In this document: piece after piece, positions 1 through 64,000 of the stretch
Numbering within the stretch: position 1 is the stretch's first letter
Layout: every line of letters begins with the position of its first letter
Source: Kineococcus rubinsiae
GTDB lineage: Bacteria; Actinomycetota; Actinomycetes; Actinomycetales; Kineococcaceae
Direction: 5' to 3'
DNA length: 64,000 bases
Assembly (NCBI RefSeq): GCF_011839805.1
Contig: NZ_VWPY01000004.1
Coordinates: forward strand, 62,001 to 126,000
Translations under genes and position numbers: made by a program
The notes under the pieces: model-generated
What the model was told of the DNA's origin: nothing
Seen by the model: the letters and a program-made list of their open reading frames with translations, nothing else
The model's database searches: none

Positions 1-2
1 AG

Positions 3-848
3 CTGGGCTACCGGCCCTCGCGCTTCGGCCGCGGGCTGGTGAAACCGCCGACGCGGACGCTGGGCCTCCTGGTGGAGGACCTGACGAACCCCTACTACCC
101 CGAGCTCGCCTCGGCCGTGCTGCGGCTCGCGGCGCAGGCGGGGTGGAACGTCGTGCTCGCCGAGCGGGCCGCCGCGCCCGCGGGCGGGGACTTCCTGACG
201 GAGCGCTTCGGGGCCGACGTGGACGCCGTCGTCAGCTTCACGGGCCTGCACGTCCCGGCCCGCACCGACGGCCTGGCGGAGCTCCCGATCGTCGAGATCG
301 CGCCCGGGCCGCACGAGACCGCCCACGGCCGCGTCGACCTCGACCTCTCCACCGCGATCGTGGAGGCCGTCGCGCACCTGCACGAGCGCGGCGTGCGGCG
401 CCCCGTCGTCCTGGACCTGCCGGGCGGCAGCGGCCGCGCGGCGGCGTTCGTCGCGGCGTTCGCGGCCCGCGACACGACCGCGATGCGGGTCCCGACGGTC
501 TCCACCGACCTCGCCGGCGGGCTGGAGACCGCGGGCCGCGTCCTCACCGAGGTGCCCGACGTGGACGCCCTGGTCGCCTTCAACGACGTCACCGGGTTCG
601 GGGTGCTGCGCGCGCTGCGCCTGGCCGGCGTGGACGTGCCCGGCCAGGTGCGTGTGCTCGGCGTCGACGGCCTGGCCATCGGCAGCTTCGTCACCCCGCG
701 ACTGACGACGCTCGCCCTGGACATGCCGCTCGTGGCCCGCACGGCCCTGGAGGTCGTGCTCGCCCTGCACGCGGGGACCCTCGCCCCCGGCGACCCGGGG
801 ACCCGGCGCCGGGTCCCCTACCGCCTCGACGTGGGCGAGAGCACCTGA
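3..848 (+). CDS. LacI-family transcriptional regulator, 5' end outside window
   Basis: The reading frame is open from base 3 and encodes about 281 residues of a LacI/GalR regulator. The first visible residues, LGYRPSRFGRGL, match the end of the LacI DNA-binding headpiece and hinge helix, so only the helix-turn-helix itself lies off the window. The rest is the periplasmic-binding-protein-like effector domain, starting at TLGLLVEDLTNPYYPEL and including the usual ALVAFNDVTGFGVLRAL segment of the second lobe. A GTG at 39 is in frame but would remove the hinge, so it is not taken as the start. The gene ends 73 bases before the nucleobase permease on the same strand. Whether it controls that gene cannot be told from sequence. 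The effector is unknown, although this family usually binds sugars or purines. Confidence 0.9.
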   Translation: MGYRPSRFGRGLVKPPTRTLGLLVEDLTNPYYPELASAVLRLAAQAGWNVVLAERAAAPAGGDFLTERFGADVDAVVSFTGLHVPARTDGLAELPIVEIAPGPHETAHGRVDLDLSTAIVEAVAHLHERGVRRPVVLDLPGGSGRAAAFVAAFAARDTTAMRVPTVSTDLAGGLETAGRVLTEVPDVDALVAFNDVTGFGVLRALRLAGVDVPGQVRVLGVDGLAIGSFVTPRLTTLALDMPLVARTALEVVLALHAGTLAPGDPGTRRRVPYRLDVGEST

Positions 849-921
849 GCGGCGCCCCCTAGAGTTCCCCCGCTCGTGCGGCGGTCGCCCGCGGGCGGGG
901 ACCCTCGGGAGGACTCAGGCG

Positions 922-2283
922 ATGGCACGCAGTCGGACGACGGGCTGGCAGCTGCACGGCGACGGGCGGACGGTGCGCCCGGGGGGCGTGGTGGCGCCGG
1001 AGGAGCGGCTCAGCTGGTCCCGGACGGTCGGGCTGGGCCTGCAGCACGTGGTCGCGATGGCCGGCTCGACGATCCTCGTCCCCGCCATCACGGGTTTCCC
1101 GGCCTCCACGACCCTGTTCTTCTCGGCCGTCGGGACCGCGCTGTTCCTGCTGCTGACGCGCAACCGGCTGCCGAGCTACCTCGGTTCCTCGTTCGCGTTC
1201 ATCGCGCCGATCCTCGCGGCCGTCGCCTCGGGCGGGCCCTCGGTGGCCACGGGCGGCGTGCTCGTCACCGGTGTGCTGCTGGCGCTGGTCGGCCTCGTCG
1301 TGCACCGCGCGGGCACCCGCTGGCTCGAGCGCGCCATGCCGCCGGTCGTCACCGGCAGCGTGGTCGCCCTCATCGGCCTGAACCTCGCCCCCGCGGCCTG
1401 GGGCTCGTGCGACCCGGTCGTCGTCGACGGCGTCCTCGGACAGGGCCCGTGCAGCGGGTTCCGCTCCGACCCCGTGACGGGGATCGTCACCCTCGGCGTC
1501 GTCGTCCTGGCCAGCGTCCTGTTCCGCGGCATGCTCGGCCGGCTGTCGATCCTGCTCGGCGTCGTCGTCGGCTACCTGTTCGCCCTGGCCCGCGGCGGCG
1601 TGGACCTGGACGGCGTCCGCAGCGCGGCGTGGGTCGGGTTCCCCGAGTTCACGGCGCCGAGGTTCGACGCCAGCGCCATCGTCCTGTTCCTGCCCGTCGT
1701 CCTCGTGCTCGTCGCTGAGAACGTCGGGCACGTGAAGTCGGTCGCGGCGATGACCGGCCGCGACCTCGACGACCTCACCGGCCGGGCGCTGGTCGCCGAC
1801 GGCGTGGCCACGACGCTCGCCGGCGCGGGCGGCGGCTCGGGAACCACCACGTACGCGGAGAACATCGGCGTCATGGCCGCGACCCGCGTGTACTCCACTG
1901 CCGCGTACTGGATCGCGGCCGCGACGGCGCTGCTGCTCAGCGCCTCGCCGAAGATCGGCGCCCTCGTCGCCTCCGTGCCCGCGGGCGTCCTCGGCGGTGC
2001 CGCGACGCTGCTGTACGGGATGATCGGCATCCTCGGCGCCCGCATCTGGGTGGCGAACCGCGTCGACTTCTCCAACCCCGTGAACCTCACCCCGGCCGCC
2101 GTCGCGCTGGTCGTCGGCATCGCGAACTACACGTGGTCGCCGGGCGGCGGGCTGCAGTTCTCGGGCATCGCGCTCGGCACGGCCGCCGCGATCGGGCTGT
2201 ACCACCTCATGCGGGTCATCTCGGCCGCCCGCGGCACCGCCGCCGTCCCGACGACCCCGGTGGGCGACTCCTCCGGGCACTAG
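922..2283 (+). CDS. NCS2-family uracil/xanthine permease
   Basis: This 453-residue integral membrane protein belongs to the nucleobase:cation symporter-2 family (UraA/PyrP/RutG), which imports uracil or other nucleobases with protons across the cytoplasmic membrane. About twelve to fourteen hydrophobic segments alternate with short loops. The family signature GSGTTTYAENIGVMAATRVY lies around residues 310-330, together with an earlier conserved acidic stretch, LVAENVGH. The ATG at 922 follows a purine-rich Shine-Dalgarno sequence (GGGAGGA, from about 907). A TAGAGT hexamer at 860-865 could be a -10 element. The preceding gene is a LacI-type regulator. The motif resembles uracil permeases more than xanthine permeases, but the substrate is inferred. 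Confidence 0.92.
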   Translation: MARSRTTGWQLHGDGRTVRPGGVVAPEERLSWSRTVGLGLQHVVAMAGSTILVPAITGFPASTTLFFSAVGTALFLLLTRNRLPSYLGSSFAFIAPILAAVASGGPSVATGGVLVTGVLLALVGLVVHRAGTRWLERAMPPVVTGSVVALIGLNLAPAAWGSCDPVVVDGVLGQGPCSGFRSDPVTGIVTLGVVVLASVLFRGMLGRLSILLGVVVGYLFALARGGVDLDGVRSAAWVGFPEFTAPRFDASAIVLFLPVVLVLVAENVGHVKSVAAMTGRDLDDLTGRALVADGVATTLAGAGGGSGTTTYAENIGVMAATRVYSTAAYWIAAATALLLSASPKIGALVASVPAGVLGGAATLLYGMIGILGARIWVANRVDFSNPVNLTPAAVALVVGIANYTWSPGGGLQFSGIALGTAAAIGLYHLMRVISAARGTAAVPTTPVGDSSGH

Positions 2284-2328
2284 GGATGCCCGACCACCCC
2301 GGCCGCCGTCGCTGAGGACGGGACCGGC

Positions 2329-3183
2329 TCAGGCGTCGTGGGCCAGGGAGGCCGAGAGCTCCCGCTGGGCGTCGACCTGGTCCCGGAGGGTGGCCAGGTT
2401 GGCCTCCACCCCCGCCATGACGTCCTCACCGGCGACGAAGCGCAGTGGCAGCCCGGGCCCGTCGGACAGCGCGACCAGGGCCGCGGCGAGCTTGGCGGGG
2501 TCCCCGCCCTGCCGGCCGTTCATGCCCCTCCAGGCCTCAACGGTCTGCGCGGTGCGCTCGGCGTAGTCGGCCACGTCCAGCTCGGGCCAGATCGTCGAGG
2601 AGCCCTCGACGAGGAGCTCGGTGCGGAAGAAGCCGGGCTCCACGGCCATCGTGGCGATGCCGTAGGGGGCGAGGTCGTAGCGCAGGGACTCCATCCAGCC
2701 CTCCAGGGCGAACTTGGAGGAGGCGTACGCGGCGCAGAACTCCTGGCCCACCAGCCCGGCGGCGGAGGTCACGGTGATGACCTGCCCCGAGCGCTGCCCG
2801 CGCATGACGGGCAGCACGGCCCGGGTCACGGTGAGGGGGCCGAAGAAGTTCGTCTCCATCTGGGCGCGGAACTGCGCGTCGCTGATGGTCTCGAAGTACC
2901 CGGCGTAGAAGTTGCCGGCGTTGTTCACCAGCACGTCGATGCGCCCGAAGCGGTCCACCGCGGCCCGGGTGGCGGCGGCGGCGGCCTCGACGGAGGTGAC
3001 GTCCAGGGCGACGGCGAGCAGGTCCTCGTGGGCGCCGACCGCGGACTCGACGCGCCGGGCGTCGCGGCCGGTGGCGACGACGCGGTGGCCGGCGGCCAGG
3101 GCGGCCCGCGCGATGTCGACGCCGAGCCCGCGGCCGGCTCCGGTCACGAACCAGACGCTGCCGGTGCTCTCGGGGGTGGTCAC
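2329..3183 (-). CDS. short-chain dehydrogenase/reductase
   Basis: This is a 284-residue NAD(P)-dependent oxidoreductase of the classical SDR family. The dinucleotide-binding motif TGAGRGLG sits near residue 13, LVNNAG follows at about 85, and the catalytic pair is YASSK around residue 150 with an upstream serine in VTSAAG. The open frame extends far upstream, but the GTG at 3183 follows a clear Shine-Dalgarno sequence (GGAGGGA on the minus strand) and starts a normal SDR N-terminus. The gene is divergent from the XRE-family regulator at 3364 with 180 bases between them, a common arrangement in which the regulator controls the dehydrogenase. The substrate is unknown. Confidence 0.9.
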   Translation of the reverse strand: MTTPESTGSVWFVTGAGRGLGVDIARAALAAGHRVVATGRDARRVESAVGAHEDLLAVALDVTSVEAAAAATRAAVDRFGRIDVLVNNAGNFYAGYFETISDAQFRAQMETNFFGPLTVTRAVLPVMRGQRSGQVITVTSAAGLVGQEFCAAYASSKFALEGWMESLRYDLAPYGIATMAVEPGFFRTELLVEGSSTIWPELDVADYAERTAQTVEAWRGMNGRQGGDPAKLAAALVALSDGPGLPLRFVAGEDVMAGVEANLATLRDQVDAQRELSASLAHDA

Positions 3184-3350
3184 GGGGTTCCCTCCAGGGG
3201 TGCGCTGCCGTGCGGGGGCCGAGCCGTCTCCGACCCGGCCGCCCGCTGCGCCGATCGGCGCAGTCCCCAGTGGAGCCGCTCGCGGGACACCGCGGGAGTC
3301 ACCGGCCTCAGGTGTACCGGCAGCCCATCCCACGCCCCGGCGGGAGCACC

Positions 3351-3356
3351 TAGCCT
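3351..3356 (+). promoter_or_regulatory. leaderless -10 element TAGCCT
   Basis: TAGCCT ends 7 nt before the GTG at 3364. No Shine-Dalgarno sequence is visible and no good -35 hexamer is present. The same string, CCTAGCCTCGACG, recurs just before the regulator start at 43088, which supports a leaderless start here. Confidence 0.5.
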
Positions 3357-3363
3357 CGACGGC

Positions 3364-4245
3364 GTGGACCACCGCGCCGAGATCAAGGCCTTCCTGACGT
3401 CGCGGCGGGCGAAGGTCACCCCCGAGCAGGCCGGTCTGACCTCGTACGGCAGGACCCGCCGGGTGCCGGGCCTGCGCCGCAGCGAGGTCGCCGACCTCGC
3501 CGGGGTCAGCGTCGAGTACTACGCCCAGCTCGAGCGCGGCGGCCTCGCCGGGGTCTCGGAGTCCGTGCTCGACGCCGTGGCCCGGGCGCTGCGCCTCGAC
3601 GAGGCCGAACGCGCGCACCTGGCCGACCTCGCCCGCGCCGCGGGCCCCGCACGTCGAACCCGCCGCACGGCGGCGGCGCAGCAGGTCCGGCCCGGCGTGC
3701 AGCGGTTGCTGGACCTGATGGAGAGCGTCCCGGTGATCGTGAACAACGCCCGGCTGGAGACCGTCGCGGCCAACGACCTGGGCCGGGCGCTCTTCGACCC
3801 GGTGTGGGCCAGCCCGACCCGGTCCCCCGGTCAGCCCGTCAGCCACGCCCGGTTCACCTTCCTCGACCCCGGCGCCCCGGCGTTCTGGACCGACTGGGAG
3901 CAGGCCGCGGACGACGCCGTCGCGCAGCTGCGCACGGAAGCCGGCCGCGATCCCGGCGACCGGGCCCTCACCGGCCTCGTCGGGGAGCTGAGCACGCGCA
4001 GCGGACCGTTCCGGCAGCGCTGGGCGGCCCACGACGTGCGCCTGCACCGGACCGGCACCAAGCACGTCGACCACCCCGTGGTCGGCCGCCTCGGCCTGGA
4101 CTTCGAGGCGCTCGAGCTCCCAGCGGACCCCGGACTGCTGATGATCACGTTCACGGCCCCGGCGGGTTCACCCACCGCCGACGCCGTGTCGCTGCTGGGG
4201 GCGTGGGCCGCGAGCCGGGCGCCGGCGGCCCGGTCGTCGTCCTGA
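3364..4245 (+). CDS. XRE-family HTH regulator with MmyB-like ligand domain
   Basis: This is a 293-residue transcriptional regulator. Residues 8-75 form an XRE/Cro-type helix-turn-helix (RRVPGLRRSEVADLAGVSVE, then YYAQLERG). The C-terminal 200 residues match the MmyB-like ligand-binding domain common in actinobacterial regulators (VPVIVNNARLETVAANDLGR, later GRLGLDFEALELPADPGL). The GTG at 3364 is chosen because the protein begins as homologues do (MDHRAEIKAFL) and because a -10 hexamer lies 7 nt upstream, giving a leaderless transcript. It is divergent from an SDR gene, which it probably regulates, as in many XRE/MmyB-SDR pairs. The ligand is unknown, although fatty-acid-like ligands have been seen for this domain. 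Confidence 0.9.
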   Translation: MDHRAEIKAFLTSRRAKVTPEQAGLTSYGRTRRVPGLRRSEVADLAGVSVEYYAQLERGGLAGVSESVLDAVARALRLDEAERAHLADLARAAGPARRTRRTAAAQQVRPGVQRLLDLMESVPVIVNNARLETVAANDLGRALFDPVWASPTRSPGQPVSHARFTFLDPGAPAFWTDWEQAADDAVAQLRTEAGRDPGDRALTGLVGELSTRSGPFRQRWAAHDVRLHRTGTKHVDHPVVGRLGLDFEALELPADPGLLMITFTAPAGSPTADAVSLLGAWAASRAPAARSSS

Positions 4246-4279
4246 CCTCTCGGTCCGGGACGTCCGCAGACGAGAGCGG

Positions 4280-4300
4280 TGCCGCCGGCAGGAGGCGGCA
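4280..4300. terminator. stem-loop between convergent genes
   Basis: TGCCGCC (4280-4286) pairs with GGCGGCA (4294-4300) around a 7-nt loop, between the convergent XRE regulator and FAD oxidoreductase. No U-run follows, as is usual in this G+C range. It could serve both strands. Confidence 0.4.
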
Positions 4301-4314
4301 GCGGCGGTCGTCCG

Positions 4315-5724
4315 CTACGCCGGCCGGTCCGCGGGTTCGAGCGCCGGGGTCGGCTGCGGTCGCGGCGTCCGGCGTGCCCGCAGCGAGCGCCACAGGATCC
4401 CCGGGGAGGCCAGGGTCTGCGGGTGCTCGACCATCTGCGTGACCCCGTCGAAGGCCCGGGCGACCACCGGGTCCACCACGGTGGCGTCGACGACCAGGTC
4501 GATCAGGCCGGCGGTCACGCGTTCCAGACCCCGCGGCGGACGGTTGACGGAGGGCCGGGACCGGTCGCCGCCGGACGAGAGGTCCCACGCCGCGTCCACC
4601 ACCACCTTCTGCAGGGCGAAGAACGCCCGCGCGGGCGCCCCCAGGTCGGCGCCGGAGCGCAGCCACCTCGACAGGCAGGAGGCGTGCAGCGCAGCGGAGG
4701 TCATGCCCTGGCCGTAGATCGGGTTGAACGACGCCACGGCGTCCCCCACCGCCAGCAGGCCTGCGGGCAGTCGTGCCGCCGCCGCCCAGTCCCGGCGGCG
4801 GCTGTCGCCCTGGCGGTAGGTGGCGACGTCCCCGAGGAGCTCCCCGGAGGCCACCCGCCCGAAGGGCTCGGGGAACTCCTGGCGGCAGCGCCGGACCATG
4901 TCCTCGGCGGTGCGGCCCGGACGGCACTCCCCGAAGCCGGCCAGGAGGACGATCCAGCGGTCCTCCTCCACCGGGGTGAAGGTGGCCCCGCCCAGGTCCC
5001 CGCCCGTCTCCGGGGTCACGAGCGCCACCGCGGCGGACACGTCCTGCTCGCCGGGCGGGCGCCGGAAGAACGCCGTGGCGTAGTTGATGCCCGTGACCTG
5101 ACGCGTCAGGGGCGGCGCGTTCCAGCCGGCGGCGCTCAGCCAGTCGGAGACCCTGCTGGCCCGCCCGCTCGCGTCGACCACCAGGTCGGCCGCCAGGTGC
5201 CGCGGAGCGCCGTCGGCCTCGTACCGCACCCCCGTCACGGCGTCGCCGCCCAAGTCGAGGCCGGTGACGCGCCCGGTGACGAGTTCCACGCCCGGCAGCC
5301 CTCGCACCAGCTCGCGGACCTGGTGCTCCAGGAACGGGCGGGTCGACGTGAGCAGGTCCGAGTTGCCGGGCGCGGCGACCCCGTCGGTGTAGATCGCCAG
5401 CCGGTCCGCGGGCACCCGCTGGGCGCCGGCCGCGACCGCGCGGTCGGCGAAGCCGGGGAACCACCGCTCCAGCTGCACGGCACCACCGCGCAGCAGCGCG
5501 TGCACCTGGCTGCTCTGCGGCACGCCGCGTCGCGCCCCGGGGTGGTCGGTCGCCGGGTCGCGCTCGATCACCACCACGCGGTCGGCGTGCTCGGCCAGCA
5601 CCCGCGCGGCGAGCAGGCCGGCCACGCTCCCGCCCAGCACGACGGCGCGTCCGAGCCGTGCGGGAGCACCGGGCGGAGGGGTGACCGACGAGATCGAGGC
5701 GAACGTGCGCGCAGCCGACGTCAT
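4315..5724 (-). CDS. FAD-dependent monooxygenase/reductase family protein
   Basis: This 469-residue flavoprotein belongs to the PHBH/geranylgeranyl-reductase-like superfamily. Near the N-terminus AVVLGGSVAGLLAARVL is a Rossmann-type FAD motif in which GGSVAG replaces GxGxxG, followed by VVVIERD for the ribose. A second FAD motif, VGDAVASFNPIYGQGM, around residue 290 contacts the pyrophosphate and is typical of tryptophan-halogenase and squalene-epoxidase-like relatives. The longer frame is rejected because the ATG at 5724 has a GAGGAG Shine-Dalgarno sequence 8 nt upstream. There are no obvious pathway partners; the downstream neighbour is the convergent XRE regulator. The lysine of FAD halogenases is not evident, so a hydroxylase or reductase is more likely. 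The substrate is unknown. Confidence 0.8.
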   Translation of the reverse strand: MTSAARTFASISSVTPPPGAPARLGRAVVLGGSVAGLLAARVLAEHADRVVVIERDPATDHPGARRGVPQSSQVHALLRGGAVQLERWFPGFADRAVAAGAQRVPADRLAIYTDGVAAPGNSDLLTSTRPFLEHQVRELVRGLPGVELVTGRVTGLDLGGDAVTGVRYEADGAPRHLAADLVVDASGRASRVSDWLSAAGWNAPPLTRQVTGINYATAFFRRPPGEQDVSAAVALVTPETGGDLGGATFTPVEEDRWIVLLAGFGECRPGRTAEDMVRRCRQEFPEPFGRVASGELLGDVATYRQGDSRRRDWAAAARLPAGLLAVGDAVASFNPIYGQGMTSAALHASCLSRWLRSGADLGAPARAFFALQKVVVDAAWDLSSGGDRSRPSVNRPPRGLERVTAGLIDLVVDATVVDPVVARAFDGVTQMVEHPQTLASPGILWRSLRARRTPRPQPTPALEPADRPA

Positions 5725-5857
5725 GCGGGGACTCCTCAGCCACGGTCCGGGACGCCCCGGACTCGCCACCAGCCAACCCCTCGCGGCGCACCGGCGTCCA
5801 GTGAGGACCGCGCGACGGCTCCCGCCGACCGACGCCCGGTCGCGTGGACCGGCTGGC

Positions 5858-5863
5858 TAGGGT
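5858..5863 (+). promoter_or_regulatory. leaderless -10 element TAGGGT
   Basis: TAGGGT ends 6 nt before the GTG at 5870 and no Shine-Dalgarno sequence is present, so transcription probably begins at or next to the start codon. Confidence 0.45.
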
Positions 5864-5869
5864 CCGGTC

Positions 5870-6355
5870 GTGACCAGCGCAACGGAGTCCCGCATCGTCG
5901 TCGAGCGCGAGGTGGCGGCCGACGCCGCCACGGTGTTCGGCCTGCTCGCCGATCCGCGCCGGCACCCTGAGATCGACGGCTCCGGCACCGTGCGCGTGGC
6001 GGAGGAGACCCGGCCGATCGCCGGTGCGGGGCAGAGCTTCGTCATGGACATGGACCTCACGGCGGTGGGCCACCCGGAGCTGTCCGACTACCAGACCGAG
6101 AACCACGTCGTGGAGTTCGCGCCCGGGGAGCGCCTCGCCTGGGCGACCGCGCGGCGCGGGCAGACCCCGCCCGGGGTGCGGTGGAGCTGGTCCCTGCACC
6201 CGGCGGGTCCCGGCCGCACCCGCGTCGTCCACACGTACGACTGGTCCGCGGTCACCGACCCCGCGGTCCTGGCCCGCATCAGCTTCCCGAGGATCCCCGC
6301 CGACCGCCTGGCCGAGACGCTGGTGCGCCTGGCGGCCGCCGTCGAGGGGCGCTGA
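5870..6355 (+). CDS. SRPBCC-family (polyketide cyclase/dehydrase-like) protein
   Basis: This 161-residue soluble protein has the START/SRPBCC fold, which makes a deep hydrophobic pocket for lipids or polyketides. The sequence begins with a typical first strand (RIVVEREVAADAATVFGLLA), has the conserved DPRRHPEIDGSG turn near residue 30, and ends with a long C-terminal helix (IPADRLAETLVRLAAAVEG). It is divergent from the FAD oxidoreductase, and the pair may act together, but nothing in the sequence proves this. The last 77 nt overlap tail-to-tail with the hemerythrin-like gene on the other strand. Its biochemical role is unknown. Confidence 0.85.
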   Translation: MTSATESRIVVEREVAADAATVFGLLADPRRHPEIDGSGTVRVAEETRPIAGAGQSFVMDMDLTAVGHPELSDYQTENHVVEFAPGERLAWATARRGQTPPGVRWSWSLHPAGPGRTRVVHTYDWSAVTDPAVLARISFPRIPADRLAETLVRLAAAVEGR

Positions 6356-6908
6356 GCGGTCCGAGTGCAGCGCTGACGTCGACGTCCAGGTCCAGCGCTT
6401 CCAGCACGCGCAGCAGCTGCCGCTCCTCGTAGCGGAAGTGGGACTCCACGACGGCCGCCAGACCGTCGAGGTGGCGGTCCAGCTCCGCCGGGCTCGCCGT
6501 GCGCTGCACGGCGGACTGCAGCCCGGCGAGCAGGTGCGCGATCATCGAGTGGTCCTGCTGCAGCTGCCGCAGCGTGTCGCGCAGGTGCGGGTGCTGCTGC
6601 GCGAGAGCGGGGAACAGCTCGCGGTCCTCGCCCTCGTGGTGACCGCTCAGGGCCGCGCAGAACCCGTGGCAGAACAGCAGCAGTTCCCGGGTCGCCGGTT
6701 CGGCCGCCTCGACGCCCTGCGCCACCGCGGTCCGCGTGACGGCCAGCGCCTCGCGCAGGCGCTCGTGCACTGCGCGCAGCTCACGGCTCCAGGCCACCAG
6801 CCTGGTCTCCTCGCCCTCACCCACAGGGGCGGGCGACGGGGACGACGACGTCAACGTCGCACTCCTGCGGTCCGGCGCCTCCATGCCTGACACGGTCTGC
6901 CACCGCAC
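6279..6908 (-). CDS. hemerythrin HHE-domain protein
   Basis: This protein of about 209 residues has a hemerythrin-like cation-binding domain, a four-helix bundle that binds a di-iron centre and reacts with oxygen, nitric oxide or peroxide. Iron-ligand motifs are in place: CHGFCAALSGHHEGEDRELF, then DHSMIAHLL, then HFRYEERQLL. The proline/arginine-rich tail (about 35 residues) covers the end of the convergent SRPBCC gene. The start is uncertain: GTG at 6908 lies just downstream of a TAGGGT hexamer (6924-6929), while ATG at 6884 is the other option, and neither has a good Shine-Dalgarno sequence. Roles in this family range from oxygen/NO sensing to iron storage. Confidence 0.82.
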   Translation of the reverse strand: MRWQTVSGMEAPDRRSATLTSSSPSPAPVGEGEETRLVAWSRELRAVHERLREALAVTRTAVAQGVEAAEPATRELLLFCHGFCAALSGHHEGEDRELFPALAQQHPHLRDTLRQLQQDHSMIAHLLAGLQSAVQRTASPAELDRHLDGLAAVVESHFRYEERQLLRVLEALDLDVDVSAALGPLSAPRRRPPGAPASRPGGRRGSSGS

Positions 6909-7041
6909 GCGACGCTGGCGACGACCCTAGAGCTCGGCGAGGGCGACGTCGAGGGCGTCGGGGCACGGCTCCGCCGGCGCACGCCAGCCCGTGCCAGCGG
7001 CGTGACAGCGCCGCGCCAGCCCGCCCCGCGAACCTCCTCGC

Positions 7042-8019
7042 ATGCCCCCCACCACGGACTACGCGATCGAAGCCGAAGGGCTGCGCAAGCGCTTCGGCAC
7101 CACCCAGGCCCTCGACGGGGTCGACCTGCGCGTCGGCCAGGGCCGCGTCCTCGGCGTCCTCGGCCCCAACGGCGCCGGGAAGACGACGGCCGTCCGCATC
7201 CTCGCCACCCTCCTGCGCCCCGACGCCGGCTCCGCCCGCATCGGCGGCTTCGACGTCGTCCGCGACGCCGCCTCCGTGCGCCGGACCATCGGCCTGACCG
7301 GGCAGTACGCCTCGGTCGACGAGGACCTCACGGGCGTGCAGAACCTCGTGCTCATCGGCCGCCTCCTCGACCTCTCCGGGCGCGACGCCCGCCGCCGCGC
7401 CGCGGAGCTCCTCGAGTGGTTCGACCTCGCCGAGGCCGGTGGCCGCCGGGCCGGCACCTACTCCGGCGGCATGCGGCGGCGCCTGGACCTCGCGGCCTCG
7501 CTGGTCGGCCGCCCCGCCGTCGTGTTCCTCGACGAACCCACCACCGGCCTCGACCCGGCCAAGCGGGAGGACATGTGGACCGTCGTGCGCTCGCTGGTCG
7601 CCGAGGGTTCCACGGTGCTGCTCACCACGCAGTACCTGGAGGAGGCCGACCAGCTGGCCGACGAGATCACCGTCATCGACCACGGCCGCGTCATCGCCCA
7701 CGACACCCCCCTGGGGCTCAAGCGCCAGGCGGGGAACCGCACCCTCAGCGTCACCCCCGCCGACCCCGCGCAGCGCGCCCAGGTCGCCGAGCTGCTCGCC
7801 GCGATCAGCGGCGAGGAACCCGTCGCGCTGCCCGCCGGGGGTTCCTCGGTGCCCGTCGTCGACGACGAGGCCGTGACCGCGGCCGTCGCCGGGCTCGCGG
7901 CCCGCGGCGTCGTCGTCGGCGAGCTCTCGCTGCACCTGCCGACCCTCGACGAGGTGTTCTCGGCCCTCACCCAGACCGGACCCCAACCGCTCGCGAACGA
8001 CCAGGAGGTGGCCGCATGA
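7042..8019 (+). CDS. DrrA-type ABC transporter ATP-binding protein
   Basis: This is the 325-residue ATPase subunit of an ABC-2 type exporter of the daunorubicin-resistance (DrrA) family. Walker A is GPNGAGKTTAVRIL (about residues 47-60), the Q-loop region is GLTGQYASVDEDLTG, the signature is YSGGMRRRLDLAASL, and Walker B is VVFLDEPTTGLDP followed by the switch segment LLTTQYLEEAD. The C-terminal 90 residues are the regulatory extension usual in DrrA proteins. Its stop overlaps the start of the permease by 4 bases, so the two are translationally coupled. No Shine-Dalgarno sequence is evident before the ATG. The exported substrate, drug or lipid, is unknown. Confidence 0.93.
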   Translation: MPPTTDYAIEAEGLRKRFGTTQALDGVDLRVGQGRVLGVLGPNGAGKTTAVRILATLLRPDAGSARIGGFDVVRDAASVRRTIGLTGQYASVDEDLTGVQNLVLIGRLLDLSGRDARRRAAELLEWFDLAEAGGRRAGTYSGGMRRRLDLAASLVGRPAVVFLDEPTTGLDPAKREDMWTVVRSLVAEGSTVLLTTQYLEEADQLADEITVIDHGRVIAHDTPLGLKRQAGNRTLSVTPADPAQRAQVAELLAAISGEEPVALPAGGSSVPVVDDEAVTAAVAGLAARGVVVGELSLHLPTLDEVFSALTQTGPQPLANDQEVAA

Positions 8020-8843
8020 CCACGATCGCCGAACGACCCGCCCCCACGCCCGTCGACGTCGCCGCCCCCGCGGCAGCCGGACCGCTGCGCCCGCTGCGGC
8101 ACGCGCTCGCCCTCGCCGGGCGCAGCCTGGTCAAGACCGCCCGCACGCCCGAGGCCCTAATCGACGTGACGATCCAGCCCGTCATCTTCCTGGTGCTGTT
8201 CACCTACATCTTCGGCGGCGCGCTGGGGGGCGGGGACCGCACGTCCTACCTGCAGTACCTGGTGCCCGGCCTGCTCGGCCAGTCGATCGCCCTGGCCGGG
8301 GTGTCGCTGGGCGTGAACCTCAACACCGACATCTCCAAGGGCGTCTTCGACCGGTTCCGGTCCCTGCCCATCAGCCGCTCGGCGCCCCTGGTGGGCGCGG
8401 TGCTGGCCGACGTCGTGCGCTACCTCATCCTGTTCTGCTTCCTCATGGGTTTCGCGTTCCTCATCGGCTTCCGCGTCCAGACCGGTCCGGTGGAGCTGCT
8501 CGCGGCGCTCGGGGTGTCGATGGCGTTCGCGCTGTCGTTCTGCTGGCTGTCCGTCCTCGTCGGGATGCTGGTGCGCACCCCCGGTGCGGTGCAGGGCTTC
8601 ATGTTCCTGCTCGTGCTCCCGCTGAGCTTCGGCAGCAGCGTGTTCGTGGACTCCTCGACGATGCCGGGGTGGCTGCAGCACTTCGTCGAGGTCAACCCGA
8701 TCACCCACCTCGTCGGGGTCGTGCGCGGTCTGCTGCTCGGCGGCCCGGTCGCGTCCGACCTCGCCTGGACGGGCGGCTGGATCGCGGTGTTCCTCGCGGT
8801 GTTCGTCCCCCTGGCGCTGCGGGCCTACAACCGCCGCGCCTGA
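8016..8843 (+). CDS. DrrB-type ABC-2 transporter permease
   Basis: This 275-residue membrane subunit partners the ATPase just upstream. It has an approximately 50-residue cytoplasmic N-terminus ending in the coupling helix, then six hydrophobic segments. Family landmarks include VTIQPVIFLVLFTYIFGGAL near the first membrane span and the FDRFRSLPISRSAPLVGAV loop. The C-terminal VNPITHLVGVVRGLLLGG is characteristic of ABC-2 exporters. The ATG at 8016 overlaps the upstream stop (ATGA) and is preceded by GGAGGTG, which fixes the start. It is convergent with the BTAD regulator, so the regulator is not in its operon. Confidence 0.93.
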   Translation: MTTIAERPAPTPVDVAAPAAAGPLRPLRHALALAGRSLVKTARTPEALIDVTIQPVIFLVLFTYIFGGALGGGDRTSYLQYLVPGLLGQSIALAGVSLGVNLNTDISKGVFDRFRSLPISRSAPLVGAVLADVVRYLILFCFLMGFAFLIGFRVQTGPVELLAALGVSMAFALSFCWLSVLVGMLVRTPGAVQGFMFLLVLPLSFGSSVFVDSSTMPGWLQHFVEVNPITHLVGVVRGLLLGGPVASDLAWTGGWIAVFLAVFVPLALRAYNRRA

Positions 8844-8860
8844 GCCCGCGGCCGGCTCAG
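8840..8860. terminator. hairpin spanning both convergent stop codons
   Basis: CTGAGCC (8840-8846) and GGCTCAG (8854-8860) form a 7-bp stem with a 7-nt loop. The stop TGA of the permease is in one arm and the stop of the minus-strand BTAD regulator is in the other, so this may end transcripts in both directions. Confidence 0.4.
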
Positions 8861-11800
8861 ACCGGTTCCGCGACGGCGGAGGAGACGACGGCGGAGGAGA
8901 CGGGGGCGGGAGCGGCGAGCTCGATCGCGGCCACGCGGTCGAGGCCCGCCCCCCGGGCGAAGGCCGGTGCGAACCCGTCCTCGCCGAGCTCGCGCTCGAG
9001 GTGCTCCCGCAGCCGCCGCACCTCGGGGTCGCCCGGGTCGTCGGCGCCGCGGACGACGGCGGCGGCCCCCAGGACCTCGGCGGCCCGCACCGGGTCGCCG
9101 GCCGCGGCGCACCACCGCGCGACGGCGATCGCCGTGCCCGCCACGACGGGCATGTCCCCCGTGCCGCGGGCGGTGTCCCAGGCCTCCTGCAGCAGCGCAC
9201 CGGCGGCCGCGACCTCCCCACCGTCCAGGTGGACGTGCGCGAGCGTCGTCTGGAGGGTGGCGCGCTCGTGGTCGAAGACGACGGCCGACCCCGGCCGGCG
9301 GGCGAGCACCTCGGCCTGCGCGGCCGCGAGCGCGCGGGCGTCGTCGTGGCGGCCCTCCCGGCGCGCCGCGGACACCTCGGCCATCGCCAGCCACGTCCGC
9401 GTCTGGGCCGCCGCCAGCGGCGCGAGGCGCCGCATCAGCAGCATCTGCGCGGCCTCCTCCTCCGCGCGGCCCAGCCGGACGAGGACGTCGACCAGGCGCA
9501 TGCGCACCTGCACCTCGTCGTCGACGGCGTCGAAGCGCGCCGCGAGGTCCGCGGCCTCCGCGAAGGACGCGACCGCCTCCACGAGCTCCCCCGCGTAGAC
9601 CTGGGCCTGACCCTGCAGGCGCAGCGCCCCCGACAGGCCCCAGCTCTCCCCCGCCGCGCGGAAGAACCGCTCCGCGCTCGCGGCGGAGGCGGCCATGAGC
9701 TCGATCCGGCCCAGGTTCTCGGCCGCGAAGCCCCGCACGAGGTCGTACAGCGCCCGCAGCCAGGGGTCGGCCCCCTCGAGGTCCGGCGGCTCCGGCGGCG
9801 GCAGGGCGTCCTGCGACCACGGCCGGCCCGCGGAGAACATCGTCAGGACCTCCGTGACGAGGACGACGAGCGGCGAGGGGTCGTGGCGCCGGACCTCCCG
9901 CAGCTGCGCCACCACGCTTGAGACGTCCTCCACCGACGGACCCTCGGGACCGCCCGGCTCGCTCGTCACCGACCGGTTCACGAGCTCGAGCGCCTCCGCC
10001 ACGAGCAGCGACGAGCGGGCGCGCACGACGGCCTCGTCGCCGGGCCGGACGTCCGCGGCCGACAGGGCGGTCCCGAGCCAGTCGCGGGCCAGGGGGTGGC
10101 GGCCCAGCGCCGTCCACCACACCGCCACGGGCAGCGCGAGCTGCAGCGCCGGCTCCACGCGGCCCTGCGCGGCGAGCTCGCGCAGGGCGGCCAGCAGGTC
10201 CTCGGACTCGGCGTCGAGGCGCTGCGACCAGGCGATCTGCTCCTCCCCGCGCAGTCCGAGGGAGGCCGCGGCACCCACCGCCGTCGCCCATTCCGTCCGC
10301 GCCGCCCGCACCTCCTCGACGCGGCCGGCGGCGGCGAGCCGCTCCGCGCCGTACTCGCGGATGGTCTCCAGCAGCGCGTGGCGGTCGGGCGCGCCGGGGC
10401 GCGGGGCGGGACGCAGCTGCAGGAGCGACTTCTCGGTCAGCGAGGCCAGGACGTCCGCCACGACCGCCTCGTCGCCGACGTCGCGGCTCACGGCCGCGGC
10501 GGCCTCGACGCTCACGGGGGCGCGGAACACCGAGAGGCGCTGCAGCACTTCGCGCTCCGGCTCGTCGAGCAGGTCCCAGCTCCAGTCCACGACGGCCCGC
10601 AGCGTGCGGTGGCGGGCCACCGCGGTGCGCCGGCCGCCCGTCAGCAGCCGGAAACGGTCGGAGAGCCGGCTGTTCAGCTCCGCGAGCGAGGTGGTCCGCA
10701 GCCGGGCGGCCGCGAGCTCCAGCGCCAGCGGCAGCCCGTCGAGGCGGCGGACGAGGTCGGTGACGAGGGCGGCGTTGTCCGCGGTGAGCGCGAACCCCGG
10801 GGACACGGCCGCGGCCCGGTCGGTGAACAGCTGGACCGCGGCGTTGCGGCGCACGGTGTCGGGGTCCGCGCCGGGGACGGGCGGGCGCAGCGGCCCGAGG
10901 GGGTGCAGGACCTCCCCCTCGACGCCCAGCGCCTCCCGGCTGGTGGTCAGGACGGTGAGCGCGGCGCAGCGGCGCAGCAGGTCCTCGACGAGCACGGCCG
11001 TGTCGTCCAGGACGTGCTCGCAGTTGTCCAGCACCAGCAGCGACGGCCCGGCCGCCAGCGCCCCGACGAGGCGGGTGAGCGGATCGGCGGCGTCGGTGCG
11101 CGGACCGCGGTGGTCGCGGCCGGTGTCGCGGGCGCCGACGGCGGCCACCACGGCGGCCAGGACGTCGCCGCCCTCGGCCACGGGCGCGAGCGGGACGACG
11201 TGCACGGGCACCGCCGGGCCCAGGGTGCGCGCCAGCTCCTCCGAGAGCCGCGTCTTGCCCGCCCCACCCGGTCCGACGACCGTCACGCAGCGGGCGGTGG
11301 CGGTCAGCGCCCGCACGCGCTCCAGGTCGGCGTCGCGGCCCACGAAGGTCGTCAGCGCGGGCACCGGCGCCCGCTCCGGCGGCCTGACCGGGCCCTGCAG
11401 GACCTCGAGGTGCGCGGCCCGCAGCGCCGGCGACGGGTCCGCGCCGAGCTCCTCGGCGAGCACGCGACGGGTCTCCTCGTAGGCGGCCAGCGCCTCGGCG
11501 TCGCGCCCGGCGGCGTGCAGGGCGCGGACCCGCAGCGCGGCGAACCGCTCCTGCAGCGGGTCCTCGCGCAGCAGCTCCGCCAGCTCCGCGGGCAGGCCGT
11601 CGGTGCGACCGCGCCGGAGGTCCGCCTCGGCCCGGTCGGCGAGGGCGTCCCGGCGCAGCCCCTCGAGCCGCTGCGTTGCAGGGGAACCGGCGATCTCGTC
11701 GAGGGGGCCGCGCCAGAGGGCCAGGGCGGCCGCGAGCTCTCCGGCGGCCCGCTCCGCGTCCCCCGCGCGCAGCAGGTCCCGCCCGCGCGCGCACCCGCGC

Positions 11801-12102
11801 TCGAACCGCGGGACGTCCACGGCGTCGGGGTCCAGCGCCAGCAGGTACCCGGCCGGTCCCGCGCCGACGGTGGCGGGCGAGCCGAGGACGCGCCGCAGCC
11901 GCGACACGAGCGACTGCAGGGCGCCCGCCCCCGCGGGCGGTTCCCCGGCCCAGAGGACGTCCTCCAGCAGACCCGTCGAGACGGGCCGGCCGACGTTCAG
12001 CGCCAGCTCGGCCAGCAGCCGGCGCAGCCGCGCCCCGGCGACGGGGACCTCGGCCCCGGCGCCGTCGCGCACCCGCAGCGGGCCGAGCAGGTCGATGAGC
12101 AC
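8857..12102 (-). CDS. BTAD/AfsR-type regulator with NTPase and TPR domains
   Basis: This 1081-residue regulator has SARP/AfsR architecture. A winged-helix DNA-binding domain (residues 1-95, LIDLLGPLRVRDGAGAEVPV) is followed by the bacterial transcriptional activator (BTAD) helical repeat domain to about residue 245. A STAND-type NTPase comes next, with Walker A VVGPGGAGKTRLSEEL near residue 275 and Walker B-like SLLVLDNCEHVL. The rest is a long alpha-helical, TPR-like region rich in A-L-A repeats. Such proteins activate secondary-metabolism or stress genes after nucleotide-dependent oligomerisation. The GTG at 12102 sits directly after GGGGGA, an unusually short spacing, so the start is slightly uncertain. 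No target is evident nearby. Confidence 0.88.
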   Translation of the reverse strand: MLIDLLGPLRVRDGAGAEVPVAGARLRRLLAELALNVGRPVSTGLLEDVLWAGEPPAGAGALQSLVSRLRRVLGSPATVGAGPAGYLLALDPDAVDVPRFERGCARGRDLLRAGDAERAAGELAAALALWRGPLDEIAGSPATQRLEGLRRDALADRAEADLRRGRTDGLPAELAELLREDPLQERFAALRVRALHAAGRDAEALAAYEETRRVLAEELGADPSPALRAAHLEVLQGPVRPPERAPVPALTTFVGRDADLERVRALTATARCVTVVGPGGAGKTRLSEELARTLGPAVPVHVVPLAPVAEGGDVLAAVVAAVGARDTGRDHRGPRTDAADPLTRLVGALAAGPSLLVLDNCEHVLDDTAVLVEDLLRRCAALTVLTTSREALGVEGEVLHPLGPLRPPVPGADPDTVRRNAAVQLFTDRAAAVSPGFALTADNAALVTDLVRRLDGLPLALELAAARLRTTSLAELNSRLSDRFRLLTGGRRTAVARHRTLRAVVDWSWDLLDEPEREVLQRLSVFRAPVSVEAAAAVSRDVGDEAVVADVLASLTEKSLLQLRPAPRPGAPDRHALLETIREYGAERLAAAGRVEEVRAARTEWATAVGAAASLGLRGEEQIAWSQRLDAESEDLLAALRELAAQGRVEPALQLALPVAVWWTALGRHPLARDWLGTALSAADVRPGDEAVVRARSSLLVAEALELVNRSVTSEPGGPEGPSVEDVSSVVAQLREVRRHDPSPLVVLVTEVLTMFSAGRPWSQDALPPPEPPDLEGADPWLRALYDLVRGFAAENLGRIELMAASAASAERFFRAAGESWGLSGALRLQGQAQVYAGELVEAVASFAEAADLAARFDAVDDEVQVRMRLVDVLVRLGRAEEEAAQMLLMRRLAPLAAAQTRTWLAMAEVSAARREGRHDDARALAAAQAEVLARRPGSAVVFDHERATLQTTLAHVHLDGGEVAAAGALLQEAWDTARGTGDMPVVAGTAIAVARWCAAAGDPVRAAEVLGAAAVVRGADDPGDPEVRRLREHLERELGEDGFAPAFARGAGLDRVAAIELAAPAPVSSAVVSSAVAEPV

Positions 12103-12121
12103 TCCCCCAGCGTCCCACCCG

Positions 12122-12136
12122 GCCCCGCGGCGGGGC
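12122..12136 (-). terminator. short G+C hairpin after the OYE gene
   Basis: GCCCCG (12122-12127) and CGGGGC (12131-12136) form a 6-bp stem with a 3-nt loop, directly downstream of the stop of the minus-strand OYE gene. Confidence 0.35.
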
Positions 12137-13342
12137 TCAGGCGTCCAGCAGGCTCCCCGCCGCGACGGAGGCCGGCGAGGCCTGCGCCGGCAGCCGAACC
12201 ACCTGCGGCTCCTCGGCGACGGGCCACCCGACGCTCGGGCCGTGGCCGCGGAAGTTCTGCAGCCAGAAGCCCCAGTCGCGCGGGACGAGGTCGAAGGGTT
12301 CCGTCGTCCCCAGCTCCCGCGCGGCCCACACGGGCCAGTGCGGGTTGGCCAGCGCCGGCCGGCCCAGCAGCACGAGGTCCAGCGCGCCCGAGCGGATCGC
12401 GGCGTCGGCGTTCGCGGGGACCCCGAGGTTCCAGCTGGTCGTGACCGGGATGCCCACCTCGCGCTTGAGCCGGGCCGCCCGCTCGACCCAGGCGCTCGGG
12501 TCGTTCCAGATCGGGTCGGTCATCTCGTCGGTGTTCCCGCCCTGGCTGATGTCCGCCAGGTCGAGGCCGTGCTCCTTCATCCAGCCGATCGCGGTGATGG
12601 ACTCCTCGAACGTGACGCCGTCGGGGTGGAAGTCGTCCGTGCCCAGGCGCATCGTCAGGGGCAGCCGCTCGGGCCAGACCTCGCGCACCGCGTCGAGCGC
12701 CTCGAGCAGGAACCGGGCGCGGTTCTCCAGCGAGCCGCCGTAGGCGTCGGTGCGGTGGTTGGCCAGCGGGGAGAAGAAGCTCGACGCCAGGTAGCCGTGG
12801 GCGAAGTGCATCTCCAGCCACTCGTAGCCGGCGTCCAGGGAGCGGCGGGCGGCGTCGGCGTAGCTGCGGTGCAGGGCCTTGATCTCCGGCACCGTGAGGG
12901 CGTGCACGGGGTAGGGCCGCTTGCCGCAGCCGTAGGGCACGTCGGAGGGACCGGAGACCTGCCAGCCGTCCGGGTGCTCCGGCGGCAGCTGCAACCCGCC
13001 CTCCCACGGCGGCACCTCGCTGCCGTTGCGGCCCGTGTGCCCGAGCTGGATGCCGGCGACCGCCTCCATGCCCCTGACCATGGCCGTGACGCGGGCGTGC
13101 CCCTCGACCTGGTCGTCGTCGTAGATGCCCGCGCAGTGCACCGTGGTCCGGCCCTCGGGGGCGATCGCCACCTGCTCGGGGAACACCAGCCCGAAACCCC
13201 CGGACGCGCGGGCGCCCAGGTACATGAGGTGGAAGTCGTCCATCTTCCCGTCCACCGAGCGGTACATGGTCATCGGCGACATCCCGATGCGGTTGCGCAG
13301 GGTGACGTCCTTGATGGTCAGCGGGCTGAAGAGGTGGGCCAC
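12137..13342 (-). CDS. NADH:flavin oxidoreductase, Old Yellow Enzyme family
   Basis: This 401-residue FMN-dependent ene-reductase has the TIM-barrel fold. Visible landmarks are the N-terminal LFSPLTIKDVTLRNRIGMSP, the catalytic-histidine region HFAHGYLASSFFSPLANHRT, GIQLGHTGRNG, and the FMN phosphate site ALDLVLLGRPALANPHWPVW near the C-terminus. It resembles the YqjM/xenobiotic reductase class more than the long 2,4-dienoyl-CoA reductases, because no FeS or second FAD domain follows. The GTG at 13342 is set by GGAGG 6-7 nt upstream; the larger frame simply runs into the antisense of the nitrate reductase. The gene follows the nitrate reductase on the same strand after a strong stem-loop, so it may be a separate unit. 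Such enzymes reduce activated alkenes or nitro compounds. Confidence 0.88.
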   Translation of the reverse strand: MAHLFSPLTIKDVTLRNRIGMSPMTMYRSVDGKMDDFHLMYLGARASGGFGLVFPEQVAIAPEGRTTVHCAGIYDDDQVEGHARVTAMVRGMEAVAGIQLGHTGRNGSEVPPWEGGLQLPPEHPDGWQVSGPSDVPYGCGKRPYPVHALTVPEIKALHRSYADAARRSLDAGYEWLEMHFAHGYLASSFFSPLANHRTDAYGGSLENRARFLLEALDAVREVWPERLPLTMRLGTDDFHPDGVTFEESITAIGWMKEHGLDLADISQGGNTDEMTDPIWNDPSAWVERAARLKREVGIPVTTSWNLGVPANADAAIRSGALDLVLLGRPALANPHWPVWAARELGTTEPFDLVPRDWGFWLQNFRGHGPSVGWPVAEEPQVVRLPAQASPASVAAGSLLDA

Positions 13343-13419
13343 GAACGCCTCCGGAGGGGTCGGCTCCTGCCGCCGACGGGGGTGACGGCCAGGGGGTGCT
13401 CCGACTCTGCGCCCGGGAG

Positions 13420-13435
13420 GTTCCCGCGGTGTTGC
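13420..13435 (-). promoter_or_regulatory. possible GlnR-like box upstream of the OYE gene
   Basis: On the minus strand the bases read GCAAC-n6-GGAAC, similar to the actinobacterial GlnR half-site pair gTnAC-n6-GaAAC. It resembles the better box at 17599-17614 and lies 78 nt before the OYE start. The match is partial and the call is inference. Confidence 0.25.
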
Positions 13436-13460
13436 GCCGGCCGACCCGTCCCGTGAACTC

Positions 13461-13493
13461 CACCTCTCAGGCCGGCGGGAGAGCTGAGAGGTG
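13461..13493 (-). terminator. 10-bp perfect stem-loop after nitrate reductase
   Basis: CACCTCTCAG (13461-13470) is repeated inverted as CTGAGAGGTG (13484-13493) around a 13-nt loop. It lies 4 nt beyond the stop of the minus-strand nitrate reductase and is probably its terminator. A related inverted repeat occurs at the 5' end of the same gene (17631-17659). Confidence 0.55.
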
Positions 13494-13497
13494 CGCC

Positions 13498-16400
13498 TCA
13501 GTAGACGTCGCGGACGTAGCGCTTCGCGCGGGCGAGCTCGCGCACGTGCTCGGCCGCGTCGTCCGCCGACAGCCCGCCGTGCGTCGCGACGACCTCGCGC
13601 AGCGCCGCGTCGACGTCCCTGGCCATGCGCGAGGCGTCGCCGCACACGTAGACGCAGGCGCCGTCCGCGATCCACTCCCACAGCTGCGCGCCGTGCTGGC
13701 GCATCCGGTCCTGGACGTAGACCTTCTGGGGCTGGTCGCGGGAGAACGCCAGGCTGAGCCGCGTCAGCAGGCCGTCCTCGCGGTGCGCCTCGAACTCGTC
13801 GCGGTAGTACCAGTCGGTCTGCGAGCTGCGCTCGCCGAAGAACAGCCAGTTCGGGCCGCGGTGGCCGTGCGCGCGGCGGTGCTGCAGGAACGCCCGGAAC
13901 GGCGCGACGCCCGTGCCGGGGCCGATCATCACCAGCGGCGCGTCCGGGTCGGCCGGCGGGCGGAACGACGGGGAGGGCTGCAGGAACACCCGGACGTCCG
14001 TCCCGTCCGCGCGGTCGGCGAGGAAGGCGGAGCAGACGCCGTGGCGGCGGCGCTCCGGGGCCCCGAAGCGCACGGTGGACACCGTGAGCTGCACCTCGTC
14101 GGGGTGGGCCTCGGGGGCCGACGAGATCGAGTACTGCCGCGGCTGCAGCGGCTTCAGCGCGTTGCGCCACTCGGCCGGCTCGGCGCGGGCGGGGTACCGG
14201 TGCAGCACGTCGAGGGTCTGCCGTCCCCAGGTCCAGGCCGCGACGTCGGCCGGGGTGCCCGCGAGCACGCGGGACAGCTCGTCGTCGCGCGTGCGGGCGG
14301 CCACCAGGCGCAGGAACTCCGCCGACGGGCGCAGCAGCTCCAGGTGGTGCGTCGCGGCCGTGCGCCAGTCGGCCGTCGCACCGTCCGGCAGGGTCGTCGC
14401 CTGCTCCGGGTCGATGCCCGTGAGCTGCAGGAACTCCGCGACGGCGGCGGGGTCGTTCACGGGCCACACGCCGAGGGAGTCGCCGGCCGCGTGGGCGAAC
14501 TCCGCGGTGCGGGCGAAGCCGACCTGCCGGACCTCCTTCGACGACCCGGGGGCGTTCAGCCGGACGTTGCGCACGACCTGGCTCGCGTAGGGGTTCGCAC
14601 GCCCGAACGCCGGGGGCCGGCGGGCCTGCGCGGGCACGACCGGGGTGGTGGTCCCAGGGGACGGGGCGGCCTCGCGGGACGAGGCCGGTGCGGCCGCGAG
14701 GAGCGCGAGCACCCGCTCGCCCCACTGCTCCACCTTGTCCTCCTCCCCCGGTTCGCAGTCGACGCGCTCGAGCAGGCGGCTGCCGCCGAGCTCGGCGAGG
14801 CGGCCGTCCAGGCGGCGTCCGTGCCCGCAGAACTCCGAGTAGCTGGAGTCGCCCAGCGCCAGGACCGCGAACCGCGTGCCCGGCAGGCGCGGGGCGCCGT
14901 CGGCCGCGAGGGCCGACCAGAACGCCTCGCCGTTGTCGGGGGCTCCCCCGTCGCCGAACGTGCTGGTCACCGCGAGCACCGTGCCGGCCGCGGCCACCCG
15001 CGCGGGCTCCAGCGCGTCCATCGCGACGAGGTCGACCCCGATCCCCGCCTCCTGCAGCGTCGCCGCCACCGCCGCCGCGTGCTCCTCGGCGGTGCCGGTC
15101 TGCGAGGCCCAGGCCACGAGGACGTCCGGCGCGGCCGCCGCCGGGGCGTCCGGCACCCGCGAGGTCAGGCCCGCGAGGTAGCCGTCGAGCCAGGCCCGGG
15201 CGTCGGCGTCGAAGGGGGCGGAGGCCGGCAGCACGGGCACCCCGTGCGGGCGCTGCTCGAGGGCGTGCAGGAAGCCCCCGAGGTAGCGGGTCTGCGCGGC
15301 GTCCAGGGCGGGCGGTCCCGTGGCCACCAGGACGTCGGCGCTCGGCGTCCGGGGCGCGGGGACGGCCGCGGCGACGCGCGTCAGGGTGACGGCGCAGACC
15401 TTCAGCTCGGGCTGGAAGGACACGGGGTCCACGGCGTCGTTGGTGACGGCGTTCACCGCGAGGTCCTCGCCGAAGAGGTCGCTCCAGTGGAACGGCGCGA
15501 AGCAGCTGCCCGGGGCCACCCGGTCGGACACGCGCGCCGGGAGCACCGCCCGGCCGCGCCGGGAGGCGACCTCGACGCGGTCGCCCTCGCCGATCGCCAG
15601 GCGCGCCGCGTCGTCGGGGTGGACCTCGACGAACGGCCCGGGGTTCAGCCGGTTGAGCTTGGCGACCTTCCCGGTCTTGGTCAGGGTGTGCCACTGGTGC
15701 GGCAGGCGGCCCGTGTTCAGGACGAAGGGGAAGTCGTCGTCCGGCATCTCCGCCGGCGGCAGGTGCGGGCGTGCGTGGAACACCGCCCGCCCCGAGGGAG
15801 TCGCGAAGGCCAGCGCGGGCACGGTGCCGTCGGGGTGGACGAGGAGGTCCCGACTCACCCCGTCGTTGAGGTAGCGCACGGGGTGGCGGTCGGCGCCGTC
15901 GTCCGGCGGCGCGGGCCACTGCACGGGGCCGCGGCGCAGCCGCTCGTGGTCGACCCCGCGCAGGTCGTAGCCCGTGCGCGGGTTGGCGAAGGCGCGCAGC
16001 TCGTCGAACACCTCGGCGGCGCTCGCGTGCGCGAAGTGCTCGCCGAAGCCCATGGCCCGCGCCACGCGCGCGATGAGCTCCCAGTCCGCCAGGGCGTCCC
16101 CGACGGGGTCGGCGGCCTGCTGCAGCAGCGTGAGGGTGCGCTCGGAGTTGATCGAGACCTGCTCCGACTCCGCCCACAGGGCCGCGGGGAGCAGCACGTC
16201 GGCGTAGGCGGTCGTCTCCGTGTCGGCGAAGGCGTCCTGCACGACGACGAACTCGCAGGCCTCCAGGCCGGCGACGACGGTGGAGCGGTTCGGCACCGAC
16301 GCGACGGGGTTGGTGCAGATGATCCAGCACGCCTTGACCTCCCCCGACGCCATGCGGGAGAACAGGTCGACCGTCCCGGAGCTGACGTCGGTGCGCAGCA

Positions 16401-17565
16401 TCCCCGGCGCCAGGTCCCACAGCTCCTCGGTGAAGGCGCGGTCCGCCGCGTCGGTGACCACGCGCTGGCCGGGCAGCCCGGGGCCCATGTAGCCCATGTC
16501 CCGCCCGCCCATGGCGTTCGGCTGTCCCGTGAGGGAGAAGGGGCCGCTGCCCCGCCGGCAGATCGCGCCCGTGGCCAGGTGCAGGTTGACGAGGGCGTTG
16601 GTGTTCCAGACGCCGTGGGTGCTCTGGTTCAGCCCCATCGTCCAGCAGCTCATCCAGTTCTCCGCGCCGCCGATGAGCTCGGCCGCCCGCCGCAGGTCGG
16701 CCTCGGCCAGGCCGGTGATGCCGGCCACGACGTCGGGCGGGTACTCGGCCAGCAGGGCCGGCAGGTGCTCCCAGCCCTGCGTGGAGCTCGCGATGAACTC
16801 CTCGTCCAGGTGCCCGCCCGCGGCCAGCAGGTGCAGGAGCCCGTTCAGCAGCGCCAGGTCGGTGCCCGGCCGCACCTGCAGGAAGAGGTCGGCCGCCTCC
16901 GCCGTCGCGGTCCGCCGCGGGTCGACGACGATCAGCTTCGCCCCGGCCCTGACCCGGTCCATCATGCGCAGGAAGAGGATCGGGTGGCAGTCGGCCATGT
17001 TCGCGCCGCTGACCAGGAAGACGTCGGCCGCGTCGAAGTCGTCGTAGGAGCCGGGGGGCGCGTCGGAGCCCAGGGACTGCTTGTAGCCCGTCCCGGCGCT
17101 GGCCATGCACAGGCGCGAGTTCGACTCGAGCTGGTGGGTGCCGAGGAACCCCTTCGTCAGCTTGGTCGCGAGGTACTGCGCCTCCAGCGACATCTGCCCG
17201 GAGACGTAGACGGCGACGGCGTCCGGGCCGTGCTCGGCGGCGAGCTCGCGGAAGCGGCGGGCCACCCGCTCGACCGCGTCGTCGACCGCGACCGGGGTCG
17301 GCGCTGCTCCGCGCTCCTCGCGCACCAGGGCGGTCGTGGCCCGCCCGGGCGCCGTGAGGACCTCCGCGCTCGTCGCGCCCTTGGTGCAGAGGCGGCCCGC
17401 GTTGGTGGGGTGAGAGCGGTCTCCCGTCACGCCCGCGACCCGGCGCCGGCCGGTGGCGGGGTCGACCGCCACGTCCAGCACCATCCCGCAGCCGACGCCG
17501 CAGTAGGAGCAGGCGCTCTTGACCTGCGTGAGAGCCTCGCTCCCGGGACCCCTCGCAGCGTTCAC
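13498..17565 (-). CDS. assimilatory nitrate reductase fused to CysJ-like flavoprotein reductase
   Basis: This is one polypeptide of 1355 residues. The N-terminal 800 residues are a molybdopterin (Mo-bisMGD) nitrate reductase of the NasA/NarB type with a [4Fe-4S] site at C19, C22, C26 and C60 (CSYCGVGCGM, later LCTKG). From about residue 815 a flavodoxin-like FMN domain (DVLVAWASQTGTAEEHAA, later TSTFGDGG) begins. An FAD domain (PRQYSISSAPE) and a C-terminal NADPH-binding domain follow (MIGPGTGVAPFRAFLQHR, VYVCGD), as in sulfite reductase flavoprotein CysJ. Electrons can thus run NADPH-FAD-FMN-FeS-Mo within one chain, replacing a separate reductase subunit. The frame is open to GTG 17631, but that codon lies inside an inverted repeat. 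GTG 17565 leaves 18 residues before the first cysteine and fits the promoter, so it is preferred. The gene is divergent from narK. Confidence 0.9.
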   Translation of the reverse strand: MNAARGPGSEALTQVKSACSYCGVGCGMVLDVAVDPATGRRRVAGVTGDRSHPTNAGRLCTKGATSAEVLTAPGRATTALVREERGAAPTPVAVDDAVERVARRFRELAAEHGPDAVAVYVSGQMSLEAQYLATKLTKGFLGTHQLESNSRLCMASAGTGYKQSLGSDAPPGSYDDFDAADVFLVSGANMADCHPILFLRMMDRVRAGAKLIVVDPRRTATAEAADLFLQVRPGTDLALLNGLLHLLAAGGHLDEEFIASSTQGWEHLPALLAEYPPDVVAGITGLAEADLRRAAELIGGAENWMSCWTMGLNQSTHGVWNTNALVNLHLATGAICRRGSGPFSLTGQPNAMGGRDMGYMGPGLPGQRVVTDAADRAFTEELWDLAPGMLRTDVSSGTVDLFSRMASGEVKACWIICTNPVASVPNRSTVVAGLEACEFVVVQDAFADTETTAYADVLLPAALWAESEQVSINSERTLTLLQQAADPVGDALADWELIARVARAMGFGEHFAHASAAEVFDELRAFANPRTGYDLRGVDHERLRRGPVQWPAPPDDGADRHPVRYLNDGVSRDLLVHPDGTVPALAFATPSGRAVFHARPHLPPAEMPDDDFPFVLNTGRLPHQWHTLTKTGKVAKLNRLNPGPFVEVHPDDAARLAIGEGDRVEVASRRGRAVLPARVSDRVAPGSCFAPFHWSDLFGEDLAVNAVTNDAVDPVSFQPELKVCAVTLTRVAAAVPAPRTPSADVLVATGPPALDAAQTRYLGGFLHALEQRPHGVPVLPASAPFDADARAWLDGYLAGLTSRVPDAPAAAAPDVLVAWASQTGTAEEHAAAVAATLQEAGIGVDLVAMDALEPARVAAAGTVLAVTSTFGDGGAPDNGEAFWSALAADGAPRLPGTRFAVLALGDSSYSEFCGHGRRLDGRLAELGGSRLLERVDCEPGEEDKVEQWGERVLALLAAAPASSREAAPSPGTTTPVVPAQARRPPAFGRANPYASQVVRNVRLNAPGSSKEVRQVGFARTAEFAHAAGDSLGVWPVNDPAAVAEFLQLTGIDPEQATTLPDGATADWRTAATHHLELLRPSAEFLRLVAARTRDDELSRVLAGTPADVAAWTWGRQTLDVLHRYPARAEPAEWRNALKPLQPRQYSISSAPEAHPDEVQLTVSTVRFGAPERRRHGVCSAFLADRADGTDVRVFLQPSPSFRPPADPDAPLVMIGPGTGVAPFRAFLQHRRAHGHRGPNWLFFGERSSQTDWYYRDEFEAHREDGLLTRLSLAFSRDQPQKVYVQDRMRQHGAQLWEWIADGACVYVCGDASRMARDVDAALREVVATHGGLSADDAAEHVRELARAKRYVRDVY

Positions 17566-17569
17566 GCGC

Positions 17570-17614
17570 ACAGTAGACGGGGCCGCGGTTGCCGGGTCGT
17601 TTCCCCCGTGTTGC
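17570..17614 (-). promoter_or_regulatory. nitrate reductase promoter with GlnR-like box
   Basis: On the minus strand TACTGT (17575 to 17570) is a -10-like hexamer 4 nt before GTG 17565, with no recognisable -35. GCAAC-n6-GAAAC (17614 to 17599) matches the GlnR pair gTnAC-n6-GaAAC with one mismatch and would be centred about 40 bases upstream of the start, a normal activator position. The assignment is inferred from consensus only. Confidence 0.4.
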
Positions 17615-17630
17615 GCCGCGGGTGCGGGCA

Positions 17631-17659
17631 CCTCTCACCGCCGGCGGGACCCGGAGAGG
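17631..17659. repeat. inverted repeat CCTCTC/GAGAGG at nitrate reductase 5' side
   Basis: CCTCTC (17631-17636) and GAGAGG (17654-17659) flank the self-complementary CCGCCGGCGG (17638-17647). CACCTCTCA and CCGGCGGGA are shared with the hairpin at the 3' end of the same gene. It could be an operator or the 5' boundary of a mobile segment; neither is shown. Confidence 0.4.
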
Positions 17660-17664
17660 ACATC

Positions 17665-17718
17665 GTCACACCGCCGCAACGGTGGGGGTCACCCGCTGTA
17701 ACGCGCCCTGCCTAGCGT
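17665..17718 (+). promoter_or_regulatory. narK promoter with array of GlnR-like half-sites
   Basis: Four GnnAC pentamers occur in series: GTCAC 17665, GCAAC 17676, GTCAC 17688 and GTAAC 17698, with start-to-start spacings of 11, 12 and 10 bases. A -10 hexamer TAGCGT lies at 17713-17718 and the -35 position (CACCCG) is poor. This layout fits an activator-dependent promoter, and GlnR is the known activator of nitrate assimilation in actinobacteria. No binding has been shown. Confidence 0.4.
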
Positions 17719-17773
17719 TCGCGACGCCCGCTGCACCGCCTCGCTGACCCCCGCTGCCCGAGGAGACCACACC

Positions 17774-19165
17774 ATGGCCGTCAGCACCGACCGCGACGCC
17801 CCGCCCGGGACGATCACCGTCCCCCGCCGCGGACGCTGGATCGACCAGTACGACCCGGAGGACTCGGCGCAGTGGGCGTCCACCGGGCGGCCCGCCGCCC
17901 GCCGCAACCTCTGGCTGTCGATCTTCGCCGAGTTCCTAGGCTTCTCCGTCTGGCAGCTCTGGACCATCGTGACGCCGCAGCTGGCCAAGGCCGGCTTCAC
18001 GCTCACCCCGGACCAGCAGTTCTGGCTCATCGCCATCCCCAACCTCGTGGGCGCGACGCTGCGCTTCCCCTACACCTTCGCGGTGCCCCGCTTCGGCGGG
18101 CGCAACTGGACGATCGTGTCGGCGCTCCTGCTCGTCGTGCCGTGCGTGGGCCTCGCGGTCGTGGTGCAGCGCCCGGACACCCCGTTCTGGCTGCTGGTCC
18201 TCGTGGCGGCCACGGCCGGCGTCGGCGGCGGCAACTTCGCCTCCAGCATGGCCAACATCTCCTTCTTCTTCCCCGAGCGGGAGAAGGGCGCGGCGCTGGG
18301 CCTGAACGCGGCCGGCGGGAACCTCGGCGTCGCCGTGGTCCAGCTCGCCATCCCGATCATCATCGTCGTCGGCGGGGGCTTCGCCCTCGACCGCGCGGGG
18401 CTCGTCATCATCCCGCTGGCCCTCATCGCCGCCGTGCTGGCCTGGCGGTGGATGGACAACCTGTCCAGCGCCCGCGCCGACTTCTCCGGCTACGCCGCGG
18501 CCGTGCGCAACCGCAGCACCTGGATCGTGTCGTTCCTCTACATCGGCACCTTCGGCTCCTTCATCGGGTACGCGGGCGTCTTCCCCACCCTCATCAAGAG
18601 CCAGTTCCCGGACGTCGTCTTCGACTGGGGCTTCATCGGCTTCGCCCAGGTGCCGCTGACGCTGGCCTTCCTCGGCGCGCTCGTCGGGTCCATGGCCCGC
18701 CCCTACGGCGGCCGCCTGGCCGACCGCGTCTCCGGCGCCCGCGTCAGCATCGCGGCCTACGGCGTCATGGCGCTGGGCGCGGTGGGGGTCATCGCGGCGC
18801 TGTCGGTGCGCAGCTTCGCGTTCTTCTTCGCCTCCTTCCTGCTGCTGTTCATCGCCAGCGGGGTGGGCAACGGCTCGGTCTACCGGATGATCCCGGCCAT
18901 CTTCCGGGCCGGCGTCGACCACGCGGACCCGGTGGCGATGACGATGGCCAAGCGGCAGGCCGCGGCCTGCATCGGCATCGCCGCGGGCATCGGCGCCTAC
19001 GGCGGGTTCATCGTCCCCCGCGTGTTCGCGAACTCGATCACCGACTACGGCTCGCTCGTCCCCGCGCTGGTCGTGTTCATCGGCTTCTACGCCGTGTGCG
19101 CCCTCGTCACGTGGGCCGTCTACGTGCGGGGCCTGGCCACCCGGTTCGCCGGCACCAGCATCTGA
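17774..19165 (+). CDS. narK: nitrate/nitrite MFS transporter NarK
   Basis: This 463-residue, 12-helix transporter belongs to the NarK/NasA nitrate-nitrite porter branch of the major facilitator superfamily. After a 45-residue hydrophilic N-terminus the first helix begins at RRNLWLSIFAEFLGFSVWQL. The nitrate-signature glycine-rich segments are present in helices 5 and 11 (ATAGVGGGNFASSMANISFF; IASGVGNGSVYRMIPAIF). It imports nitrate for the reductase encoded divergently and may export nitrite. AGGAG at 17760-17764 precedes the ATG. It is the first gene of the operon narK, small unknown gene, nirB, nirD, siroheme synthase, nnaR-like gene and chelatase, whose members are closely spaced. Confidence 0.94.
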   Translation: MAVSTDRDAPPGTITVPRRGRWIDQYDPEDSAQWASTGRPAARRNLWLSIFAEFLGFSVWQLWTIVTPQLAKAGFTLTPDQQFWLIAIPNLVGATLRFPYTFAVPRFGGRNWTIVSALLLVVPCVGLAVVVQRPDTPFWLLVLVAATAGVGGGNFASSMANISFFFPEREKGAALGLNAAGGNLGVAVVQLAIPIIIVVGGGFALDRAGLVIIPLALIAAVLAWRWMDNLSSARADFSGYAAAVRNRSTWIVSFLYIGTFGSFIGYAGVFPTLIKSQFPDVVFDWGFIGFAQVPLTLAFLGALVGSMARPYGGRLADRVSGARVSIAAYGVMALGAVGVIAALSVRSFAFFFASFLLLFIASGVGNGSVYRMIPAIFRAGVDHADPVAMTMAKRQAAACIGIAAGIGAYGGFIVPRVFANSITDYGSLVPALVVFIGFYAVCALVTWAVYVRGLATRFAGTSI

Positions 19166-19218
19166 CCCCGCCGCGCGACCCCCGAGACCAGCGCCGCCCC
19201 GAGACCAGGAGAGACCCG

Positions 19219-19563
19219 ATGACCACTGCCCGCTTCCTGCAGGGGGCCCACCCGTTCACCGGCGCCGGGCTCGAGAAGCTCGTGCCCCTGGCCGGCCTCG
19301 ACGGCTACACCGTGCCCGACGGGGCGCGCGCGCAAGCCGTGTACTTCCGCGGCGGCAACTCCTGCGACGAGATGGTCTCGGTCGTGCTGCTGCGCGACGG
19401 GGTGGCCATGCGGTGGTTCCCCATCGCGGCCAAGGGGGCCGTCCACGTGCCGCTGCGCATCGTGGAGGACGTCGAGGCGCCCTCCACCCTGGAGCTGCGC
19501 GTCGCGGCCCCGGAGGGGGTCAGCGGCACCGTCGTCGTCGACCTGGGACTCGTGGAGGTCTGA
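19219..19563 (+). CDS. small conserved-looking protein between narK and nirB, unknown function
   Basis: This is a 114-residue soluble protein with no signal peptide, membrane segment or cysteine cluster; a single cysteine lies in GGNSCDEMVSVVLLRDG. The latter two thirds alternate hydrophobic and polar residues in the manner of a small beta-sandwich (FPIAAKGAVHVPLRIVEDVE, LELRVAAPEGVSGTVVVDLG). GGAGAG precedes the ATG at 19219. Its stop is 4 nt before the nirB start, so it is almost certainly co-translated with nirB. I do not recognise a family. Position suggests an accessory role in nitrate or nitrite uptake or in nitrite reductase assembly, but that is inference. Confidence 0.85.
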   Translation: MTTARFLQGAHPFTGAGLEKLVPLAGLDGYTVPDGARAQAVYFRGGNSCDEMVSVVLLRDGVAMRWFPIAAKGAVHVPLRIVEDVEAPSTLELRVAAPEGVSGTVVVDLGLVEV

Positions 19564-19567
19564 ACCC

Positions 19568-22162
19568 GTGACGCTCACCAGCTCAGGCACGCAGACGGGC
19601 ACCGCGCAGCTGCCCGTGCAGCGCGCACACCGCCGTCGCCTCGTCGTCGTCGGCAACGGCATGGCCGGCGCCCGCGCGGTCGAGGAGCTCCTCGAGCGCG
19701 GGGGGCGCGACCAGTTCGCCATCACGATGTTCGGCGACGAGCCGTACGGCAACTACAACCGGATCATGCTGTCGCACGTGCTGTCCGGGGAGGAGGACGA
19801 GGACGGGATCTTCCTGAACTCCCTGCCCTGGTACGCCGAGAACGGCATCGACCTGCGGGCCGGGGTCCGGGTCGACCGCGTCGACCGCTTCGCCAAGGTC
19901 GTGCACGACGCCGACGGCGGCCGCACGCCCTACGACGTCCTGCTGATCGCGACGGGTTCCTCGCCGTTCTTCCCCGCCATGGAGGGCATGCACCGCGACG
20001 ACGGGACGATGCTCGACGGGGTGTTCGGGTTCCGCACCCTCGACGACGCGCGGGCGCTGCTGAACTCCGCCAAGGTGCACCGCAGGGCGGTCGTCATCGG
20101 CGGCGGGCTGCTCGGCCTCGAGGCCGCACACGGGCTCGCGACCCACGGGGTCGAGGTCGACCTCGTGCACTCCCCCAGCCACCTCATGAACCAGCAGCTC
20201 GGCCCCGAGGCGGGCCGCGTGCTGCGCGGGCGCATCGAGGCGCTCGGCATCCGGGTCCACACCGGGGTCCGGACGAAGGGCCTGCGCGGCACCGACCGCG
20301 TCACGGGTGTGGAGCTGCCCGACGGGACGGTCCTGCCCGCGGACCTCGTCGTGGTGGCGGCCGGCATCCGCCCCAACGTCGACGTCGCGGTGCGCTCCGG
20401 CCTGGACGTCCAGCGCGGCATCGTCGTGGACGACCGGATGCGCTGCAGCAGCGGCGAGGACGGCGACGAGGGGCCTGCGGACGGCGTCTACGCCGTGGGC
20501 GAGTGCGTGCAGCACCGCGGCCAGACGTACGGGCTCGTCGCCCCGCTGTGGGAGCAGGCCGGCGTGCTGGCCGACCACCTCACGGGGACGCGCCCGGACG
20601 CGGAGTACCACGGCACCCGGACGTCGACGAAGCTCAAGGTCGCGGGTGTCGACCTCGTGGCGATGGGCCTGGCCGGGCCCGAGCGCGACGGCGACGAGTT
20701 CGTCGTCTTCTCCGAGCCCTCCCGCGGGATCTACCTCAACGTCGTCGTGCGCGACGAGCGGCTCGTCGGCGCCACGCTGCTCGGCGACGTGCGCAAGACG
20801 GCGTTCCTCACCCAGGCCTTCGACCAGGGGCTGCCGCTGCCGCAGGAGCGGATGGCGCTGCTGTTCGACCTCGGCGCGCCCTCCGACGACGTGGGCGTCG
20901 CGGAGCTGGCCGACGACGCGCAGGTCTGCAACTGCAACGGCGTCAGCAAGGGCACGATCGCCGGGGCCGTCGCCGACGGCTGCTCGACGGTCGGCGCCGT
21001 CATGGCGAAGACCCGCGCGGGCAAGGGCTGCGGGTCCTGCAAGACGCTCGTGGAGCAGGTCGTGCAGTGGGCCGCGGGCGGCGACCTCGCCGTCGACGAG
21101 TCCGCCTCGTGGTACGTCCCGGGAGTTCCGCTGGCCAAGCCGGAGCTGATGACCGCGATCCGCGAGCGCCGGCTGAAGTCCGTCTCTGCGGTGTTCCGGG
21201 AGCTCGCGCCGGGCGGCGCCGAGGACGCGAAGTCGAAGATGGGGCTCACCTCGCTGCTGCGGATGATGTGGCCCGAGGGCCTGGACGAGGAGGAGCGCGA
21301 CGGCCGGTTCATCAACGACCGCGTGCACGCCAACATCCAGCGCGACGGGACGTTCTCCGTGGTCCCGCAGATGAAGGGCGGCGTCACGAGTGCCGACCAG
21401 CTGCGCCGGATCGCGGACGTCGCCGACAAGTACGACGTCGGCATGATCAAGGTGACGGGCGGGCAGCGCATCGACCTGCTGGGGATCCGGAAGGAGGACC
21501 TGCCGAAGGTGTGGGCGGACCTGGGGATGCCCTCGGGCTACGCCTACGGCAAGAGCTTCCGCACTGTGAAGACCTGCGTGGGAACCGACTTCTGCCGCTT
21601 CGGCCTGGGCGACTCGACGAAGCTGGGCATCGACATCGAGACCCGCTTCCAGGGCGTCGAGACCCCCGCGAAGCTCAAGCTCGCGGTGGTGGGCTGCCCC
21701 CGCAACTGCGCCGAGGCGTACGTGAAGGACGTGGGCGTGGTCGCCGTGGGTTCAGGCCGCTGGGAGGTCTACGTGGGCGGTGCGGCAGGGGCGTCGGTGC
21801 GCAAGGGCGACCTGCTCGCGACGGTGGACTCCCCCGAGGAGGTGCTGGCGCTGACGGGCCGGTTCATCCAGTTCTACCGCGAGTGGGGCAACTGGCTGGA
21901 GCGCACGTACGAGTTCGTCCCGCGGCTCGGGCTGGAGCGCGTGCGGGCCGTCCTCGTCGACGACAGCGACGGCCTCGTGGCGGGTCTGGACGAGCGGATG
22001 CAGCAGACCGTCGACGCCTACCGCGACCCGTGGCAGGAGGGTGCGGAGCCCGTCACGCCCGGGCAGTTCCGCTCCTCCCTGCCGCTGGTCGACCTGCCGC
22101 TGGTGCCGCGGCGCCCCGCGGGGGCTCCCGGCGGCCTGGCCATCTCGGAGGTCGCGCGGTGA
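19568..22162 (+). CDS. nirB: assimilatory nitrite reductase large subunit NirB
   Basis: This 864-residue NAD(P)H-dependent nitrite reductase reduces nitrite to ammonium in the cytoplasm with six electrons. Domains in order: an FAD/NAD pyridine-nucleotide reductase (VVVGNGMAGARAVEELL near residue 30; VVIGGGLLGLEAAHGLATHG near 175) and a BFD-like [2Fe-2S] domain with C454 and C456 (VCNCNGVSKGTI, then GKGCGSCK). Two ferredoxin-like and siroheme/[4Fe-4S] halves follow, with cluster cysteines C670, C676, C710 and C714 (TCVGTDFCRFG, VGCPRNCAEAY). Length and all cofactor ligands are normal. GTG at 19568 is 4 nt after the upstream stop, and its own stop overlaps nirD by 4 bases. Confidence 0.95.
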   Translation: MTLTSSGTQTGTAQLPVQRAHRRRLVVVGNGMAGARAVEELLERGGRDQFAITMFGDEPYGNYNRIMLSHVLSGEEDEDGIFLNSLPWYAENGIDLRAGVRVDRVDRFAKVVHDADGGRTPYDVLLIATGSSPFFPAMEGMHRDDGTMLDGVFGFRTLDDARALLNSAKVHRRAVVIGGGLLGLEAAHGLATHGVEVDLVHSPSHLMNQQLGPEAGRVLRGRIEALGIRVHTGVRTKGLRGTDRVTGVELPDGTVLPADLVVVAAGIRPNVDVAVRSGLDVQRGIVVDDRMRCSSGEDGDEGPADGVYAVGECVQHRGQTYGLVAPLWEQAGVLADHLTGTRPDAEYHGTRTSTKLKVAGVDLVAMGLAGPERDGDEFVVFSEPSRGIYLNVVVRDERLVGATLLGDVRKTAFLTQAFDQGLPLPQERMALLFDLGAPSDDVGVAELADDAQVCNCNGVSKGTIAGAVADGCSTVGAVMAKTRAGKGCGSCKTLVEQVVQWAAGGDLAVDESASWYVPGVPLAKPELMTAIRERRLKSVSAVFRELAPGGAEDAKSKMGLTSLLRMMWPEGLDEEERDGRFINDRVHANIQRDGTFSVVPQMKGGVTSADQLRRIADVADKYDVGMIKVTGGQRIDLLGIRKEDLPKVWADLGMPSGYAYGKSFRTVKTCVGTDFCRFGLGDSTKLGIDIETRFQGVETPAKLKLAVVGCPRNCAEAYVKDVGVVAVGSGRWEVYVGGAAGASVRKGDLLATVDSPEEVLALTGRFIQFYREWGNWLERTYEFVPRLGLERVRAVLVDDSDGLVAGLDERMQQTVDAYRDPWQEGAEPVTPGQFRSSLPLVDLPLVPRRPAGAPGGLAISEVAR

Positions 22163-22491
22163 GCGCCACCACGACCAGCCACCGGGTCTGCCCGCTGGCG
22201 GAGATCCCCGTCGGCGAGGGCCGCGCGTACGTCGTGGCCGGCGAGCAGGTCGCCGTGTTCCGCCACCGCAGCGGCCGGGTCAGCGCCACGCAGGCGCGCT
22301 GCCCGCACGCGGGGGGTCCGCTGGCCGACGGGCAGATCGACGAGGGCGTCGTCGTGTGCCCGCTGCACCTGAACGCCTTCGACCTGGCGACGGGCGGCTC
22401 GACCGGCGACCAGCCCGCCCTCGCGGTGCACGCCGCCACCGTGGACGCCGACGGGACCGTCAGCGTGCAGCTCACCGGGAGCGCGTCGTGA
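22159..22491 (+). CDS. nirD: nitrite reductase small subunit NirD (Rieske-type)
   Basis: This 110-residue small subunit of the NADH-nitrite reductase has a Rieske-like fold. Cluster-type motifs are retained: CPHAGGPLADG near residue 48 and VVCPLHLNAFDLATGG near 70, giving C-x-H and C-x2-H. Some NirD proteins lack these ligands, so this is the cluster-binding type. GTG at 22159 overlaps the nirB stop (GTGA), and its TGA overlaps the next start in the same way, so translational coupling runs through the whole cluster. Confidence 0.93.
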   Translation: MSATTTSHRVCPLAEIPVGEGRAYVVAGEQVAVFRHRSGRVSATQARCPHAGGPLADGQIDEGVVVCPLHLNAFDLATGGSTGDQPALAVHAATVDADGTVSVQLTGSAS

Positions 22492-23767
22492 GGAACCCCT
22501 ACCCGCTGCACCTGGACCTCGCGGGCCGGCGCGTCCTCGTGGCGGGGGGCGGGCCCGTGGCCGCCCGCCGCGCGCGAGACCTCGTCGACGCCGGGGCCGA
22601 CGTGCTCGTGGTCGCCCCCCAGGTCTGCGAGGACCTGCGCGACCTGCTGCCCCGGCTGACCTGGGAGGCCCGCGAGGCGGTCGCCGCCGACGTCCTGGGC
22701 GCGTGGCTGGTGCACACCGCGACGGGCGACCCGCTCGTGGACGGCGCCCTCGCGGCCGCCGCGGACGCGCAGCGCACGTGGTGCGTGCGCGCCGACGACG
22801 CCGAGGCGTCCGCAGCGTGGACGCCGTCGGTCGTCCGCCGCGACGGCGTCACGGTGTCCGTCAGCGCCGGCGGTGACCCCCGCCGCGCCCGCTCGCTCCG
22901 CGTCGCGCTGGGGCGGTGGCTGGACTCCGGCGCCGCTCCCCTGCGCCGCCGGCGGCCCGGCCCCGGGCGCGTGGTCCTCGTGGGCGGCGGGCCCGGCGAG
23001 GTGGACCTGCTGACCGTGCGCGGGCGGCGGCGCCTGGCGAGGCCGACCTCGTCGTGGTCGACCGCCTCGCCCCCACGGCCGTCCTCGCCGAGCTGGGCGA
23101 GGACGTCGAGGTCGTCGACGTGGGCAAGACCCCGGACCACCACCCGGTGCCGCAGCACGAGATCAACCGGATCCTCGTCGAGGCCGCGCAGGCCGGGCGC
23201 ACCGTCGTGCGCCTCAAGGGCGGCGACTCCTACGTGCTCGGCCGCGGCGGCGAGGAGGTCGCGGCGTGCCGCGCGGCCGGCGTCGCCGTCGAGGTGGTGC
23301 CCGGCGTCACCTCGGCGTTCTCCGTGCCCGCCGCGGCCGGCATCCCGGTGACCCACCGCGGCACCGCCCGCTCGGTCACCGTGACCAGCGGCCACAGCGA
23401 GGACGGCCGCGACGCGCTCGACCACGCCACCCTGGCCCGCCTCGACGGGACGCTGGTCGTCCTCATGGGCGTCTCGATGCTCCCCTCGATCGCGGCGGGG
23501 CTCCTGGCCCACGGCAAGGACCCGTCGACCCCCGTCGCCGTCGTCGAGGACGGCTGGTCGCCCCGGCAGCGCACGACCACGGCCCGCCTGGACCGCATCG
23601 CCGACGTCGCCGCGGCCGCGGGGGTCCGCAACCCGGCCGTCGTCGTCGTCGGGGCCGTGGTGGACCTGGCGGCGGTCCTGGGGCCCGCGAGCGCCCCGGT
23701 GCCCGCCCCCGACCGCGGGGACCACGTCGCCCGCGACCCCGGAGACCTCTACCGTCACGTCTCGTGA
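22488..23767 (+). pseudogene. cysG: CysG-type siroheme synthase interrupted by a one-base frameshift
   Basis: Two adjacent frames together give a full siroheme synthase of about 426 residues. The first (from GTG 22488) carries the precorrin-2 dehydrogenase/ferrochelatase domain (GRRVLVAGGGPVAARRARDL) and the beginning of the uroporphyrinogen-III methyltransferase (VVLVGGGPGEVDLLTVRGRR). After about base 23039 the frame is lost. The second frame resumes at EADLVVVDRLAP and continues through KTPDHHPVPQHEIN and LKGGDSYVLGRGGEE to the stop at 23767. Comparing the expected CTG-GCG-GAG-GCC with CTG-GCG-AG-GCC suggests one missing G. Either the gene is truly broken or the sequence has an error in a G run. 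It sits between nirD and the regulator with 4-base overlaps on both sides, supplying siroheme for NirB. Confidence 0.85.
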
Positions 23768-24912
23768 GCGAGCCCACCACCGAGTCCCCGCCCACCGCGA
23801 ACGACGTCCGCCCGCTGCTCGGCGTCACGATCGGCGTCACGAGCGACCGCCGCTCCGGCGACATGATCGCCACGTTCGAGCGCAAGGGCGCCCTCGTCGT
23901 GCACGCGCCCACCATGCGCATCGTCCCGCTGACCGAGGACGAGAAGCTCGTCGCGGACACCCGCGACGTCATCGACGACCCGCCGGACGACGTGCTGGTC
24001 ACCACGGGCATCGGGCTGCGCGGGTGGGTGGAGGCCGCCGACGCCGCGGGGCTGGCCGGGCCGCTGCTGGAGACGTTCTCCCGCGCGCGGCTCATCGCCC
24101 GCGGCCCCAAGGCGACGGGCGTCATCCGCGCCAACGGGCTGCGCGAGGCGTGGTCGGCGGCCTCGGAGCAGACCGCGGAGGCGGTGCAGCACATGGTGTC
24201 CGAGGGCGTCGCCGGGCGCTCGGTCGTGGTGCAGCTGCACGGGGCGGCGGACGAGGACCAGCTCGCGCCGCTCGTCGCGGCCGGCGCCCGCGTGCGGGGC
24301 GTGTCGGTCTACCGGTGGCTGCCGCCGGACGACCCGGCCGCCGTCGACCGCCTCGTGGACCTCGTCGCCACGCGCCGCCTCGACGCCGTCACGTTCACGA
24401 GCGCCCCCGGCGCCGTCGCCCTGCTGGCCGCGGGCCGCGCCGCGGGACGCCTCGACGAGCTGGTGGCCGGGATGCGCGACGGCGGCGTGGTGGCCTGCGC
24501 CGTGGGCGACGTGACCGCGGAACCGCTGCGCGCGGAGGGGATCGAACCGCTCATCCCGGACCGCTGGCGCCTGGGCGCCCTGCTGCGCACCCTCACGGCC
24601 CACCTCGCGGAGCACCCGCAGGCCTGCCTGCGCACCCGGCAGGGGACGCTCGTCGTGCGGGCGCAGGCCGCGGTGCTCGCCGACACCGTGCTCGAGCTCG
24701 CCCCCGGCCCCCTCGCCGTGCTGCGCCGCCTCGCACAGGCCCGGGGCTCCGTGGTGACGCGCGAGGAGCTGCTCGCGGTGCTGCCGACCGGCGGTGACCT
24801 GCACGCCGTGGAGGTCACCGTCGCCCGGCTGCGCACGGCGCTGCCGAGCGCCGACCTGGTCAAGACCCTCGTCAAGCGGGGGTACCGGCTCGACGTGGAG
24901 GTCCCCGCGTGA
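23764..24912 (+). CDS. NnaR-type regulator: HemD-like domain fused to winged helix
   Basis: This 382-residue protein has an N-terminal uroporphyrinogen-III-synthase-like domain (residues 15-270, TIGVTSDRRSGDMIATFERK, later ARGPKATGVIRANGL). A C-terminal OmpR/PhoB-type winged helix follows (residues 290-380, LAPGPLAVLRRLAQARGSVV, AVEVTVARLRTALPS, VKTLVKRGYRLDVE). This is the architecture of mycobacterial NnaR, an activator that works with GlnR on nitrate/nitrite assimilation genes. Its place inside the nir operon supports the same job, and the HemD-like part may sense a tetrapyrrole or nitrite-linked ligand. It may keep no synthase activity. GTG at 23764 overlaps the upstream stop. Confidence 0.9.
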   Translation: MSEPTTESPPTANDVRPLLGVTIGVTSDRRSGDMIATFERKGALVVHAPTMRIVPLTEDEKLVADTRDVIDDPPDDVLVTTGIGLRGWVEAADAAGLAGPLLETFSRARLIARGPKATGVIRANGLREAWSAASEQTAEAVQHMVSEGVAGRSVVVQLHGAADEDQLAPLVAAGARVRGVSVYRWLPPDDPAAVDRLVDLVATRRLDAVTFTSAPGAVALLAAGRAAGRLDELVAGMRDGGVVACAVGDVTAEPLRAEGIEPLIPDRWRLGALLRTLTAHLAEHPQACLRTRQGTLVVRAQAAVLADTVLELAPGPLAVLRRLAQARGSVVTREELLAVLPTGGDLHAVEVTVARLRTALPSADLVKTLVKRGYRLDVEVPA

Positions 24913-25637
24913 ACGACCCCGTCCTCGTCGCCTGCTCCCACGGCACCCGCTCCGCCGCCGGCCGCGAGGTCGTCGAGGAGCTGCGTGCCGCGGTCCGCCG
25001 CGCCCGGCCCGGCCTGGAGGTCCACGCCGCGCACGTCGACGTGCAGGAACCCGAGCTGGGCGCGGTCCTGGCCGCGCTGACCGCCGCCGGACGCACCTCG
25101 GTGGTCGTCCCCCTGCTGCTGTCCAGCGGTTACCACGTGCGCGTCGACATCGCCGACGCGCTGCGGGACAATGGACCTCACGCGGTAGCCGCCCCCGCCC
25201 TCGGGCCCGGCGACGCCGTGACCGACGTGGTGGTGGACCGCCTCGAGCAGGCGCTGGGCTCCCCGCTGGCCGACTTCGACGGCGCCGTCGTCCTCGCCGC
25301 GGCCGGGTCCTCCGACGCGCGCGCCGCAGCGGACGTCGACGCCGCCGTCGCCTCCCTGGGCCGGCGCCTCGGCCGCCCCGTGACGTCGGGGTTCCTCTCG
25401 GCGCAGACCCCGACCGTGCCCGAGGCGGTCGCCGCGGCGCGGGCCGCGGGCGCGTCCCGGGTCGCCGTGGCCGGCTACCTGCTCGCCCCCGGCGTGTTCT
25501 CGGCCCGGCTGGCCGCCGCGGGCGCCGACGTGGTCGCCGCACCGATGGGCCCCCACCCCGGCCTGGTCCGGCTCGTGCTGGACCGCTTCGACACGGCCGT
25601 GGCCCAGCTCGCACCGCAGACCGTGCCGGCCTCCTGA
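24909..25637 (+). CDS. sirohydrochlorin chelatase CbiX/SirB type
   Basis: This 242-residue class II chelatase has two repeated CbiX-like halves. The N-terminal half has the catalytic histidine motif LVACSHGTRSAAGR and the second metal-site segment PLLLSSGYHVRVDIA around residues 70-85. The C-terminal half repeats the fold (GAVVLAAAGSSDARA, YLLAPGVFSARLAAAGAD). It inserts Fe2+ into sirohydrochlorin to make siroheme for NirB, or Co2+ for cobalamin. With the frameshifted CysG upstream, this protein could supply the ferrochelatase step. GTG at 24909 overlaps the upstream stop by 4 bases. A diverged copy of its last 47 codons exists at 31250-31392. Confidence 0.92.
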   Translation: MNDPVLVACSHGTRSAAGREVVEELRAAVRRARPGLEVHAAHVDVQEPELGAVLAALTAAGRTSVVVPLLLSSGYHVRVDIADALRDNGPHAVAAPALGPGDAVTDVVVDRLEQALGSPLADFDGAVVLAAAGSSDARAAADVDAAVASLGRRLGRPVTSGFLSAQTPTVPEAVAAARAAGASRVAVAGYLLAPGVFSARLAAAGADVVAAPMGPHPGLVRLVLDRFDTAVAQLAPQTVPAS

Positions 25638-25666
25638 GGGCCGGGCGGAGGAGGTGCCCCGCCGCC

Positions 25667-26707
25667 TCACACCCGGGCGGCCGCCTCCCGCAGGGCCACC
25701 CGGCCGCCGCAGGGGGCGGGGACGTAGAGGCCCTCGCGCTCGGCGCGCACCGCGGCGAGCGTCCTCGTCGGCGCCGACAGCTTGTCGAGCACGTGCTCGA
25801 GGTGGGTCGCCACGGTCCGCGGAGCCACGACGAGCGCGGCGGCGATGTCCTGGTTGGAGCACCCCTCGACCAGGAACCCGAGCACCTCCAGCTCCCGCGG
25901 GGTCAGGCCGCGCAGCCCGGTCGCCGGTGACAGCAGGACCACCGCGCTCAGGCCCGCGGGCACGTCCTCGGGAGCGGCCAGGACGGTCACGCGGACGTGC
26001 CCGTCCGGGGCGTGCGCACCGCCCAGCGGCCAGAGGAAGGACGAGCAGACGTCACCCCTGACGGCGCGCTCCCGCGCAGCCGCGACCACCGGCGAACCCG
26101 ACCCCAGGACACGGTCCGCCGGCAGGCCCGGGAGCTCCTGGCAGCCACCGTCGGCGCGGAGCACGATGGCGGCCCGGGCGCCGCGGACCAGACGGGCGGC
26201 GGCGACCAGCGACGCCATCGGATCGATCCCGCGGGCGACGACCGGCGCCAGCTGCGACAGGCGCCGGCGGCTGAGCGCCGACGGGGGCTGCCGGCTGCCC
26301 GACAGCACGGCGAGGTGGCCGACGTGTCGGCGGCCGCGGGCGAAGAGGGCCACCCCCAGGCCCTCGTGGATGCCGGCGGGGATGAGGCACTCCGCCCACG
26401 TCGGGAGCTCGTCGGCGGCGTAGGGCAGGTCGGAGGGGCCCAGCGGCGGACGCTCCCGGTCGGTCCCGGTGAGCTCGATGTCGCGCGCCACCTGCGGGCC
26501 GCCGAGGAAGGTGACGGTCGGATCGTCCAGGTCCACGGCGACGAGGTGGTGGTACCCCTCGCCCAGGGGATCGGCGAACGTCAGGAAGGCCCCGTCGAAG
26601 GGCACCACCCGGCGCAGGACCTCGAGCATGGCCCGCCCGCGCTCCGCGGTGGTCCCCGCCGACGCGGCGGTCTCGGCCAGCAGCTCTGCCTCTCGGTGCG
26701 GGTGCAC
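25667..26707 (-). CDS. LuxR-family transcriptional regulator
   Basis: This 346-residue regulator has a C-terminal LuxR/NarL helix-turn-helix (about residues 275-335: GLTPRELEVLGFLVEG, then NQDIAAALVVAPRTVATHL). The N-terminal 260 residues are of no clear family but look like a GAF/PAS-type sensor (RRVVPFDGAFLTFADPLG). The longer frame is rejected because GTG 26707 has GAGGGGG 6 nt upstream. It is divergent from the formaldehyde/alcohol dehydrogenase operon, and the 28-bp palindrome at 26849-26876 between them is its likely operator. It probably senses an aldehyde, alcohol or related stress, but the ligand is unknown. Confidence 0.88.
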   Translation of the reverse strand: MHPHREAELLAETAASAGTTAERGRAMLEVLRRVVPFDGAFLTFADPLGEGYHHLVAVDLDDPTVTFLGGPQVARDIELTGTDRERPPLGPSDLPYAADELPTWAECLIPAGIHEGLGVALFARGRRHVGHLAVLSGSRQPPSALSRRRLSQLAPVVARGIDPMASLVAAARLVRGARAAIVLRADGGCQELPGLPADRVLGSGSPVVAAARERAVRGDVCSSFLWPLGGAHAPDGHVRVTVLAAPEDVPAGLSAVVLLSPATGLRGLTPRELEVLGFLVEGCSNQDIAAALVVAPRTVATHLEHVLDKLSAPTRTLAAVRAEREGLYVPAPCGGRVALREAAARV

Positions 26708-26848
26708 GCGCGCCCCCTCGGGGTCACCGCCGGAGCGGGCCGGCCCTGCCGCGCTGCGCCACCTGCTGGACCCGCTGCGACGGTGACCGCCCCCAGTGAT
26801 ACCGCGTGGGCGCCGCCACCTCCACCCGTGCACGCACCTGGTGCAGGA

Positions 26849-26876
26849 CCGGTATCGGCAGTCCTGCCGATACCGG
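26849..26876. promoter_or_regulatory. 28-bp near-perfect palindrome, likely LuxR-regulator operator
   Basis: CCGGTATCGGCAG (26849-26861) and its exact inverse CTGCCGATACCGG (26864-26876) are separated by two bases. The core GATACCG recurs at 26799-26805. It sits between divergent genes, and a TTGACT that could be a -35 lies at 26894-26899. Binding of the adjacent regulator is inferred. Confidence 0.6.
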
Positions 26877-26951
26877 ACGCGGACGGCGGCGGGTTGACTG
26901 CGGGCCCTGCCCGACCCGGAGGCGGGGAGGGGACTCGGACGAGGAGGCATC

Positions 26952-28103
26952 GTGAAGGCTGTGGTCTACGAGGCGCCGCGGCAGGTCAGCGTCAAGGACG
27001 TACCGGACGCGCGGATCGAACGCGCGACCGACGTCCTGGTCCGGGTCACCTCGGCGAACATCTGCGGGTCGGACCTGCACATGTACGAGGGCCGGACCGA
27101 CTTCGAACCCGGTCGCTGGTTCGGGCACGAGAACCTGGGCCAGGTCGTCGAGACCGGCGAGGGCGTCGACAAGGTGCGGGTGGGCGACTGGGTCGTCCTG
27201 CCGTTCAACATCGCCTGCGGGCACTGCAAGAACTGCGAGCGCCAGCTCACGAACTACTGCCTGACCGCGCAGCCGGAACCGGCCATGGCCGGTGCGGCGT
27301 ACGGGTTCGCTGACATGGGCCCGTACGGCGGGGGGCAGGCCGAACTGCTGCGCGTGCCCTGGGGCGACTTCAACTGCCTGCGCCTCGGGGAGGACGCCGA
27401 GGAGCGCCAGACCGACTACGTGATGCTCGCGGACATCTTCCCCACCGGCTACCACGCGACGGAGCTCGCCGGCGTCCAGCCCGGGGACCAGACGGTGATC
27501 TACGGCGCCGGCCCGGTGGGGTTGATGGCCGCCCTCTCGGCCACCGTGCGCGGGGCCGGCAAGGTCATGGTCGTGGACCGGCAGCCGGACCGGTTGCGCC
27601 TCGCCGAGTCGATCGGGGCGATCGCGATCGACGACTCGAAGGTCGACCCGGTCGAGGCCGTCCTCGAGCAGACGATGGGCCTCGGGGCCGACAACGGTTG
27701 CGAGTGCGTCGGCTACCAGGCGCACGAACCCGACGGGCAGGAGCGGGCGAACCTCACGCTGAACCGCCTGGTGGCCTCGGTGCGGTTCACCGGGAAGATC
27801 GGCAGCGTCGGCGTCTTCGTGCCGCAGGACCCGGGGGCGGACGACGAGCTCGCGAAGCAGGGCAAGGTCGCCTTCGACTACGGCACGTTCTGGTTCAAGG
27901 GCCAGCACGTCGGCAGCGGTCAGGCGCCGGTGAAGAAGTACAACCGGCAGCTGCGCGACCTCATCGCGGCCGGCAAGGTCGAACCGTCCTTCATCGTGAG
28001 CCACGAGCTGCCGCTCGAGGAGGCGCCGCAGGCGTACGAGCACTTCGACCGGCGGGACGACGGCTGGACCAAGGTCGTCCTGCACCCGACGACAGGAGCG
28101 TGA
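26952..28103 (+). CDS. glutathione-independent formaldehyde dehydrogenase-like zinc ADH
   Basis: This 383-residue medium-chain zinc dehydrogenase resembles the glutathione-independent formaldehyde dehydrogenase of Pseudomonas putida (formaldehyde dismutase group), which keeps NAD tightly bound. Catalytic zinc residues are in ICGSDLHMYEGR and WFGHENLGQV. The structural zinc loop is CGHCKNCERQLTNYC, and the NAD Rossmann motif is YGAGPVGLMAALSA near residue 185. The long insertion typical of this group (FADMGPYGGGQAELLRVPWG) is present. A strong GAGGAGG precedes GTG 26952. It is the first gene of a four-gene operon and the likely target of the divergent LuxR regulator. Confidence 0.92.
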   Translation: MKAVVYEAPRQVSVKDVPDARIERATDVLVRVTSANICGSDLHMYEGRTDFEPGRWFGHENLGQVVETGEGVDKVRVGDWVVLPFNIACGHCKNCERQLTNYCLTAQPEPAMAGAAYGFADMGPYGGGQAELLRVPWGDFNCLRLGEDAEERQTDYVMLADIFPTGYHATELAGVQPGDQTVIYGAGPVGLMAALSATVRGAGKVMVVDRQPDRLRLAESIGAIAIDDSKVDPVEAVLEQTMGLGADNGCECVGYQAHEPDGQERANLTLNRLVASVRFTGKIGSVGVFVPQDPGADDELAKQGKVAFDYGTFWFKGQHVGSGQAPVKKYNRQLRDLIAAGKVEPSFIVSHELPLEEAPQAYEHFDRRDDGWTKVVLHPTTGA

Positions 28104-28104
28104 C

Positions 28105-28680
28105 ATGGCAACGACTCTCGACGGCCGACGCGTGGCCGTCCTGGCAGCCGACGGCGTGGAACGGGTGGAGCTGGAGCAGCCGCGCCAGGCGCTGCAGGAC
28201 GCCGGCGCGCGCACCGACGTCCTCTCGATCAGCGAGGGCGAGGTGCAGGCGCGCGAGAACGACCTGGCCGACGCCGGGACGTTCGCCGTCGACCGGCTCG
28301 TCGGCGACGCCTCGGTCGACGACTACGACGCGCTGCTGCTGCCCGGGGGGACGGTCAACCCGGACAAGCTGCGGACGGACGCCGCGGCCGTCGCCTTCGT
28401 CCGCGACTTCGTGCGGTCGGGCAAGCCGGTCGCCTCGATCTGCCACGGGCCGTGGACCCTCGTCGAGGCCGACGTCGTGCGCGGTCGCCGGCTGACCTCG
28501 TGGCCCAGCCTGCGCACCGACCTGCGCAACGCGGGCGCGGAGGTGGTCGACGAGGAGGTCGTCACCGACGGCAACCTGACCACGAGCCGGTCACCGCAGG
28601 ACCTGCCGGCGTTCTGCGCGCGCATCGTGGCGGAGTTCGCCCGCGCCCCGCAGGCCGCCGGAGCGGGAGGCCGGTCGTGA
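28105..28680 (+). CDS. DJ-1/PfpI-family protein
   Basis: This 191-residue protein is of the class I glutamine-amidotransferase-like DJ-1/PfpI superfamily. The nucleophile elbow is ASICHGPWTLVEADVVRG with the catalytic cysteine near residue 114, and the acidic residue of the first helix is in ADGVERVELEQP. Members act as deglycases, glyoxalases (glyoxalase III) or chaperones. Beside two aldehyde/alcohol dehydrogenases, a role in reactive-carbonyl detoxification is plausible. The ATG at 28105 follows the previous stop by one base, and its stop overlaps the next GTG. Confidence 0.92.
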   Translation: MATTLDGRRVAVLAADGVERVELEQPRQALQDAGARTDVLSISEGEVQARENDLADAGTFAVDRLVGDASVDDYDALLLPGGTVNPDKLRTDAAAVAFVRDFVRSGKPVASICHGPWTLVEADVVRGRRLTSWPSLRTDLRNAGAEVVDEEVVTDGNLTTSRSPQDLPAFCARIVAEFARAPQAAGAGGRS

Positions 28681-29162
28681 GCGGCGCTCTCGGCGGTGCG
28701 GCCTCCGTGGCCGCCCGGACCGGCGGCGGCGTCGTCCGCCGGGTGCGCTCGGTCGTGTCCCCCTCCTCGGACCGGCCCGCCGGCGGGTCGCCGGCGTCCG
28801 GATGGCTCGCGGTGACCCTGTTCCGCCCGGTGACGGACGTGGACCCCACCCTGCTGCCCGCCCCCCTGGCCGCCTTCGACGACCGGATCGAGGTCCGCGT
28901 CCGCCCGGCCGCCGGCGGGAAGGGCACCGAGCTGGCGGTGCGGCTGCGCGAGCGCCCGCCGGCGGGTTCCCTCCCGCAGCGGCTCAGCGGCCGGGATCCG
29001 CAGGCGGACCTGCGCTCGGCCCTGCGCCGGGCGAAGCAGCTCATCGAGGTGGGTGAGGTACTCGCGGTGGATCCCGCCCCGCACGGCGAGCGGACACCCA
29101 CCCCCGGCGGCGTGCTGCTGGAGAAGTGGACCGAGGCCGCACCCCGGGCAGGTGTGCGGTGA
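28677..29162 (+). CDS. unknown protein in formaldehyde operon
   Basis: This 161-residue protein has a basic, glycine/alanine-rich N-terminus of about 45 residues. A compact region follows (GWLAVTLFRPVTDVDPTLLP; IEVRVRPAAGGKGTELAVRL), then a charged helix (DLRSALRRAKQLIEVGEVLA) and a short tail. There are no cysteines and no membrane span, and I do not recognise a family. It overlaps the PfpI gene upstream by 4 bases and the second dehydrogenase downstream by 4 bases, so its expression is tied to both. The RVRPAAGGKGTELAVRLRE segment looks like a cyclase/START-type strand pair, but this is weak. Confidence 0.85.
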   Translation: MSGALGGAASVAARTGGGVVRRVRSVVSPSSDRPAGGSPASGWLAVTLFRPVTDVDPTLLPAPLAAFDDRIEVRVRPAAGGKGTELAVRLRERPPAGSLPQRLSGRDPQADLRSALRRAKQLIEVGEVLAVDPAPHGERTPTPGGVLLEKWTEAAPRAGVR

Positions 29163-30334
29163 AGGCGGTGACGTGGCGCGGAGTGAACGAGGTCGGGGTC
29201 GAGGACGTCCCCGAACCCACGATCCTCAACGACCACGACGTCATCCTCGAGGTCGGCCTGTCGGTGACCTGCGGCTCGGACCTGCACCTGCTGGGCGGCT
29301 ACGTCCCGGCGATGCGCGCCGGGGACGTGCTCGGCCACGAGTTCATGGGCACCGTCGTCGAGGTCGGCCGCGGGGTGACGAAGCACCACGTGGGCGACCG
29401 CGTGGTCGTCGTCTCCTTCATCGCCTGCGGGCAGTGCTGGTACTGCCGGCAGGGGCTGTGGTCGTTGTGCGACAACGCCAACCCCAACCCGGGGATCACC
29501 GAGGCGCTGTGGGGCCAGTCCATCGGCGGCTGCTTCGGGTACTCCCACGCCCTGGGTGGCTGGGCGGGCAGCCACGCGCGCTACGTCCGCGTGCCCTACG
29601 CCGACCAGGGCGCGTTCACCATCCCCGACGGCGTCTCCGACGAGCGGGCGCTGTTCGCCTCCGACGCCGCGCCCACGGGCTGGACGGGCGCGCACCAGGC
29701 GGGGGTCCAGCCCGGCGACGTCGTGGCCGTGTGGGGTGCGGGTGGCGTGGGGCAGATGGCCGCCCGCGCGGCCGCGCTCATGGGCGCCGAACGCGTCGTG
29801 GTGATCGACCGGTTCGACAACCGGCTCGAGCAGGTCCGCACCCACGTCGGGGCGGAGACGCTGGACTACACGGACACCGACGTCCCCGCCGAGCTGCGGG
29901 AGATGACCGGGGGGCGGGGTCCGGACGTCTGCATCGAGGCGGTGGGGATGGAGGCGCACCGCCCCGGCCCCCAGCACCTCTACGACCAGGTCAAGCAGCA
30001 GCTGCGGCTGCAGAGCGACCGGCCCACCGCGGTGCGCGAGGCGATCTACGCCTGCCGCAAGGGCGGGACGGTGTTCACGCTCGGCGTGTTCGCCGGCCTG
30101 GTGGACAAGTTCCCCCTCGGGGCCGTGATGAACAAGGCGCTGACCCTGACCGGGGCCCAGCAGCACGGGCACCGCTACGTCCCCGAGATCCTCGACCGGA
30201 TGAGCCGGGACGAGGTGAGGACCGAGCACCTCGCGACCCACGTCATGTCGCTGGACGACGGACCGAAGGGCTACCGGATGTTCAAGGACAAGGAGGACGG
30301 GTGCGTGCGCGCGGTGTTCCGTCCCGGGGCCTGA
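29159..30334 (+). CDS. zinc-dependent alcohol dehydrogenase, formaldehyde-dehydrogenase-like
   Basis: This 391-residue medium-chain dehydrogenase has zinc ligands in TCGSDLHLLGG and LGHEFMGTVVEVG. The structural zinc loop is CGQCWYCRQGLWSLC, and the NAD-binding motif is WGAGGVGQMAARAAALMG near residue 195. It belongs to the same broad group as the first dehydrogenase of this operon, with a different insertion (GGCFGYSHALGGWAGSHARY). The two may handle different alcohols or aldehydes. The GTG at 29159 overlaps the previous stop. The longer frame from 29126 lacks a Shine-Dalgarno sequence and overlaps the upstream gene. A hairpin follows at 30361-30387, closing the operon. Confidence 0.92.
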   Translation: MKAVTWRGVNEVGVEDVPEPTILNDHDVILEVGLSVTCGSDLHLLGGYVPAMRAGDVLGHEFMGTVVEVGRGVTKHHVGDRVVVVSFIACGQCWYCRQGLWSLCDNANPNPGITEALWGQSIGGCFGYSHALGGWAGSHARYVRVPYADQGAFTIPDGVSDERALFASDAAPTGWTGAHQAGVQPGDVVAVWGAGGVGQMAARAAALMGAERVVVIDRFDNRLEQVRTHVGAETLDYTDTDVPAELREMTGGRGPDVCIEAVGMEAHRPGPQHLYDQVKQQLRLQSDRPTAVREAIYACRKGGTVFTLGVFAGLVDKFPLGAVMNKALTLTGAQQHGHRYVPEILDRMSRDEVRTEHLATHVMSLDDGPKGYRMFKDKEDGCVRAVFRPGA

Positions 30335-30360
30335 CGGACCGGCCGCGGCCGGCTCCGGCT

Positions 30361-30387
30361 CCGGCTCCGCGACGGCGCCGGAGCCGG
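30361..30387 (+). terminator. 9-bp perfect hairpin after the dehydrogenase operon
   Basis: CCGGCTCCG (30361-30369) pairs with CGGAGCCGG (30379-30387) around a 9-nt loop. It lies 26 nt beyond the dehydrogenase stop and is preceded by extra CCGGCT units. It contains the GTG at 30387, which argues against that codon as a start. Confidence 0.55.
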
Positions 30388-30416
30388 TGCACGTCCTCCG
30401 GCGGCGGGAGCAGGCG

Positions 30417-31088
30417 GTGACGGCCGGGGGCGGGACCTCGGCTCCCGCCGTGCGGGGCGGCACGATCCTGTCGTGGCGCCGCCTGATCACCTGCCTGGGT
30501 GCGGGCCTCGTCGCCGGCGGTGCGACCGTCCTCGCGGGGGCGCCCGAGCTCTCGGTGCTCGTCGGCTGGTGCCTCGCGGCCGGCGCCCTGCTGGTCTGGG
30601 TCTGGCGCATCAGCTGGCCCCGCGACGCGCGGGGGACCGAGCGGCTGGCGGAGGAGGAGGGGCGGACCCGGGTCACGGACACCGTCGTGCTGGGCGCGGC
30701 GGTCGCGAGCCTCGCCGCCGTCGTGGTGGCTCTCGTCCGCTCCGCCGCGCAGGACGCCGTCGGCGTGGCCAGCGTGGTGCTCGGCGTCCTCGTGGTGATC
30801 CTCTCGTGGGCGCTGGTCAACACCGTCTTCGCCCTGAAGTACGCGCGCACGCACTACGACGGGCCCGACGGCGGGGTCGACTTCGGGCAGCGGGAATCCC
30901 CGGCCTACAGCGACTTCGCCTACCTCGCGTTCACGGTGGGGATGAGCTTCGCGGTCCCGGACACCCAGCTGGGGAGCACACCGGTGCGCAAGGTGGCCCT
31001 CGGGCACGCCCTGCTGTCCTACCTCTTCGGGACGGTGGTGATCGCCGTGGCCATCAACCTCGTCACGAACCTGGGCCAGCAGGGGTGA
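30417..31088 (+). CDS. DUF1345 family membrane protein
   Basis: This 223-residue integral membrane protein has about five hydrophobic segments (LITCLGAGLVAGGATVLAG, VLVGWCLAAGALLVWVW, TVVLGAAVASLAAVVVALV, VVLGVLVVILSWALVNTVF). The family-specific motif YSDFAYLAFTVGMSFAVPDT near residue 175 is followed by a last helix (YLFGTVVIAVAINLVTNL). This is DUF1345, a potassium-channel-like membrane family of unknown function. GTG 30417 is chosen because GGGAG lies 7 nt upstream and the alternative GTG 30387 lies inside a terminator hairpin. It is separate from the dehydrogenase operon. The gene ends where a gene-fragment scar begins. Confidence 0.85.
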   Translation: MTAGGGTSAPAVRGGTILSWRRLITCLGAGLVAGGATVLAGAPELSVLVGWCLAAGALLVWVWRISWPRDARGTERLAEEEGRTRVTDTVVLGAAVASLAAVVVALVRSAAQDAVGVASVVLGVLVVILSWALVNTVFALKYARTHYDGPDGGVDFGQRESPAYSDFAYLAFTVGMSFAVPDTQLGSTPVRKVALGHALLSYLFGTVVIAVAINLVTNLGQQG

Positions 31089-31107
31089 GGCCGGTCCGCT
31101 CCCCCGC

Positions 31108-31249
31108 CGGGCGGACGACGTCGAGCGGCGCCTCGCCTCCGACGAGACGCGCCGGCTGCTCGCGCAGCAGCGCCACGGCGCGCGGCCGGAAGGCGCTGGT
31201 GTTGCCGCCCACGTGCGGGGTGACGAGGACGCCCGGCGCGCTCCACAGC
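31108..31249 (-). pseudogene. 3' fragment of a D-2-hydroxyacid dehydrogenase
   Basis: Read on the minus strand these bases encode WSAPGVLVTPHVGGNTSAF and then a diverged tail (ARLVGGEAPLDVVRP), matching the last 50 residues of the complete dehydrogenase at 32877-33818. Bases 31156-31249 are identical to 32934-33027 over 94 bp, while the remainder is only similar. The fragment is cut at 31249/31250, where sequence from another gene begins in the opposite orientation. It has no start and no catalytic core, so it is a remnant. Confidence 0.75.
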
Positions 31250-31392
31250 TGTTCTCGGCCCGGCTGGCCGCCGCGGGCGCCGACGTGGTCGCCGCACCGA
31301 TGGGCCCGCACCCCGGGCTGGTCCGGCTCGTGCTGGACCGCTTCGACGCCGCGGTGCGCGATCTCGGGGCGCAGGTCCCGTCCGCCTCCTGA
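31250..31392 (+). pseudogene. 3' fragment of a sirohydrochlorin chelatase
   Basis: From the junction to the TGA at 31390-31392 the plus strand encodes FSARLAAAGADVVAAPMG and the rest of a CbiX tail ending VPSAS, closely matching the last 47 codons of the chelatase at 24909-25637. It differs at scattered bases, so it comes from a paralogue or an old copy. No start codon or N-terminal half is present. The fragment faces away from the dehydrogenase fragment joined to it. Confidence 0.75.
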
Positions 31393-31422
31393 CGAGGGGG
31401 TGAGCGGGCCGCGCCGACCGGT

Positions 31423-31950
31423 TCAGGAGCCGAGGACGACCGTGACCCTCCGGTTCGCGGCCCGCGCGGCGGGGTCGTCGTCGCCGGCCGCGTCGACCTC
31501 GGGGACCAGGGGCTGCGTCTCCCCGAACCCGACGCTCTCGACGGCGGCGCCGGCGACGCGGAGCGCGATGCGGTCGGCGACGGCGCGGGCGCGCTGCTCC
31601 GACAGCACCTGGTTGGAGGCGGCGTCACCGATGCCGTCGGTGTGACCGGCGACGGTGATGCGCCCGGGGGCCGCCGACGCCCGTTCGAGGAGCCCGGCGA
31701 GGAGCGCGTCGGTCCCCGCGGGCAGCTCGGCGGAGCCGAACGCGAAGAGGACGTCGGTGCCGAGGACGATCTCGGTGCCCTGGGCGGTCCGGGCGGCGAC
31801 GTCGACGACCTCGGGAGCCACGTCGAGCACGGTCGCGACGACGCCGAGGACCTCTCCCCGGACGCCGACCGGCGTGGCTCCCGCCGGGGCCGGGGCGAGG
31901 GAGCTCACCGCGAGCACCGCCGCGCACACCAGCGCCGGACGCCGCCTCAC
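31423..31950 (-). CDS. OmpA-family secreted protein
   Basis: This 175-residue protein has a signal peptide (RRRPALVCAAVLAVSSLAPA, cleavage near AGA-TP) and a C-terminal OmpA/MotB peptidoglycan-binding domain. Domain landmarks are VLFAFGSAELPAGTDALLAG, the diaminopimelate-contact segment VAGHTDGIGDAASNQVLSEQ with its following arginine, and the closing ANRRVTVVLGS. In a Gram-positive wall it would anchor to peptidoglycan outside the membrane. GTG 31950 overlaps the stop of the upstream lipoprotein gene by 4 bases, so both are made together and probably act together at the cell surface. Confidence 0.9.
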   Translation of the reverse strand: MRRRPALVCAAVLAVSSLAPAPAGATPVGVRGEVLGVVATVLDVAPEVVDVAARTAQGTEIVLGTDVLFAFGSAELPAGTDALLAGLLERASAAPGRITVAGHTDGIGDAASNQVLSEQRARAVADRIALRVAGAAVESVGFGETQPLVPEVDAAGDDDPAARAANRRVTVVLGS

Positions 31951-32510
31951 GAGATCGGGACCGACGGCAGAGCCCCCATCGGGGTCTCGACCGTAACCGT
32001 GTCGACGTCGCTCGGCGGTGCGGGGAAGGTCGCGGTGAAGGACACGCGGTCCCCCTGCTCGAGCTGGCCGAGGCCGACGGTGCTGCAGAGGCAGTTGCCG
32101 TCGGTGTCGCGCAGCACGAGGTAGCGCTTGAGCCCGGCGGGGTCGAACAGGCTGATGCCTGACACCAGGTACTCGTCCTCGGCCGTCGCGGCGAACTGCC
32201 GGGCCAGCAGGAAGCCCTCGGGGGCCTCGTTGGTGACGGCCATCGTCGCGGTCACGGACTTCCCGGACCGCTCCAGCTCGTACAGCTCGACGACCATGCC
32301 GCGCTCACCGCCGGGGACCGTGGCGATGGGCTCCTCGGGCGGTGCGGCGACGGTGGCGTCCGCCGACGGGGTCGCCGACGCACCGCCGTCGGAGGCGGAG
32401 GCGCTCGTCGGGGCGCTCAGGTCCTGGTCCGGCGGGGCGTCGTCGCTCCCGGAGCACCCCGCGAGCAGGGCGGCGGGGAGCAGCAGGGCCGGCAGGAGCT
32501 GTCGTCGCAC
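31947..32510 (-). CDS. lipoprotein of unknown function paired with OmpA protein
   Basis: This 187-residue lipoprotein has a signal peptide with a clear lipobox (LPAALLAGC, cysteine near residue 19) and a low-complexity Ser/Ala/Asp/Pro linker to about residue 65. A beta-rich domain follows (MVVELYELERSGKSVTATMA, YLVLRDTDGNCLCSTVGLGQ) with a CxC pair. It has features of the extracellular immunoglobulin-like domains of actinobacterial lipoproteins. The GTG at 32510 is preceded by TACGGT 7 nt away, pointing to a leaderless transcript shared with the OmpA gene. The function is unknown. Confidence 0.85.
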   Translation of the reverse strand: MRRQLLPALLLPAALLAGCSGSDDAPPDQDLSAPTSASASDGGASATPSADATVAAPPEEPIATVPGGERGMVVELYELERSGKSVTATMAVTNEAPEGFLLARQFAATAEDEYLVSGISLFDPAGLKRYLVLRDTDGNCLCSTVGLGQLEQGDRVSFTATFPAPPSDVDTVTVETPMGALPSVPIS

Positions 32511-32517
32511 GTCCCCG

Positions 32518-32523
32518 ACCGTA
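32518..32523 (-). promoter_or_regulatory. leaderless -10 element TACGGT
   Basis: On the minus strand TACGGT ends 7 nt before the GTG start at 32510 of the lipoprotein/OmpA operon. Confidence 0.4.
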
Positions 32524-32560
32524 CCGGGGCCGCGGGGGCCCGCGACGGCGCTCGCAGCGG

Positions 32561-32767
32561 TCAGCGCGACGGGGACGGCGCCTCGCCCGCGAGGACCGCG
32601 CGCCGCCGGCGCGCCAGCCCTGCCCGGGCGACGTGCCCGGTCAGGAAGACGGCCACGAGCGCCCAGAAGCGGTCCCACCCGAACAGGCGGAACAGCACCT
32701 CGGCGATGAGGACCAGGACGAGGGTGAACGCCAGCTCCACCGCGAACACCCGCACCGTCGACCGCAC
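32561..32767 (-). CDS. small two-helix membrane protein
   Basis: This 68-residue protein has two hydrophobic segments (VFAVELAFTLVLVLIAEVLF and FWALVAVFLTGHVARAGLA) and a basic tail (RRRRAVLAG). Its length, charge distribution and GC-rich third positions support a real gene. It resembles small unknown actinobacterial membrane proteins. GTG 32767 has only a G-rich upstream stretch as a possible ribosome site. Nothing nearby points to its role. Confidence 0.6.
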   Translation of the reverse strand: MRSTVRVFAVELAFTLVLVLIAEVLFRLFGWDRFWALVAVFLTGHVARAGLARRRRAVLAGEAPSPSR

Positions 32768-32876
32768 GATCCAGGATCACCCCCCACCTCGTCGGGGCGC
32801 AAGGAGCGCGCGCGACGGTCAGTCCCGCCCCGGTGCCGTCACCGCGGACCGCGTGCCGCTGACCCGCCGGGAACCC

Positions 32877-33818
32877 TCAGGCCCCGGGCCGCACCACGTT
32901 GCGCGGTGCGGAGCCCTCGACCAGCCGGTGCAGCTGCTCGCGCAGCAGCGCCACGGCGCGCGGCCGGAAGGCGCTGGTGTTGCCGCCCACGTGCGGGGTG
33001 ACGAGGACGCCCGGCGCGCTCCACAGCGGGTGCCCCGGCAGCAGCGGCTCGGGGTCGGTGACGTCGAGCGCGGCGCGGAGCCGGCCGCTCGCGAGCTCGG
33101 CGACGAGGTCGTCGGTGACCACGACGGGTCCGCGGGCCACGTTGACGAGCAGGGCGCCGTCGGGCATCGCGGCGAGGAACGCGGCGTCGACCAGGCCCCT
33201 CGTCGCCTCCGTCAGGGGGCAGGCCAGGACGACGAGGTCGTGCTGCGGCAGGAGGGCGGGCAGCTCGTCCGGGGAGTGCACCTGGACGCCGTCCTGCTCC
33301 CGGGCGCGGCTGCCGACCGCCGTGACGGCCACCTCGAACGGCGCCAGCCGGGCGGCGACCTGCTGCCCGACCCCACCCCAGCCGAGCACCAGGGCCCGCC
33401 GGTCGGCGAGCGAGGGCCGGCGCGCGGCGGCCCAGTCGCCCGTCGCCATGGCGCGCGCGGCGTCGCCGAGGCCGCGCAGGGACGCCAGGGCCAGGCCCAC
33501 CGCGAGCTCCGCGGTCGACGCGTCGTGGACGCCGGCCGCGTTGCAGAGGGTCACGTGGTCGGGGAGCTGCTCGGCGACGCCGTCGTAGCCGTTGGTCAGC
33601 AGCTGGAGCACGCGCAGGTCGGGCAGCGCCGCGAGCACGTCGGTGAGCGGCGGCAGCCCCAGGTACGGCGGCACGACGACGTGCGGCGCGGGCCCGGCCG
33701 GGGTGCCCGTGCAGTCCCACACCGTCAGCTCGGCGCCGGGCACCTCCCCCACCGAGGACACCCACGAGGCCGAGGGGAGGCTCACGACGAGGGGCTGCGG
33801 GGCGGCGGTGGTCGGCAC
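32877..33818 (-). CDS. D-isomer-specific 2-hydroxyacid dehydrogenase
   Basis: This 313-residue NAD(P)-dependent 2-hydroxyacid dehydrogenase has a nucleotide motif ALVLGWGGVGQQVAARL at about residue 142. Active-site arginine is in LLVNVARGPVVV near residue 225, aspartate/glutamate in LDVTDPEPLLPG, and the catalytic histidine in VTPHVGGNTSAF near 285. The length is normal. GTG 33818 is preceded by TAGCGT 6 nt upstream with no Shine-Dalgarno sequence, so translation is probably leaderless. It is divergent from the sugar dehydrogenase. Bases 32934-33027 in its 3' part are copied exactly in the scar at 31156-31249. The substrate (glyoxylate, hydroxypyruvate or phosphonate-like) cannot be told. Confidence 0.92.
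   Translation of the reverse strand: MPTTAAPQPLVVSLPSASWVSSVGEVPGAELTVWDCTGTPAGPAPHVVVPPYLGLPPLTDVLAALPDLRVLQLLTNGYDGVAEQLPDHVTLCNAAGVHDASTAELAVGLALASLRGLGDAARAMATGDWAAARRPSLADRRALVLGWGGVGQQVAARLAPFEVAVTAVGSRAREQDGVQVHSPDELPALLPQHDLVVLACPLTEATRGLVDAAFLAAMPDGALLVNVARGPVVVTDDLVAELASGRLRAALDVTDPEPLLPGHPLWSAPGVLVTPHVGGNTSAFRPRAVALLREQLHRLVEGSAPRNVVRPGA
32934..33027. repeat. 94-bp perfect repeat, second copy at 31156-31249
   Basis: This block is identical in sequence and orientation to 31156-31249, while the flanks of the two copies are merely homologous on one side and unrelated on the other. Such a uniform block points to recent gene conversion or a recombination event. Confidence 0.85.
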
Positions 33819-33824
33819 CCGCGC

Positions 33825-33830
33825 ACGCTA
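33825..33830 (-). promoter_or_regulatory. leaderless -10 element TAGCGT
   Basis: On the minus strand TAGCGT ends 6 nt before the GTG start at 33818 of the D-2-hydroxyacid dehydrogenase. Confidence 0.45.
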
Positions 33831-33918
33831 CCGAGCCGGCCGGGCCCGGCGCGGAGGCCGGGTGGCCGCCCCGGGCGGGTCGCCGGGCACCGGCCGGGCG
33901 CGCGGGTGAGGATGGGGG

Positions 33919-35136
33919 ATGCGCCCGCCCGCCACGACCCGCAGCGCCGCACCCCGTCCCCTCGTCGCGCTGGCCCTCACCCTGCTCCTGGCCGGGTGCT
34001 CGGACCCCGGCGGCGCCGGGGGGACCGGGACGGTCGCGACACCGTCGGTCACTCCCTCGCTCACCCCGTCGACGTCCGGCCCCGCGGGCACGCCCACCCC
34101 CACGCCCGGTGCGCCGTCCGCGAGCGGCGACCCCGCCGCGACCGCCTCGGGCACACCCGGTGCGCCGCAGGACATCACGACCGGCCTCGACGTGCCGTGG
34201 GACCTCGCCGTCCTGCCCGACGGGACCGCCCTGGTGACCCTGCGCGACAGCGCCCGGGTCGTGCAGGCCGGGCCGGGGCTGCTGGCGCAGGTGCCCTCCA
34301 CGGGCCGCGACGGCGCCGTCCCCGACGTCGTCCCCGCTGGCGAGGGCGGCCTGCTGGGCATCGCGCTGTCCCCGACGTTCGGCGAGGACGCGCAGGTCTT
34401 CCTCTACTACACGGCGCGCGAGGACAACCGGGTCGTCCGGTTCACCTACGAGGGGGGCCGTCTCGTGGACCCGGTGCCGGTCCTCACGGGCATCCCCAAG
34501 GGCACGACCCACAACGGCGGCCGGATCCGCTTCGGCCCGGACGACCTGCTGTACGTCGGCACGGGCGACGCGCAGAACCGCCCGGCCGCGCAGGACGTCA
34601 ACGCCCTGGGCGGGAAGATCCTCCGCATCACGCGCGACGGCGCGGTGCCCGACGGCAACCCCTTCCCGGGCTCGCGCACCTGGAGCCTGGGCCACCGCAA
34701 CCCGCAGGGGTTCGGCTGGGACTCCACGGGCCGCATGATCGCCGCGGAGTTCGGCCAGGACCGCTTCGACGAGCTCAACGTCATCCGCCCCGGGGGCAAC
34801 TACGGGTGGCCCGAGGTCGAGGGGCCGGGCGACGGCGGCGGCCGGTTCGTCGCCCCGTTCCAGACGTGGACCACGGACGAGGCGTCCCCCAGCGGTCTCG
34901 CCGTCACCGCCGACGCCGTCTACGTGGCGGCGCTGCGCGGGCAGAAGCTGTGGCGCGTGCCGCTGAACCCCGACGGCCCGACCGGGACCCCCGACGCCTA
35001 CCTCGACGGGACGCTGGGCCGCCTGCGCGCGGCTGAGGTCGGCCCCGACGGCTCGCTGTGGGTGCTGACCAGCAACACGTTCCGCGGCGAGCCCCGCCCT
35101 GGCGACGACCGCCTCGTCAGCGTCCCGCTCAGCTGA
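33919..35136 (+). CDS. PQQ-type sugar dehydrogenase-like lipoprotein
   Basis: This 405-residue lipoprotein has a signal with lipobox LTLLLAGC (cysteine near residue 29), a Thr/Pro/Ser-rich linker to about 80, and a six-bladed beta-propeller of the glucose/sorbosone dehydrogenase (aldose sugar dehydrogenase) family. Motifs are EGGLLGIALSPTF, HNGGRIRFGPDDLLYVGTGD, GHRNPQGFGWD and PGGNYGWPEVEG, which hold the catalytic histidine and calcium/PQQ ligands. It would act outside the membrane, oxidising aldoses if PQQ is available. ATG 33919 lies just after G-rich bases. It is followed by fgd, another glucose-derived electron source, but on a separate promoter. Confidence 0.9.
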   Translation: MRPPATTRSAAPRPLVALALTLLLAGCSDPGGAGGTGTVATPSVTPSLTPSTSGPAGTPTPTPGAPSASGDPAATASGTPGAPQDITTGLDVPWDLAVLPDGTALVTLRDSARVVQAGPGLLAQVPSTGRDGAVPDVVPAGEGGLLGIALSPTFGEDAQVFLYYTAREDNRVVRFTYEGGRLVDPVPVLTGIPKGTTHNGGRIRFGPDDLLYVGTGDAQNRPAAQDVNALGGKILRITRDGAVPDGNPFPGSRTWSLGHRNPQGFGWDSTGRMIAAEFGQDRFDELNVIRPGGNYGWPEVEGPGDGGGRFVAPFQTWTTDEASPSGLAVTADAVYVAALRGQKLWRVPLNPDGPTGTPDAYLDGTLGRLRAAEVGPDGSLWVLTSNTFRGEPRPGDDRLVSVPLS

Positions 35137-35190
35137 CCTAGGGTTCGTCCGGACGCACTCGCCAACGACGACCGCTTCGGGAGAGACACC

Positions 35191-36207
35191 ATGGTGGACA
35201 CGCACGGACAGCGGCTCAAGCTGGGCTACAAGGCGTCCGCCGAGCAGTTCGGCCCCGGCCAGCTCACCGACTTCGCGGTGCAGGCCGAGGACCAGGGGCT
35301 GGACTCGGTGTGGATCTCCGACCACTTCCAGCCGTGGCGCCACGAGGAGGGCCACGCGCCCTCGGCCCTGGTGTGGCTCGCCCACGTCGCCGCGAAGACG
35401 TCGCGCGTGCAGTTCGGCACGAGCGTCCTGACCCCGACGCTGCGCTACAACCCCGCCGTCATCGCCCAGGCGTTCGCGACCCTCGGCGTCCTGCACCCCG
35501 GCCGCCCGATCCTCGGCGTCGGCACCGGTGAGGCGCTGAACGAGACCGCCGTCGGGTCGATCTTCCCGGAGACCAAGGAGCGCTTCGCGCGGCTGCGCGA
35601 GGCGGTCCGGCTCATCCGCACGCTGTGGACCGAGGACCGCGTCGAGTTCGAGGGCGAGTTCTACCAGCTGCACAACGCGACGGTGTACGACAAGCCCGAG
35701 GTGCCGGTACCGATCTTCGTCGCGGGCGGCGGGCCCGGGGTCACGAAGTACGCCGGCCGCGCGGGCGACGGCTACATCTGCACGTCCGGCAAGGGCATGG
35801 ACCTCTACTCCGAGACCCTGCTCCCGGCGCTCGAGGAGGGCCTGGCGCTGGCCACCCGCGACGTCCCCGACTTCGAGCGGACCATCGAGATCAAGCTGTC
35901 CTTCGACGAGGACCCGGACCGCGCGCTGGAGAACTGCCGGTTCTGGGCCCCGCTGTCGCTGTCGGCGGAGCAGAAGCACGACGTGCACGACCCGATGGAG
36001 ATGGCCCGCCTCGCCGACGAGCTGCCCATCGAGCAGGTCGCCAAGCGCTGGATCGTCTCGGCCGACCCGGAGTTCGTGGCCGCGCGCGTGCAGGAGTACG
36101 TCGACGCGGGCTTCACCCACCTCGTGTTCCACGGCCCCGGCCACGACCAGTCGCGCTTCCTCGACCAGTTCACCAAGGACGTCGTCCCGCTCATCCGCCA
36201 GGCCTGA
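35191..36207 (+). CDS. fgd: F420-dependent glucose-6-phosphate dehydrogenase
   Basis: This 338-residue enzyme of the luciferase-like F420 family oxidises glucose 6-phosphate to 6-phosphogluconolactone and reduces F420. The active-site histidine region [20 protein letters not shown] (residues 36-55) and glutamate region [11 protein letters not shown] (near 105) match FGD1 of mycobacteria. The phosphate-binding segment around [17 protein letters not shown] is also present. The reduced F420 powers downstream reductases, so this organism should make F420. GGGAGAGAC precedes ATG 35191, and a TAGGGT at 35139-35144 is a possible -10. A long 16-bp hairpin follows the stop. Confidence 0.95.
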
Positions 36208-36213
36208 GCTCCT

Positions 36214-36247
36214 CCGCGGTCGTGCAGGGACCCCTGCACGACCGCGG
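36214..36247 (+). terminator. 16-bp perfect hairpin after fgd
   Basis: CCGCGGTCGTGCAGGG (36214-36229) is exactly complementary to 36232-36247 with a 2-nt loop, starting 7 nt beyond the fgd stop. It is the longest perfect inverted repeat found in the window. Confidence 0.65.
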
Positions 36248-36464
36248 CCCCCGGCCGCCGGTGCCCACTCCCCGCGGCCTCGAGCTGCGACGTCGGCGTG
36301 ACACGACCCCGCCCGTCGCCTGCCGGTGAGGCCAGGCTGATCCGGCCGAGATGGTCGCCAGTGCGCCCTGCCCTCCCCCGGCGAGGCCCTCCACCGCGCT
36401 CGGCGGGACTCCAGCAGGGCACTCGGATCTTCCCCAGGACGCCCGGCGACGGCTGAGACCCGGT
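36248..36464. other. intergenic stretch without recognised features
   Basis: I see no credible coding frame, RNA gene or repeat between the fgd terminator and the SorC-operon promoter. Short frames exist on both strands but have no start context. Confidence 0.5.
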
Positions 36465-36529
36465 TTGACGGCTCCAGCGAGGACGCTTACCGTCGTGTGA
36501 CACATGCGCAATGCATGAGCATATGCTCA
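36465..36529 (+). promoter_or_regulatory. SorC-operon promoter with palindromic operator
   Basis: TTGACG (36465-36470), 17 bases, then TACCGT (36488-36493) form a good promoter with a start near 36500. TGAGCATATGCTCA (36516-36529) is a perfect 14-bp palindrome in the leader, with a related TGCGCA at 36506-36511. The regulator encoded next probably binds here and controls its own operon. Confidence 0.6.
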
Positions 36530-36543
36530 CCGAGGAGCTCGTT

Positions 36544-37572
36544 GTGCCACTGCCCAGCGTCGACAAGCAGCGACTGCTCGTCCGCGCTGCGGTCATGTAC
36601 TACGTGGAAGGCGCCACCCAGCTGGACATCGCCCGGCATCTCGGCGTCAGCCGCGCCACCGCCGGCCGCCTCGTGGCGCAGGCGAGGGCGGTGGGGATCG
36701 TGCGGATCGAGATCGTCTCCGGCATCACCCGCCGGGTCGAGACGGAGCTGGCCCTGGAGAGCCGCTTCGGCCTCCAGGAAGCGGTCGTGGTCGAAGCGGA
36801 CGACACCGGTCACGTCGACCTCGGGCAGGGGTGCGCGGATGTCCTCGCCCGCACGCTGCGCCCCGGGGCGGTGGTCGGGCTCGGCTGGAGCTCGAACCCC
36901 GACGAGTGGATCGCCCGCACCGCAGAGGTGCTGCGGACCCTGCGGCGTGCCGCTGACGACATCCCGGACGTGACCGTCGTGCAGCTGGCCGGGGCCTCGC
37001 CCACCGACCCGACGCGGATGGACCCGGCGCAGACCGTCTCCGCCGTCGCCGACGCCCTCGGTGCACGGCCCGTGCTGATCGCCGCACCGCTCTACGTCGA
37101 CAACGCCGCGACGGTCGCCAGCCTGCGTGCCGACCGAGGGATCAGCAGCGCCCTGGACCTCGTCGCGCGAGCCGACACGTGCCTCTTCGGGGTCGGCCAC
37201 GTGTCCCCGACGACCCCCCTCTTCGTCAACGGCTACCTCCAGGAGCGCGACCTCGAGCAGCTGCAGGCCCGAGGGGCCGTCGGCGACGCGGTCGGACGCT
37301 TCTTCGGTGCCGACGGCCGGGCGGTGGGCGGGGCGCTGGCCGAGCGGACGCTGTCCGCCGAGCTCGACCTGATCCGCTCCCGACCCCTGCGGGTCGCCGT
37401 CGCCGCCGGCCCCGAGCGGGTCGACCCCCTGCGCGCAGCGCTTTCCGGCGGACTCGCCAACGCTGTGGTGACCGACACCTCCACCGCTCGCTCGCTGCTG
37501 GGAGACGCTCCCCGCACGAGCACCGACGCACGGCTCCTGACACCCCACCCCCTCCCGAAGGACCCGACGTGA
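36544..37572 (+). CDS. SorC/DeoR-type sugar-binding transcriptional regulator
   Basis: This 342-residue regulator has an N-terminal helix-turn-helix (residues 10-55: YYVEGATQLDIARHLGVSRA, then TAGRLVAQARAVGIVRIEI) and a large C-terminal sugar-phosphate-sensing domain. Typical SorC landmarks are VVGLGWSSNPDEWIAR, APLYVDNAATVASLRADRGI and CLFGVGHVSP. The ATG at 36511 would start inside the palindromic operator, so GTG 36544 with GAGGAG 6 nt upstream is preferred. It heads an operon with a binding protein, two ABC membrane components and an amidohydrolase, and probably represses it until the transported compound or its phosphate appears. Its stop overlaps the next start. Confidence 0.9.
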   Translation: MPLPSVDKQRLLVRAAVMYYVEGATQLDIARHLGVSRATAGRLVAQARAVGIVRIEIVSGITRRVETELALESRFGLQEAVVVEADDTGHVDLGQGCADVLARTLRPGAVVGLGWSSNPDEWIARTAEVLRTLRRAADDIPDVTVVQLAGASPTDPTRMDPAQTVSAVADALGARPVLIAAPLYVDNAATVASLRADRGISSALDLVARADTCLFGVGHVSPTTPLFVNGYLQERDLEQLQARGAVGDAVGRFFGADGRAVGGALAERTLSAELDLIRSRPLRVAVAAGPERVDPLRAALSGGLANAVVTDTSTARSLLGDAPRTSTDARLLTPHPLPKDPT

Positions 37573-38552
37573 ATCGACTCGCGACCTCTGGTGCTCGCCG
37601 GATCGCCGTGCTGGCCACCGCACTGGGCGGGCTGCTCCTCGCCTCTTCGTGCTCCCTCAACGGACCAGTCACCGACGCGTCCGCGGCGGGGCCCCGGGCC
37701 GCCGGCAGCGCCGCGCCGGCTGCCGTCCCGTTCCAGCGCGGACCGCTCAAGGTCGGCATCGCCGCCCGCGAGATCGTCAACGACTACAACCGCGACATCA
37801 TCGCCGGCGCCGACACGTCGTTCCGCGCCGCAGGCGCGACCGTGACGACGACCAACGCCGGCGGAGACGCCACCAAGCAGATCAACAACATCCAGACCCT
37901 GGTGAACTCGGGCGTCAACGTCCTGCTCATCGAGCTGGGTGACCCGGCCCAGCTCAGCCCCGTGGTGACCCAGGCGCGGGCGAAGGGCGTCGTCGTGGTC
38001 ACCGCCGGGGTCGGCTCCACCGTGCCCGGTGCGGTGACCGACGTCGGCGGCGACGAGGACCTCATGGCCGAGATGATGAGCCGGTCCCTGCTGGACGCGA
38101 TGGGGTACCGCGGTGACCTCTACGCGTTCTGGGTCCCCGGCGCCCCGCTCCTGGAAACCCGACTTCGCATCCTCAAGGCGATGGTGGCCGACTACCCGCA
38201 GGTGCGGCTGCACCTGCAGCCCTCCGACTTCAGCCCCGCCCGCGTGCAGTCGCAGATGCAGGCCGTCCTCACCGCGAACCCCGACAAGGGTTCCATCGCC
38301 GGCGTCTGGGGCGCCTACGACCAGATGACATCCGGTGCGGTGCAGGCGATCCAGCAGGCGGACCGGTCCGAGATAGCCGTGGCGTCCATCGACGGGGACC
38401 GCGCCACCTTCCCCATGCTGTACGCCCCGAACAGCCCGTTCGTCGCGACCGTCGTGCAGAACGCCCAGCTCATCGGCACCCTGGCCGCCCAAGCCGCGCT
38501 GGACGCTCGCGATGGGAAGCCGGTGGCACCGAACATCTTCACCACGGCCTGA
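37569..38552 (+). CDS. ABC transporter substrate-binding protein, sugar-type
   Basis: This 327-residue periplasmic-binding-like protein is of the ribose/galactose/autoinducer-2 class (Peripla_BP_4). A signal peptide ends LGGLLLASSCS, where ASSC is a poor lipobox, so lipidation is doubtful. The mature domain has FQRGPLKVGIAAREIVNDYN, the GGDATKQINNIQTLVNSGVN signature and a hinge region [20 protein letters not shown]. The GTG at 37569 overlaps the regulator stop. The same reading frame continues after the TGA at 38550 with 50 more sense codons of strongly coding character, so the natural protein may once have been longer. The ligand is unknown. Confidence 0.88.
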   Translation: MNRLATSGARRIAVLATALGGLLLASSCSLNGPVTDASAAGPRAAGSAAPAAVPFQRGPLKVGIAAREIVNDYNRDIIAGADTSFRAAGATVTTTNAGGDATKQINNIQTLVNSGVNVLLIELGDPAQLSPVVTQARAKGVVVVTAGVGSTVPGAVTDVGGDEDLMAEMMSRSLLDAMGYRGDLYAFWVPGAPLLETRLRILKAMVADYPQVRLHLQPSDFSPARVQSQMQAVLTANPDKGSIAGVWGAYDQMTSGAVQAIQQADRSEIAVASIDGDRATFPMLYAPNSPFVATVVQNAQLIGTLAAQAALDARDGKPVAPNIFTTA

Positions 38553-38705
38553 GTCGCGACCCGGCACAACGGCATCGCCGCCGCCGAGCTGCGCTACGGC
38601 GCCGGGGTCTGGGCCGACGTCAAGCTCGACGAGAACCGCATCTCCGAGCAGTGGCCACAGGACCAGCAGGTCGTCGTCATGCAACCCGTGTCGCCGCGCG
38701 GCTGA
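38553..38705 (+). pseudogene. in-frame coding remnant after the binding-protein stop
   Basis: Directly after the TGA of the binding protein the same frame reads 50 sense codons (VATRHNGIAAAELRYGAGVW, later LDENRISEQWPQDQQ and VVVMQPVSPRG) to a TGA at 38703-38705. Almost every third base is G or C, as in real genes here, but no start codon or ribosome site can launch it. It is a broken C-terminal extension, a readthrough product or the tail of a lost gene. I do not recognise its family. Confidence 0.55.
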
Positions 38706-38716
38706 AGGAGGACACC

Positions 38717-41242
38717 GTGACCGAACTCCTCGAAACCCCCGCACCTGGTGCGGGAGACGGTGCCGCCGTCGCCGCCGCCGTGCGCGGCGCCGTCGTCCGG
38801 TTCGCCTCGACGACCGTGCTGCACGGCGTCGACCTGGAACTGCGCGCCGGTGAGGTGCACGCCCTCGTGGGCCAGAACGGCGCCGGCAAGTCGACGCTGG
38901 TGAAGGCCCTCATGGGCGTCAACCCGCTCGCAGCCGGCTTCGTCGAGGTCGGCGGCTCGCGCGTCGAGCTCTCCGGCCCGGAGGACGCCCGTCGCCTCGG
39001 ACTGGAGATCGTCTACCAGGACCAGCCGCTGGCGCTGCACCTCACGGTGGCGGAGAACATGTTCCTCGGACGCGAACCCACCCGCTCGGGGCTGTTGGAC
39101 CGCACGGCCATGCGGCGCAGGGCGCACGAGGTCCTGCAACGCGTGCGAGCGGACTGCCTGCCCGACGACATCGTGGGCGACCTGACGCCGACGCAGCGGG
39201 TGCAGGTCTCCATCGCCGCCGCCCTCGCCGCCGATCCCCGCGTGCTGGTCCTCGACGAACCCACCGCAGCGCTCGGCTCGGCCGAGTCCGCGCCCGTGTT
39301 CGACCTCATCCGCGCAGCTCGCAGCGACGGTGTCGCCGTCCTGTACATCTCCCACCGCCTGCACGAGATCACCTCCCTGGCCGACCAGGTGACGGTGCTC
39401 CGGGACGGTCGCCGCACGTCCGTCTCCCCCGCCGCCGGCATGTCCGTCGAGGACCTCATCGCCGCGATGGTGGGCCGCGACCTCGACGCCCTCTTCCCGG
39501 ACGTGCCGCACACGCCGGGTGACGTGCTGCTCGAGGTGGACGGCCTGCGCTCGGGTGAGCTCGTCCGGGACCTGACGCTGCGGCTCCGGGCCGGGGAGGT
39601 CGTGGGACTCGCCGGTCTCGTCGGCTCCGGCGCCAGCGAAGCGCTGCTCGCCCTCTTCGGCGACCGGCGCAGCTCCGGCTCGGTGCGCCTGGGCGGCCGC
39701 GAGACGCGGACGGGCGGCCCCCGCGCCGCCGTGCGCCACGGTGTGGCTCTGGTCCCGGAGGAACGGCGGACCGAGGCCCTCTTCCCCGGCCTCGCAGTGC
39801 GGAGCAACCTCACGGCCTCGAGCCTCTCCCACCACGCGCGTGGTGGGGTGCTCTCGCGTAGACGCGAGACCACGACGGCCGACGACCTCGTGCAGCGGCT
39901 GGGCATCGTGCCCGCCTCTCCGGTGGCGGACGTGTCCACCCTGTCCGGTGGCAACCAGCAGAAGGTCGTCGTGGGCCGCTGGCTGTCCCGAGGAGGCCGC
40001 CTCTACCTGGTGGACGAACCCACGGCCGGCGTCGACGTCGCCGCGAAGGCGGAGATCTACCGCCACCTCGGCGAGCTCGCCGCAGGTGGCGCCGCAGTCC
40101 TCGTCGTCTCGTCGGACTTCGAGGAGCTGCTCGGCCTCTGCGACCGCGTCCTCGTGGTGCGCGACGGGAGCGTCACCGATGAGTTCGCGCGCGGCACGAT
40201 CGACGAGGACGGCCTCACCGCACGTGCGGCGGCCGCCCCGGCAGGTTCCCGGGCCACACCGGAGGTACCGGTCGCGGTACCCCGCCGCCGCACCCGTCGT
40301 CCGTGGGCCCGCCAGATCGGGGTCGGGCTGGCCATGATCGCGGTCGTGGCGGCCCTGGTCGCGGGCTCCCCCGGCTTCCTGCTGTCGGCCGGGGCGTGGG
40401 ACGTCCTGCGGCAGGCGGGCACGCCCGTCATGCTGGCTGCGGCCCTGACCGTGGCGCTGGGCGCCGGAGCCTTCGACCTGTCCGTCGGAGCCGTCGCCCA
40501 GCTCACCGCCTCGGTGTCGGCGGCACTCGTCGTCGCCGGGGTGCCCACCCCGCTCGTGGTGCTCGCCGGGGTGGTCGTGGGTGCCGGGCTCGGCGCGGTC
40601 AACGGCGCGGTCACGACGCTGCTCCGAGTCCCGTCCTTCGTGGCGACCCTGGGGATGCTCTTCCTCCTGGTCGGGATCACGCTGGGGGTGAACGGTGGCC
40701 TGGCCGTCTCGGTGGAGCGGACGAGCTTCCTGCTGCTGGGACAGGGCTACGTCGGGCCCGTCCCCGGGATCGTCCTGACGTCCGCGGTCGTCGTGCTTGC
40801 CGTCCTCGCCCTCTGGCGGCGCACGCGACCGGGTCTGCGGCTGCGCGCCGCCGGCGACGACGAACGCACCAGCCGCCTGCGGGGGGTCCGCACCGGACGG
40901 GTCACGGTGACCGCGCTCGTCCTCAGCGCCGCGCTCAGCGGGCTGGCGGGCGTGCTGCTGGCTTCCTACGCCAGCGGGTCGACCGCCCGCGACGCCTCGC
41001 TGGACCTGCTCGTCTCCGCCCTGGCGGCAGCCTTCCTGGGCTCTGCTCTGACCCGCACCTTCCTCTTCGACCCGGGCGCCTCGGCCGTCGGCTCGCTGTT
41101 CGTGACGGTCGTCGCCGCAGGTCTCATCGCCAACGGGCTGTCGGACCAGTGGCTGGGGGCCGTGCAGGGCGTCGTGCTGCTGCTCGCCGTCCTCGTCGCC
41201 GTAGCCCGCCACCGCAACCTCGGACAAGTGGTGATCTTCTGA
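38717..41242 (+). CDS. fused sugar ABC transporter ATPase-permease (RbsA-RbsC)
   Basis: This 841-residue fusion starts with two RbsA-type nucleotide-binding domains. The first has Walker A GQNGAGKSTLVKAL and Walker B VLVLDEPTAALG. The second has a degenerate Walker A (GLVGSGASEALL), as is normal in this family, and an intact signature LSGGNQQKVVVGRWL and VDEPTAGVDVAAK. From about residue 530 an RbsC-type permease with eight to ten helices follows (ALTVALGAGAFDLSVGAVAQ, VPSFVATLGMLFLLVGITLG). ATPase and permease are normally separate chains. GTG 38717 has AAGGAGG 6 nt upstream, so the longer frame is rejected. A second, unfused permease follows with a 1-base overlap, so the transporter would be a heterodimeric membrane pair. 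The substrate is unknown. Confidence 0.9.
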   Translation: MTELLETPAPGAGDGAAVAAAVRGAVVRFASTTVLHGVDLELRAGEVHALVGQNGAGKSTLVKALMGVNPLAAGFVEVGGSRVELSGPEDARRLGLEIVYQDQPLALHLTVAENMFLGREPTRSGLLDRTAMRRRAHEVLQRVRADCLPDDIVGDLTPTQRVQVSIAAALAADPRVLVLDEPTAALGSAESAPVFDLIRAARSDGVAVLYISHRLHEITSLADQVTVLRDGRRTSVSPAAGMSVEDLIAAMVGRDLDALFPDVPHTPGDVLLEVDGLRSGELVRDLTLRLRAGEVVGLAGLVGSGASEALLALFGDRRSSGSVRLGGRETRTGGPRAAVRHGVALVPEERRTEALFPGLAVRSNLTASSLSHHARGGVLSRRRETTTADDLVQRLGIVPASPVADVSTLSGGNQQKVVVGRWLSRGGRLYLVDEPTAGVDVAAKAEIYRHLGELAAGGAAVLVVSSDFEELLGLCDRVLVVRDGSVTDEFARGTIDEDGLTARAAAAPAGSRATPEVPVAVPRRRTRRPWARQIGVGLAMIAVVAALVAGSPGFLLSAGAWDVLRQAGTPVMLAAALTVALGAGAFDLSVGAVAQLTASVSAALVVAGVPTPLVVLAGVVVGAGLGAVNGAVTTLLRVPSFVATLGMLFLLVGITLGVNGGLAVSVERTSFLLLGQGYVGPVPGIVLTSAVVVLAVLALWRRTRPGLRLRAAGDDERTSRLRGVRTGRVTVTALVLSAALSGLAGVLLASYASGSTARDASLDLLVSALAAAFLGSALTRTFLFDPGASAVGSLFVTVVAAGLIANGLSDQWLGAVQGVVLLLAVLVAVARHRNLGQVVIF

Positions 41243-42258
41243 TGAGCACTCCCACCGCGATGCGGACCGGCGGCTCGCCGGCCGGTACCCCGGGTCCGCA
41301 CTCCCACCGCCTGGACGTCGTGCGCTCCTACGCCACGGTGCTGGGCATGCTCGTGGCGCTGGCCGTCATCGCCGTGGCCCGGCCGTTGTTCATCGACCCG
41401 CGCAACCTCGCCGCGGTCGCCGTGGACGCCACCGTGCTGGTCGTCCTCGCCGTCGGGCTGAGCGTGCTGATGGCCATGAAGGGTCTCGACCTCTCCCTCG
41501 CCGCGACCGCCGACCTCGCGGGCTACCTGGCGGCCCGCGCCCTGCTGCAGGGAGAAGGTGCGCTGACCGCCGTCCTGATCGCCCTCGCCGTCGGCCTGGT
41601 CGTGGGCGTCGTCAACGGCCTGCTGTCCGGGTACCTCGGGGTCCCGGCCATCGTCGCCACGCTCGGGCTGAACCTGGTGCTCACCGCCCTCGCTCTCGTC
41701 GTCTCGGACAACGGCACGCCGCAGCAGCTGTTCACCGCGCCGATCGATCTCGTCAAGCCGTTCCTCGTCTTCGGCTCCGACTCGTGGGGACCGGTGCGGC
41801 TGCTCCTGCTGGCGGCCCTCCTCGTCGTAGCCCTGGCCTGGTTCGCGACGACCCGCACCACGTGGGGCCGGCGAGTCGACCTCGTCGACAGCAGCGCTCG
41901 TGCGGCGAGGCTGGCCGGGATCGGGGTCCGCTCGACCTTCGCCTCGGGCTTCGTGGTGTGCAGTCTGCTGGCCGCGGGCGGAGGGCTGATGCTCACCGCG
42001 CGCACCGGACTCGCCGTCCCCGGTTCAGCGCAGCCGTTCCTCCTCGACGCCTTCACCGCCGTCTACCTCGGCGCGACGGCCTCACCCCGCGGTCGCATCA
42101 CCGTCCTCTGGACGGTCGTCGGCGCAGTCTTCGTCACCCTCCTCGCCAACGGGCTGGTGCTGCTGGGCCTCGGCGCCCCGTGGCGCTACGGCCTCAACGG
42201 CGGCCTCATCCTGCTCGCCCTCGCCCTCGGCGTGCTGCGTCGGCGCAGCAGCCGCTGA
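41242..42258 (+). CDS. sugar ABC transporter permease, RbsC type
   Basis: This 338-residue membrane subunit has about nine hydrophobic segments and the family motif VLAVGLSVLMAMKGLDLSLA near residue 75. The coupling segment LGVPAIVATLGLNLVLTALA and the late TAVYLGATASPRGRITVLWT are also in place. It pairs with the permease half of the preceding fusion. The ATG overlaps the upstream TGA by one base (TGATG), so translation is coupled. The next gene, an amidohydrolase, starts 25 nt after its stop and belongs to the same operon. Confidence 0.92.
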   Translation: MSTPTAMRTGGSPAGTPGPHSHRLDVVRSYATVLGMLVALAVIAVARPLFIDPRNLAAVAVDATVLVVLAVGLSVLMAMKGLDLSLAATADLAGYLAARALLQGEGALTAVLIALAVGLVVGVVNGLLSGYLGVPAIVATLGLNLVLTALALVVSDNGTPQQLFTAPIDLVKPFLVFGSDSWGPVRLLLLAALLVVALAWFATTRTTWGRRVDLVDSSARAARLAGIGVRSTFASGFVVCSLLAAGGGLMLTARTGLAVPGSAQPFLLDAFTAVYLGATASPRGRITVLWTVVGAVFVTLLANGLVLLGLGAPWRYGLNGGLILLALALGVLRRRSSR

Positions 42259-42283
42259 CCACCTCCCCCTGGAAGGACCCACG

Positions 42284-43006
42284 ATGGTCACCACGATGGA
42301 CGCCCACAACCACATCGGCTTCCGCCACGGCGCGAGCCAGACAGGTGAGGAACTGCTGCAGCGCATGGACGCTGCCGGCGTCGACCGCGCCTGCGCCTTC
42401 CCCTTCGTCGAAGGGGTCTTCGACAACGACGACGTCGACCGTGCCCGCGCCGCCGCACCCGACCGCATCGTCCCGTTCCTCGCGGTGAACCCGTGGCAGC
42501 GGGAGGAAGCGGTGGCCGAAGTGCACCGACGAGCCGACAAGGGCTACCGGGGCGTCAAGATGCACCCGACCATCCACGGTTACCACCTCTCCGACCTCGG
42601 CCTCGTCGGCCCCGTGCTCGAGGCCATCCGCGAGCGCGAGCTGGTCGTGATCTGCCACGGAGCCTCGGACCTGTACAACGCCCCGCCGGAGTTCGCCCGC
42701 ATCTGCCGTGCCTACCCCGAGGTCCCGTTCCTGATGGCCCACAGCGGCACCTTCTGGTCGCACGACCAGGCCGTGGAGGTGGCTGCCGAGACGCCGAACC
42801 TCTACCTGGAGACCGCGCGCGTGCCGATCTTCGAGGTGGCCAGCTCGATCCGGAGCCTCGGACCCGAGAAGGTCGTCTGGGGCACCGATTCGCCCTTCGT
42901 CGACTACACCTTCGAGTTCGAGAAGATGGAACGGGCTGCGGGCTCCGAGGACGCGCGCCAGCTGGTCTGCGGCGGGAACTTGGCGCGCCTGCTCGGGATG
43001 GACTGA
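42284..43006 (+). CDS. amidohydrolase-family TIM-barrel metal-dependent hydrolase
   Basis: This 240-residue enzyme is of the amidohydrolase-2 group. Metal-site motifs are MDAHNHIGFRHG at the N-terminus (a histidine pair as H-N-H), VKMHPTIHGYHLSD, VICHGASDLYNAPPEFAR, PFLMAHSGTFWSHDQAV and the final acidic metal ligand VVWGTDSPFVDYTF. Relatives hydrolyse lactones, decarboxylate aromatic acids or act on related small molecules. As the only enzyme of a SorC-regulated ABC operon it probably processes the imported compound or its product. GGAAGGACC precedes ATG 42284. The substrate is not predictable from these motifs. Confidence 0.9.
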   Translation: MVTTMDAHNHIGFRHGASQTGEELLQRMDAAGVDRACAFPFVEGVFDNDDVDRARAAAPDRIVPFLAVNPWQREEAVAEVHRRADKGYRGVKMHPTIHGYHLSDLGLVGPVLEAIRERELVVICHGASDLYNAPPEFARICRAYPEVPFLMAHSGTFWSHDQAVEVAAETPNLYLETARVPIFEVASSIRSLGPEKVVWGTDSPFVDYTFEFEKMERAAGSEDARQLVCGGNLARLLGMD

Positions 43007-43042
43007 CGCCCCAGGGAGAGGTGACGACGAGGCCAGCTGTTC

Positions 43043-43081
43043 ACAAGAAGTCTTGTACAACGGCTCTTGTGGACCTAGCCT
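43043..43081 (+). promoter_or_regulatory. tandem 14-bp operators overlapping a leaderless promoter
   Basis: ACAAGAAGTCTTGT (43043-43056) and ACAACGGCTCTTGT (43057-43070) follow each other without a gap, each with ACAA-n6-TTGT symmetry. TTGTAC (43053-43058) and TAGCCT (43076-43081) are 17 bases apart, and TAGCCT ends 6 nt before GTG 43088. The layout fits autorepression by the ArsR-like regulator just downstream. Confidence 0.65.
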
Positions 43082-43087
43082 CGACGC

Positions 43088-43678
43088 GTGGACGACTCCC
43101 GCGCCGTGCGCCTGACCGACCCCGCCGTCATGCGGGTGCTCGCGCACCCGACCCGGCTCACGCTGCTCGGGGAGCTGCGCAGCGAGGGGCCGGCGACGGT
43201 GGGCGGGCTCAGCCGGGTGCTCGACGAGGCCCCCGGTTCCGTCAGCTACCACCTGGGCCGCCTCGTGGACGCGGGCCTGGTCGAGGAGGCCCCCGACCTG
43301 GCGCGCGACCGGCGCGAGCGGTGGTGGCGCGCGGTGCACCAGCTGACGACCGTGTCCCCCACCGATTCCCTCGACGACCCCGAGCGGCACGCGGCCTCCA
43401 CGGCGCTGCGCCGGGAGTTCGCCCGCCGCCACGCGGCCGTCCTGCAGGAGCACCTCGACGCCGAGGCGTCGCTGCCCCGCGAGCTCGTGGCGGCCCTGAC
43501 GACGGGTGACCGGCAGCTGCGCCTGACCACCACCGAGCTGCGCGAGCTCAGCGACGAGCTCGAGGCCCTCGTCGACCGGTGGCAGGCGCGCTCGGACGCG
43601 CTGTCCGCCGACGGCGAGCGCCCCGGCACCCACCGCGTCGCGCTGGTCTACGCGGCCGTGCCCCGGGTCCCGCGGTGA
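43088..43678 (+). CDS. ArsR-like winged-helix regulator
   Basis: This 196-residue regulator has an N-terminal winged-helix of the ArsR/HTH_20 type (residues 10-80: VMRVLAHPTRLTLLGELRSE, PGSVSYHLGRLVDAGLVEEA). No cysteine metal site is visible. The C-terminal half is helical and charged (ALRREFARRHAAVLQEHLDA) and may sense a small molecule or mediate dimers. The GTG at 43088 is the leaderless start, 6 nt after TAGCCT. It overlaps the following MFS exporter by 4 bases, an arrangement typical of drug-efflux units in which the regulator represses its exporter. Confidence 0.9.
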   Translation: MDDSRAVRLTDPAVMRVLAHPTRLTLLGELRSEGPATVGGLSRVLDEAPGSVSYHLGRLVDAGLVEEAPDLARDRRERWWRAVHQLTTVSPTDSLDDPERHAASTALRREFARRHAAVLQEHLDAEASLPRELVAALTTGDRQLRLTTTELRELSDELEALVDRWQARSDALSADGERPGTHRVALVYAAVPRVPR

Positions 43679-44949
43679 CGCCCGCGTGGCGGCTGCGGTG
43701 GCTGCTCCTGGCCCACACGGTCAGCGCGACGGGCAACACGGCCACGTTCATCGCCCTGCCGCTGTACGTCTACGCGAGCACGGGCAGCGCCGCTCTGCTG
43801 GGTGTCCTGGGCGCCGCGGCAGTCGCGCCCGTCGTGGTGGGCGGAGTGTTCGGCGGCGTCCTCGTCGACCGCTTCGGCTACCGGCGCACCAGCGTGGTCT
43901 CCGACGCGGTCGGCGCCGTCACGATCGGCGCGGTCCCCCTGCTGGCGGCCACGACCGGACTGCCGTTCGCGGGGCTGATCGCGCTCGTCGTCGCGACCGG
44001 GCTGCTGGACACCCCGGGGCAGGCGGCCCGCCACGCCATGCTCCCCGAGCTCGCCGCCGACGCCGGAGCGCCGCTGGAGCGGGCGACCGGCTGGATGGAC
44101 GCGGCCGAGCGGGCCGCGCGACTGCTGGGCGCGCCCGCGGCGGGCGGGCTCGTCGCGGCCGTCGGGGCCCCCGTGGTCCTCGTGCTGGACGCGGCCACCT
44201 TCGTCGTCGCGGCGCTCCTCGTCGCCGCCGCCGTCCCCGCCGTCCGAGCGACCGCCGCCGGAGCGACCGCCGTCGCGCGCACCCCGGCCCCGGCCGGCGG
44301 CGGGTGGCGCGGCTACCGGCGCGACCTCGCCGAGGGCCTGGCCTTCGTGCGCCAGGACCGGCTGCTGCGCGCGATCGTCGGGATGGTCCTGCTCACCAAC
44401 GCCTTCGACGCGGCGTGGAGCAGCGTCGTGCTGCCCCTGCACGCCGCCCGCCACCTGGGCGGCGGCACGGCCCTGGGCCTGCTCGTCGCGGCGTTCGGCG
44501 GGGGCGCCGTCGTCGGCGCGGTCGTCTTCGGCGCCGTCGGCGCACGGTTCTCCCGCCGCACGGTGTTCGGGGTCGCCTTCCTCCTCGCGGGCGGCCCGCG
44601 GTTCCTCGTGCTGGCGACCTCGCCCTCCCTGGGCGTGCTGCTGCTGGTGCTCGCCCTCGCCGGGGTGGCCGCCGGGGCGCTGAACCCGATCCTCGGCGCG
44701 GCCCAGCTGCAGCGGGTGCCGGCCGCGGCGCGCGCCCGCGTCGGCGGGGTGGTCGGAGCCGGTGCGTGGGCCGGGATGCCGCTGGGCACCCTGGTGGCCG
44801 GGTTCTGGCTGGAGCGCGGGTCGCTGACGGCGCTGCTGCTCGTCCTGGGCGGCGCCTACCTGCTGGTGACCCTGCTGCCCTTCGTCGCGCCGGCCTGGCG
44901 CGAGCTCGACCGCGTCCCCGCGGCACCGGCGGCGCTGCAGCAGGGCTGA
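43675..44949 (+). CDS. MFS drug-efflux-type transporter
   Basis: This 424-residue major facilitator has 12 predicted helices. The first is WLLLAHTVSATGNTATFIAL, the A-like loop is GGVLVDRFGYRRTSVVSDAV, and a central hydrophilic loop (ARTPAPAGGGWRGYRRDL) precedes the second half. It looks like the DHA3/MefA group of macrolide-type exporters (TGLLDTPGQAARHAMLPELA). GTG 43675 overlaps the stop of the ArsR-like regulator, so the pair is one operon. The substrate is unknown. A short intergenic stretch separates it from the next gene. Confidence 0.9.
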   Translation: MTPAWRLRWLLLAHTVSATGNTATFIALPLYVYASTGSAALLGVLGAAAVAPVVVGGVFGGVLVDRFGYRRTSVVSDAVGAVTIGAVPLLAATTGLPFAGLIALVVATGLLDTPGQAARHAMLPELAADAGAPLERATGWMDAAERAARLLGAPAAGGLVAAVGAPVVLVLDAATFVVAALLVAAAVPAVRATAAGATAVARTPAPAGGGWRGYRRDLAEGLAFVRQDRLLRAIVGMVLLTNAFDAAWSSVVLPLHAARHLGGGTALGLLVAAFGGGAVVGAVVFGAVGARFSRRTVFGVAFLLAGGPRFLVLATSPSLGVLLLVLALAGVAAGALNPILGAAQLQRVPAAARARVGGVVGAGAWAGMPLGTLVAGFWLERGSLTALLLVLGGAYLLVTLLPFVAPAWRELDRVPAAPAALQQG

Positions 44950-45016
44950 GGCGCCGGGCCCGGGGCGGCCGGGCGGGCCCCCGCGTGCGAGGGTCGGCAC
45001 GTCGGAGGGAGGGGCC

Positions 45017-45646
45017 GTGCTGGAGCACCTGGACCAGCTGGCCCTCGCGCACGCGGGGGCCTCGTGGGTCGTCCTCGTCGTGCTGGCGCTCGCCGCGCTC
45101 GACGCGTTCCTCCCGCCCCTGCCGAGCGAGTCCGTCGTCATCGCGCTGGCCGCCGTCTCCGGCTCCCTGGGCCGCCCGGACCTCCTGCTGCTCGGCGCGT
45201 GCGCGGCCGTGGGCGCCTGGGTCGGCGACAACCTCACCTACACCCTGGGCCGGCACTCCCCGCTGCGGCGCTGGACGGCCCGCTCCCCCCGCCTCGCGCG
45301 CGCCTTCGCCCGGGCGGGCCGAGAGCTGGAGCGCCGGGGACCCCTGGCCATCCTGGCCGCCCGCTACGTCCCGATCGGCCGGACCGCCGTGAACCTCACC
45401 GCCGGGGCGGTCGCCTTCCCCCGCGGCCGCTTCGCGAGCCTGTCGGCGCTCGCGGCCGTGAGCTGGGCGACGTACGCCGTGCTCATCGGCACCGTCGCCG
45501 GCCGGTGGTTGCGGGGGCGGCCGCTCCTGGGGTCCGCGGTGGGCATCGTCGTGGCCCTCGCCCTGGGCTTCGCCGTCGAGCGGTTCCTCGAGCGCGTCGT
45601 GCGGCCGCGGCGCCGCCCGGCCGACGAGGGGGCGGAACCGCTCTGA
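45017..45646 (+). CDS. DedA-family membrane protein
   Basis: This 209-residue integral membrane protein belongs to the DedA/SNARE-associated (VTT) family, linked to lipid-carrier flipping such as undecaprenyl phosphate recycling. Motifs are FLPPLPSESVVIALAAVSGS, the glycine-rich GAWVGDNLTYTLGRHS and the conserved ILAARYVPIGRTAVNLTAGA segment with its essential arginine near residue 118. GGAGGGAGG precedes GTG 45017. It is followed by a chemoreceptor-like gene 78 nt downstream; no link is evident. Confidence 0.9.
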   Translation: MLEHLDQLALAHAGASWVVLVVLALAALDAFLPPLPSESVVIALAAVSGSLGRPDLLLLGACAAVGAWVGDNLTYTLGRHSPLRRWTARSPRLARAFARAGRELERRGPLAILAARYVPIGRTAVNLTAGAVAFPRGRFASLSALAAVSWATYAVLIGTVAGRWLRGRPLLGSAVGIVVALALGFAVERFLERVVRPRRRPADEGAEPL

Positions 45647-45724
45647 TCGTCGCCGCACCCGCCGATGGGGAGGGCCACGGTGCACCAGCGCGCCGCCGCC
45701 GAAGGTCCGGGAAGGCACCAGCAC

Positions 45725-47785
45725 ATGAGCGTCGCGACGCACCAGACCGGGACCGTGGCGCCTCCGCGGGCCCTGCGCCCGGTGCTCTCCCTCAGCGACC
45801 GCCTGCGGACCGGGCCGCGCCTCGCCGTCCTCGCCGCGCTGCTGCTGCTGCCGGGGCTGCTGGCGACCGGGTCCTTCACGGTCGAGGTCGGCGGTGAGCT
45901 GGCGGCCACCCGCGCGGAGCTCGCCGGGCAGGAGGTCCTGGACCCCGCGCTGCGGGCGATGACCGCCGCGGCCCGCGGCGAGGCCGTGGACCTCACGGCC
46001 GTGCGCGCCGGGGTCGCCGCGCAGCCGGGCCTGGAGCTCGACGAGGCCGTCGCCACCCTCACCGCCGCCACCACCGGCTCGGCGAGCGCGCTGCAGCGGA
46101 CGCAGGCGCTGGGCGCCTTCGCGACCGAGGTGGCCAACGCGTCGCGGCTGATCCTCGACCCCGACCTCGACTCCTACTACGTCATGGACGCCGAGGTCGT
46201 GCAGGTCCCGCACCTGCTCGTGGCCGCGGCCGCCGCCGCGGACGCCGACCCCACGGCGCGCGCCGTGCAGGCCGCCGCGCTGGCGGGGGCCGCGCAGGCG
46301 CTGACCGCCGACGTGCAGACCGCCCGCCGGGCCACGGACGCCGGTGACCTGACCGACGGTGAACTGGCCGCCCTCGACCGCCTGGCGGCCGTCGCCGCGG
46401 TCGCGACGGCGAGCGCGACGCAGCTCACCACCGCACCCGCGGACACCGCCACCACCGCCACCACCGCGGCCACCGCGCCCGTGGTCGCGGCCGCCGAGGC
46501 CGCCCTCCCCGGCGCCTCCGAGGCGCTGGAGTCCCTGCTGCGGGCCCGCGAGGACGAGCTGGTCACCCGCCGCGACGTCGTCCTGGCCGTGGCCGGGGCC
46601 GGCTTCCTGCTCGCCACGTGGACGGCCGTCGGGATCGGGTGGCGCACGCGCCGCGACGTCGGGGCGACCGTCGCGGCCGTCGCGGCCCTCGCCGACGGCG
46701 AGCTCACCGAGCGCCCGCTGCCCGCGGGCCGCGACGAGTTCGGCGACATCGCCCGGTCCCTCACCACCGCCCGGCTGACGCTCCTGCACCAGCGGGAGGC
46801 GCTCCGCGAGGCGCACGAGGAGCGCGAGCTGCAGCTGCAGCAGGGCTTCGAGCACCAGCGCACGTCCGAGCGGCACACCCGCGAGCGCGCGCAGGCGATC
46901 ATCGACGAGAGCGCCGCCACCGTCCTGGCCGAGCTGAGCGCGCTGGGCGAGCACGTCGAGGCCGTACGCACTTGCGCCCGCTCGATCGAGGCGCGGGTCG
47001 CCACGACCGAGGCGGTCACCCGCAGCGTCAGCGCGGAGACGGCCGACGCGGACGCCGGTGCCGTCGCCCTGGGCACGAGCCTCGCCGAGGTCGGCGGGAT
47101 GGCCCAGCTCATCGCCGGCGTCGCCGGGCAGACCAAGCTGCTGGCCCTCAACGCGACCATCGAGGCGGCGCGGGCCGCCGAGGCGGGCGCGGGCTTCGGC
47201 GTCGTCGCGGACGAGGTCAAGATGCTCGCCGCGACGACCGCCAGCTCCACGGGCACCATCACCACGACCCTCGCGGCGCTGGACGCCGACGCCGCGCGCG
47301 TCGGGCGGGCCATCAGCAAGGTCGGCACGGACATCGGCCTGCTCGACGAGGCCACGGCCGCGCTCAGCGGGGTCGCCGTCGAGCAGTACGCCCTGGTGGA
47401 CACGCTGCACGCGGCGCTGGGCACGACCATCACGCGGGTGCAGGAGCTGGCCTCGCTCGGCGACCGCCTGGAGCGGCGCACGGCCGAGCGGCGCCCGGTC
47501 GCGGGGCGCGTCACCTTCAAGGTGGGCTCGACCCGCGTGGACGCCACGCTCGCCGACCTCAGCGTCAGCGGCCTGCGCTGCCTGCTGCCGGGCGCGACCG
47601 AGCTGCGGCCCGGGGCGACCGGGGACCTGCGGGTCGTCATCGGCACGCAGGAGGTCCTGGCGCCCGGGTCCGTCACCCGCTACCGCGACGGCGGCGGCGG
47701 CGGCGCGGAGCTGGGCATCGCCTTCGGCCGCGTCGCCCCCGCCGTGCAGGCCGTCATCGACGCCCTGGTGCACGGCGGCGCCTGA
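45725..47785 (+). CDS. methyl-accepting chemotaxis-type protein with C-terminal PilZ domain
   Basis: This 686-residue membrane receptor has a first membrane span at [20 protein letters not shown] (about 34-56). An approximately 220-residue alanine-rich helical extracellular domain follows ([20 protein letters not shown]), then a second span [20 protein letters not shown] and a HAMP-like segment. The signalling domain has the conserved tip [20 protein letters not shown]. The last 100 residues form a PilZ domain ([21 protein letters not shown]), which binds cyclic-di-GMP through RxxxR and D-x-S-x-x-G. ATG 45725 is preferred over ATG 45665 because a weak GGGAAGG lies upstream. The fusion would let c-di-GMP tune a chemosensory array. 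No che genes are nearby. Confidence 0.88.
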
Positions 47786-47794
47786 CGCCCGCCC

Positions 47795-47822
47795 GCCGCC
47801 GGTGGTCGGGACCACCGGCGGC
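47795..47822. terminator. 13-bp perfect bidirectional hairpin
   Basis: GCCGCCGGTGGTC (47795-47807) pairs exactly with GACCACCGGCGGC (47810-47822) around 2 nt, between the convergent chemoreceptor and gatB genes. Confidence 0.65.
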
Positions 47823-47842
47823 CGGGACGTGCGCGCGCAGCG

Positions 47843-49369
47843 TCAGCTGCCGACGCGCTCCAGGACCAGCTCGCGCACGCGGGCCGCGTCCGCCTTGCCG
47901 CGCATGTCCTTCATGACCGCACCGATGAGGGCGCCGGCGGCCTGCACCTTGCCCGCGCGGATCTTGTCGGCCACGTCGGGGTTCGCGGCGACCGCGGCGT
48001 CCACGGCCGCGATGAGCGCGGACTCGTCGGAGACCATCGCCAGGTTCCGGGACGCGACCACCTCGGTCGGCGACCCCTCCCCCGCCAGGACACCCTCGAG
48101 CGCCTCGCGGGCCAGGCGGTCGGTGAGCGTGCCCGCGTCGACGAGGCCCTGCAGCTCCGCGACCTGCGCGGGCGTGACCGGCAGCGCCGAGAGGTCGGTG
48201 CCCTCGACGTTCGCGCGGCGCGCCAGCTCGCCCATCCACCACTTGCGGGCCGTCGCGGGCGAGGCGCCCGCGGCGACGGTGGCCTCGACGAGGTCCAGCG
48301 CACCCGCGTTGAGCACGTCGCGCATCTCCGGCTCGGAGAAGCCCCACTCGGTGGTCAGCCGGCGGCGGCGCTCGGCCGGGGGTTCCGGCAGCGTCGCGCG
48401 CAGCGACTCGACCCACGCCGGGTCGGGCTCGATCGGCACCAGGTCGGGTTCGGGGAAGTACCGGTAGTCCTCGGCGTCGGACTTCTCCCGGCCCGACGTC
48501 GTCAGGCCGGTGTCCTCGTGCCAGTGCCGGGTCTCCTGCACGACCTTCGCGCCCGACAGCAGCACGGCCGCGTGCCGGCCGACCTCGTAGCGCACGGCCC
48601 GCTCGACCGAGCGCAGCGAGTTCACGTTCTTGGTCTCCGAGCGCGTGCCCAGCGGGTCCTGCGGCGTCGGGCGCAGCGACAGGTTCACGTCGCAGCGCAG
48701 CGAGCCCTGCTCCATCTTCACGTCGGAGACGTCCAGGGCGCGCAGCAGGTCCCGCAGCGTCGCGACGTAGGCGCGGGCCACGTCGGGCACCCGGTCCCCC
48801 GCACCGGTCAGCGGGCGCGTCACGATCTCGATGAGCGGGATGCCCGCGCGGTTGTAGTCCACGAGGGAGTACTCCGCGCCGTGGATGCGGCCCGTGGAAC
48901 CCCCGACGTGCAGGGACTTCCCGGTGTCCTCCTCCATGTGCGCGCGCTCGATGTCGACGCGGTAGGTGAACGCCGGCTTCGTGCCGTCCTCGCTGGCCGG
49001 GACCTCGACGTCCAGGAACCCGTCGTGGGCGATCGGCTCGTCGTACTGCGAGGTCTGGAAGTTCTTCGGCATGTCCGGGTAGAAGTAGTTCTTCCGGGCG
49101 AAGCGGCAGTAGCTCGCGATCGAGCAGTTCAGCGCGAGGCCGATGCGGATCGCGGACTCCAGCGCCTTCGCGTTCAGCACCGGCAGCGCGCCCGGCAGGC
49201 CGAGCGAGACCGGGTCGACCTGGGTGTTCGGCTCGGCGCCGAACTCGGTCGGCGCACCCGAGAACATCTTCGTCGCCGTCGACAGCTCGACGTGCACCTC
49301 GAGTCCGAGCACCGGGTCGAACTGCGCGATGGCCTCGTCGTAGGGGATCGTCTGGTCCACGGCGCTCAT
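47843..49369 (-). CDS. gatB: aspartyl/glutamyl-tRNA amidotransferase subunit B
   Basis: This 508-residue subunit of the GatCAB complex phosphorylates Glu-tRNA(Gln) or Asp-tRNA(Asn) and amidates it with ammonia from GatA. The catalytic cradle has [55 protein letters not shown] and the ATP-site segment [18 protein letters not shown]. The YqeY-like tail domain ends at [21 protein letters not shown] 49369 overlaps the gatA stop by 4 bases. The length is normal. It is essential in bacteria lacking GlnRS, as most actinobacteria do. Confidence 0.97.
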
Positions 49370-50907
49370 GCCGTCGCTCCCTTCCACTCGGGGACCCGCG
49401 CGAGCAGGGGTCCGCCCCACTGCGCGGTCAAGCGCGCCTCGACGGCCGCCCCGACCCGGTACAGCCGGTCGTCGGCCTGCTGCGGCGCGAGGACCTGCAG
49501 GCCGACGGGCAGGCCGTCGTCGGACAGGCCCGCGGGCAGCGACATGCCGGGGATCCCCGCGAGGTTCGCGGGGATCGTCGCGACGTCGCCGGCGTACATC
49601 GCCAGCGGGTCGTCGAGCTTCTCCCCCAGCCGGTACGCCGTGGTCGGCGCGGTGGGCGAGACGAGGACGTCGACCTGGCCGAAGGCCCGCGCGAAGTCGC
49701 GCTGCACCAGGGTGCGGACCTTCTGGGCGCTGCCGTAGTAGGCGTCGTAGTAGCCCGCCGAGAGGGCGTAGGTGCCGAGGATGATGCGGCGCTTGGCCTC
49801 GTCGCCGAACCCGGCGGCGCGGGTGGCGCGCATGACCTGCTCGGCCGTCACGTGCTCGCCCTCGGGCGTGACCCGCAGGCCGTAGCGCATGCCGTCGAAC
49901 TTGGCGAGGTTGCTCGACGCCTCGCTCGGCAGGATCAGGTAGTACGCGGCCAGCGCGTGCACGAGGTTCGGCAGGCTGAGCTCGACGACCTCGGCCCCGG
50001 CCTCGCGCATCAGCGCGACGGCCTCGGTGAAGCGCGCCGTGACGCCCGCCTCGTAGCCCTCGCCGGAGAGCTCGGTGACGACCCCGACGCGGACGCCGGT
50101 CAGGTCGCCCGAGGCGCCCTGGCGCGCGGCGCCCACGACGTCGGGGACGTCGGCGGGGATCGAGGTCGAGTCGTACGGGTCGTGGCCCGCGATGACGGCG
50201 TGCAGCAGGGCGGTGTCCAAGACGGTGCGCGCGCACGGCCCGGCCTGGTCCAGGGAGCTCGCGAGCGCGACGAGGCCGTAGCGCGAGACGCCGCCGTAGG
50301 TGGGCTTGACGCCGACCGTGCCGGTGACGGCCGCGGGTTGGCGGATCGAGCCGCCCGTGTCGGAGCCGATGGTCAGCGGGGCCTCGAACGCGGCGAGCGC
50401 CGCGGCGGAACCGCCGCCGGACCCGCCGGGGATGCGGGTCGGGTCCCAGGGGTTGCGGGTGGGCCCGTAGGCGGAGTGCTCGGTGGTCGAGCCCATCGCG
50501 AACTCGTCCATGTTCGTCTTGCCGAGGACGACGAGCCCCGCGGCGTGCAGCTCGCGCACGACGGTCGCGTCGTACGGCGGGACCCAGCCCTGGAGCATGC
50601 GGGAGCCGCACGTGGTGGGCATGCCGCGCGTGGTCAGGACGTCCTTGACCCCGATCGGCACCCCGGCCAGGGCTCCGAGGACGGCGCCCTTCGCGCGGTC
50701 GGCGTCGATCTCGCGGGCGCGGGCCAGCGCGGACTCGGCGGCGACGTGCAGGAACGCGTGCACGCCCGTCTCGGCGGGGCCGTCGACGGCCGCGATGCGG
50801 TCGAGGTGGGCCTGGGTGACCTCCTCCGAGGACACGACCTTGGCGACGAGCGCCTCGGACAGCCGCGAGGCGTTCCAGTGCACCAGTTCGTTCACGCTGC
50901 TGCTCAC
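49366..50907 (-). CDS. gatA: glutamyl-tRNA amidotransferase subunit A
   Basis: This 513-residue amidase-signature enzyme releases ammonia from glutamine for GatB. The Ser-cisSer-Lys triad is in place: [20 protein letters not shown] holds the lysine, and [12 protein letters not shown] and [15 protein letters not shown] hold the serines. [20 protein letters not shown] follows. GTG 50907 overlaps the gatC stop by 4 bases. The middle of the gatCAB operon is normal in length and order. Confidence 0.97.
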
Positions 50908-51203
50908 GCGTCCTCCTCGAGGATCTGGGGCACGCGGAACCGGCCGTCCTCGGACGCGGGAGCGCCGGCGAGGGCGTCGGCGGCGCTCAGGCCGGGACGC
51001 ACGACGTCGGGCCGGGTGACGTTGGTCAGGGGCACCGGGTGCGAGGTCGCGGGGACGTCGTCGGTGACGGCGGAGGCGACCTGCGCGACGGCGTCGAGGA
51101 CCGCGCCGAGCTGACCGGCCATGCGGTCCAGCTCCTCGTCGGTCATGTCGATGCGCGCCAGGCGCGCGAGGTGCTCGACCTCGGAACGGGAGATGACGGA
51201 CAC
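50904..51203 (-). CDS. gatC: glutamyl-tRNA amidotransferase subunit C
   Basis: This 99-residue GatC stabilises the GatAB complex. It starts [20 protein letters not shown] and has the conserved [20 protein letters not shown] helix, then the extended [18 protein letters not shown] strand that wraps GatA. GTG 51203 is the start; TAGACT lies 8 nt before it, so the operon may be leaderless. The longer frame upstream is antisense of the TetR gene. Confidence 0.95.
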
Positions 51204-51211
51204 GACCGGTG

Positions 51212-51217
51212 AGTCTA
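51212..51217 (-). promoter_or_regulatory. leaderless -10 element TAGACT before gatC
   Basis: On the minus strand TAGACT ends 8 nt before GTG 51203, with no Shine-Dalgarno sequence in between. Confidence 0.4.
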
Positions 51218-51243
51218 GGGCGTGGGCGCCTCCTGGGGTGCGA

Positions 51244-51271
51244 CCGCGGTCGCGGGTGGGCCCTACCGCGG
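51244..51271 (-). terminator. stem-loop at the 3' end of the TetR gene
   Basis: CCGCGGT (51244-51250) and ACCGCGG (51265-51271) overlap the TetR stop codon. The 14-bp palindrome GCGACCGCGGTCGC (51240-51253) is also here. It may end the minus-strand TetR transcript ahead of the gatC promoter. Confidence 0.35.
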
Positions 51272-51964
51272 GTGCGGCTCGCCGTAGATGGCGCGCAGCC
51301 ACACCCCGAGCAGGACGTCGACGACGTCGGCCTCGGCGACGGCGGGGCCGTGCCCGGCGAAGGTGGTGTGCAGGACGCGCTCGTTCATCCAGTTCAGGGC
51401 GGTGGCGAGGTCGCGGGAGGGCAGCCCGGCCGGGGCGGCGCCGCGGGCGCGCTCGGCGTCGATCTCGGCGGCCGCCTCCTCGACGAAGCGCTCCATGTGG
51501 GCGCTCCACACGTCGCGCACGGCGGGGCTGGAGGCGCGGGCCTCGGCCGCGGCGAGGGTGACGGCGCGGTGGGAGCGGAAGGGCTCCTGGACGCTGGCGA
51601 TGACCTGGCGCCAGCGGCCCTCCCGGTCGGGGGCGGGGTGGCGCAGCGCGGTGTCGCGTCGCAACCGGGCCTCGGCCACCACGGCGTCCAGCAGCGCGAG
51701 CAGCACCGCCTCCTTGGACGGGAAGTAGAAGTAGAACGTCGGGCGGGAGATGCCCGCACCGCGGGCCAGCTCGTCCACCGAGACGTCGGCGTAGGGGCGC
51801 CGGGTCAGCAGCTGCTCGGCCGTCGCGAGGATCGCGCGCTCGCGGTCGTCGCCGCTGGGACGCGGGGTGCGCCGGCCGCGGCCCGGCTCGGCCGGGGCTG
51901 CCGGGGCGGGGTCGGGGGCAGCGACGGCGGGCGCCGAGACGTCGGGCGAGGGGTCGGCGGGCAC
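51263..51964 (-). CDS. ethR: EthR-like TetR-family repressor
   Basis: This 233-residue TetR regulator has an N-terminal region after a Pro/Ala-rich leader ([20 protein letters not shown], then [20 protein letters not shown]) that is strikingly like mycobacterial EthR. The C-terminal ligand domain also has EthR segments ([20 protein letters not shown]). EthR represses ethA, the monooxygenase that activates ethionamide. Here too it is divergent from an EthA-like gene. GTG 51964 is leaderless, 6 nt after TAGGCT, and tandem 15-bp inverted repeats lie between the two genes. The physiological ligand is unknown, although EthR pockets bind long hydrophobic esters and ketones. Confidence 0.88.
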
Positions 51965-51970
51965 CTGCGC

Positions 51971-52020
51971 AGCCTATCGTTCGACACCCTGTTGACAGTC
52001 TCGACGCGGCGTTGAAGAGT
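51971..52020. promoter_or_regulatory. divergent ethR/ethA promoters with tandem 20-bp-period operators
   Basis: TCGACACCCTGTTGA (51981-51995) and TCGACGCGGCGTTGA (52001-52015) are imperfect inverted repeats exactly 20 bp apart. TTGACA (51992-51997), 17 bases, AAGAGT (52015-52020) and 6 nt lead to ethA ATG 52027. On the other strand TAGGCT (51976 to 51971) lies 6 nt before ethR. The repressor would block both leaderless promoters. Confidence 0.65.
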
Positions 52021-52026
52021 GACGCC

Positions 52027-53550
52027 ATGACACGAGAGCACGTGGACGTGCTGGTCGTCGGGGCGGGCCTGTCGGGCATCGGCGCCGCGTGCCGGCTCCG
52101 CCGGGAGTCCCCGCAGCGCAGCCTCGCCGTCCTGGAGTCGCGCGCGGCGATCGGCGGGACGTGGGACCTGTTCCGCTACCCCGGGGTCCGCTCGGACTCC
52201 GACATGTACACGCTGGGCTACAGCTTCCGGCCGTGGACGTCGCCGCAGGCCATCGCCGACGGCCCCTCGATCCGCCGCTACGTCGAGGACACCGCGCGGG
52301 AGTTCGGCGTCGACCGCCTCGTCCGCTACGGCCACCGCGTGGTCCGCGCCGAGTTCTCCACGGCCGAGGGCCGCTGGAGCGTCGAGGTCGAGCGCACCAC
52401 CGAGGACGGCACCGAGACGGTCGAGCTCACGTGCGGGTTCCTGTTCTCCTGCACCGGGTACTACCGCTACGACCACGGCTACGAACCGGAGCTGCCCGGG
52501 CGCGACCGGTTCACCGGGACCGTCGTGCACCCCCAGCACTGGCCCGCGGACCTGGTCACGGCCGGGCGGCGCGTCGTCGTCGTCGGCAGCGGCGCGACGG
52601 CCGTCACGATCGTGCCCGCGGTCGCGGGCGAGGCGGAGCACGTGACGATGCTGCAGCGCTCTCCCAGCTGGATGCTGTCGCTCTCGCGCCGCGACGCCCT
52701 GGCCGACCGGCTGCGCGGGCGGCTGCCCGAGAAGGTGGTCTACCCCCTGGTGCGGTGGAAGAACATCGCCGCGGCCACGGCGACGTTCCAGCTCAGCCGC
52801 CGCGCCCCGGGTTTCGTGCGGCGCCTGCTGCGCGAGCGCGTCGCGGCCCAGCTGCCCACCGGCTACGACGTCGACCGCGACTTCGTGCCGTCCTACGACC
52901 CGTGGGACCAGCGGCTGTGCTTCGTCCCGGGCGGGGAGCTGTTCAAGGCCGTGCGCGCCGGGAAGGCCTCCGTGGTCACCGGGGCCATCGACACCTTCAC
53001 CGAGACCGGGATCCGCCTCGCCTCGGGCGAGGAGCTGCCGGCCGACGTCGTCGTCACGGCCACGGGCCTGGACCTGCTGTTCCTCGGCGGCATCCGGCTG
53101 GCCGTCGACGGCCGCGACGTCGACCCCGCGGCGTGCGTGGTCTACAAGGGGATGATGCTCTCGGGCGTGCCGAACCTCGCGTTCGCGCTCGGGTACACCA
53201 ACGCCTCGTGGACGCTGAAGGTCGACCTCGTCAGCGAGCACGTCGTGCGGCTGCTGAAGCTCATGCAGCGCCGCGGGCACGACGTCGTCACGGCCGCCGA
53301 GCCGCCGACGCCCGAGCGCAGCCCGCTCATCGACCTGGCCGCCGGCTACGTGCGGCGCAGCCAGGACCAGCTGCCGAAGCAGGGTTCCACCACGCCGTGG
53401 CTGCTGCACCAGAACTACCCGCGCGACGTGCTCCTGCTGCGCCACCGCTCCCCCGCCGACGTCGGGCTCACGTTCTCCCGGGCCGCGGCCGCTGCGCCTG
53501 CGGGCGACCGCGAACCCGCGACCACCGGGGCGGGCGGGGCCCGTGGCTGA
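52027..53550 (+). CDS. ethA: EthA-like FAD monooxygenase (Baeyer-Villiger type)
   Basis: This 507-residue flavin monooxygenase resembles mycobacterial EthA. FAD motif LVVGAGLSGIGAACRL is at the N-terminus, and GGTWDLFRYPGVRSDSDMYT and FLFSCTGYYRYDHGYEPELP follow. The NADPH motif VVVVGSGATAVTIVPAVAGE is near residue 190, and late segments YKGMMLSGVPNLAFALGYTN and ELPKQGSTTPW-like LPKQGSTTPWLLHQNYPRD match. EthA converts ketones to esters and S-oxygenates thioamides. TTG 52012 is rejected in favour of ATG 52027, which has a matching promoter. A hydrolase and an alcohol dehydrogenase follow in the same operon, giving a ketone-degradation route. Confidence 0.9.
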   Translation: MTREHVDVLVVGAGLSGIGAACRLRRESPQRSLAVLESRAAIGGTWDLFRYPGVRSDSDMYTLGYSFRPWTSPQAIADGPSIRRYVEDTAREFGVDRLVRYGHRVVRAEFSTAEGRWSVEVERTTEDGTETVELTCGFLFSCTGYYRYDHGYEPELPGRDRFTGTVVHPQHWPADLVTAGRRVVVVGSGATAVTIVPAVAGEAEHVTMLQRSPSWMLSLSRRDALADRLRGRLPEKVVYPLVRWKNIAAATATFQLSRRAPGFVRRLLRERVAAQLPTGYDVDRDFVPSYDPWDQRLCFVPGGELFKAVRAGKASVVTGAIDTFTETGIRLASGEELPADVVVTATGLDLLFLGGIRLAVDGRDVDPAACVVYKGMMLSGVPNLAFALGYTNASWTLKVDLVSEHVVRLLKLMQRRGHDVVTAAEPPTPERSPLIDLAAGYVRRSQDQLPKQGSTTPWLLHQNYPRDVLLLRHRSPADVGLTFSRAAAAAPAGDREPATTGAGGARG

Positions 53551-54472
53551 CGTGCCGGCGGACGGCGGCCCCCTCGCCCCGGCCGCGTTCCTGACGCTGC
53601 CGACGGGGCTGCGGGTCCGCTACCGCCTCGAGGGTTCCGGGCCGACGGTGCTGATGCTGCACGGGATCGGCTGCAGCCTCGAGGACTTCGACGAGCAGCA
53701 CCGCCTGCTGCGCGGGCGCTACCGCTGCCTCAGCGTCGACCTGGCGGGGTTCGGGGAGTCCGACCCGCTGCCCGTGCCGAACACGCTGGACCGCCTCGCC
53801 GACACCGTCGTCGCGTTCCTCGACGCGCTGGCGGCGACGGGCCTCGCCGTCGAGGAACCCCTGCACGTCGTCGGGAACTCCCTCGGCGGGGCCGTGGCCC
53901 AGGCCGTGGCCGTGCGGATCCCCTCCCGGGTCCGCAGCCTCCTGCTGGCCGACCCCGCGGGCTTCGGCCGCACGGTGACGTGGGCGCTGCGGATCGTCGC
54001 GGTCCGGCCGCTGGCGAAGCGGCTGCTCACCCCGAGCCTGCAGGCCGCCCGCCGCAACCAGCGCGGCATCTTCCACGACCGCGCGATGGTCACCCCCGAG
54101 CGCGTCGAGCGCGCGTTCCGGCTCGCCTCGCGCCCGCACGGACCGCAGGTCATGGCCGAGACCGCGCACGACCTCGGCACCGTCCTCGGCGTCCGTCCCG
54201 GCTGGCGGCGGCGGCTCGTCCCGGCCGTCGCGGCGCTGCACCTGCCCACCCTCGTCGTGTGGGGCGCGGAGGACCTGGTCCTGCCCGCCGACCACCTCGA
54301 CGCCGTCCGCCGGCTCCTGCCGCACGCGGAGACCCACGTGTTCCCCGGCACCGGCCACATGCCGCAGATCGAGCGGGCCGCCGAGTTCGCCGCCCTCGCC
54401 GAGGAGTTCTGGTCCCGCCTCCCGGCGCCCGACCCCCACCCCCAGCGCACCCACCCCGGAGGACGAGCATGA
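53543..54472 (+). CDS. alpha/beta hydrolase (likely esterase)
   Basis: This 309-residue alpha/beta-hydrolase has the oxyanion motif LMLHGIGCSLEDFD near residue 35, nucleophile elbow VVGNSLGGAVAQAVA (serine near 113), the acidic residue in VVWGAEDLVLPADH and histidine in GTGHMPQIERAAEF. Next to a Baeyer-Villiger-type monooxygenase it would hydrolyse the ester product. GTG 53543 lies inside the end of the ethA gene (8-base overlap), so the two are translationally coupled. Its stop overlaps the dehydrogenase start. Confidence 0.92.
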   Translation: MADVPADGGPLAPAAFLTLPTGLRVRYRLEGSGPTVLMLHGIGCSLEDFDEQHRLLRGRYRCLSVDLAGFGESDPLPVPNTLDRLADTVVAFLDALAATGLAVEEPLHVVGNSLGGAVAQAVAVRIPSRVRSLLLADPAGFGRTVTWALRIVAVRPLAKRLLTPSLQAARRNQRGIFHDRAMVTPERVERAFRLASRPHGPQVMAETAHDLGTVLGVRPGWRRRLVPAVAALHLPTLVVWGAEDLVLPADHLDAVRRLLPHAETHVFPGTGHMPQIERAAEFAALAEEFWSRLPAPDPHPQRTHPGGRA

Positions 54473-55542
54473 CCACCACCCCCGAGAACGACGTCCCCGC
54501 GACGATGCGCGCGCAGCGCTTCCACCGCGACAGCCGCACGTTCGCCGTCGAGGACGTCCCCGTCCCGACGCCGGGCCCCGGGCAGGTCCTGGTCCGCGTC
54601 GCGTTCTGCGGGATCTGCCACTCCGACCTCAGCCTGATCGACGGCACGTTCCCCAGCGCCTCGGTCCCCGAGGTCGTCACCCAGGGGCACGAGGCCTCGG
54701 GCACGATCGCGGCCCTCGGGCCCGGGGTCGGCGGCTGGGCGGTGGGCGACCGCGTCGTCCCCGCCGCGGGCCGGCCCTGCGGCCGCTGCGAGCACTGCCG
54801 CCGCGGCGACCTGCCGCACTGCAACGACCTGCAGCTCATGGCCTTCGCCTACGACGGCGGGTGGGCGCAGTTCACCGTCGCCCAGGCCGGCGGCCTCACC
54901 CGCGTCCCCGACGACGTCCCGCTGGAGCAGGCGGCGCTGCTCGCCGACGCGGTCGCGACCCCGTTCGGCGCCGTCGTGCACACCGCCCGCGTCCGCGTCG
55001 GCGAGGCCGTCGGTATCTGGGGCGTCGGCGGCGTCGGGACCCACGTCGTGCAGCTCGCCCGCCTCGTCGGTGCCGTGCCGGTCATCGCCGTCGACCTCGA
55101 CGAGGAGGTCCGCACGCGGGCCCTCGCCGTCGGCGCCGACTTCGCGTTCGACTCCCGCGACCCGCAGCTGCGGGAGAAGATCGCCGCCGCCACCGGCGGG
55201 CACCTGCTGGACGTCGCGTTCGACGCGGTCGGCATCAAGGCGACGTTCGAGCAGAGCCTGGCGATGCTCACCCCGGGCGGCCGCGTCATCGGCGTCGGGC
55301 TCAGCGGGCAGGAGGTCTCCCTCGGCAGCACGCTGGCGTTCAACCTGTCCCGCAAGCAGGTCCTCGGCCACCTCGGCTACCGCAACGAGGACATCGGGGT
55401 CCTGGTGAAGATGCTCGCCACGGGCCGGCTCGACCTCTCCCGCTCGGTGAGCCGGATCGTGTCGCTGGAGGACGTCGGCGAGGGGATCCGCCAGCTGCAG
55501 GAGCACGAGGGCAACCCGGTGCGGATCCTCGTGCAGCCTTGA
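54469..55542 (+). CDS. zinc-dependent alcohol dehydrogenase
   Basis: This 357-residue medium-chain dehydrogenase has catalytic zinc residues in FCGICHSDLSLIDGTF and TQGHEASGTIAALG. The structural zinc loop is CGRCEHCRRGDLPHC and the NAD motif is WGVGGVGTHVVQLARLVG near residue 182. The third gene of the ethA operon, it would oxidise a secondary alcohol to the ketone used by the monooxygenase, or handle the alcohol released by the hydrolase. GGAGGACGAGC precedes ATG 54469. A 15-bp tandem repeat follows its stop. Confidence 0.93.
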   Translation: MTTTPENDVPATMRAQRFHRDSRTFAVEDVPVPTPGPGQVLVRVAFCGICHSDLSLIDGTFPSASVPEVVTQGHEASGTIAALGPGVGGWAVGDRVVPAAGRPCGRCEHCRRGDLPHCNDLQLMAFAYDGGWAQFTVAQAGGLTRVPDDVPLEQAALLADAVATPFGAVVHTARVRVGEAVGIWGVGGVGTHVVQLARLVGAVPVIAVDLDEEVRTRALAVGADFAFDSRDPQLREKIAAATGGHLLDVAFDAVGIKATFEQSLAMLTPGGRVIGVGLSGQEVSLGSTLAFNLSRKQVLGHLGYRNEDIGVLVKMLATGRLDLSRSVSRIVSLEDVGEGIRQLQEHEGNPVRILVQP

Positions 55543-55550
55543 GGGACCGC

Positions 55551-55610
55551 GTCACACCCGGGGCCGTCACACCCGGGGCGGTCACACCCGGGGCGGTCAC
55601 ACCCGGGGCG
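55551..55610. repeat. four tandem 15-bp repeats
   Basis: GTCACACCCGGGGCG is repeated four times (units at 55551, 55566, 55581 and 55596; the first ends CC). It lies between the convergent dehydrogenase and FRG genes, and its last unit contains the FRG stop codon. Because the period is 15 it could also code in one frame, but no gene uses it. Confidence 0.9.
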
Positions 55611-56442
55611 GGGACGAGTAGTAGCGGGTCAGCCACCGGCTCAGCCCGTCCAGCCCCGGGAACAGCACGCGCTCGGTGATGTTCGCCTGGTCGAGGCGCT
55701 CGCGCACCAGGGGCTTCAGCGCCGCCGGGACCACGACGCGGCGCAGCAGCGGCGGCCGGACGCGGGCCAGCCACGCGTCGGGGCGCACGTCGGGTGAGGA
55801 CACGACCGAGAAGCTCGCGTACTGGTTGACGATCCGCTCGTCCAGCGACGGCGGTTCGAAGAAGGCCATGAACGGCTCGGTGCCCAGCGCGTCGAAGGCG
55901 CCGAGGCCCTGCGCGACCTCGTGCAGCAGGTCCACCGTGAACGCCGTCCCCCCGGAACCCGCGAGCGCCGAGCGCACCTCCTCCGGCAGCCGCTCGTGGA
56001 CCTGCACGAAGTCGACGGACCACACCGCCCCGTCGCGCTCGGCGAACGCCGGGTCCGCCGTCGCGAAGTGCAGGGCCACCAGCGGCGAGTACGTCCAGTC
56101 GAGCACGCGGGTCGGCAGGCCGTGGTGCTGGGCGAGGGTCAGCCACTCCCAGTCGCTGTCCTGGCGGTGGAACGGCATCCGGGAGTACTTGCGGAAGTTG
56201 CGCAGGAAGTCGCCTTCGCGCTGCGTGCGGCCGAGGCGCTGGATCGACGTGACCAGCCCGAAGCAGGCGTCCGGCAGCCCGCGGTGGACGAGGTTCGCGT
56301 GGTAGCGGCCGGCGGCCTCGGGCCACGGGTCGGAGAACAGCAGGTCCTGCAGCTCCGCCCACGAACCGGGCGTCGTCGTGGGGACGTCGAGGTCGTCGGA
56401 CAGCGCGAAGGTCTCGGGCGGCAGGCGGTTCGCGGGGGGCAC
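55597..56442 (-). CDS. FRG-domain protein
   Basis: This 281-residue protein has an FRG domain, named for a Phe/Arg/Gly motif that here reads HRGLPDACFGLVTSIQRLG near residue 55. LAQHHGLPTRVLDWTYSPLV follows at about 105 and the late strand EPFMAFFEPPSLDERIVNQY. The domain is found in phage-related, toxin-like and other poorly known proteins, and its activity is not established. GTG 56442 has GGAAGGA 6-8 nt upstream. It stands alone, downstream of a CGNR regulator on the same strand, with no obvious partner antitoxin. Confidence 0.85.
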   Translation of the reverse strand: MPPANRLPPETFALSDDLDVPTTTPGSWAELQDLLFSDPWPEAAGRYHANLVHRGLPDACFGLVTSIQRLGRTQREGDFLRNFRKYSRMPFHRQDSDWEWLTLAQHHGLPTRVLDWTYSPLVALHFATADPAFAERDGAVWSVDFVQVHERLPEEVRSALAGSGGTAFTVDLLHEVAQGLGAFDALGTEPFMAFFEPPSLDERIVNQYASFSVVSSPDVRPDAWLARVRPPLLRRVVVPAALKPLVRERLDQANITERVLFPGLDGLSRWLTRYYSSPPRV

Positions 56443-56493
56443 GGTCGTCCTTCCGGGGCGGTGCTGCGCGGCCCCGGCTCGACCCCCTCCAGC

Positions 56494-57033
56494 CTAGGAG
56501 GGAGCCGCCCGGCGCGCGCGGTACGCCGCGACGGCGTTGCGGTTGCCGCAGGCGGTGCTGCAGTAGCGCCGGGACCGGTTGCGGGACAGGTCGAGCACCA
56601 CGCCGGAGCACCCGTCGTCGGCGCAGACCGACAGGCGCGAGCCCTCGTCAGCGCGCACGACGTCGATCATGGCCATGGCCGTCTCGACGAGGATCCGCGT
56701 CGCGAGCCCGGTCTCGGGGGCGACGGCGTGCACGTGCCAGTCGAGGGCGTCGTGACGCACGAGCTGCGGCACGGCCGCCGCCTGCGCGAGGACCCGGTTC
56801 AGCAGCGCGACGCCGTGGTCGCGCTCGCTCGTGAGCAGCTCGCGCACCTGCGGCCGGACGTCGCGGACCGCGGCGAGCTCGGCCGCGGACCCCTCGTGGC
56901 GGCCCGTGTAGCCGAACCCGGCGTACCAGGCGTCGAGCTGCTCGGCGGTGGTGAGGGTGTCGGGCGGCTCCGCGGTGTTCACCAGGTCGACGGCGGCCTG
57001 CAGGGCCGTCGTCGTGTCATGGGTGAAGAGCAT
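56494..57033 (-). CDS. CGNR zinc-finger transcriptional regulator
   Basis: This 179-residue protein has the ABATE-type N-terminal domain (ALQAAVDLVNTAEPPDTLTT, VRPQVRELLTSERDHGVALL) and a C-terminal CGNR zinc finger with CADDGC and YCSTACGNRNAV. These proteins are stress-related or ligand-binding regulators. The start ATG 57033 is 6 nt after TAAGCT on the minus strand, again a leaderless layout, and is only 38 nt from the divergent EamA start. It may control that transporter. Confidence 0.92.
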   Translation of the reverse strand: MLFTHDTTTALQAAVDLVNTAEPPDTLTTAEQLDAWYAGFGYTGRHEGSAAELAAVRDVRPQVRELLTSERDHGVALLNRVLAQAAAVPQLVRHDALDWHVHAVAPETGLATRILVETAMAMIDVVRADEGSRLSVCADDGCSGVVLDLSRNRSRRYCSTACGNRNAVAAYRARRAAPS

Positions 57034-57034
57034 G

Positions 57035-57063
57035 TTGACAGCTTACGGCAGCGTCCCTAGCGT
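57035..57063. promoter_or_regulatory. overlapping divergent leaderless promoters
   Basis: For the plus strand TTGACA (57035-57040), 17 bases and TAGCGT (57058-57063) end 8 nt before ATG 57072. For the minus strand TAAGCT (57045 to 57040) ends 6 nt before ATG 57033. The two share the same short DNA, so the polymerases should compete. Confidence 0.6.
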
Positions 57064-57071
57064 CATCACTC

Positions 57072-58052
57072 ATGGGCGACTTCGGTCATGACGCGGTGCG
57101 GACGAGCGTCGACGGCGGTGTCGTCGCCGGCGGGACGCGCGGCCGCTCGCGGACCGGCAGCGGCCTCGTGCTCGCGGTCCTGTCCGCGGCCTCGTTCGGC
57201 AGCGCCGGACCGCTGGCCGGAGGGCTGCTCGCGACCGGCTGGAGCCCCGGCGCCGTGGTGCTCGTGCGCGTCACGATCGCCGCCCTCGTCGTCGCTCCGT
57301 TCGCCGCCGTCAGCCTGCGCGGGCACTGGCCCGCGCTGCGCCGCAACGCCCTGACCGTCCTCGCCTACGGCGCGCTGGCCGTCGCGGGCGCGCAGTTCTG
57401 CTACTTCTCGGCCGTCGCGCGGATGGACGTCGGCCCGGCGCTGCTCATCGAGTACACGGCGCCGGCCGCGGTCGTCGTCTGGCTCTGGCTGCGCCACGCC
57501 CAGCGACCCGGCGCCGTGACGCTGGCCGGGGCGGCCCTGGCCGCCGTGGGGCTCCTGCTGGTGCTCGACCTGTTCTCGGGCGCCGACCTCGACCCCGTCG
57601 GGGTGCTGTGGGCCCTGGGCGCCATGGTCGGCGCGACGACCTACTTCGTCCTGTCCGCCGACGACACGACAGGCCTGCCACCGCTGGCCCTCGCCGGCGG
57701 CGGGCTGCTGACGGGCGCGGTCGCCCTGGGGCTGCTGGGTGCCGTCGGGGTGCTGCCCCTGCGGGCCACGACCGCGGCGGTGACCTACGCGGACCGCACC
57801 GTCACCTGGTGGGTGCCGCTGCTCGTCCTGGGCGTCGTCACGGCCGGGCTCGCCTACACGACCGGGGTGCTGGCCAGCCGCCGCCTCGGCTCCCGGCTCG
57901 CCTCGTTCGTCGCGCTGCTCGAGGTCGTCGCGGGGGTCGTGGCCGCGTGGCTGCTGCTCGGCCAGCTGCCCGCGGCCGTGCAGCTGCTCGGCGGCGTGCT
58001 CGTGCTCGCGGGCGTCGTGACCGTCAAGCTCGGCGAGCCCCGCGCCGCCTGA
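57072..58052 (+). CDS. EamA/DMT-family transporter
   Basis: This 326-residue drug/metabolite transporter has ten predicted helices in two EamA repeats. The first is LVLAVLSAASFGSAGPLAGG, the half boundary is near GVLWALGAMVGATTYFVLSA, and the last helix is VQLLGGVLVLAGVVTVKLGE. The motif ALLIEYTAPAAVVVWLWLRH is typical of RhtA/amino-acid or purine exporters. It has a near-consensus promoter and begins at ATG 57072. The divergent CGNR regulator is its probable controller. A perfect stem-loop overlaps its stop. The substrate is unknown. Confidence 0.92.
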   Translation: MGDFGHDAVRTSVDGGVVAGGTRGRSRTGSGLVLAVLSAASFGSAGPLAGGLLATGWSPGAVVLVRVTIAALVVAPFAAVSLRGHWPALRRNALTVLAYGALAVAGAQFCYFSAVARMDVGPALLIEYTAPAAVVVWLWLRHAQRPGAVTLAGAALAAVGLLLVLDLFSGADLDPVGVLWALGAMVGATTYFVLSADDTTGLPPLALAGGGLLTGAVALGLLGAVGVLPLRATTAAVTYADRTVTWWVPLLVLGVVTAGLAYTTGVLASRRLGSRLASFVALLEVVAGVVAAWLLLGQLPAAVQLLGGVLVLAGVVTVKLGEPRAA

Positions 58053-58068
58053 GGCGACGGCGCGGGGC
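58037..58068. terminator. 11-bp perfect hairpin after EamA gene
   Basis: GCCCCGCGCCG (58037-58047) pairs with CGGCGCGGGGC (58058-58068) around 10 nt. The first arm lies in the last codons of the transporter. It is positioned to end both converging transcripts. Confidence 0.5.
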
Positions 58069-58096
58069 CCTCGGGGTTCCTCAGAGGGTTCTGGGC

Positions 58097-59110
58097 TCAG
58101 ACGGTGGCGGGCACCGTGGCCGGGTCCCCGTCGGCCGCCGCGGCGAGCGCCGGGACGAACTGCTCCACCGCGTAGGGCAGCGACAGCGGGCTGGAGTAGC
58201 CGAGCGCCCCGGCGGCGTCGCTGTCGAACGTCGGCACGAAGACGGTCCGGCCCTCCGTGACGACCGCCAGCTGCGCGGCGACCGCGCTGGCCGTGAACTC
58301 CGCCGCGCTGCGCCCGAGCACCACGAGGACGTCGGTGTCGAGCTCGGCGACCCGCTCCTCGCTCAGCTCCCCCGAGACCGGGTTCTCGTCGAAGCCCAGC
58401 TGCAGGAAGAACTCCCCGCGCGGGTCGGTCGAGTCGAGCAGGTAGTAGCCCTGGTTGAAGAGCACGACGCTGACGGTCTTGCCCGCGAACTCGGGGTGCT
58501 CGTCCTCGGCGGCCCGGAAGCCGGCCTCGACCTCGTCGGTGAGCGCGTCCGCCGCGTCCGCCCGCCCGAGCGCGCGCCCGATGACGGCCAGCTCCTCCTG
58601 CCACGTCGCGGCCGCGGCGGCGTCGGCGCCCGCGCCGGGGATCACGTCACCGATGGTGGGCGCGATCGCGGAGAGCTTGTCGTAGTCGGCCTGCTGCAGG
58701 TACGCGTAGGCCCCGATGATGAGGTCGGGCTGCAGCGCGGCGATGGCCTCGAAGTTCAGCTCGGCCTGGCCGACGGAGGCGATGCCGTCCGCCGGGAGCC
58801 GGTCCACGGCCCACGGGCGGCGCGTCGCGTCGTAGGTGCCGAGCGGGGTGCGGCTGCCGACCGGGGTCACGCCGAGCGCGAGGACGAAGTCCTCCTCGTT
58901 GTAGCCGACGGTCACGACGCGGGTGGGCGCGGCCGGGACCGTGGTGGACCCCAGCTGGTGCTCGATGGTCACCGGGAACGAGCCGGCGGCGCCCGCGGAG
59001 GGGGTCGAGGCCGGGGACTCCGCCACGGCGGGGTCGTCGCTCCCGCAGGCGGAGAGGGTGGCCAGCACGCCGGAGGCGGCCAGGGCGGCGAGGACGGATC
59101 GACGATGCAT
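58097..59110 (-). CDS. iron-siderophore ABC transporter substrate-binding lipoprotein
   Basis: This 337-residue lipoprotein has a signal peptide and lipobox TLSAC (cysteine near residue 22), a Ser/Ala/Pro linker, and the class III periplasmic-binding fold of FepB/FhuD proteins. Segments are RVVTVGYNEEDFVLALGVTP, LNFEAIAALQPDLIIGAYAY and LDTDVLVVLGRSAAEFTASA. It captures ferric siderophores outside the membrane. ATG 59110 is directly preceded by an iron box overlapping a leaderless promoter. No FepD/FepC import genes follow within the window; an exporter-fold ABC protein lies just upstream on the same strand. Confidence 0.92.
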   Translation of the reverse strand: MHRRSVLAALAASGVLATLSACGSDDPAVAESPASTPSAGAAGSFPVTIEHQLGSTTVPAAPTRVVTVGYNEEDFVLALGVTPVGSRTPLGTYDATRRPWAVDRLPADGIASVGQAELNFEAIAALQPDLIIGAYAYLQQADYDKLSAIAPTIGDVIPGAGADAAAAATWQEELAVIGRALGRADAADALTDEVEAGFRAAEDEHPEFAGKTVSVVLFNQGYYLLDSTDPRGEFFLQLGFDENPVSGELSEERVAELDTDVLVVLGRSAAEFTASAVAAQLAVVTEGRTVFVPTFDSDAAGALGYSSPLSLPYAVEQFVPALAAAADGDPATVPATV

Positions 59111-59146
59111 GAGGTGAGGCTATCCTCACCCTGACCAGGGACTCAA
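59110..59146 (-). promoter_or_regulatory. DtxR/IdeR-like iron box over a leaderless promoter
   Basis: TGAGGTGAGGCTATCCTCA (59110-59128) matches the iron-box consensus TTAGGTTAGGCTAACCTAA at 15 of 19 positions by eye. It holds the inverted repeat GTGAGG/CCTCAC. On the minus strand TTGAGT (59146 to 59141), 18 bases, TAGCCT (59122 to 59117) and 6 nt lead to ATG 59110, so a bound Fe-repressor would cover the -10. Confidence 0.65.
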
Positions 59147-59160
59147 AACCGCCCCGAGCC

Positions 59161-60975
59161 TCAGACGAGGAGCTGGGTCGTCGCCAGCTCGCGGTACAGC
59201 GGTGAGCTGTCGAGCAGCTCCGCGTGGGTGCCGCGCGCCAGCACCCGGCCGTCGTCGACCACGACGATCTGGTCGGAGTCCACGACGGTCGACAGCCGGT
59301 GCGCGACGACGACCAGGGTGCGGCGGTGCGCGGCGGCCGCGAGGGAGTCGCGCAGCAGCGCCTCGTTGCGGGCGTCGAGGCTGGCCGTCGGCTCGTCGAG
59401 CAGGAGCAGCTCGGCGGGGGCCAGCAGCGCGCGGGCGATCGCGAGCCGCTGCCGCTGCCCGCCCGAGAGCAGCACCCCGCCCTCCCCGACCTCGGCGTCC
59501 AACCCCTGCGGGGAGCGCTGCACCAGCTCCGTCAGCCCCACCTCGGCCAGCACGGCCATGACCTCGGCGTCGTCGGCCCCGGGCCGGGCGAGCGTGATGG
59601 TCGCCCGCAGCGTGCCGGACAGCACCGGCGCGTCCTGCTCGACGTAGCCGAGCCGGGCCCGCAGCTGCGCCCGCGGCACGGCCCGCACGTCGACGCCCCC
59701 GACGCGCACCGCCCCGCCGTCGACGTCGTGGAAGCGCTCGACCAGGCCCAGCAGCGTCGACTTCCCCGCCCCCGAGGGCCCGACCAGCGCCGTCCGCGTC
59801 CCCGCGGGGACGGTGAAGCTGACCCCGCGCAGGGCCGGGGTGCCGTCGGGGTAGCTGAAGCTCACGTCGTCGAGCTCGAGCAGCGGCGCGCCGGGCACGT
59901 CGCGCACGGGGGCGCCGACGACGGCGGGGTCGTCCTCCTCCACGGGCAGGACGACGACCTCCTGGATGCGGGTCAGGGCCGCGAGGCCGGCCTGCACGAC
60001 CGTCCAGACCCGCAGCACGGACCCCAGCGGGGCGACCAGGGTGAAGAGCAGCAGCACGAAGGTGACGAGGTCGGCGACCGACGTCGCACCCGACGCCACC
60101 CGCGCGCCGCCGACGCCGAGCACGGCCACGAAGGCGCCCTGCACGGAGATCTGCAGCGCCGGCGTGATGAGCGCGCGCAGCTTCGAGGCGCGCACCGCGG
60201 CGGCCCGGGCGCGCCCGGCCGCCGCGACCACGACGTCCAGCTCCCGGTCCGTGGCCCCGCTGGCGCGGATGGTCCGCAGCGCGGAGATCATCCGGCCCAC
60301 CGAGGAGCTCATCTCCCCCACCTGCCGCTGCGTCACGAGCTCCAGCCCGCCGAGCCGGGAGGACACGACCCCGATGACGGCCCCGGCGAGCGACACCGCG
60401 ACCAGGGTCACCGCGAGCAGCACCAGGTCGATGCGCGCCATGAGCACGATGGACCCGAGCAGCGTCAGCAGGGTCCCGAGCAGGTCGAACAGCCCCGAGG
60501 TGACGACGCCCGACAGGGCCGTGGTGTCGCTGCCGACGCGGGAGAGGAGGTCACCGGACGTGCGGGCGTCGCGCGAGGCGACCGTGATGCGGGCCAGGCG
60601 CGAGACGAGCGAGGTGCGCAGGCCCAGCACGACCCCGGCCCCCGCGCGCTCGAGCAGGAACTGCCGGAACCCGCCGACGACGGCCCCCACGAGCACGACG
60701 GCGACCAGCAGCACCGCCACCCGGCGCAGCACCCCGTCCTCGCCGACGACCGCGACGACGCGGCCGATCAGCAGGGGCTGCGCCAGCGACGTCACGGCGC
60801 TCACCAGCGACAGCGCGACCGCCACGGCGATCGCGGGCCGGTGCGGCAGCAGGTGCGGGAGCAGCAGCCGCCCCGCCTCGCGCCACGGCAGGACCTGGGG
60901 CCGCTCGGCCGTGCTGCGCCCGCGCAGGGTGGGGCGCCCGCGGCGGGTGCGGACGGGACCGGGCTCGGAGCTCAC
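59161..60975 (-). CDS. exporter-fold ABC transporter, fused membrane and ATPase domains
   Basis: This 604-residue half-transporter has six membrane helices of the type I exporter fold ([40 protein letters not shown]). The C-terminal ATPase has Walker [16 protein letters not shown], signature [17 protein letters not shown], Walker [14 protein letters not shown] and switch histidine [13 protein letters not shown] 60975 starts the protein. It probably works as a homodimer. The gene lies 50 nt upstream of the iron-regulated siderophore-binding protein on the same strand. Exporter-fold importers such as IrtAB are known for siderophores, so a link to iron is possible but unproven. Confidence 0.9.
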
Positions 60976-61056
60976 CCGTGCATCCTCACCCGGGGCCGCG
61001 GACGCGGAACCCCCGCTCCGCCTCAAGCGCAACCGCCGGGGCGCCGATGGACCGGT

Positions 61057-62268
61057 GTGGCCTCCACCCCTTCCTGCAGCACCGTCGCCGCGCCGCCTCC
61101 GTCCTACTGGATCGAGTCGACCGCCGCGTTCCGCGTCGTCAGCAACCTCACCGTCGGCACGCGCATCATCGGCGCGGCGGTCCTGACCGGGATCGCGGGG
61201 GCCGCGACGGCCCTGGGCGTGCAGCAGGTCCTCGCGGGCGAGCGCGGGCCGCTCTGGGTGGCCGGTGCCGTCCTGCTGCTCGCGGTGGCCGTCTTCGCGT
61301 CCTACTTCGTGTCGCAGATGGTCGTCATGACCCTGCGCCGCGTCAGCTACGCCCTGCAGGGCATGGCCGACGGGGACATGACGCGGAGCATCGGCGTCGC
61401 GAGCTCCTGCGAGCTGGGCACCCTGGCGTCCACGCTGCGCATGGCGCAGCACGGCGTCGCCGACGCCATCGGCGTCATCTCCCGCTCCGCGGCCGCGCTG
61501 GCCACGTCCTCCCACGACCTGACCGCCGTGTCGGGGCGCATCGCCGAGTCCGCCGAGGACGCCGCGTCGCGCGCCACCGACGTCGCCACCGCGGCCGGCC
61601 ACGTCTCCGTCAACGTCCGCGCCGTCGCGACGGCGACCGCCGACATGGGCTCCTCGGTCGGGGACATCGCCACCAGCTCCGCCGAGGCCGCCGTGATGGC
61701 CGCGACCGCCGTCACCGAGGTCCACAGCACGACCGAGTCGATCAGCCGCCTGGGCGCGTCCAGCGCCGAGATCGGCAGCACGGTGAAGGCCATCACCGCG
61801 ATCGCCCAGCAGACCAACCTGCTCGCGCTGAACGCCACGATCGAGGCGGCCCGGGCGGGCGAGGCCGGCAAGGGCTTCGCGGTCGTCGCCGCCGAGGTCA
61901 AGGAGCTCGCCATGGAGACCGCCGCGGCCACGGAGGACATCTCCCGCAAGGTCTCCGCGATCCAGAGCGACACCGAGTCCGCGGTCGAGGCCATCGGCCG
62001 CATCGCCGCGACCATCGACCGCATCAACGACCTGCAGGGCGGCATCGCCGCCTCCGCGGAGCAGCAGACCGCGACCACCGCGAGCATGGGCGAGGACATC
62101 TCCGACGCCGCCCGCGGTTCCGCGGAGATCTCCGCGGGCATCGACAGCGTCGCGGGCGCCGCCCGCGGCACGACCGAGGCCGTCGGCGCCTCGCGCGCCT
62201 CGGCCGCGGAGCTCACCCGCCTCTCCGACGAGCTCGGGCAGGTCGTCGCCCGCTTCCGCCTCCACTAG
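61057..62268 (+). CDS. methyl-accepting chemotaxis-type protein without extracellular sensor
   Basis: This 403-residue receptor has two membrane segments ([19 protein letters not shown] and [20 protein letters not shown]) separated by only about ten residues, so there is no extracellular ligand domain. A HAMP-like stretch ([20 protein letters not shown]) follows, then a long coiled-coil signalling domain with the conserved tip [20 protein letters not shown]. It should sense an internal or membrane signal. GTG 61057 has no good Shine-Dalgarno sequence. The gene is divergent from the ABC exporter. Other chemotaxis genes are absent here. Confidence 0.88.
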
Positions 62269-62281
62269 GACCCGCCGGGCG

Positions 62282-62322
62282 CTGGACCCCCTGGACCCCC
62301 CTGGACCCGCCGGACCCTGGAC
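62282..62322. repeat. short CTGGACCC-type imperfect repeats
   Basis: CTGGACCCC (62282), CTGGACCCC (62291), CTGGACCCG (62301) and CTGGACGCG (about 62317) recur with uneven spacing after the chemoreceptor stop. I assign no function. Confidence 0.6.
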
Positions 62323-62369
62323 GCGCCCGGACCGGCGCGGGACAGTGACCGCCTCACCGAGGAGGCGCC

Positions 62370-62750
62370 GTGCCGCGACAGGTCATCACCACCCCCGACG
62401 CACCCCGCTCGCCGTTCTACAGCCAGGGCGTGCGGGCCGGGACGCTCGTGCTCGTGTCGGGGACGACGGGCGTCGACCCGGCCACGGGCTCCTTCGCCGG
62501 CGACACCGTCCAGGCCCAGACGCGCCAGGCGCTGCGCAACTGCGAGGCCGTCCTGCGGGCGGGCGGCGCCAGCCTCGACGACGTCGTGGAGGTGGGCGTG
62601 CTGCTCACCGACCCGGACGACTTCGCCGGCATGAACGAGGAGTACGCGCGGTGGTTCCCGGTCGACCCACCGGCCCGCTACGCGGCGCGGCTCGGCGCCG
62701 CGCTGCCCGGGCTGCTCGTCTCGATCCGCATGACGGCGTCCACGGCCTGA
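62370..62750 (+). CDS. RidA-family protein
   Basis: This 126-residue trimeric RidA/YjgF-family protein deaminates reactive enamine/imine intermediates. Family segments are RSPFYSQGVRAGTLVLVSG at the N-terminus, ALRNCEAVLRAGGASLDDVV in the middle, and VEVGVLLTDPDDFAGMNEEY. RYAARLGAALPGLLVSIRMTA ends the protein, but the exact catalytic arginine cannot be assigned by eye. GGAGGCGCC precedes GTG 62370. It is convergent with an SDR gene, with a strong hairpin between them. Confidence 0.9.
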   Translation: MPRQVITTPDAPRSPFYSQGVRAGTLVLVSGTTGVDPATGSFAGDTVQAQTRQALRNCEAVLRAGGASLDDVVEVGVLLTDPDDFAGMNEEYARWFPVDPPARYAARLGAALPGLLVSIRMTASTA

Positions 62751-62775
62751 CCCCCGCCTCGCCGGCGACTGCGGG

Positions 62776-62815
62776 GGCGGGGCGGGGAGCCGCTCGCGCG
62801 GCCCCCCGCCCCGCC
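62776..62815. terminator. 18-bp hairpin with one mismatch between convergent genes
   Basis: Bases 62776-62793 pair with 62798-62815 around TCGC, with one A/C mismatch. It lies between the stops of ridA (62750) and the SDR (62833) and probably ends both transcripts. Confidence 0.6.
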
Positions 62816-62832
62816 GGTTCACGCCGGCGACG

Positions 62833-63561
62833 TCACCCGGAGATGCCGCTGAGGTCGAAGGACCGCGGCGGGCCCGCGAGGAGCGCCTTGGCCTGGACGC
62901 CGTAGCGGTCGAGGACCTCGACCTCACCGGCCTCCAGCCCGTCCAGCGCCAGCCGCACGAGGTCGGCAGGGTCGTTCAGGGCCCCCTCGGGCAGGTCCAG
63001 GCCGTGCTCCCGAGCGAAGGCCTCCATCGACTCCGTGGCCGTCAACCCCGGCACGAGGGCGGTCACCTGGGTCCCCTGCGCGGCCAGCTCGGCCCGGATC
63101 CCGTTGGTCAGGCCCCACTGCGCGGACTTGGCCGCCGCGTAGGCGGAGTTGCCCTCGACCGTGGTCCACGCCGCGGCCGAGAGGACGTTGAGGATCGCGC
63201 CGCCGCCGTTGCGGGCCAGGACGGGCGCGAAGGCGCGGACCATCGCCAGGGTCCCCCAGAAGTTCGAGTCGACCACCTCGCGGACCGCGCGCAGGTCACC
63301 CCCGAGCAGGTCGCCGCCGGCGGTGGACGCCGCGTTGTTGATCAGGACGTCGACGTCGCCGGCGGCCGCGGCGGCCGCCTCGACGGAGGCCTGGTCGGTG
63401 ATGTCGAGGCGGAGGACCTCGACCCCGGGGACGTCGACGAGCTCCGGGCGCCGGGCGGTGGCGTAGACCTTGGCGCCGCGGCGCAGGAGCTCGGTGGTGA
63501 AGGCGCGGCCGATGCCGCGGTTGGAGCCGGTGACCAGTGCGGTGCTGCCGTGGAGGTTCAT
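62833..63561 (-). CDS. short-chain dehydrogenase/reductase
   Basis: This 242-residue classical SDR has VTGSNRGIGRAF near the N-terminus, LINNAAS near residue 75, LNVLSAAAW with the catalytic serine near 128, and SAYAAAKSAQWG for Tyr and Lys. The longer frame is antisense. ATG 63561 is 6 nt after TACGGT, a leaderless layout. It is divergent from an AraC-type regulator at the window edge, which may control it. The substrate is unknown. Confidence 0.9.
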   Translation of the reverse strand: MNLHGSTALVTGSNRGIGRAFTTELLRRGAKVYATARRPELVDVPGVEVLRLDITDQASVEAAAAAAGDVDVLINNAASTAGGDLLGGDLRAVREVVDSNFWGTLAMVRAFAPVLARNGGGAILNVLSAAAWTTVEGNSAYAAAKSAQWGLTNGIRAELAAQGTQVTALVPGLTATESMEAFAREHGLDLPEGALNDPADLVRLALDGLEAGEVEVLDRYGVQAKALLAGPPRSFDLSGISG

Positions 63562-63567
63562 GGTTCG

Positions 63568-63573
63568 ACCGTA
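63568..63573 (-). promoter_or_regulatory. leaderless -10 element TACGGT
   Basis: On the minus strand TACGGT (63573 to 63568) ends 6 nt before ATG 63561 of the SDR gene. Confidence 0.4.
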
Positions 63574-63652
63574 GGGAGCTCGGGTGCGCGGATCGATGCC
63601 CGGACGACTCGTCTTCTTGCTCGTCCGCCTCACGCCGTGGTGAGGTGGCGCC

Positions 63653-64000
63653 GTGGATCCCCTGAGCGACGTCCTGTCCGTGTCGGGCGTGCGGGGGGCG
63701 CTGGGCAACCGCGTCGCCGCCGGCGGCCGCTGGGCGATGGCCCTGGACGACTGCGCCGGGGAAGCCGTGCTGCACACCGTCACGTCGGGCAGCGCGTGGC
63801 TGAGCGTGCCGGGGCGCGACCCGCTGGAGCTGGCCGCGGGTGACGTCGTCCTGGTGGGCGCCGGTGTCCGCCACACCCTGGGCGACTCCGCCGTGGCGGT
63901 GGGACCGCGCTGCGACCGCGCCGCGGCCGTGCGCCGCGGTCGCACGGGCGAGGTCCTCACGCTGGGCACCGCCCCCGCCACGACGGGCGTCGTCACCCTC
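63653..64000 (+). CDS. AraC-family regulator with cupin sensor, 3' end outside window
   Basis: The first 116 residues are visible. They begin MDPLSDVLSVSGVRGALGNR and continue as a beta-rich cupin of the AraC-binding type (VLHTVTSGSAWLSVPG, LELAAGDVVLVGAGVRHTLG). The AraC DNA-binding domain would lie beyond the window. GTG 63653 follows a TGAGGTGG stretch. It is divergent from the SDR gene, a common AraC-SDR arrangement. Confidence 0.85.
   Translation, partial: MDPLSDVLSVSGVRGALGNRVAAGGRWAMALDDCAGEAVLHTVTSGSAWLSVPGRDPLELAAGDVVLVGAGVRHTLGDSAVAVGPRCDRAAAVRRGRTGEVLTLGTAPATTGVVTL

Follow-up and report, generated by a model that had tools for sequence, protein, structure and literature searches.

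The scar at 31104-31392 of this Kineococcus window most likely marks the place where two versions of a single cargo slot meet in a stack. (The window is the whole 64-kb stretch that was analyzed, G000:C43:62001-126000, taken from an assembly of 4,880,137 bases in 119 contigs with a listed contamination of 0.53%.) At the scar, the 3' tails of a D-2-hydroxyacid dehydrogenase gene (D2HDH) and a CbiX-type chelatase gene (cbiX) abut at 31249|31250, and complete copies of both genes flank the tails on either side, giving the order cbiX-(cargo 1)-D2HDH tail|cbiX tail-(cargo 2)-D2HDH. We consider it fairly probable that the two versions of the slot, cEnd1-cargo 1-dEnd1 and cEnd2-cargo 2-dEnd2, came to lie in tandem via a recent exchange that was half homologous and half end-joined. 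The features of the locus are as follows:

24909-25637, plus strand: cbiX-type sirohydrochlorin chelatase, full gene (Pfam CbiX, PF01903, E 2.2e-28)
25495-25591, plus strand: Rc1, the near-identical block of the full cbiX (repeat comparison)
25592-25637, plus strand: cEnd1, the full cbiX's own outer end (repeat comparison)
25638-31103, genes on both strands: cargo 1, whole (Pfam and relatives)
25667-26950, minus strand: LuxR-type regulator, cargo 1 (Pfam)
26952-28103, plus strand: Zn-alcohol dehydrogenase, cargo 1 (Pfam)
28105-28680, plus strand: DJ-1/PfpI protein, cargo 1 (Pfam)
29126-30334, plus strand: second Zn-alcohol dehydrogenase, cargo 1 (Pfam)
30387-31088, plus strand: DUF1345 membrane protein, cargo 1 (Pfam)
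31104-31155, minus strand: dEnd1, the diverged outer end of the D2HDH tail (frame continues to a stop at 31063-31065)
31156-31249, minus strand: Rd copy, the D2HDH tail block (identical to 32934-33027)
31249/31250, no strand: junction D2HDH(33027)/cbiX(25495) (no base in common)
31250-31346, plus strand: Rc copy, the cbiX tail block (95/97 identical to 25495-25591)
31347-31392, plus strand: cEnd2, the outer end of the cbiX tail (16/46 differ from 25592-25637; frame and stop intact)
31393-32876, minus strand: cargo 2, whole (Pfam for OmpA only)
31423-31950, minus strand: OmpA-family protein, cargo 2 (Pfam OmpA, E 1e-11)
within ORF 31947-32780, minus strand: putative lipoprotein, cargo 2 (by eye; no Pfam family)
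32561-32767, minus strand: small membrane protein, cargo 2 (by eye; no Pfam family)
32877-33818, minus strand: D2HDH, full gene (Pfam 2-Hacid_dh_C, PF02826, E 2.2e-46)
32877-32933 and 32934-33027, minus strand: dEnd2 and Rd of the full D2HDH (repeat comparison)

The D2HDH tail (the 3' part of the gene, 31104-31249) is 87% identical to 32882-33027 of the full gene on the minus strand, and the cbiX tail matches the full gene on the plus strand at 84% (31233-31392 to 25478-25637). Both pairs are direct repeats (25495-25637/31250-31392 for cbiX and 31104-31249/32882-33027 for D2HDH): the left half of the joint corresponds to the right-hand gene and the right half to the left-hand gene, both in direct orientation. 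As read from these repeat coordinates, the geometry is that of a tandem-duplication joint and not of two random fragments. Where D2HDH(33027) meets cbiX(25495) the two share no bases, i.e., there are 0 nt of microhomology, and both tails retain open frames to a stop codon without a frameshift, which suits a recent joint. The locus shows the direct partial duplication of flanking genes around added DNA that marks the single crossover of a resealed circle; it also shows the homology-free junction joining two loci that marks homology-facilitated illegitimate recombination (HFIR), but not the 3-10 nt of microhomology. The two units do not carry the same content, as a tandem duplication would have it: only the tails are common to the cargo 1 and cargo 2 units, and after these the longest repeat between the cargos is 48 nt at 73%.

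An earlier sequence-only reading of this DNA had the two 3' tails meeting at 31249/31250 with full copies of both genes elsewhere in the window; the repeat coordinates and the full genes at 24909-25637 (+) and 32877-33818 (-) bear this out, and Pfam agrees with the gene identities that it gave. It also proposed a search for the “missing 5' halves,” for which there is probably nothing to seek, since the window contains a complete gene for each tail, of which the tail duplicates a part. The 5' parts of both tails are absent, and the complete genes stand to either side; in protein searches of the window genome, the only cbiX matches were the full gene and the tail, and D2HDH gave, besides its own full gene and tail, four remote paralogues (at most 38% identity).

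A repeat scan covering 1,189,051 of the 4,880,137 bases of the window genome (24%; repeats of at least 50 nt and at least 85% identity, within 30 kb) returned six direct repeats, with the scar geometry in one pair. No scar-type pair was found in 92 other loci (1,722,240 bases, three of the loci being duplicate contigs) with a looser scan at 80%. Chance likeness of GC-rich DNA was considered and ruled out, given one scar-type pair in 1.19 Mb here and none in the 92 loci. When the 451 bases around the joint were compared with 59 genomes, the only end-to-end match among the matches listed was in the window's own genome; the same query gave 11 scored matches there, those listed outside contig C43 being up to 53 nt long. 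Among 147 records from a plasmid collection, none spanned 80% of the query.

Both tails are mosaics. Beside the joint, the D2HDH tail has 0 differences in 94 nt (the exact run is 95 nt, 31155-31249 = 32933-33027) and the cbiX tail 2 differences in 97 nt (at 25553 and 25562, both third codon positions, with an exact run of 58); the outer ends have diverged by about a third (19/52 for D2HDH and 16/46 for cbiX). The contrast between block and end within each gene gave Fisher values of 2.4e-10 (D2HDH) and 1.5e-7 (cbiX). Counted up to the start of dense differences, the near-identical blocks are 95 nt (D2HDH) and 98 nt (cbiX) long. The sequence-only reading had described a 94-bp block identical to 32934-33027 with diverged neighbors, which proved correct on the D2HDH side; the mosaic on the cbiX side (2/97 versus 16/46) was absent from it. 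Between the window and G002, its nearest relative at D2HDH, the D2HDH end differs at 15-16 of 46 positions and the block at 7 of 94, indicating that the end evolves faster than the block, and by this comparison the outer-end divergence is of between-species size. At such rates, a duplicate of a single age with ends like these would be expected to carry ~7-8 differences in the block, and none are seen. Plain neutral decay of an old duplicate is ruled out by the block/end contrast together with the open frames. A mosaic on both sides of the joint suggests that two alleles of the locus were joined in a single event.

What such alleles might look like can be seen in the relatives. The family set comprised 12 genomes (G000-G011, the window's included, with genus genomes represented by one per species), and in nine of these cbiX and D2HDH lie no more than 10 kb apart. 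In five of the nine (G001, G005, G007, G008, and G009) the two genes are convergent, their 3' ends overlap by 11-68 nt, and there is no cargo. The other four carry cargo between the genes (1.6 kb in K. vitellinus, 3.2 kb in TRM81007, 3.9 kb in G011, and the two blocks of the window), and the cargo differs in each of them; by eye, from translations, that of the relatives includes an M16-like peptidase, a membrane protein with a GyrI-like protein, and a chemotaxis receptor with a GGDEF protein. The best explanation of these arrangements would be that the cbiX-D2HDH interval is a slot holding different cargo in different family genomes, and we infer that the overlapping state is the ancestral one. 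The scar had previously been described as a recombination scar between two “unrelated” genes; the first part of this description stands and the second calls for qualification, because cbiX and D2HDH are neighbors in the family, convergent and overlapping in 5/9, so that the scar joins two ends of one locus.

No duplicated cbiX or D2HDH tail was found in the other eight family genomes with both genes close. Protein searches gave no match to cbiX in G002 or G006, and no D2HDH match above 36% identity in K. indalonis. In a public genome collection, a D2HDH-like match lay near cbiX in 2 of 80 cbiX loci, both from Kineococcus (the 80 were kept of 116 found, and some are too short to show the neighbor, K. 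indalonis among them). Elsewhere in the window, the gene block at 18000-25637, which ends in cbiX, had no match in the 20-kb loci around D2HDH of G002 and G006. G002 lacks the segment of ~6.8 kb at 36208-43041, which has genes for a regulator, a substrate-binding lipoprotein and an ABC transporter (by eye of the sugar type); in that genome the matches to the flanks of the segment are only 17 bases apart. A short tandem array of 15-nt units lies at 55551-55610.

The two cargos have different relatives. In cargo 1, the 4.3 kb at 26846-31103 is 88% identical to contig C274 of K. indalonis; the LuxR part (25487-26809) is 76% identical, as are the cbiX regions of the two genomes, a difference which suggests that most of cargo 1 has been transferred horizontally. 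In K. indalonis (C274, ~3369-9201), cargo 1 adjoins a decayed cbiX tail, with a score of 58 versus a best of 40 in 268 background windows and a best of 36 in 300 shuffles; the intact cbiX is located on a separate 3.4-kb contig of this 1060-contig draft with other DNA behind it. This tail with cargo 1 may be an older stack, or the cargo may have moved together with the tail; the scores for a D2HDH tail next to cargo 1 in the same genome are no higher than 20-25 and come without control scores. In G009 (C1:3390444-3395818), cargo 1 is present at 81% (26925-31079), ~0.5 Mb from cbiX; its LuxR gene has changed sides and is inverted, and nothing that convincingly resembles a tail remnant was found beside the cargo (scores of 29-35 versus 27-34, with one shuffle each).

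Cargo 2 has only single relatives in other Kineococcus genomes (the OmpA-like protein at 58% in G008 and 45% in G007, and the small protein at 64% in G005), all of which lie outside the cbiX-D2HDH locus. Newcomer and resident are not told apart by the D2HDH end, where G002 resembles dEnd1 (30/46 identical) and dEnd2 (31/46) to the same degree, nor by the two variable cbiX sites, which give no decision: the G/G of the tail occurs in 4/9 relatives, the C/C of the full gene in 2/9, and a mixed state in 3/9. GC content singles out neither cargo (0.744 for cargo 1 and 0.764 for cargo 2, with 0.754 for the window).

We propose that a slot fragment from a strain near-identical in the cbiX and D2HDH bodies (near-identical because there are 2 differences in 191 nt) would have entered a cell carrying the other version. 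One end of the fragment would then recombine homologously with cbiX or D2HDH, and either the other end would be joined without homology to the opposite gene, as in HFIR, or the fragment ends would first be sealed into a circle that is taken in by a single crossover. By either route the second cargo would be added beside the resident one, leaving the joint between the D2HDH tail and the cbiX tail; the identity of such a donor, the one-event origin and the end-joining step are what we infer. A Ku gene is present in the window genome, and Ku occurs in 7/11 genus genomes versus 1/14 control genomes. There was no Ku match in four Kineococcus genomes; K. vitellinus and TRM81007 are among these and do have cargo, so the cbiX-D2HDH locus can carry cargo without Ku. 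A ComEC-type gene, found in 10/12 family genomes (the window's included), is of little weight because 10/14 control genomes have one too.

The class of mechanism is already known, and the stack with its two tails illustrates it clearly in a natural genome. In E. coli, according to the portions of the report consulted (PMC3240628), 56 of 60 recombinants gave a partial-duplication PCR product, confirmed in the 14 sequenced, and these duplications were attributed to the single crossover of a resealed circle. There, as at the scar, a degraded and resealed fragment leaves a partial duplication (109-950 bp in the 14 clones); that system, however, was an experimental plasmid with one homologous gene, and here we have a natural chromosome with two gene tails and two cargos. 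In the same account, three of four true HFIR joints in E. coli lacked homology, so microhomology is not an absolute requirement. HFIR in Acinetobacter, Pseudomonas stutzeri, and Streptococcus pneumoniae, in the sections of PMC3240628 and PMC2884548 that we drew on, resembles our proposal in having one homologous and one illegitimate junction and in the gain of foreign cargo. It differs in that resident DNA is usually deleted and the junctions mostly have 3-10 nt of microhomology, whereas the scar has a blunt joint and leaves the resident cargo in place; for competent species, such junctions are described as mostly of this kind, with deletion rather than duplication (PMC3240628).

The orphan immunity arrays of the Vibrio cholerae T6SS (PMC5361080, in excerpt) also have a new module beside the old, shifted 3' ends, and old cargo in tandem, and an HFIR-like process was put forward there as a possible mechanism only. 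Those arrays consist of toxin/immunity modules in Gram-negatives, with one conserved anchor gene and several steps; the scar involves metabolic and envelope genes between two convergent genes and was seen once. Dimorphic variable segments of bacterial genomes (PMC2884548, likewise in excerpt) hold alternative contents between conserved flanks, as the slot does, and are partly attributed to homology-assisted illegitimate recombination, an HFIR-like process being cautiously proposed; they have one content per strain, unlike the scar, where both are in one genome. In Streptomyces, end-joining repair is described with DNA integration at the healing site and microhomology in half of the scars (PMC5869714, in part). 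Among the matches listed, no title or abstract reported a two-tail stacked arrangement.

Several points count against an additive exchange. The joint has no microhomology and is accompanied by duplication, whereas HFIR mostly gives 3-10 nt and deletion; HFIR is rare; two slot alleles must have pre-existed in near-identical strains; and the near-equal block lengths (95 and 98 nt) are a coincidence that it leaves unaccounted for. A possible but distinctly less probable history is a tandem duplication within one genome (joint 33027|25495), after which two homologous crossovers, both in the tail blocks that were kept, exchanged the interior of one copy for a foreign slot allele. This would yield the same final structure, with the borders between block and end as the crossover points, and two events are needed here too. 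The lack of a duplicated tail in the other eight family genomes with both genes close, and of any other such duplication in 1.19 Mb of the window genome, speaks against it, although neither point is strong.

We think it unlikely that the assembly is at fault, with two strains, one for each cargo, and their bubble branches laid end to end, or with cargo 2 and one repeat copy on a separate small circle. The assembly is in 119 contigs and the similar block lengths (95 and 98 nt) are what branch-end overlaps would give, but a simple branch overlap predicts equal exact runs and the actual ones are 95 and 58; further, the listed contamination is 0.53%, the matches listed for other contigs than C43 do not exceed 53 nt, and there is no second such place in 1.19 Mb. 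Still less probable is the version in the sequence-only reading, in which an old duplication with diverged tails underwent a recent gene conversion of the inner block. The identical inner block does adjoin diverged ends, and a recent exchange over an older event, as that reading had it, is possible, but two independent conversions would be needed (one in cbiX and one in D2HDH), each of ~95 nt and reaching exactly to the joint, and dead tails a third diverged should show frameshifts or stops, of which there are none. Both tails are explained by a single recent joining of alleles that were already different at their outer ends. The site-specific integration of a mobile element that duplicated the gene tails is very improbable: cargo does vary between species at one place, but there is no integrase or transposase among the eight cargo proteins scanned (two of them without a family, and with 28681-29125 outside the scan), no tRNA gene in the 64-kb window, and no clear terminal repeats beyond short imperfect ones (e.g., 25462-25480/31042-31060, 19 nt at 84%).

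Gene gain between conserved flanks is usually visible only afterwards, when one cargo has already replaced another. Here, both alternatives appear to be present with a readable joint, so that the order of steps (addition first, loss later) becomes directly testable. We predict that recombination between the two Rd blocks (95 nt) should drop cargo 2, and between the two Rc blocks cargo 1, each restoring a scarless locus. Annotators should take note that neither fragment is a decayed gene that has lost its 5' half; both are partial duplicates. Stacking of this sort appears to be an unusual result of DNA exchange, though one whose mechanism is familiar.

It is conceivable, though we advance it as a speculation that may well fail, that the overlapping 3' ends of cbiX and D2HDH serve as an integrase-free slot for cargo exchange, with the conserved tail blocks as homology “handles” for the uptake of cargo and the two-tail scar as a reversible stacked state. 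If so, an older stack could have left the decayed cbiX tail that K. indalonis has next to cargo 1, and stacking followed by loss would amount to a stepwise swap of cargo without breaking the flanking genes.
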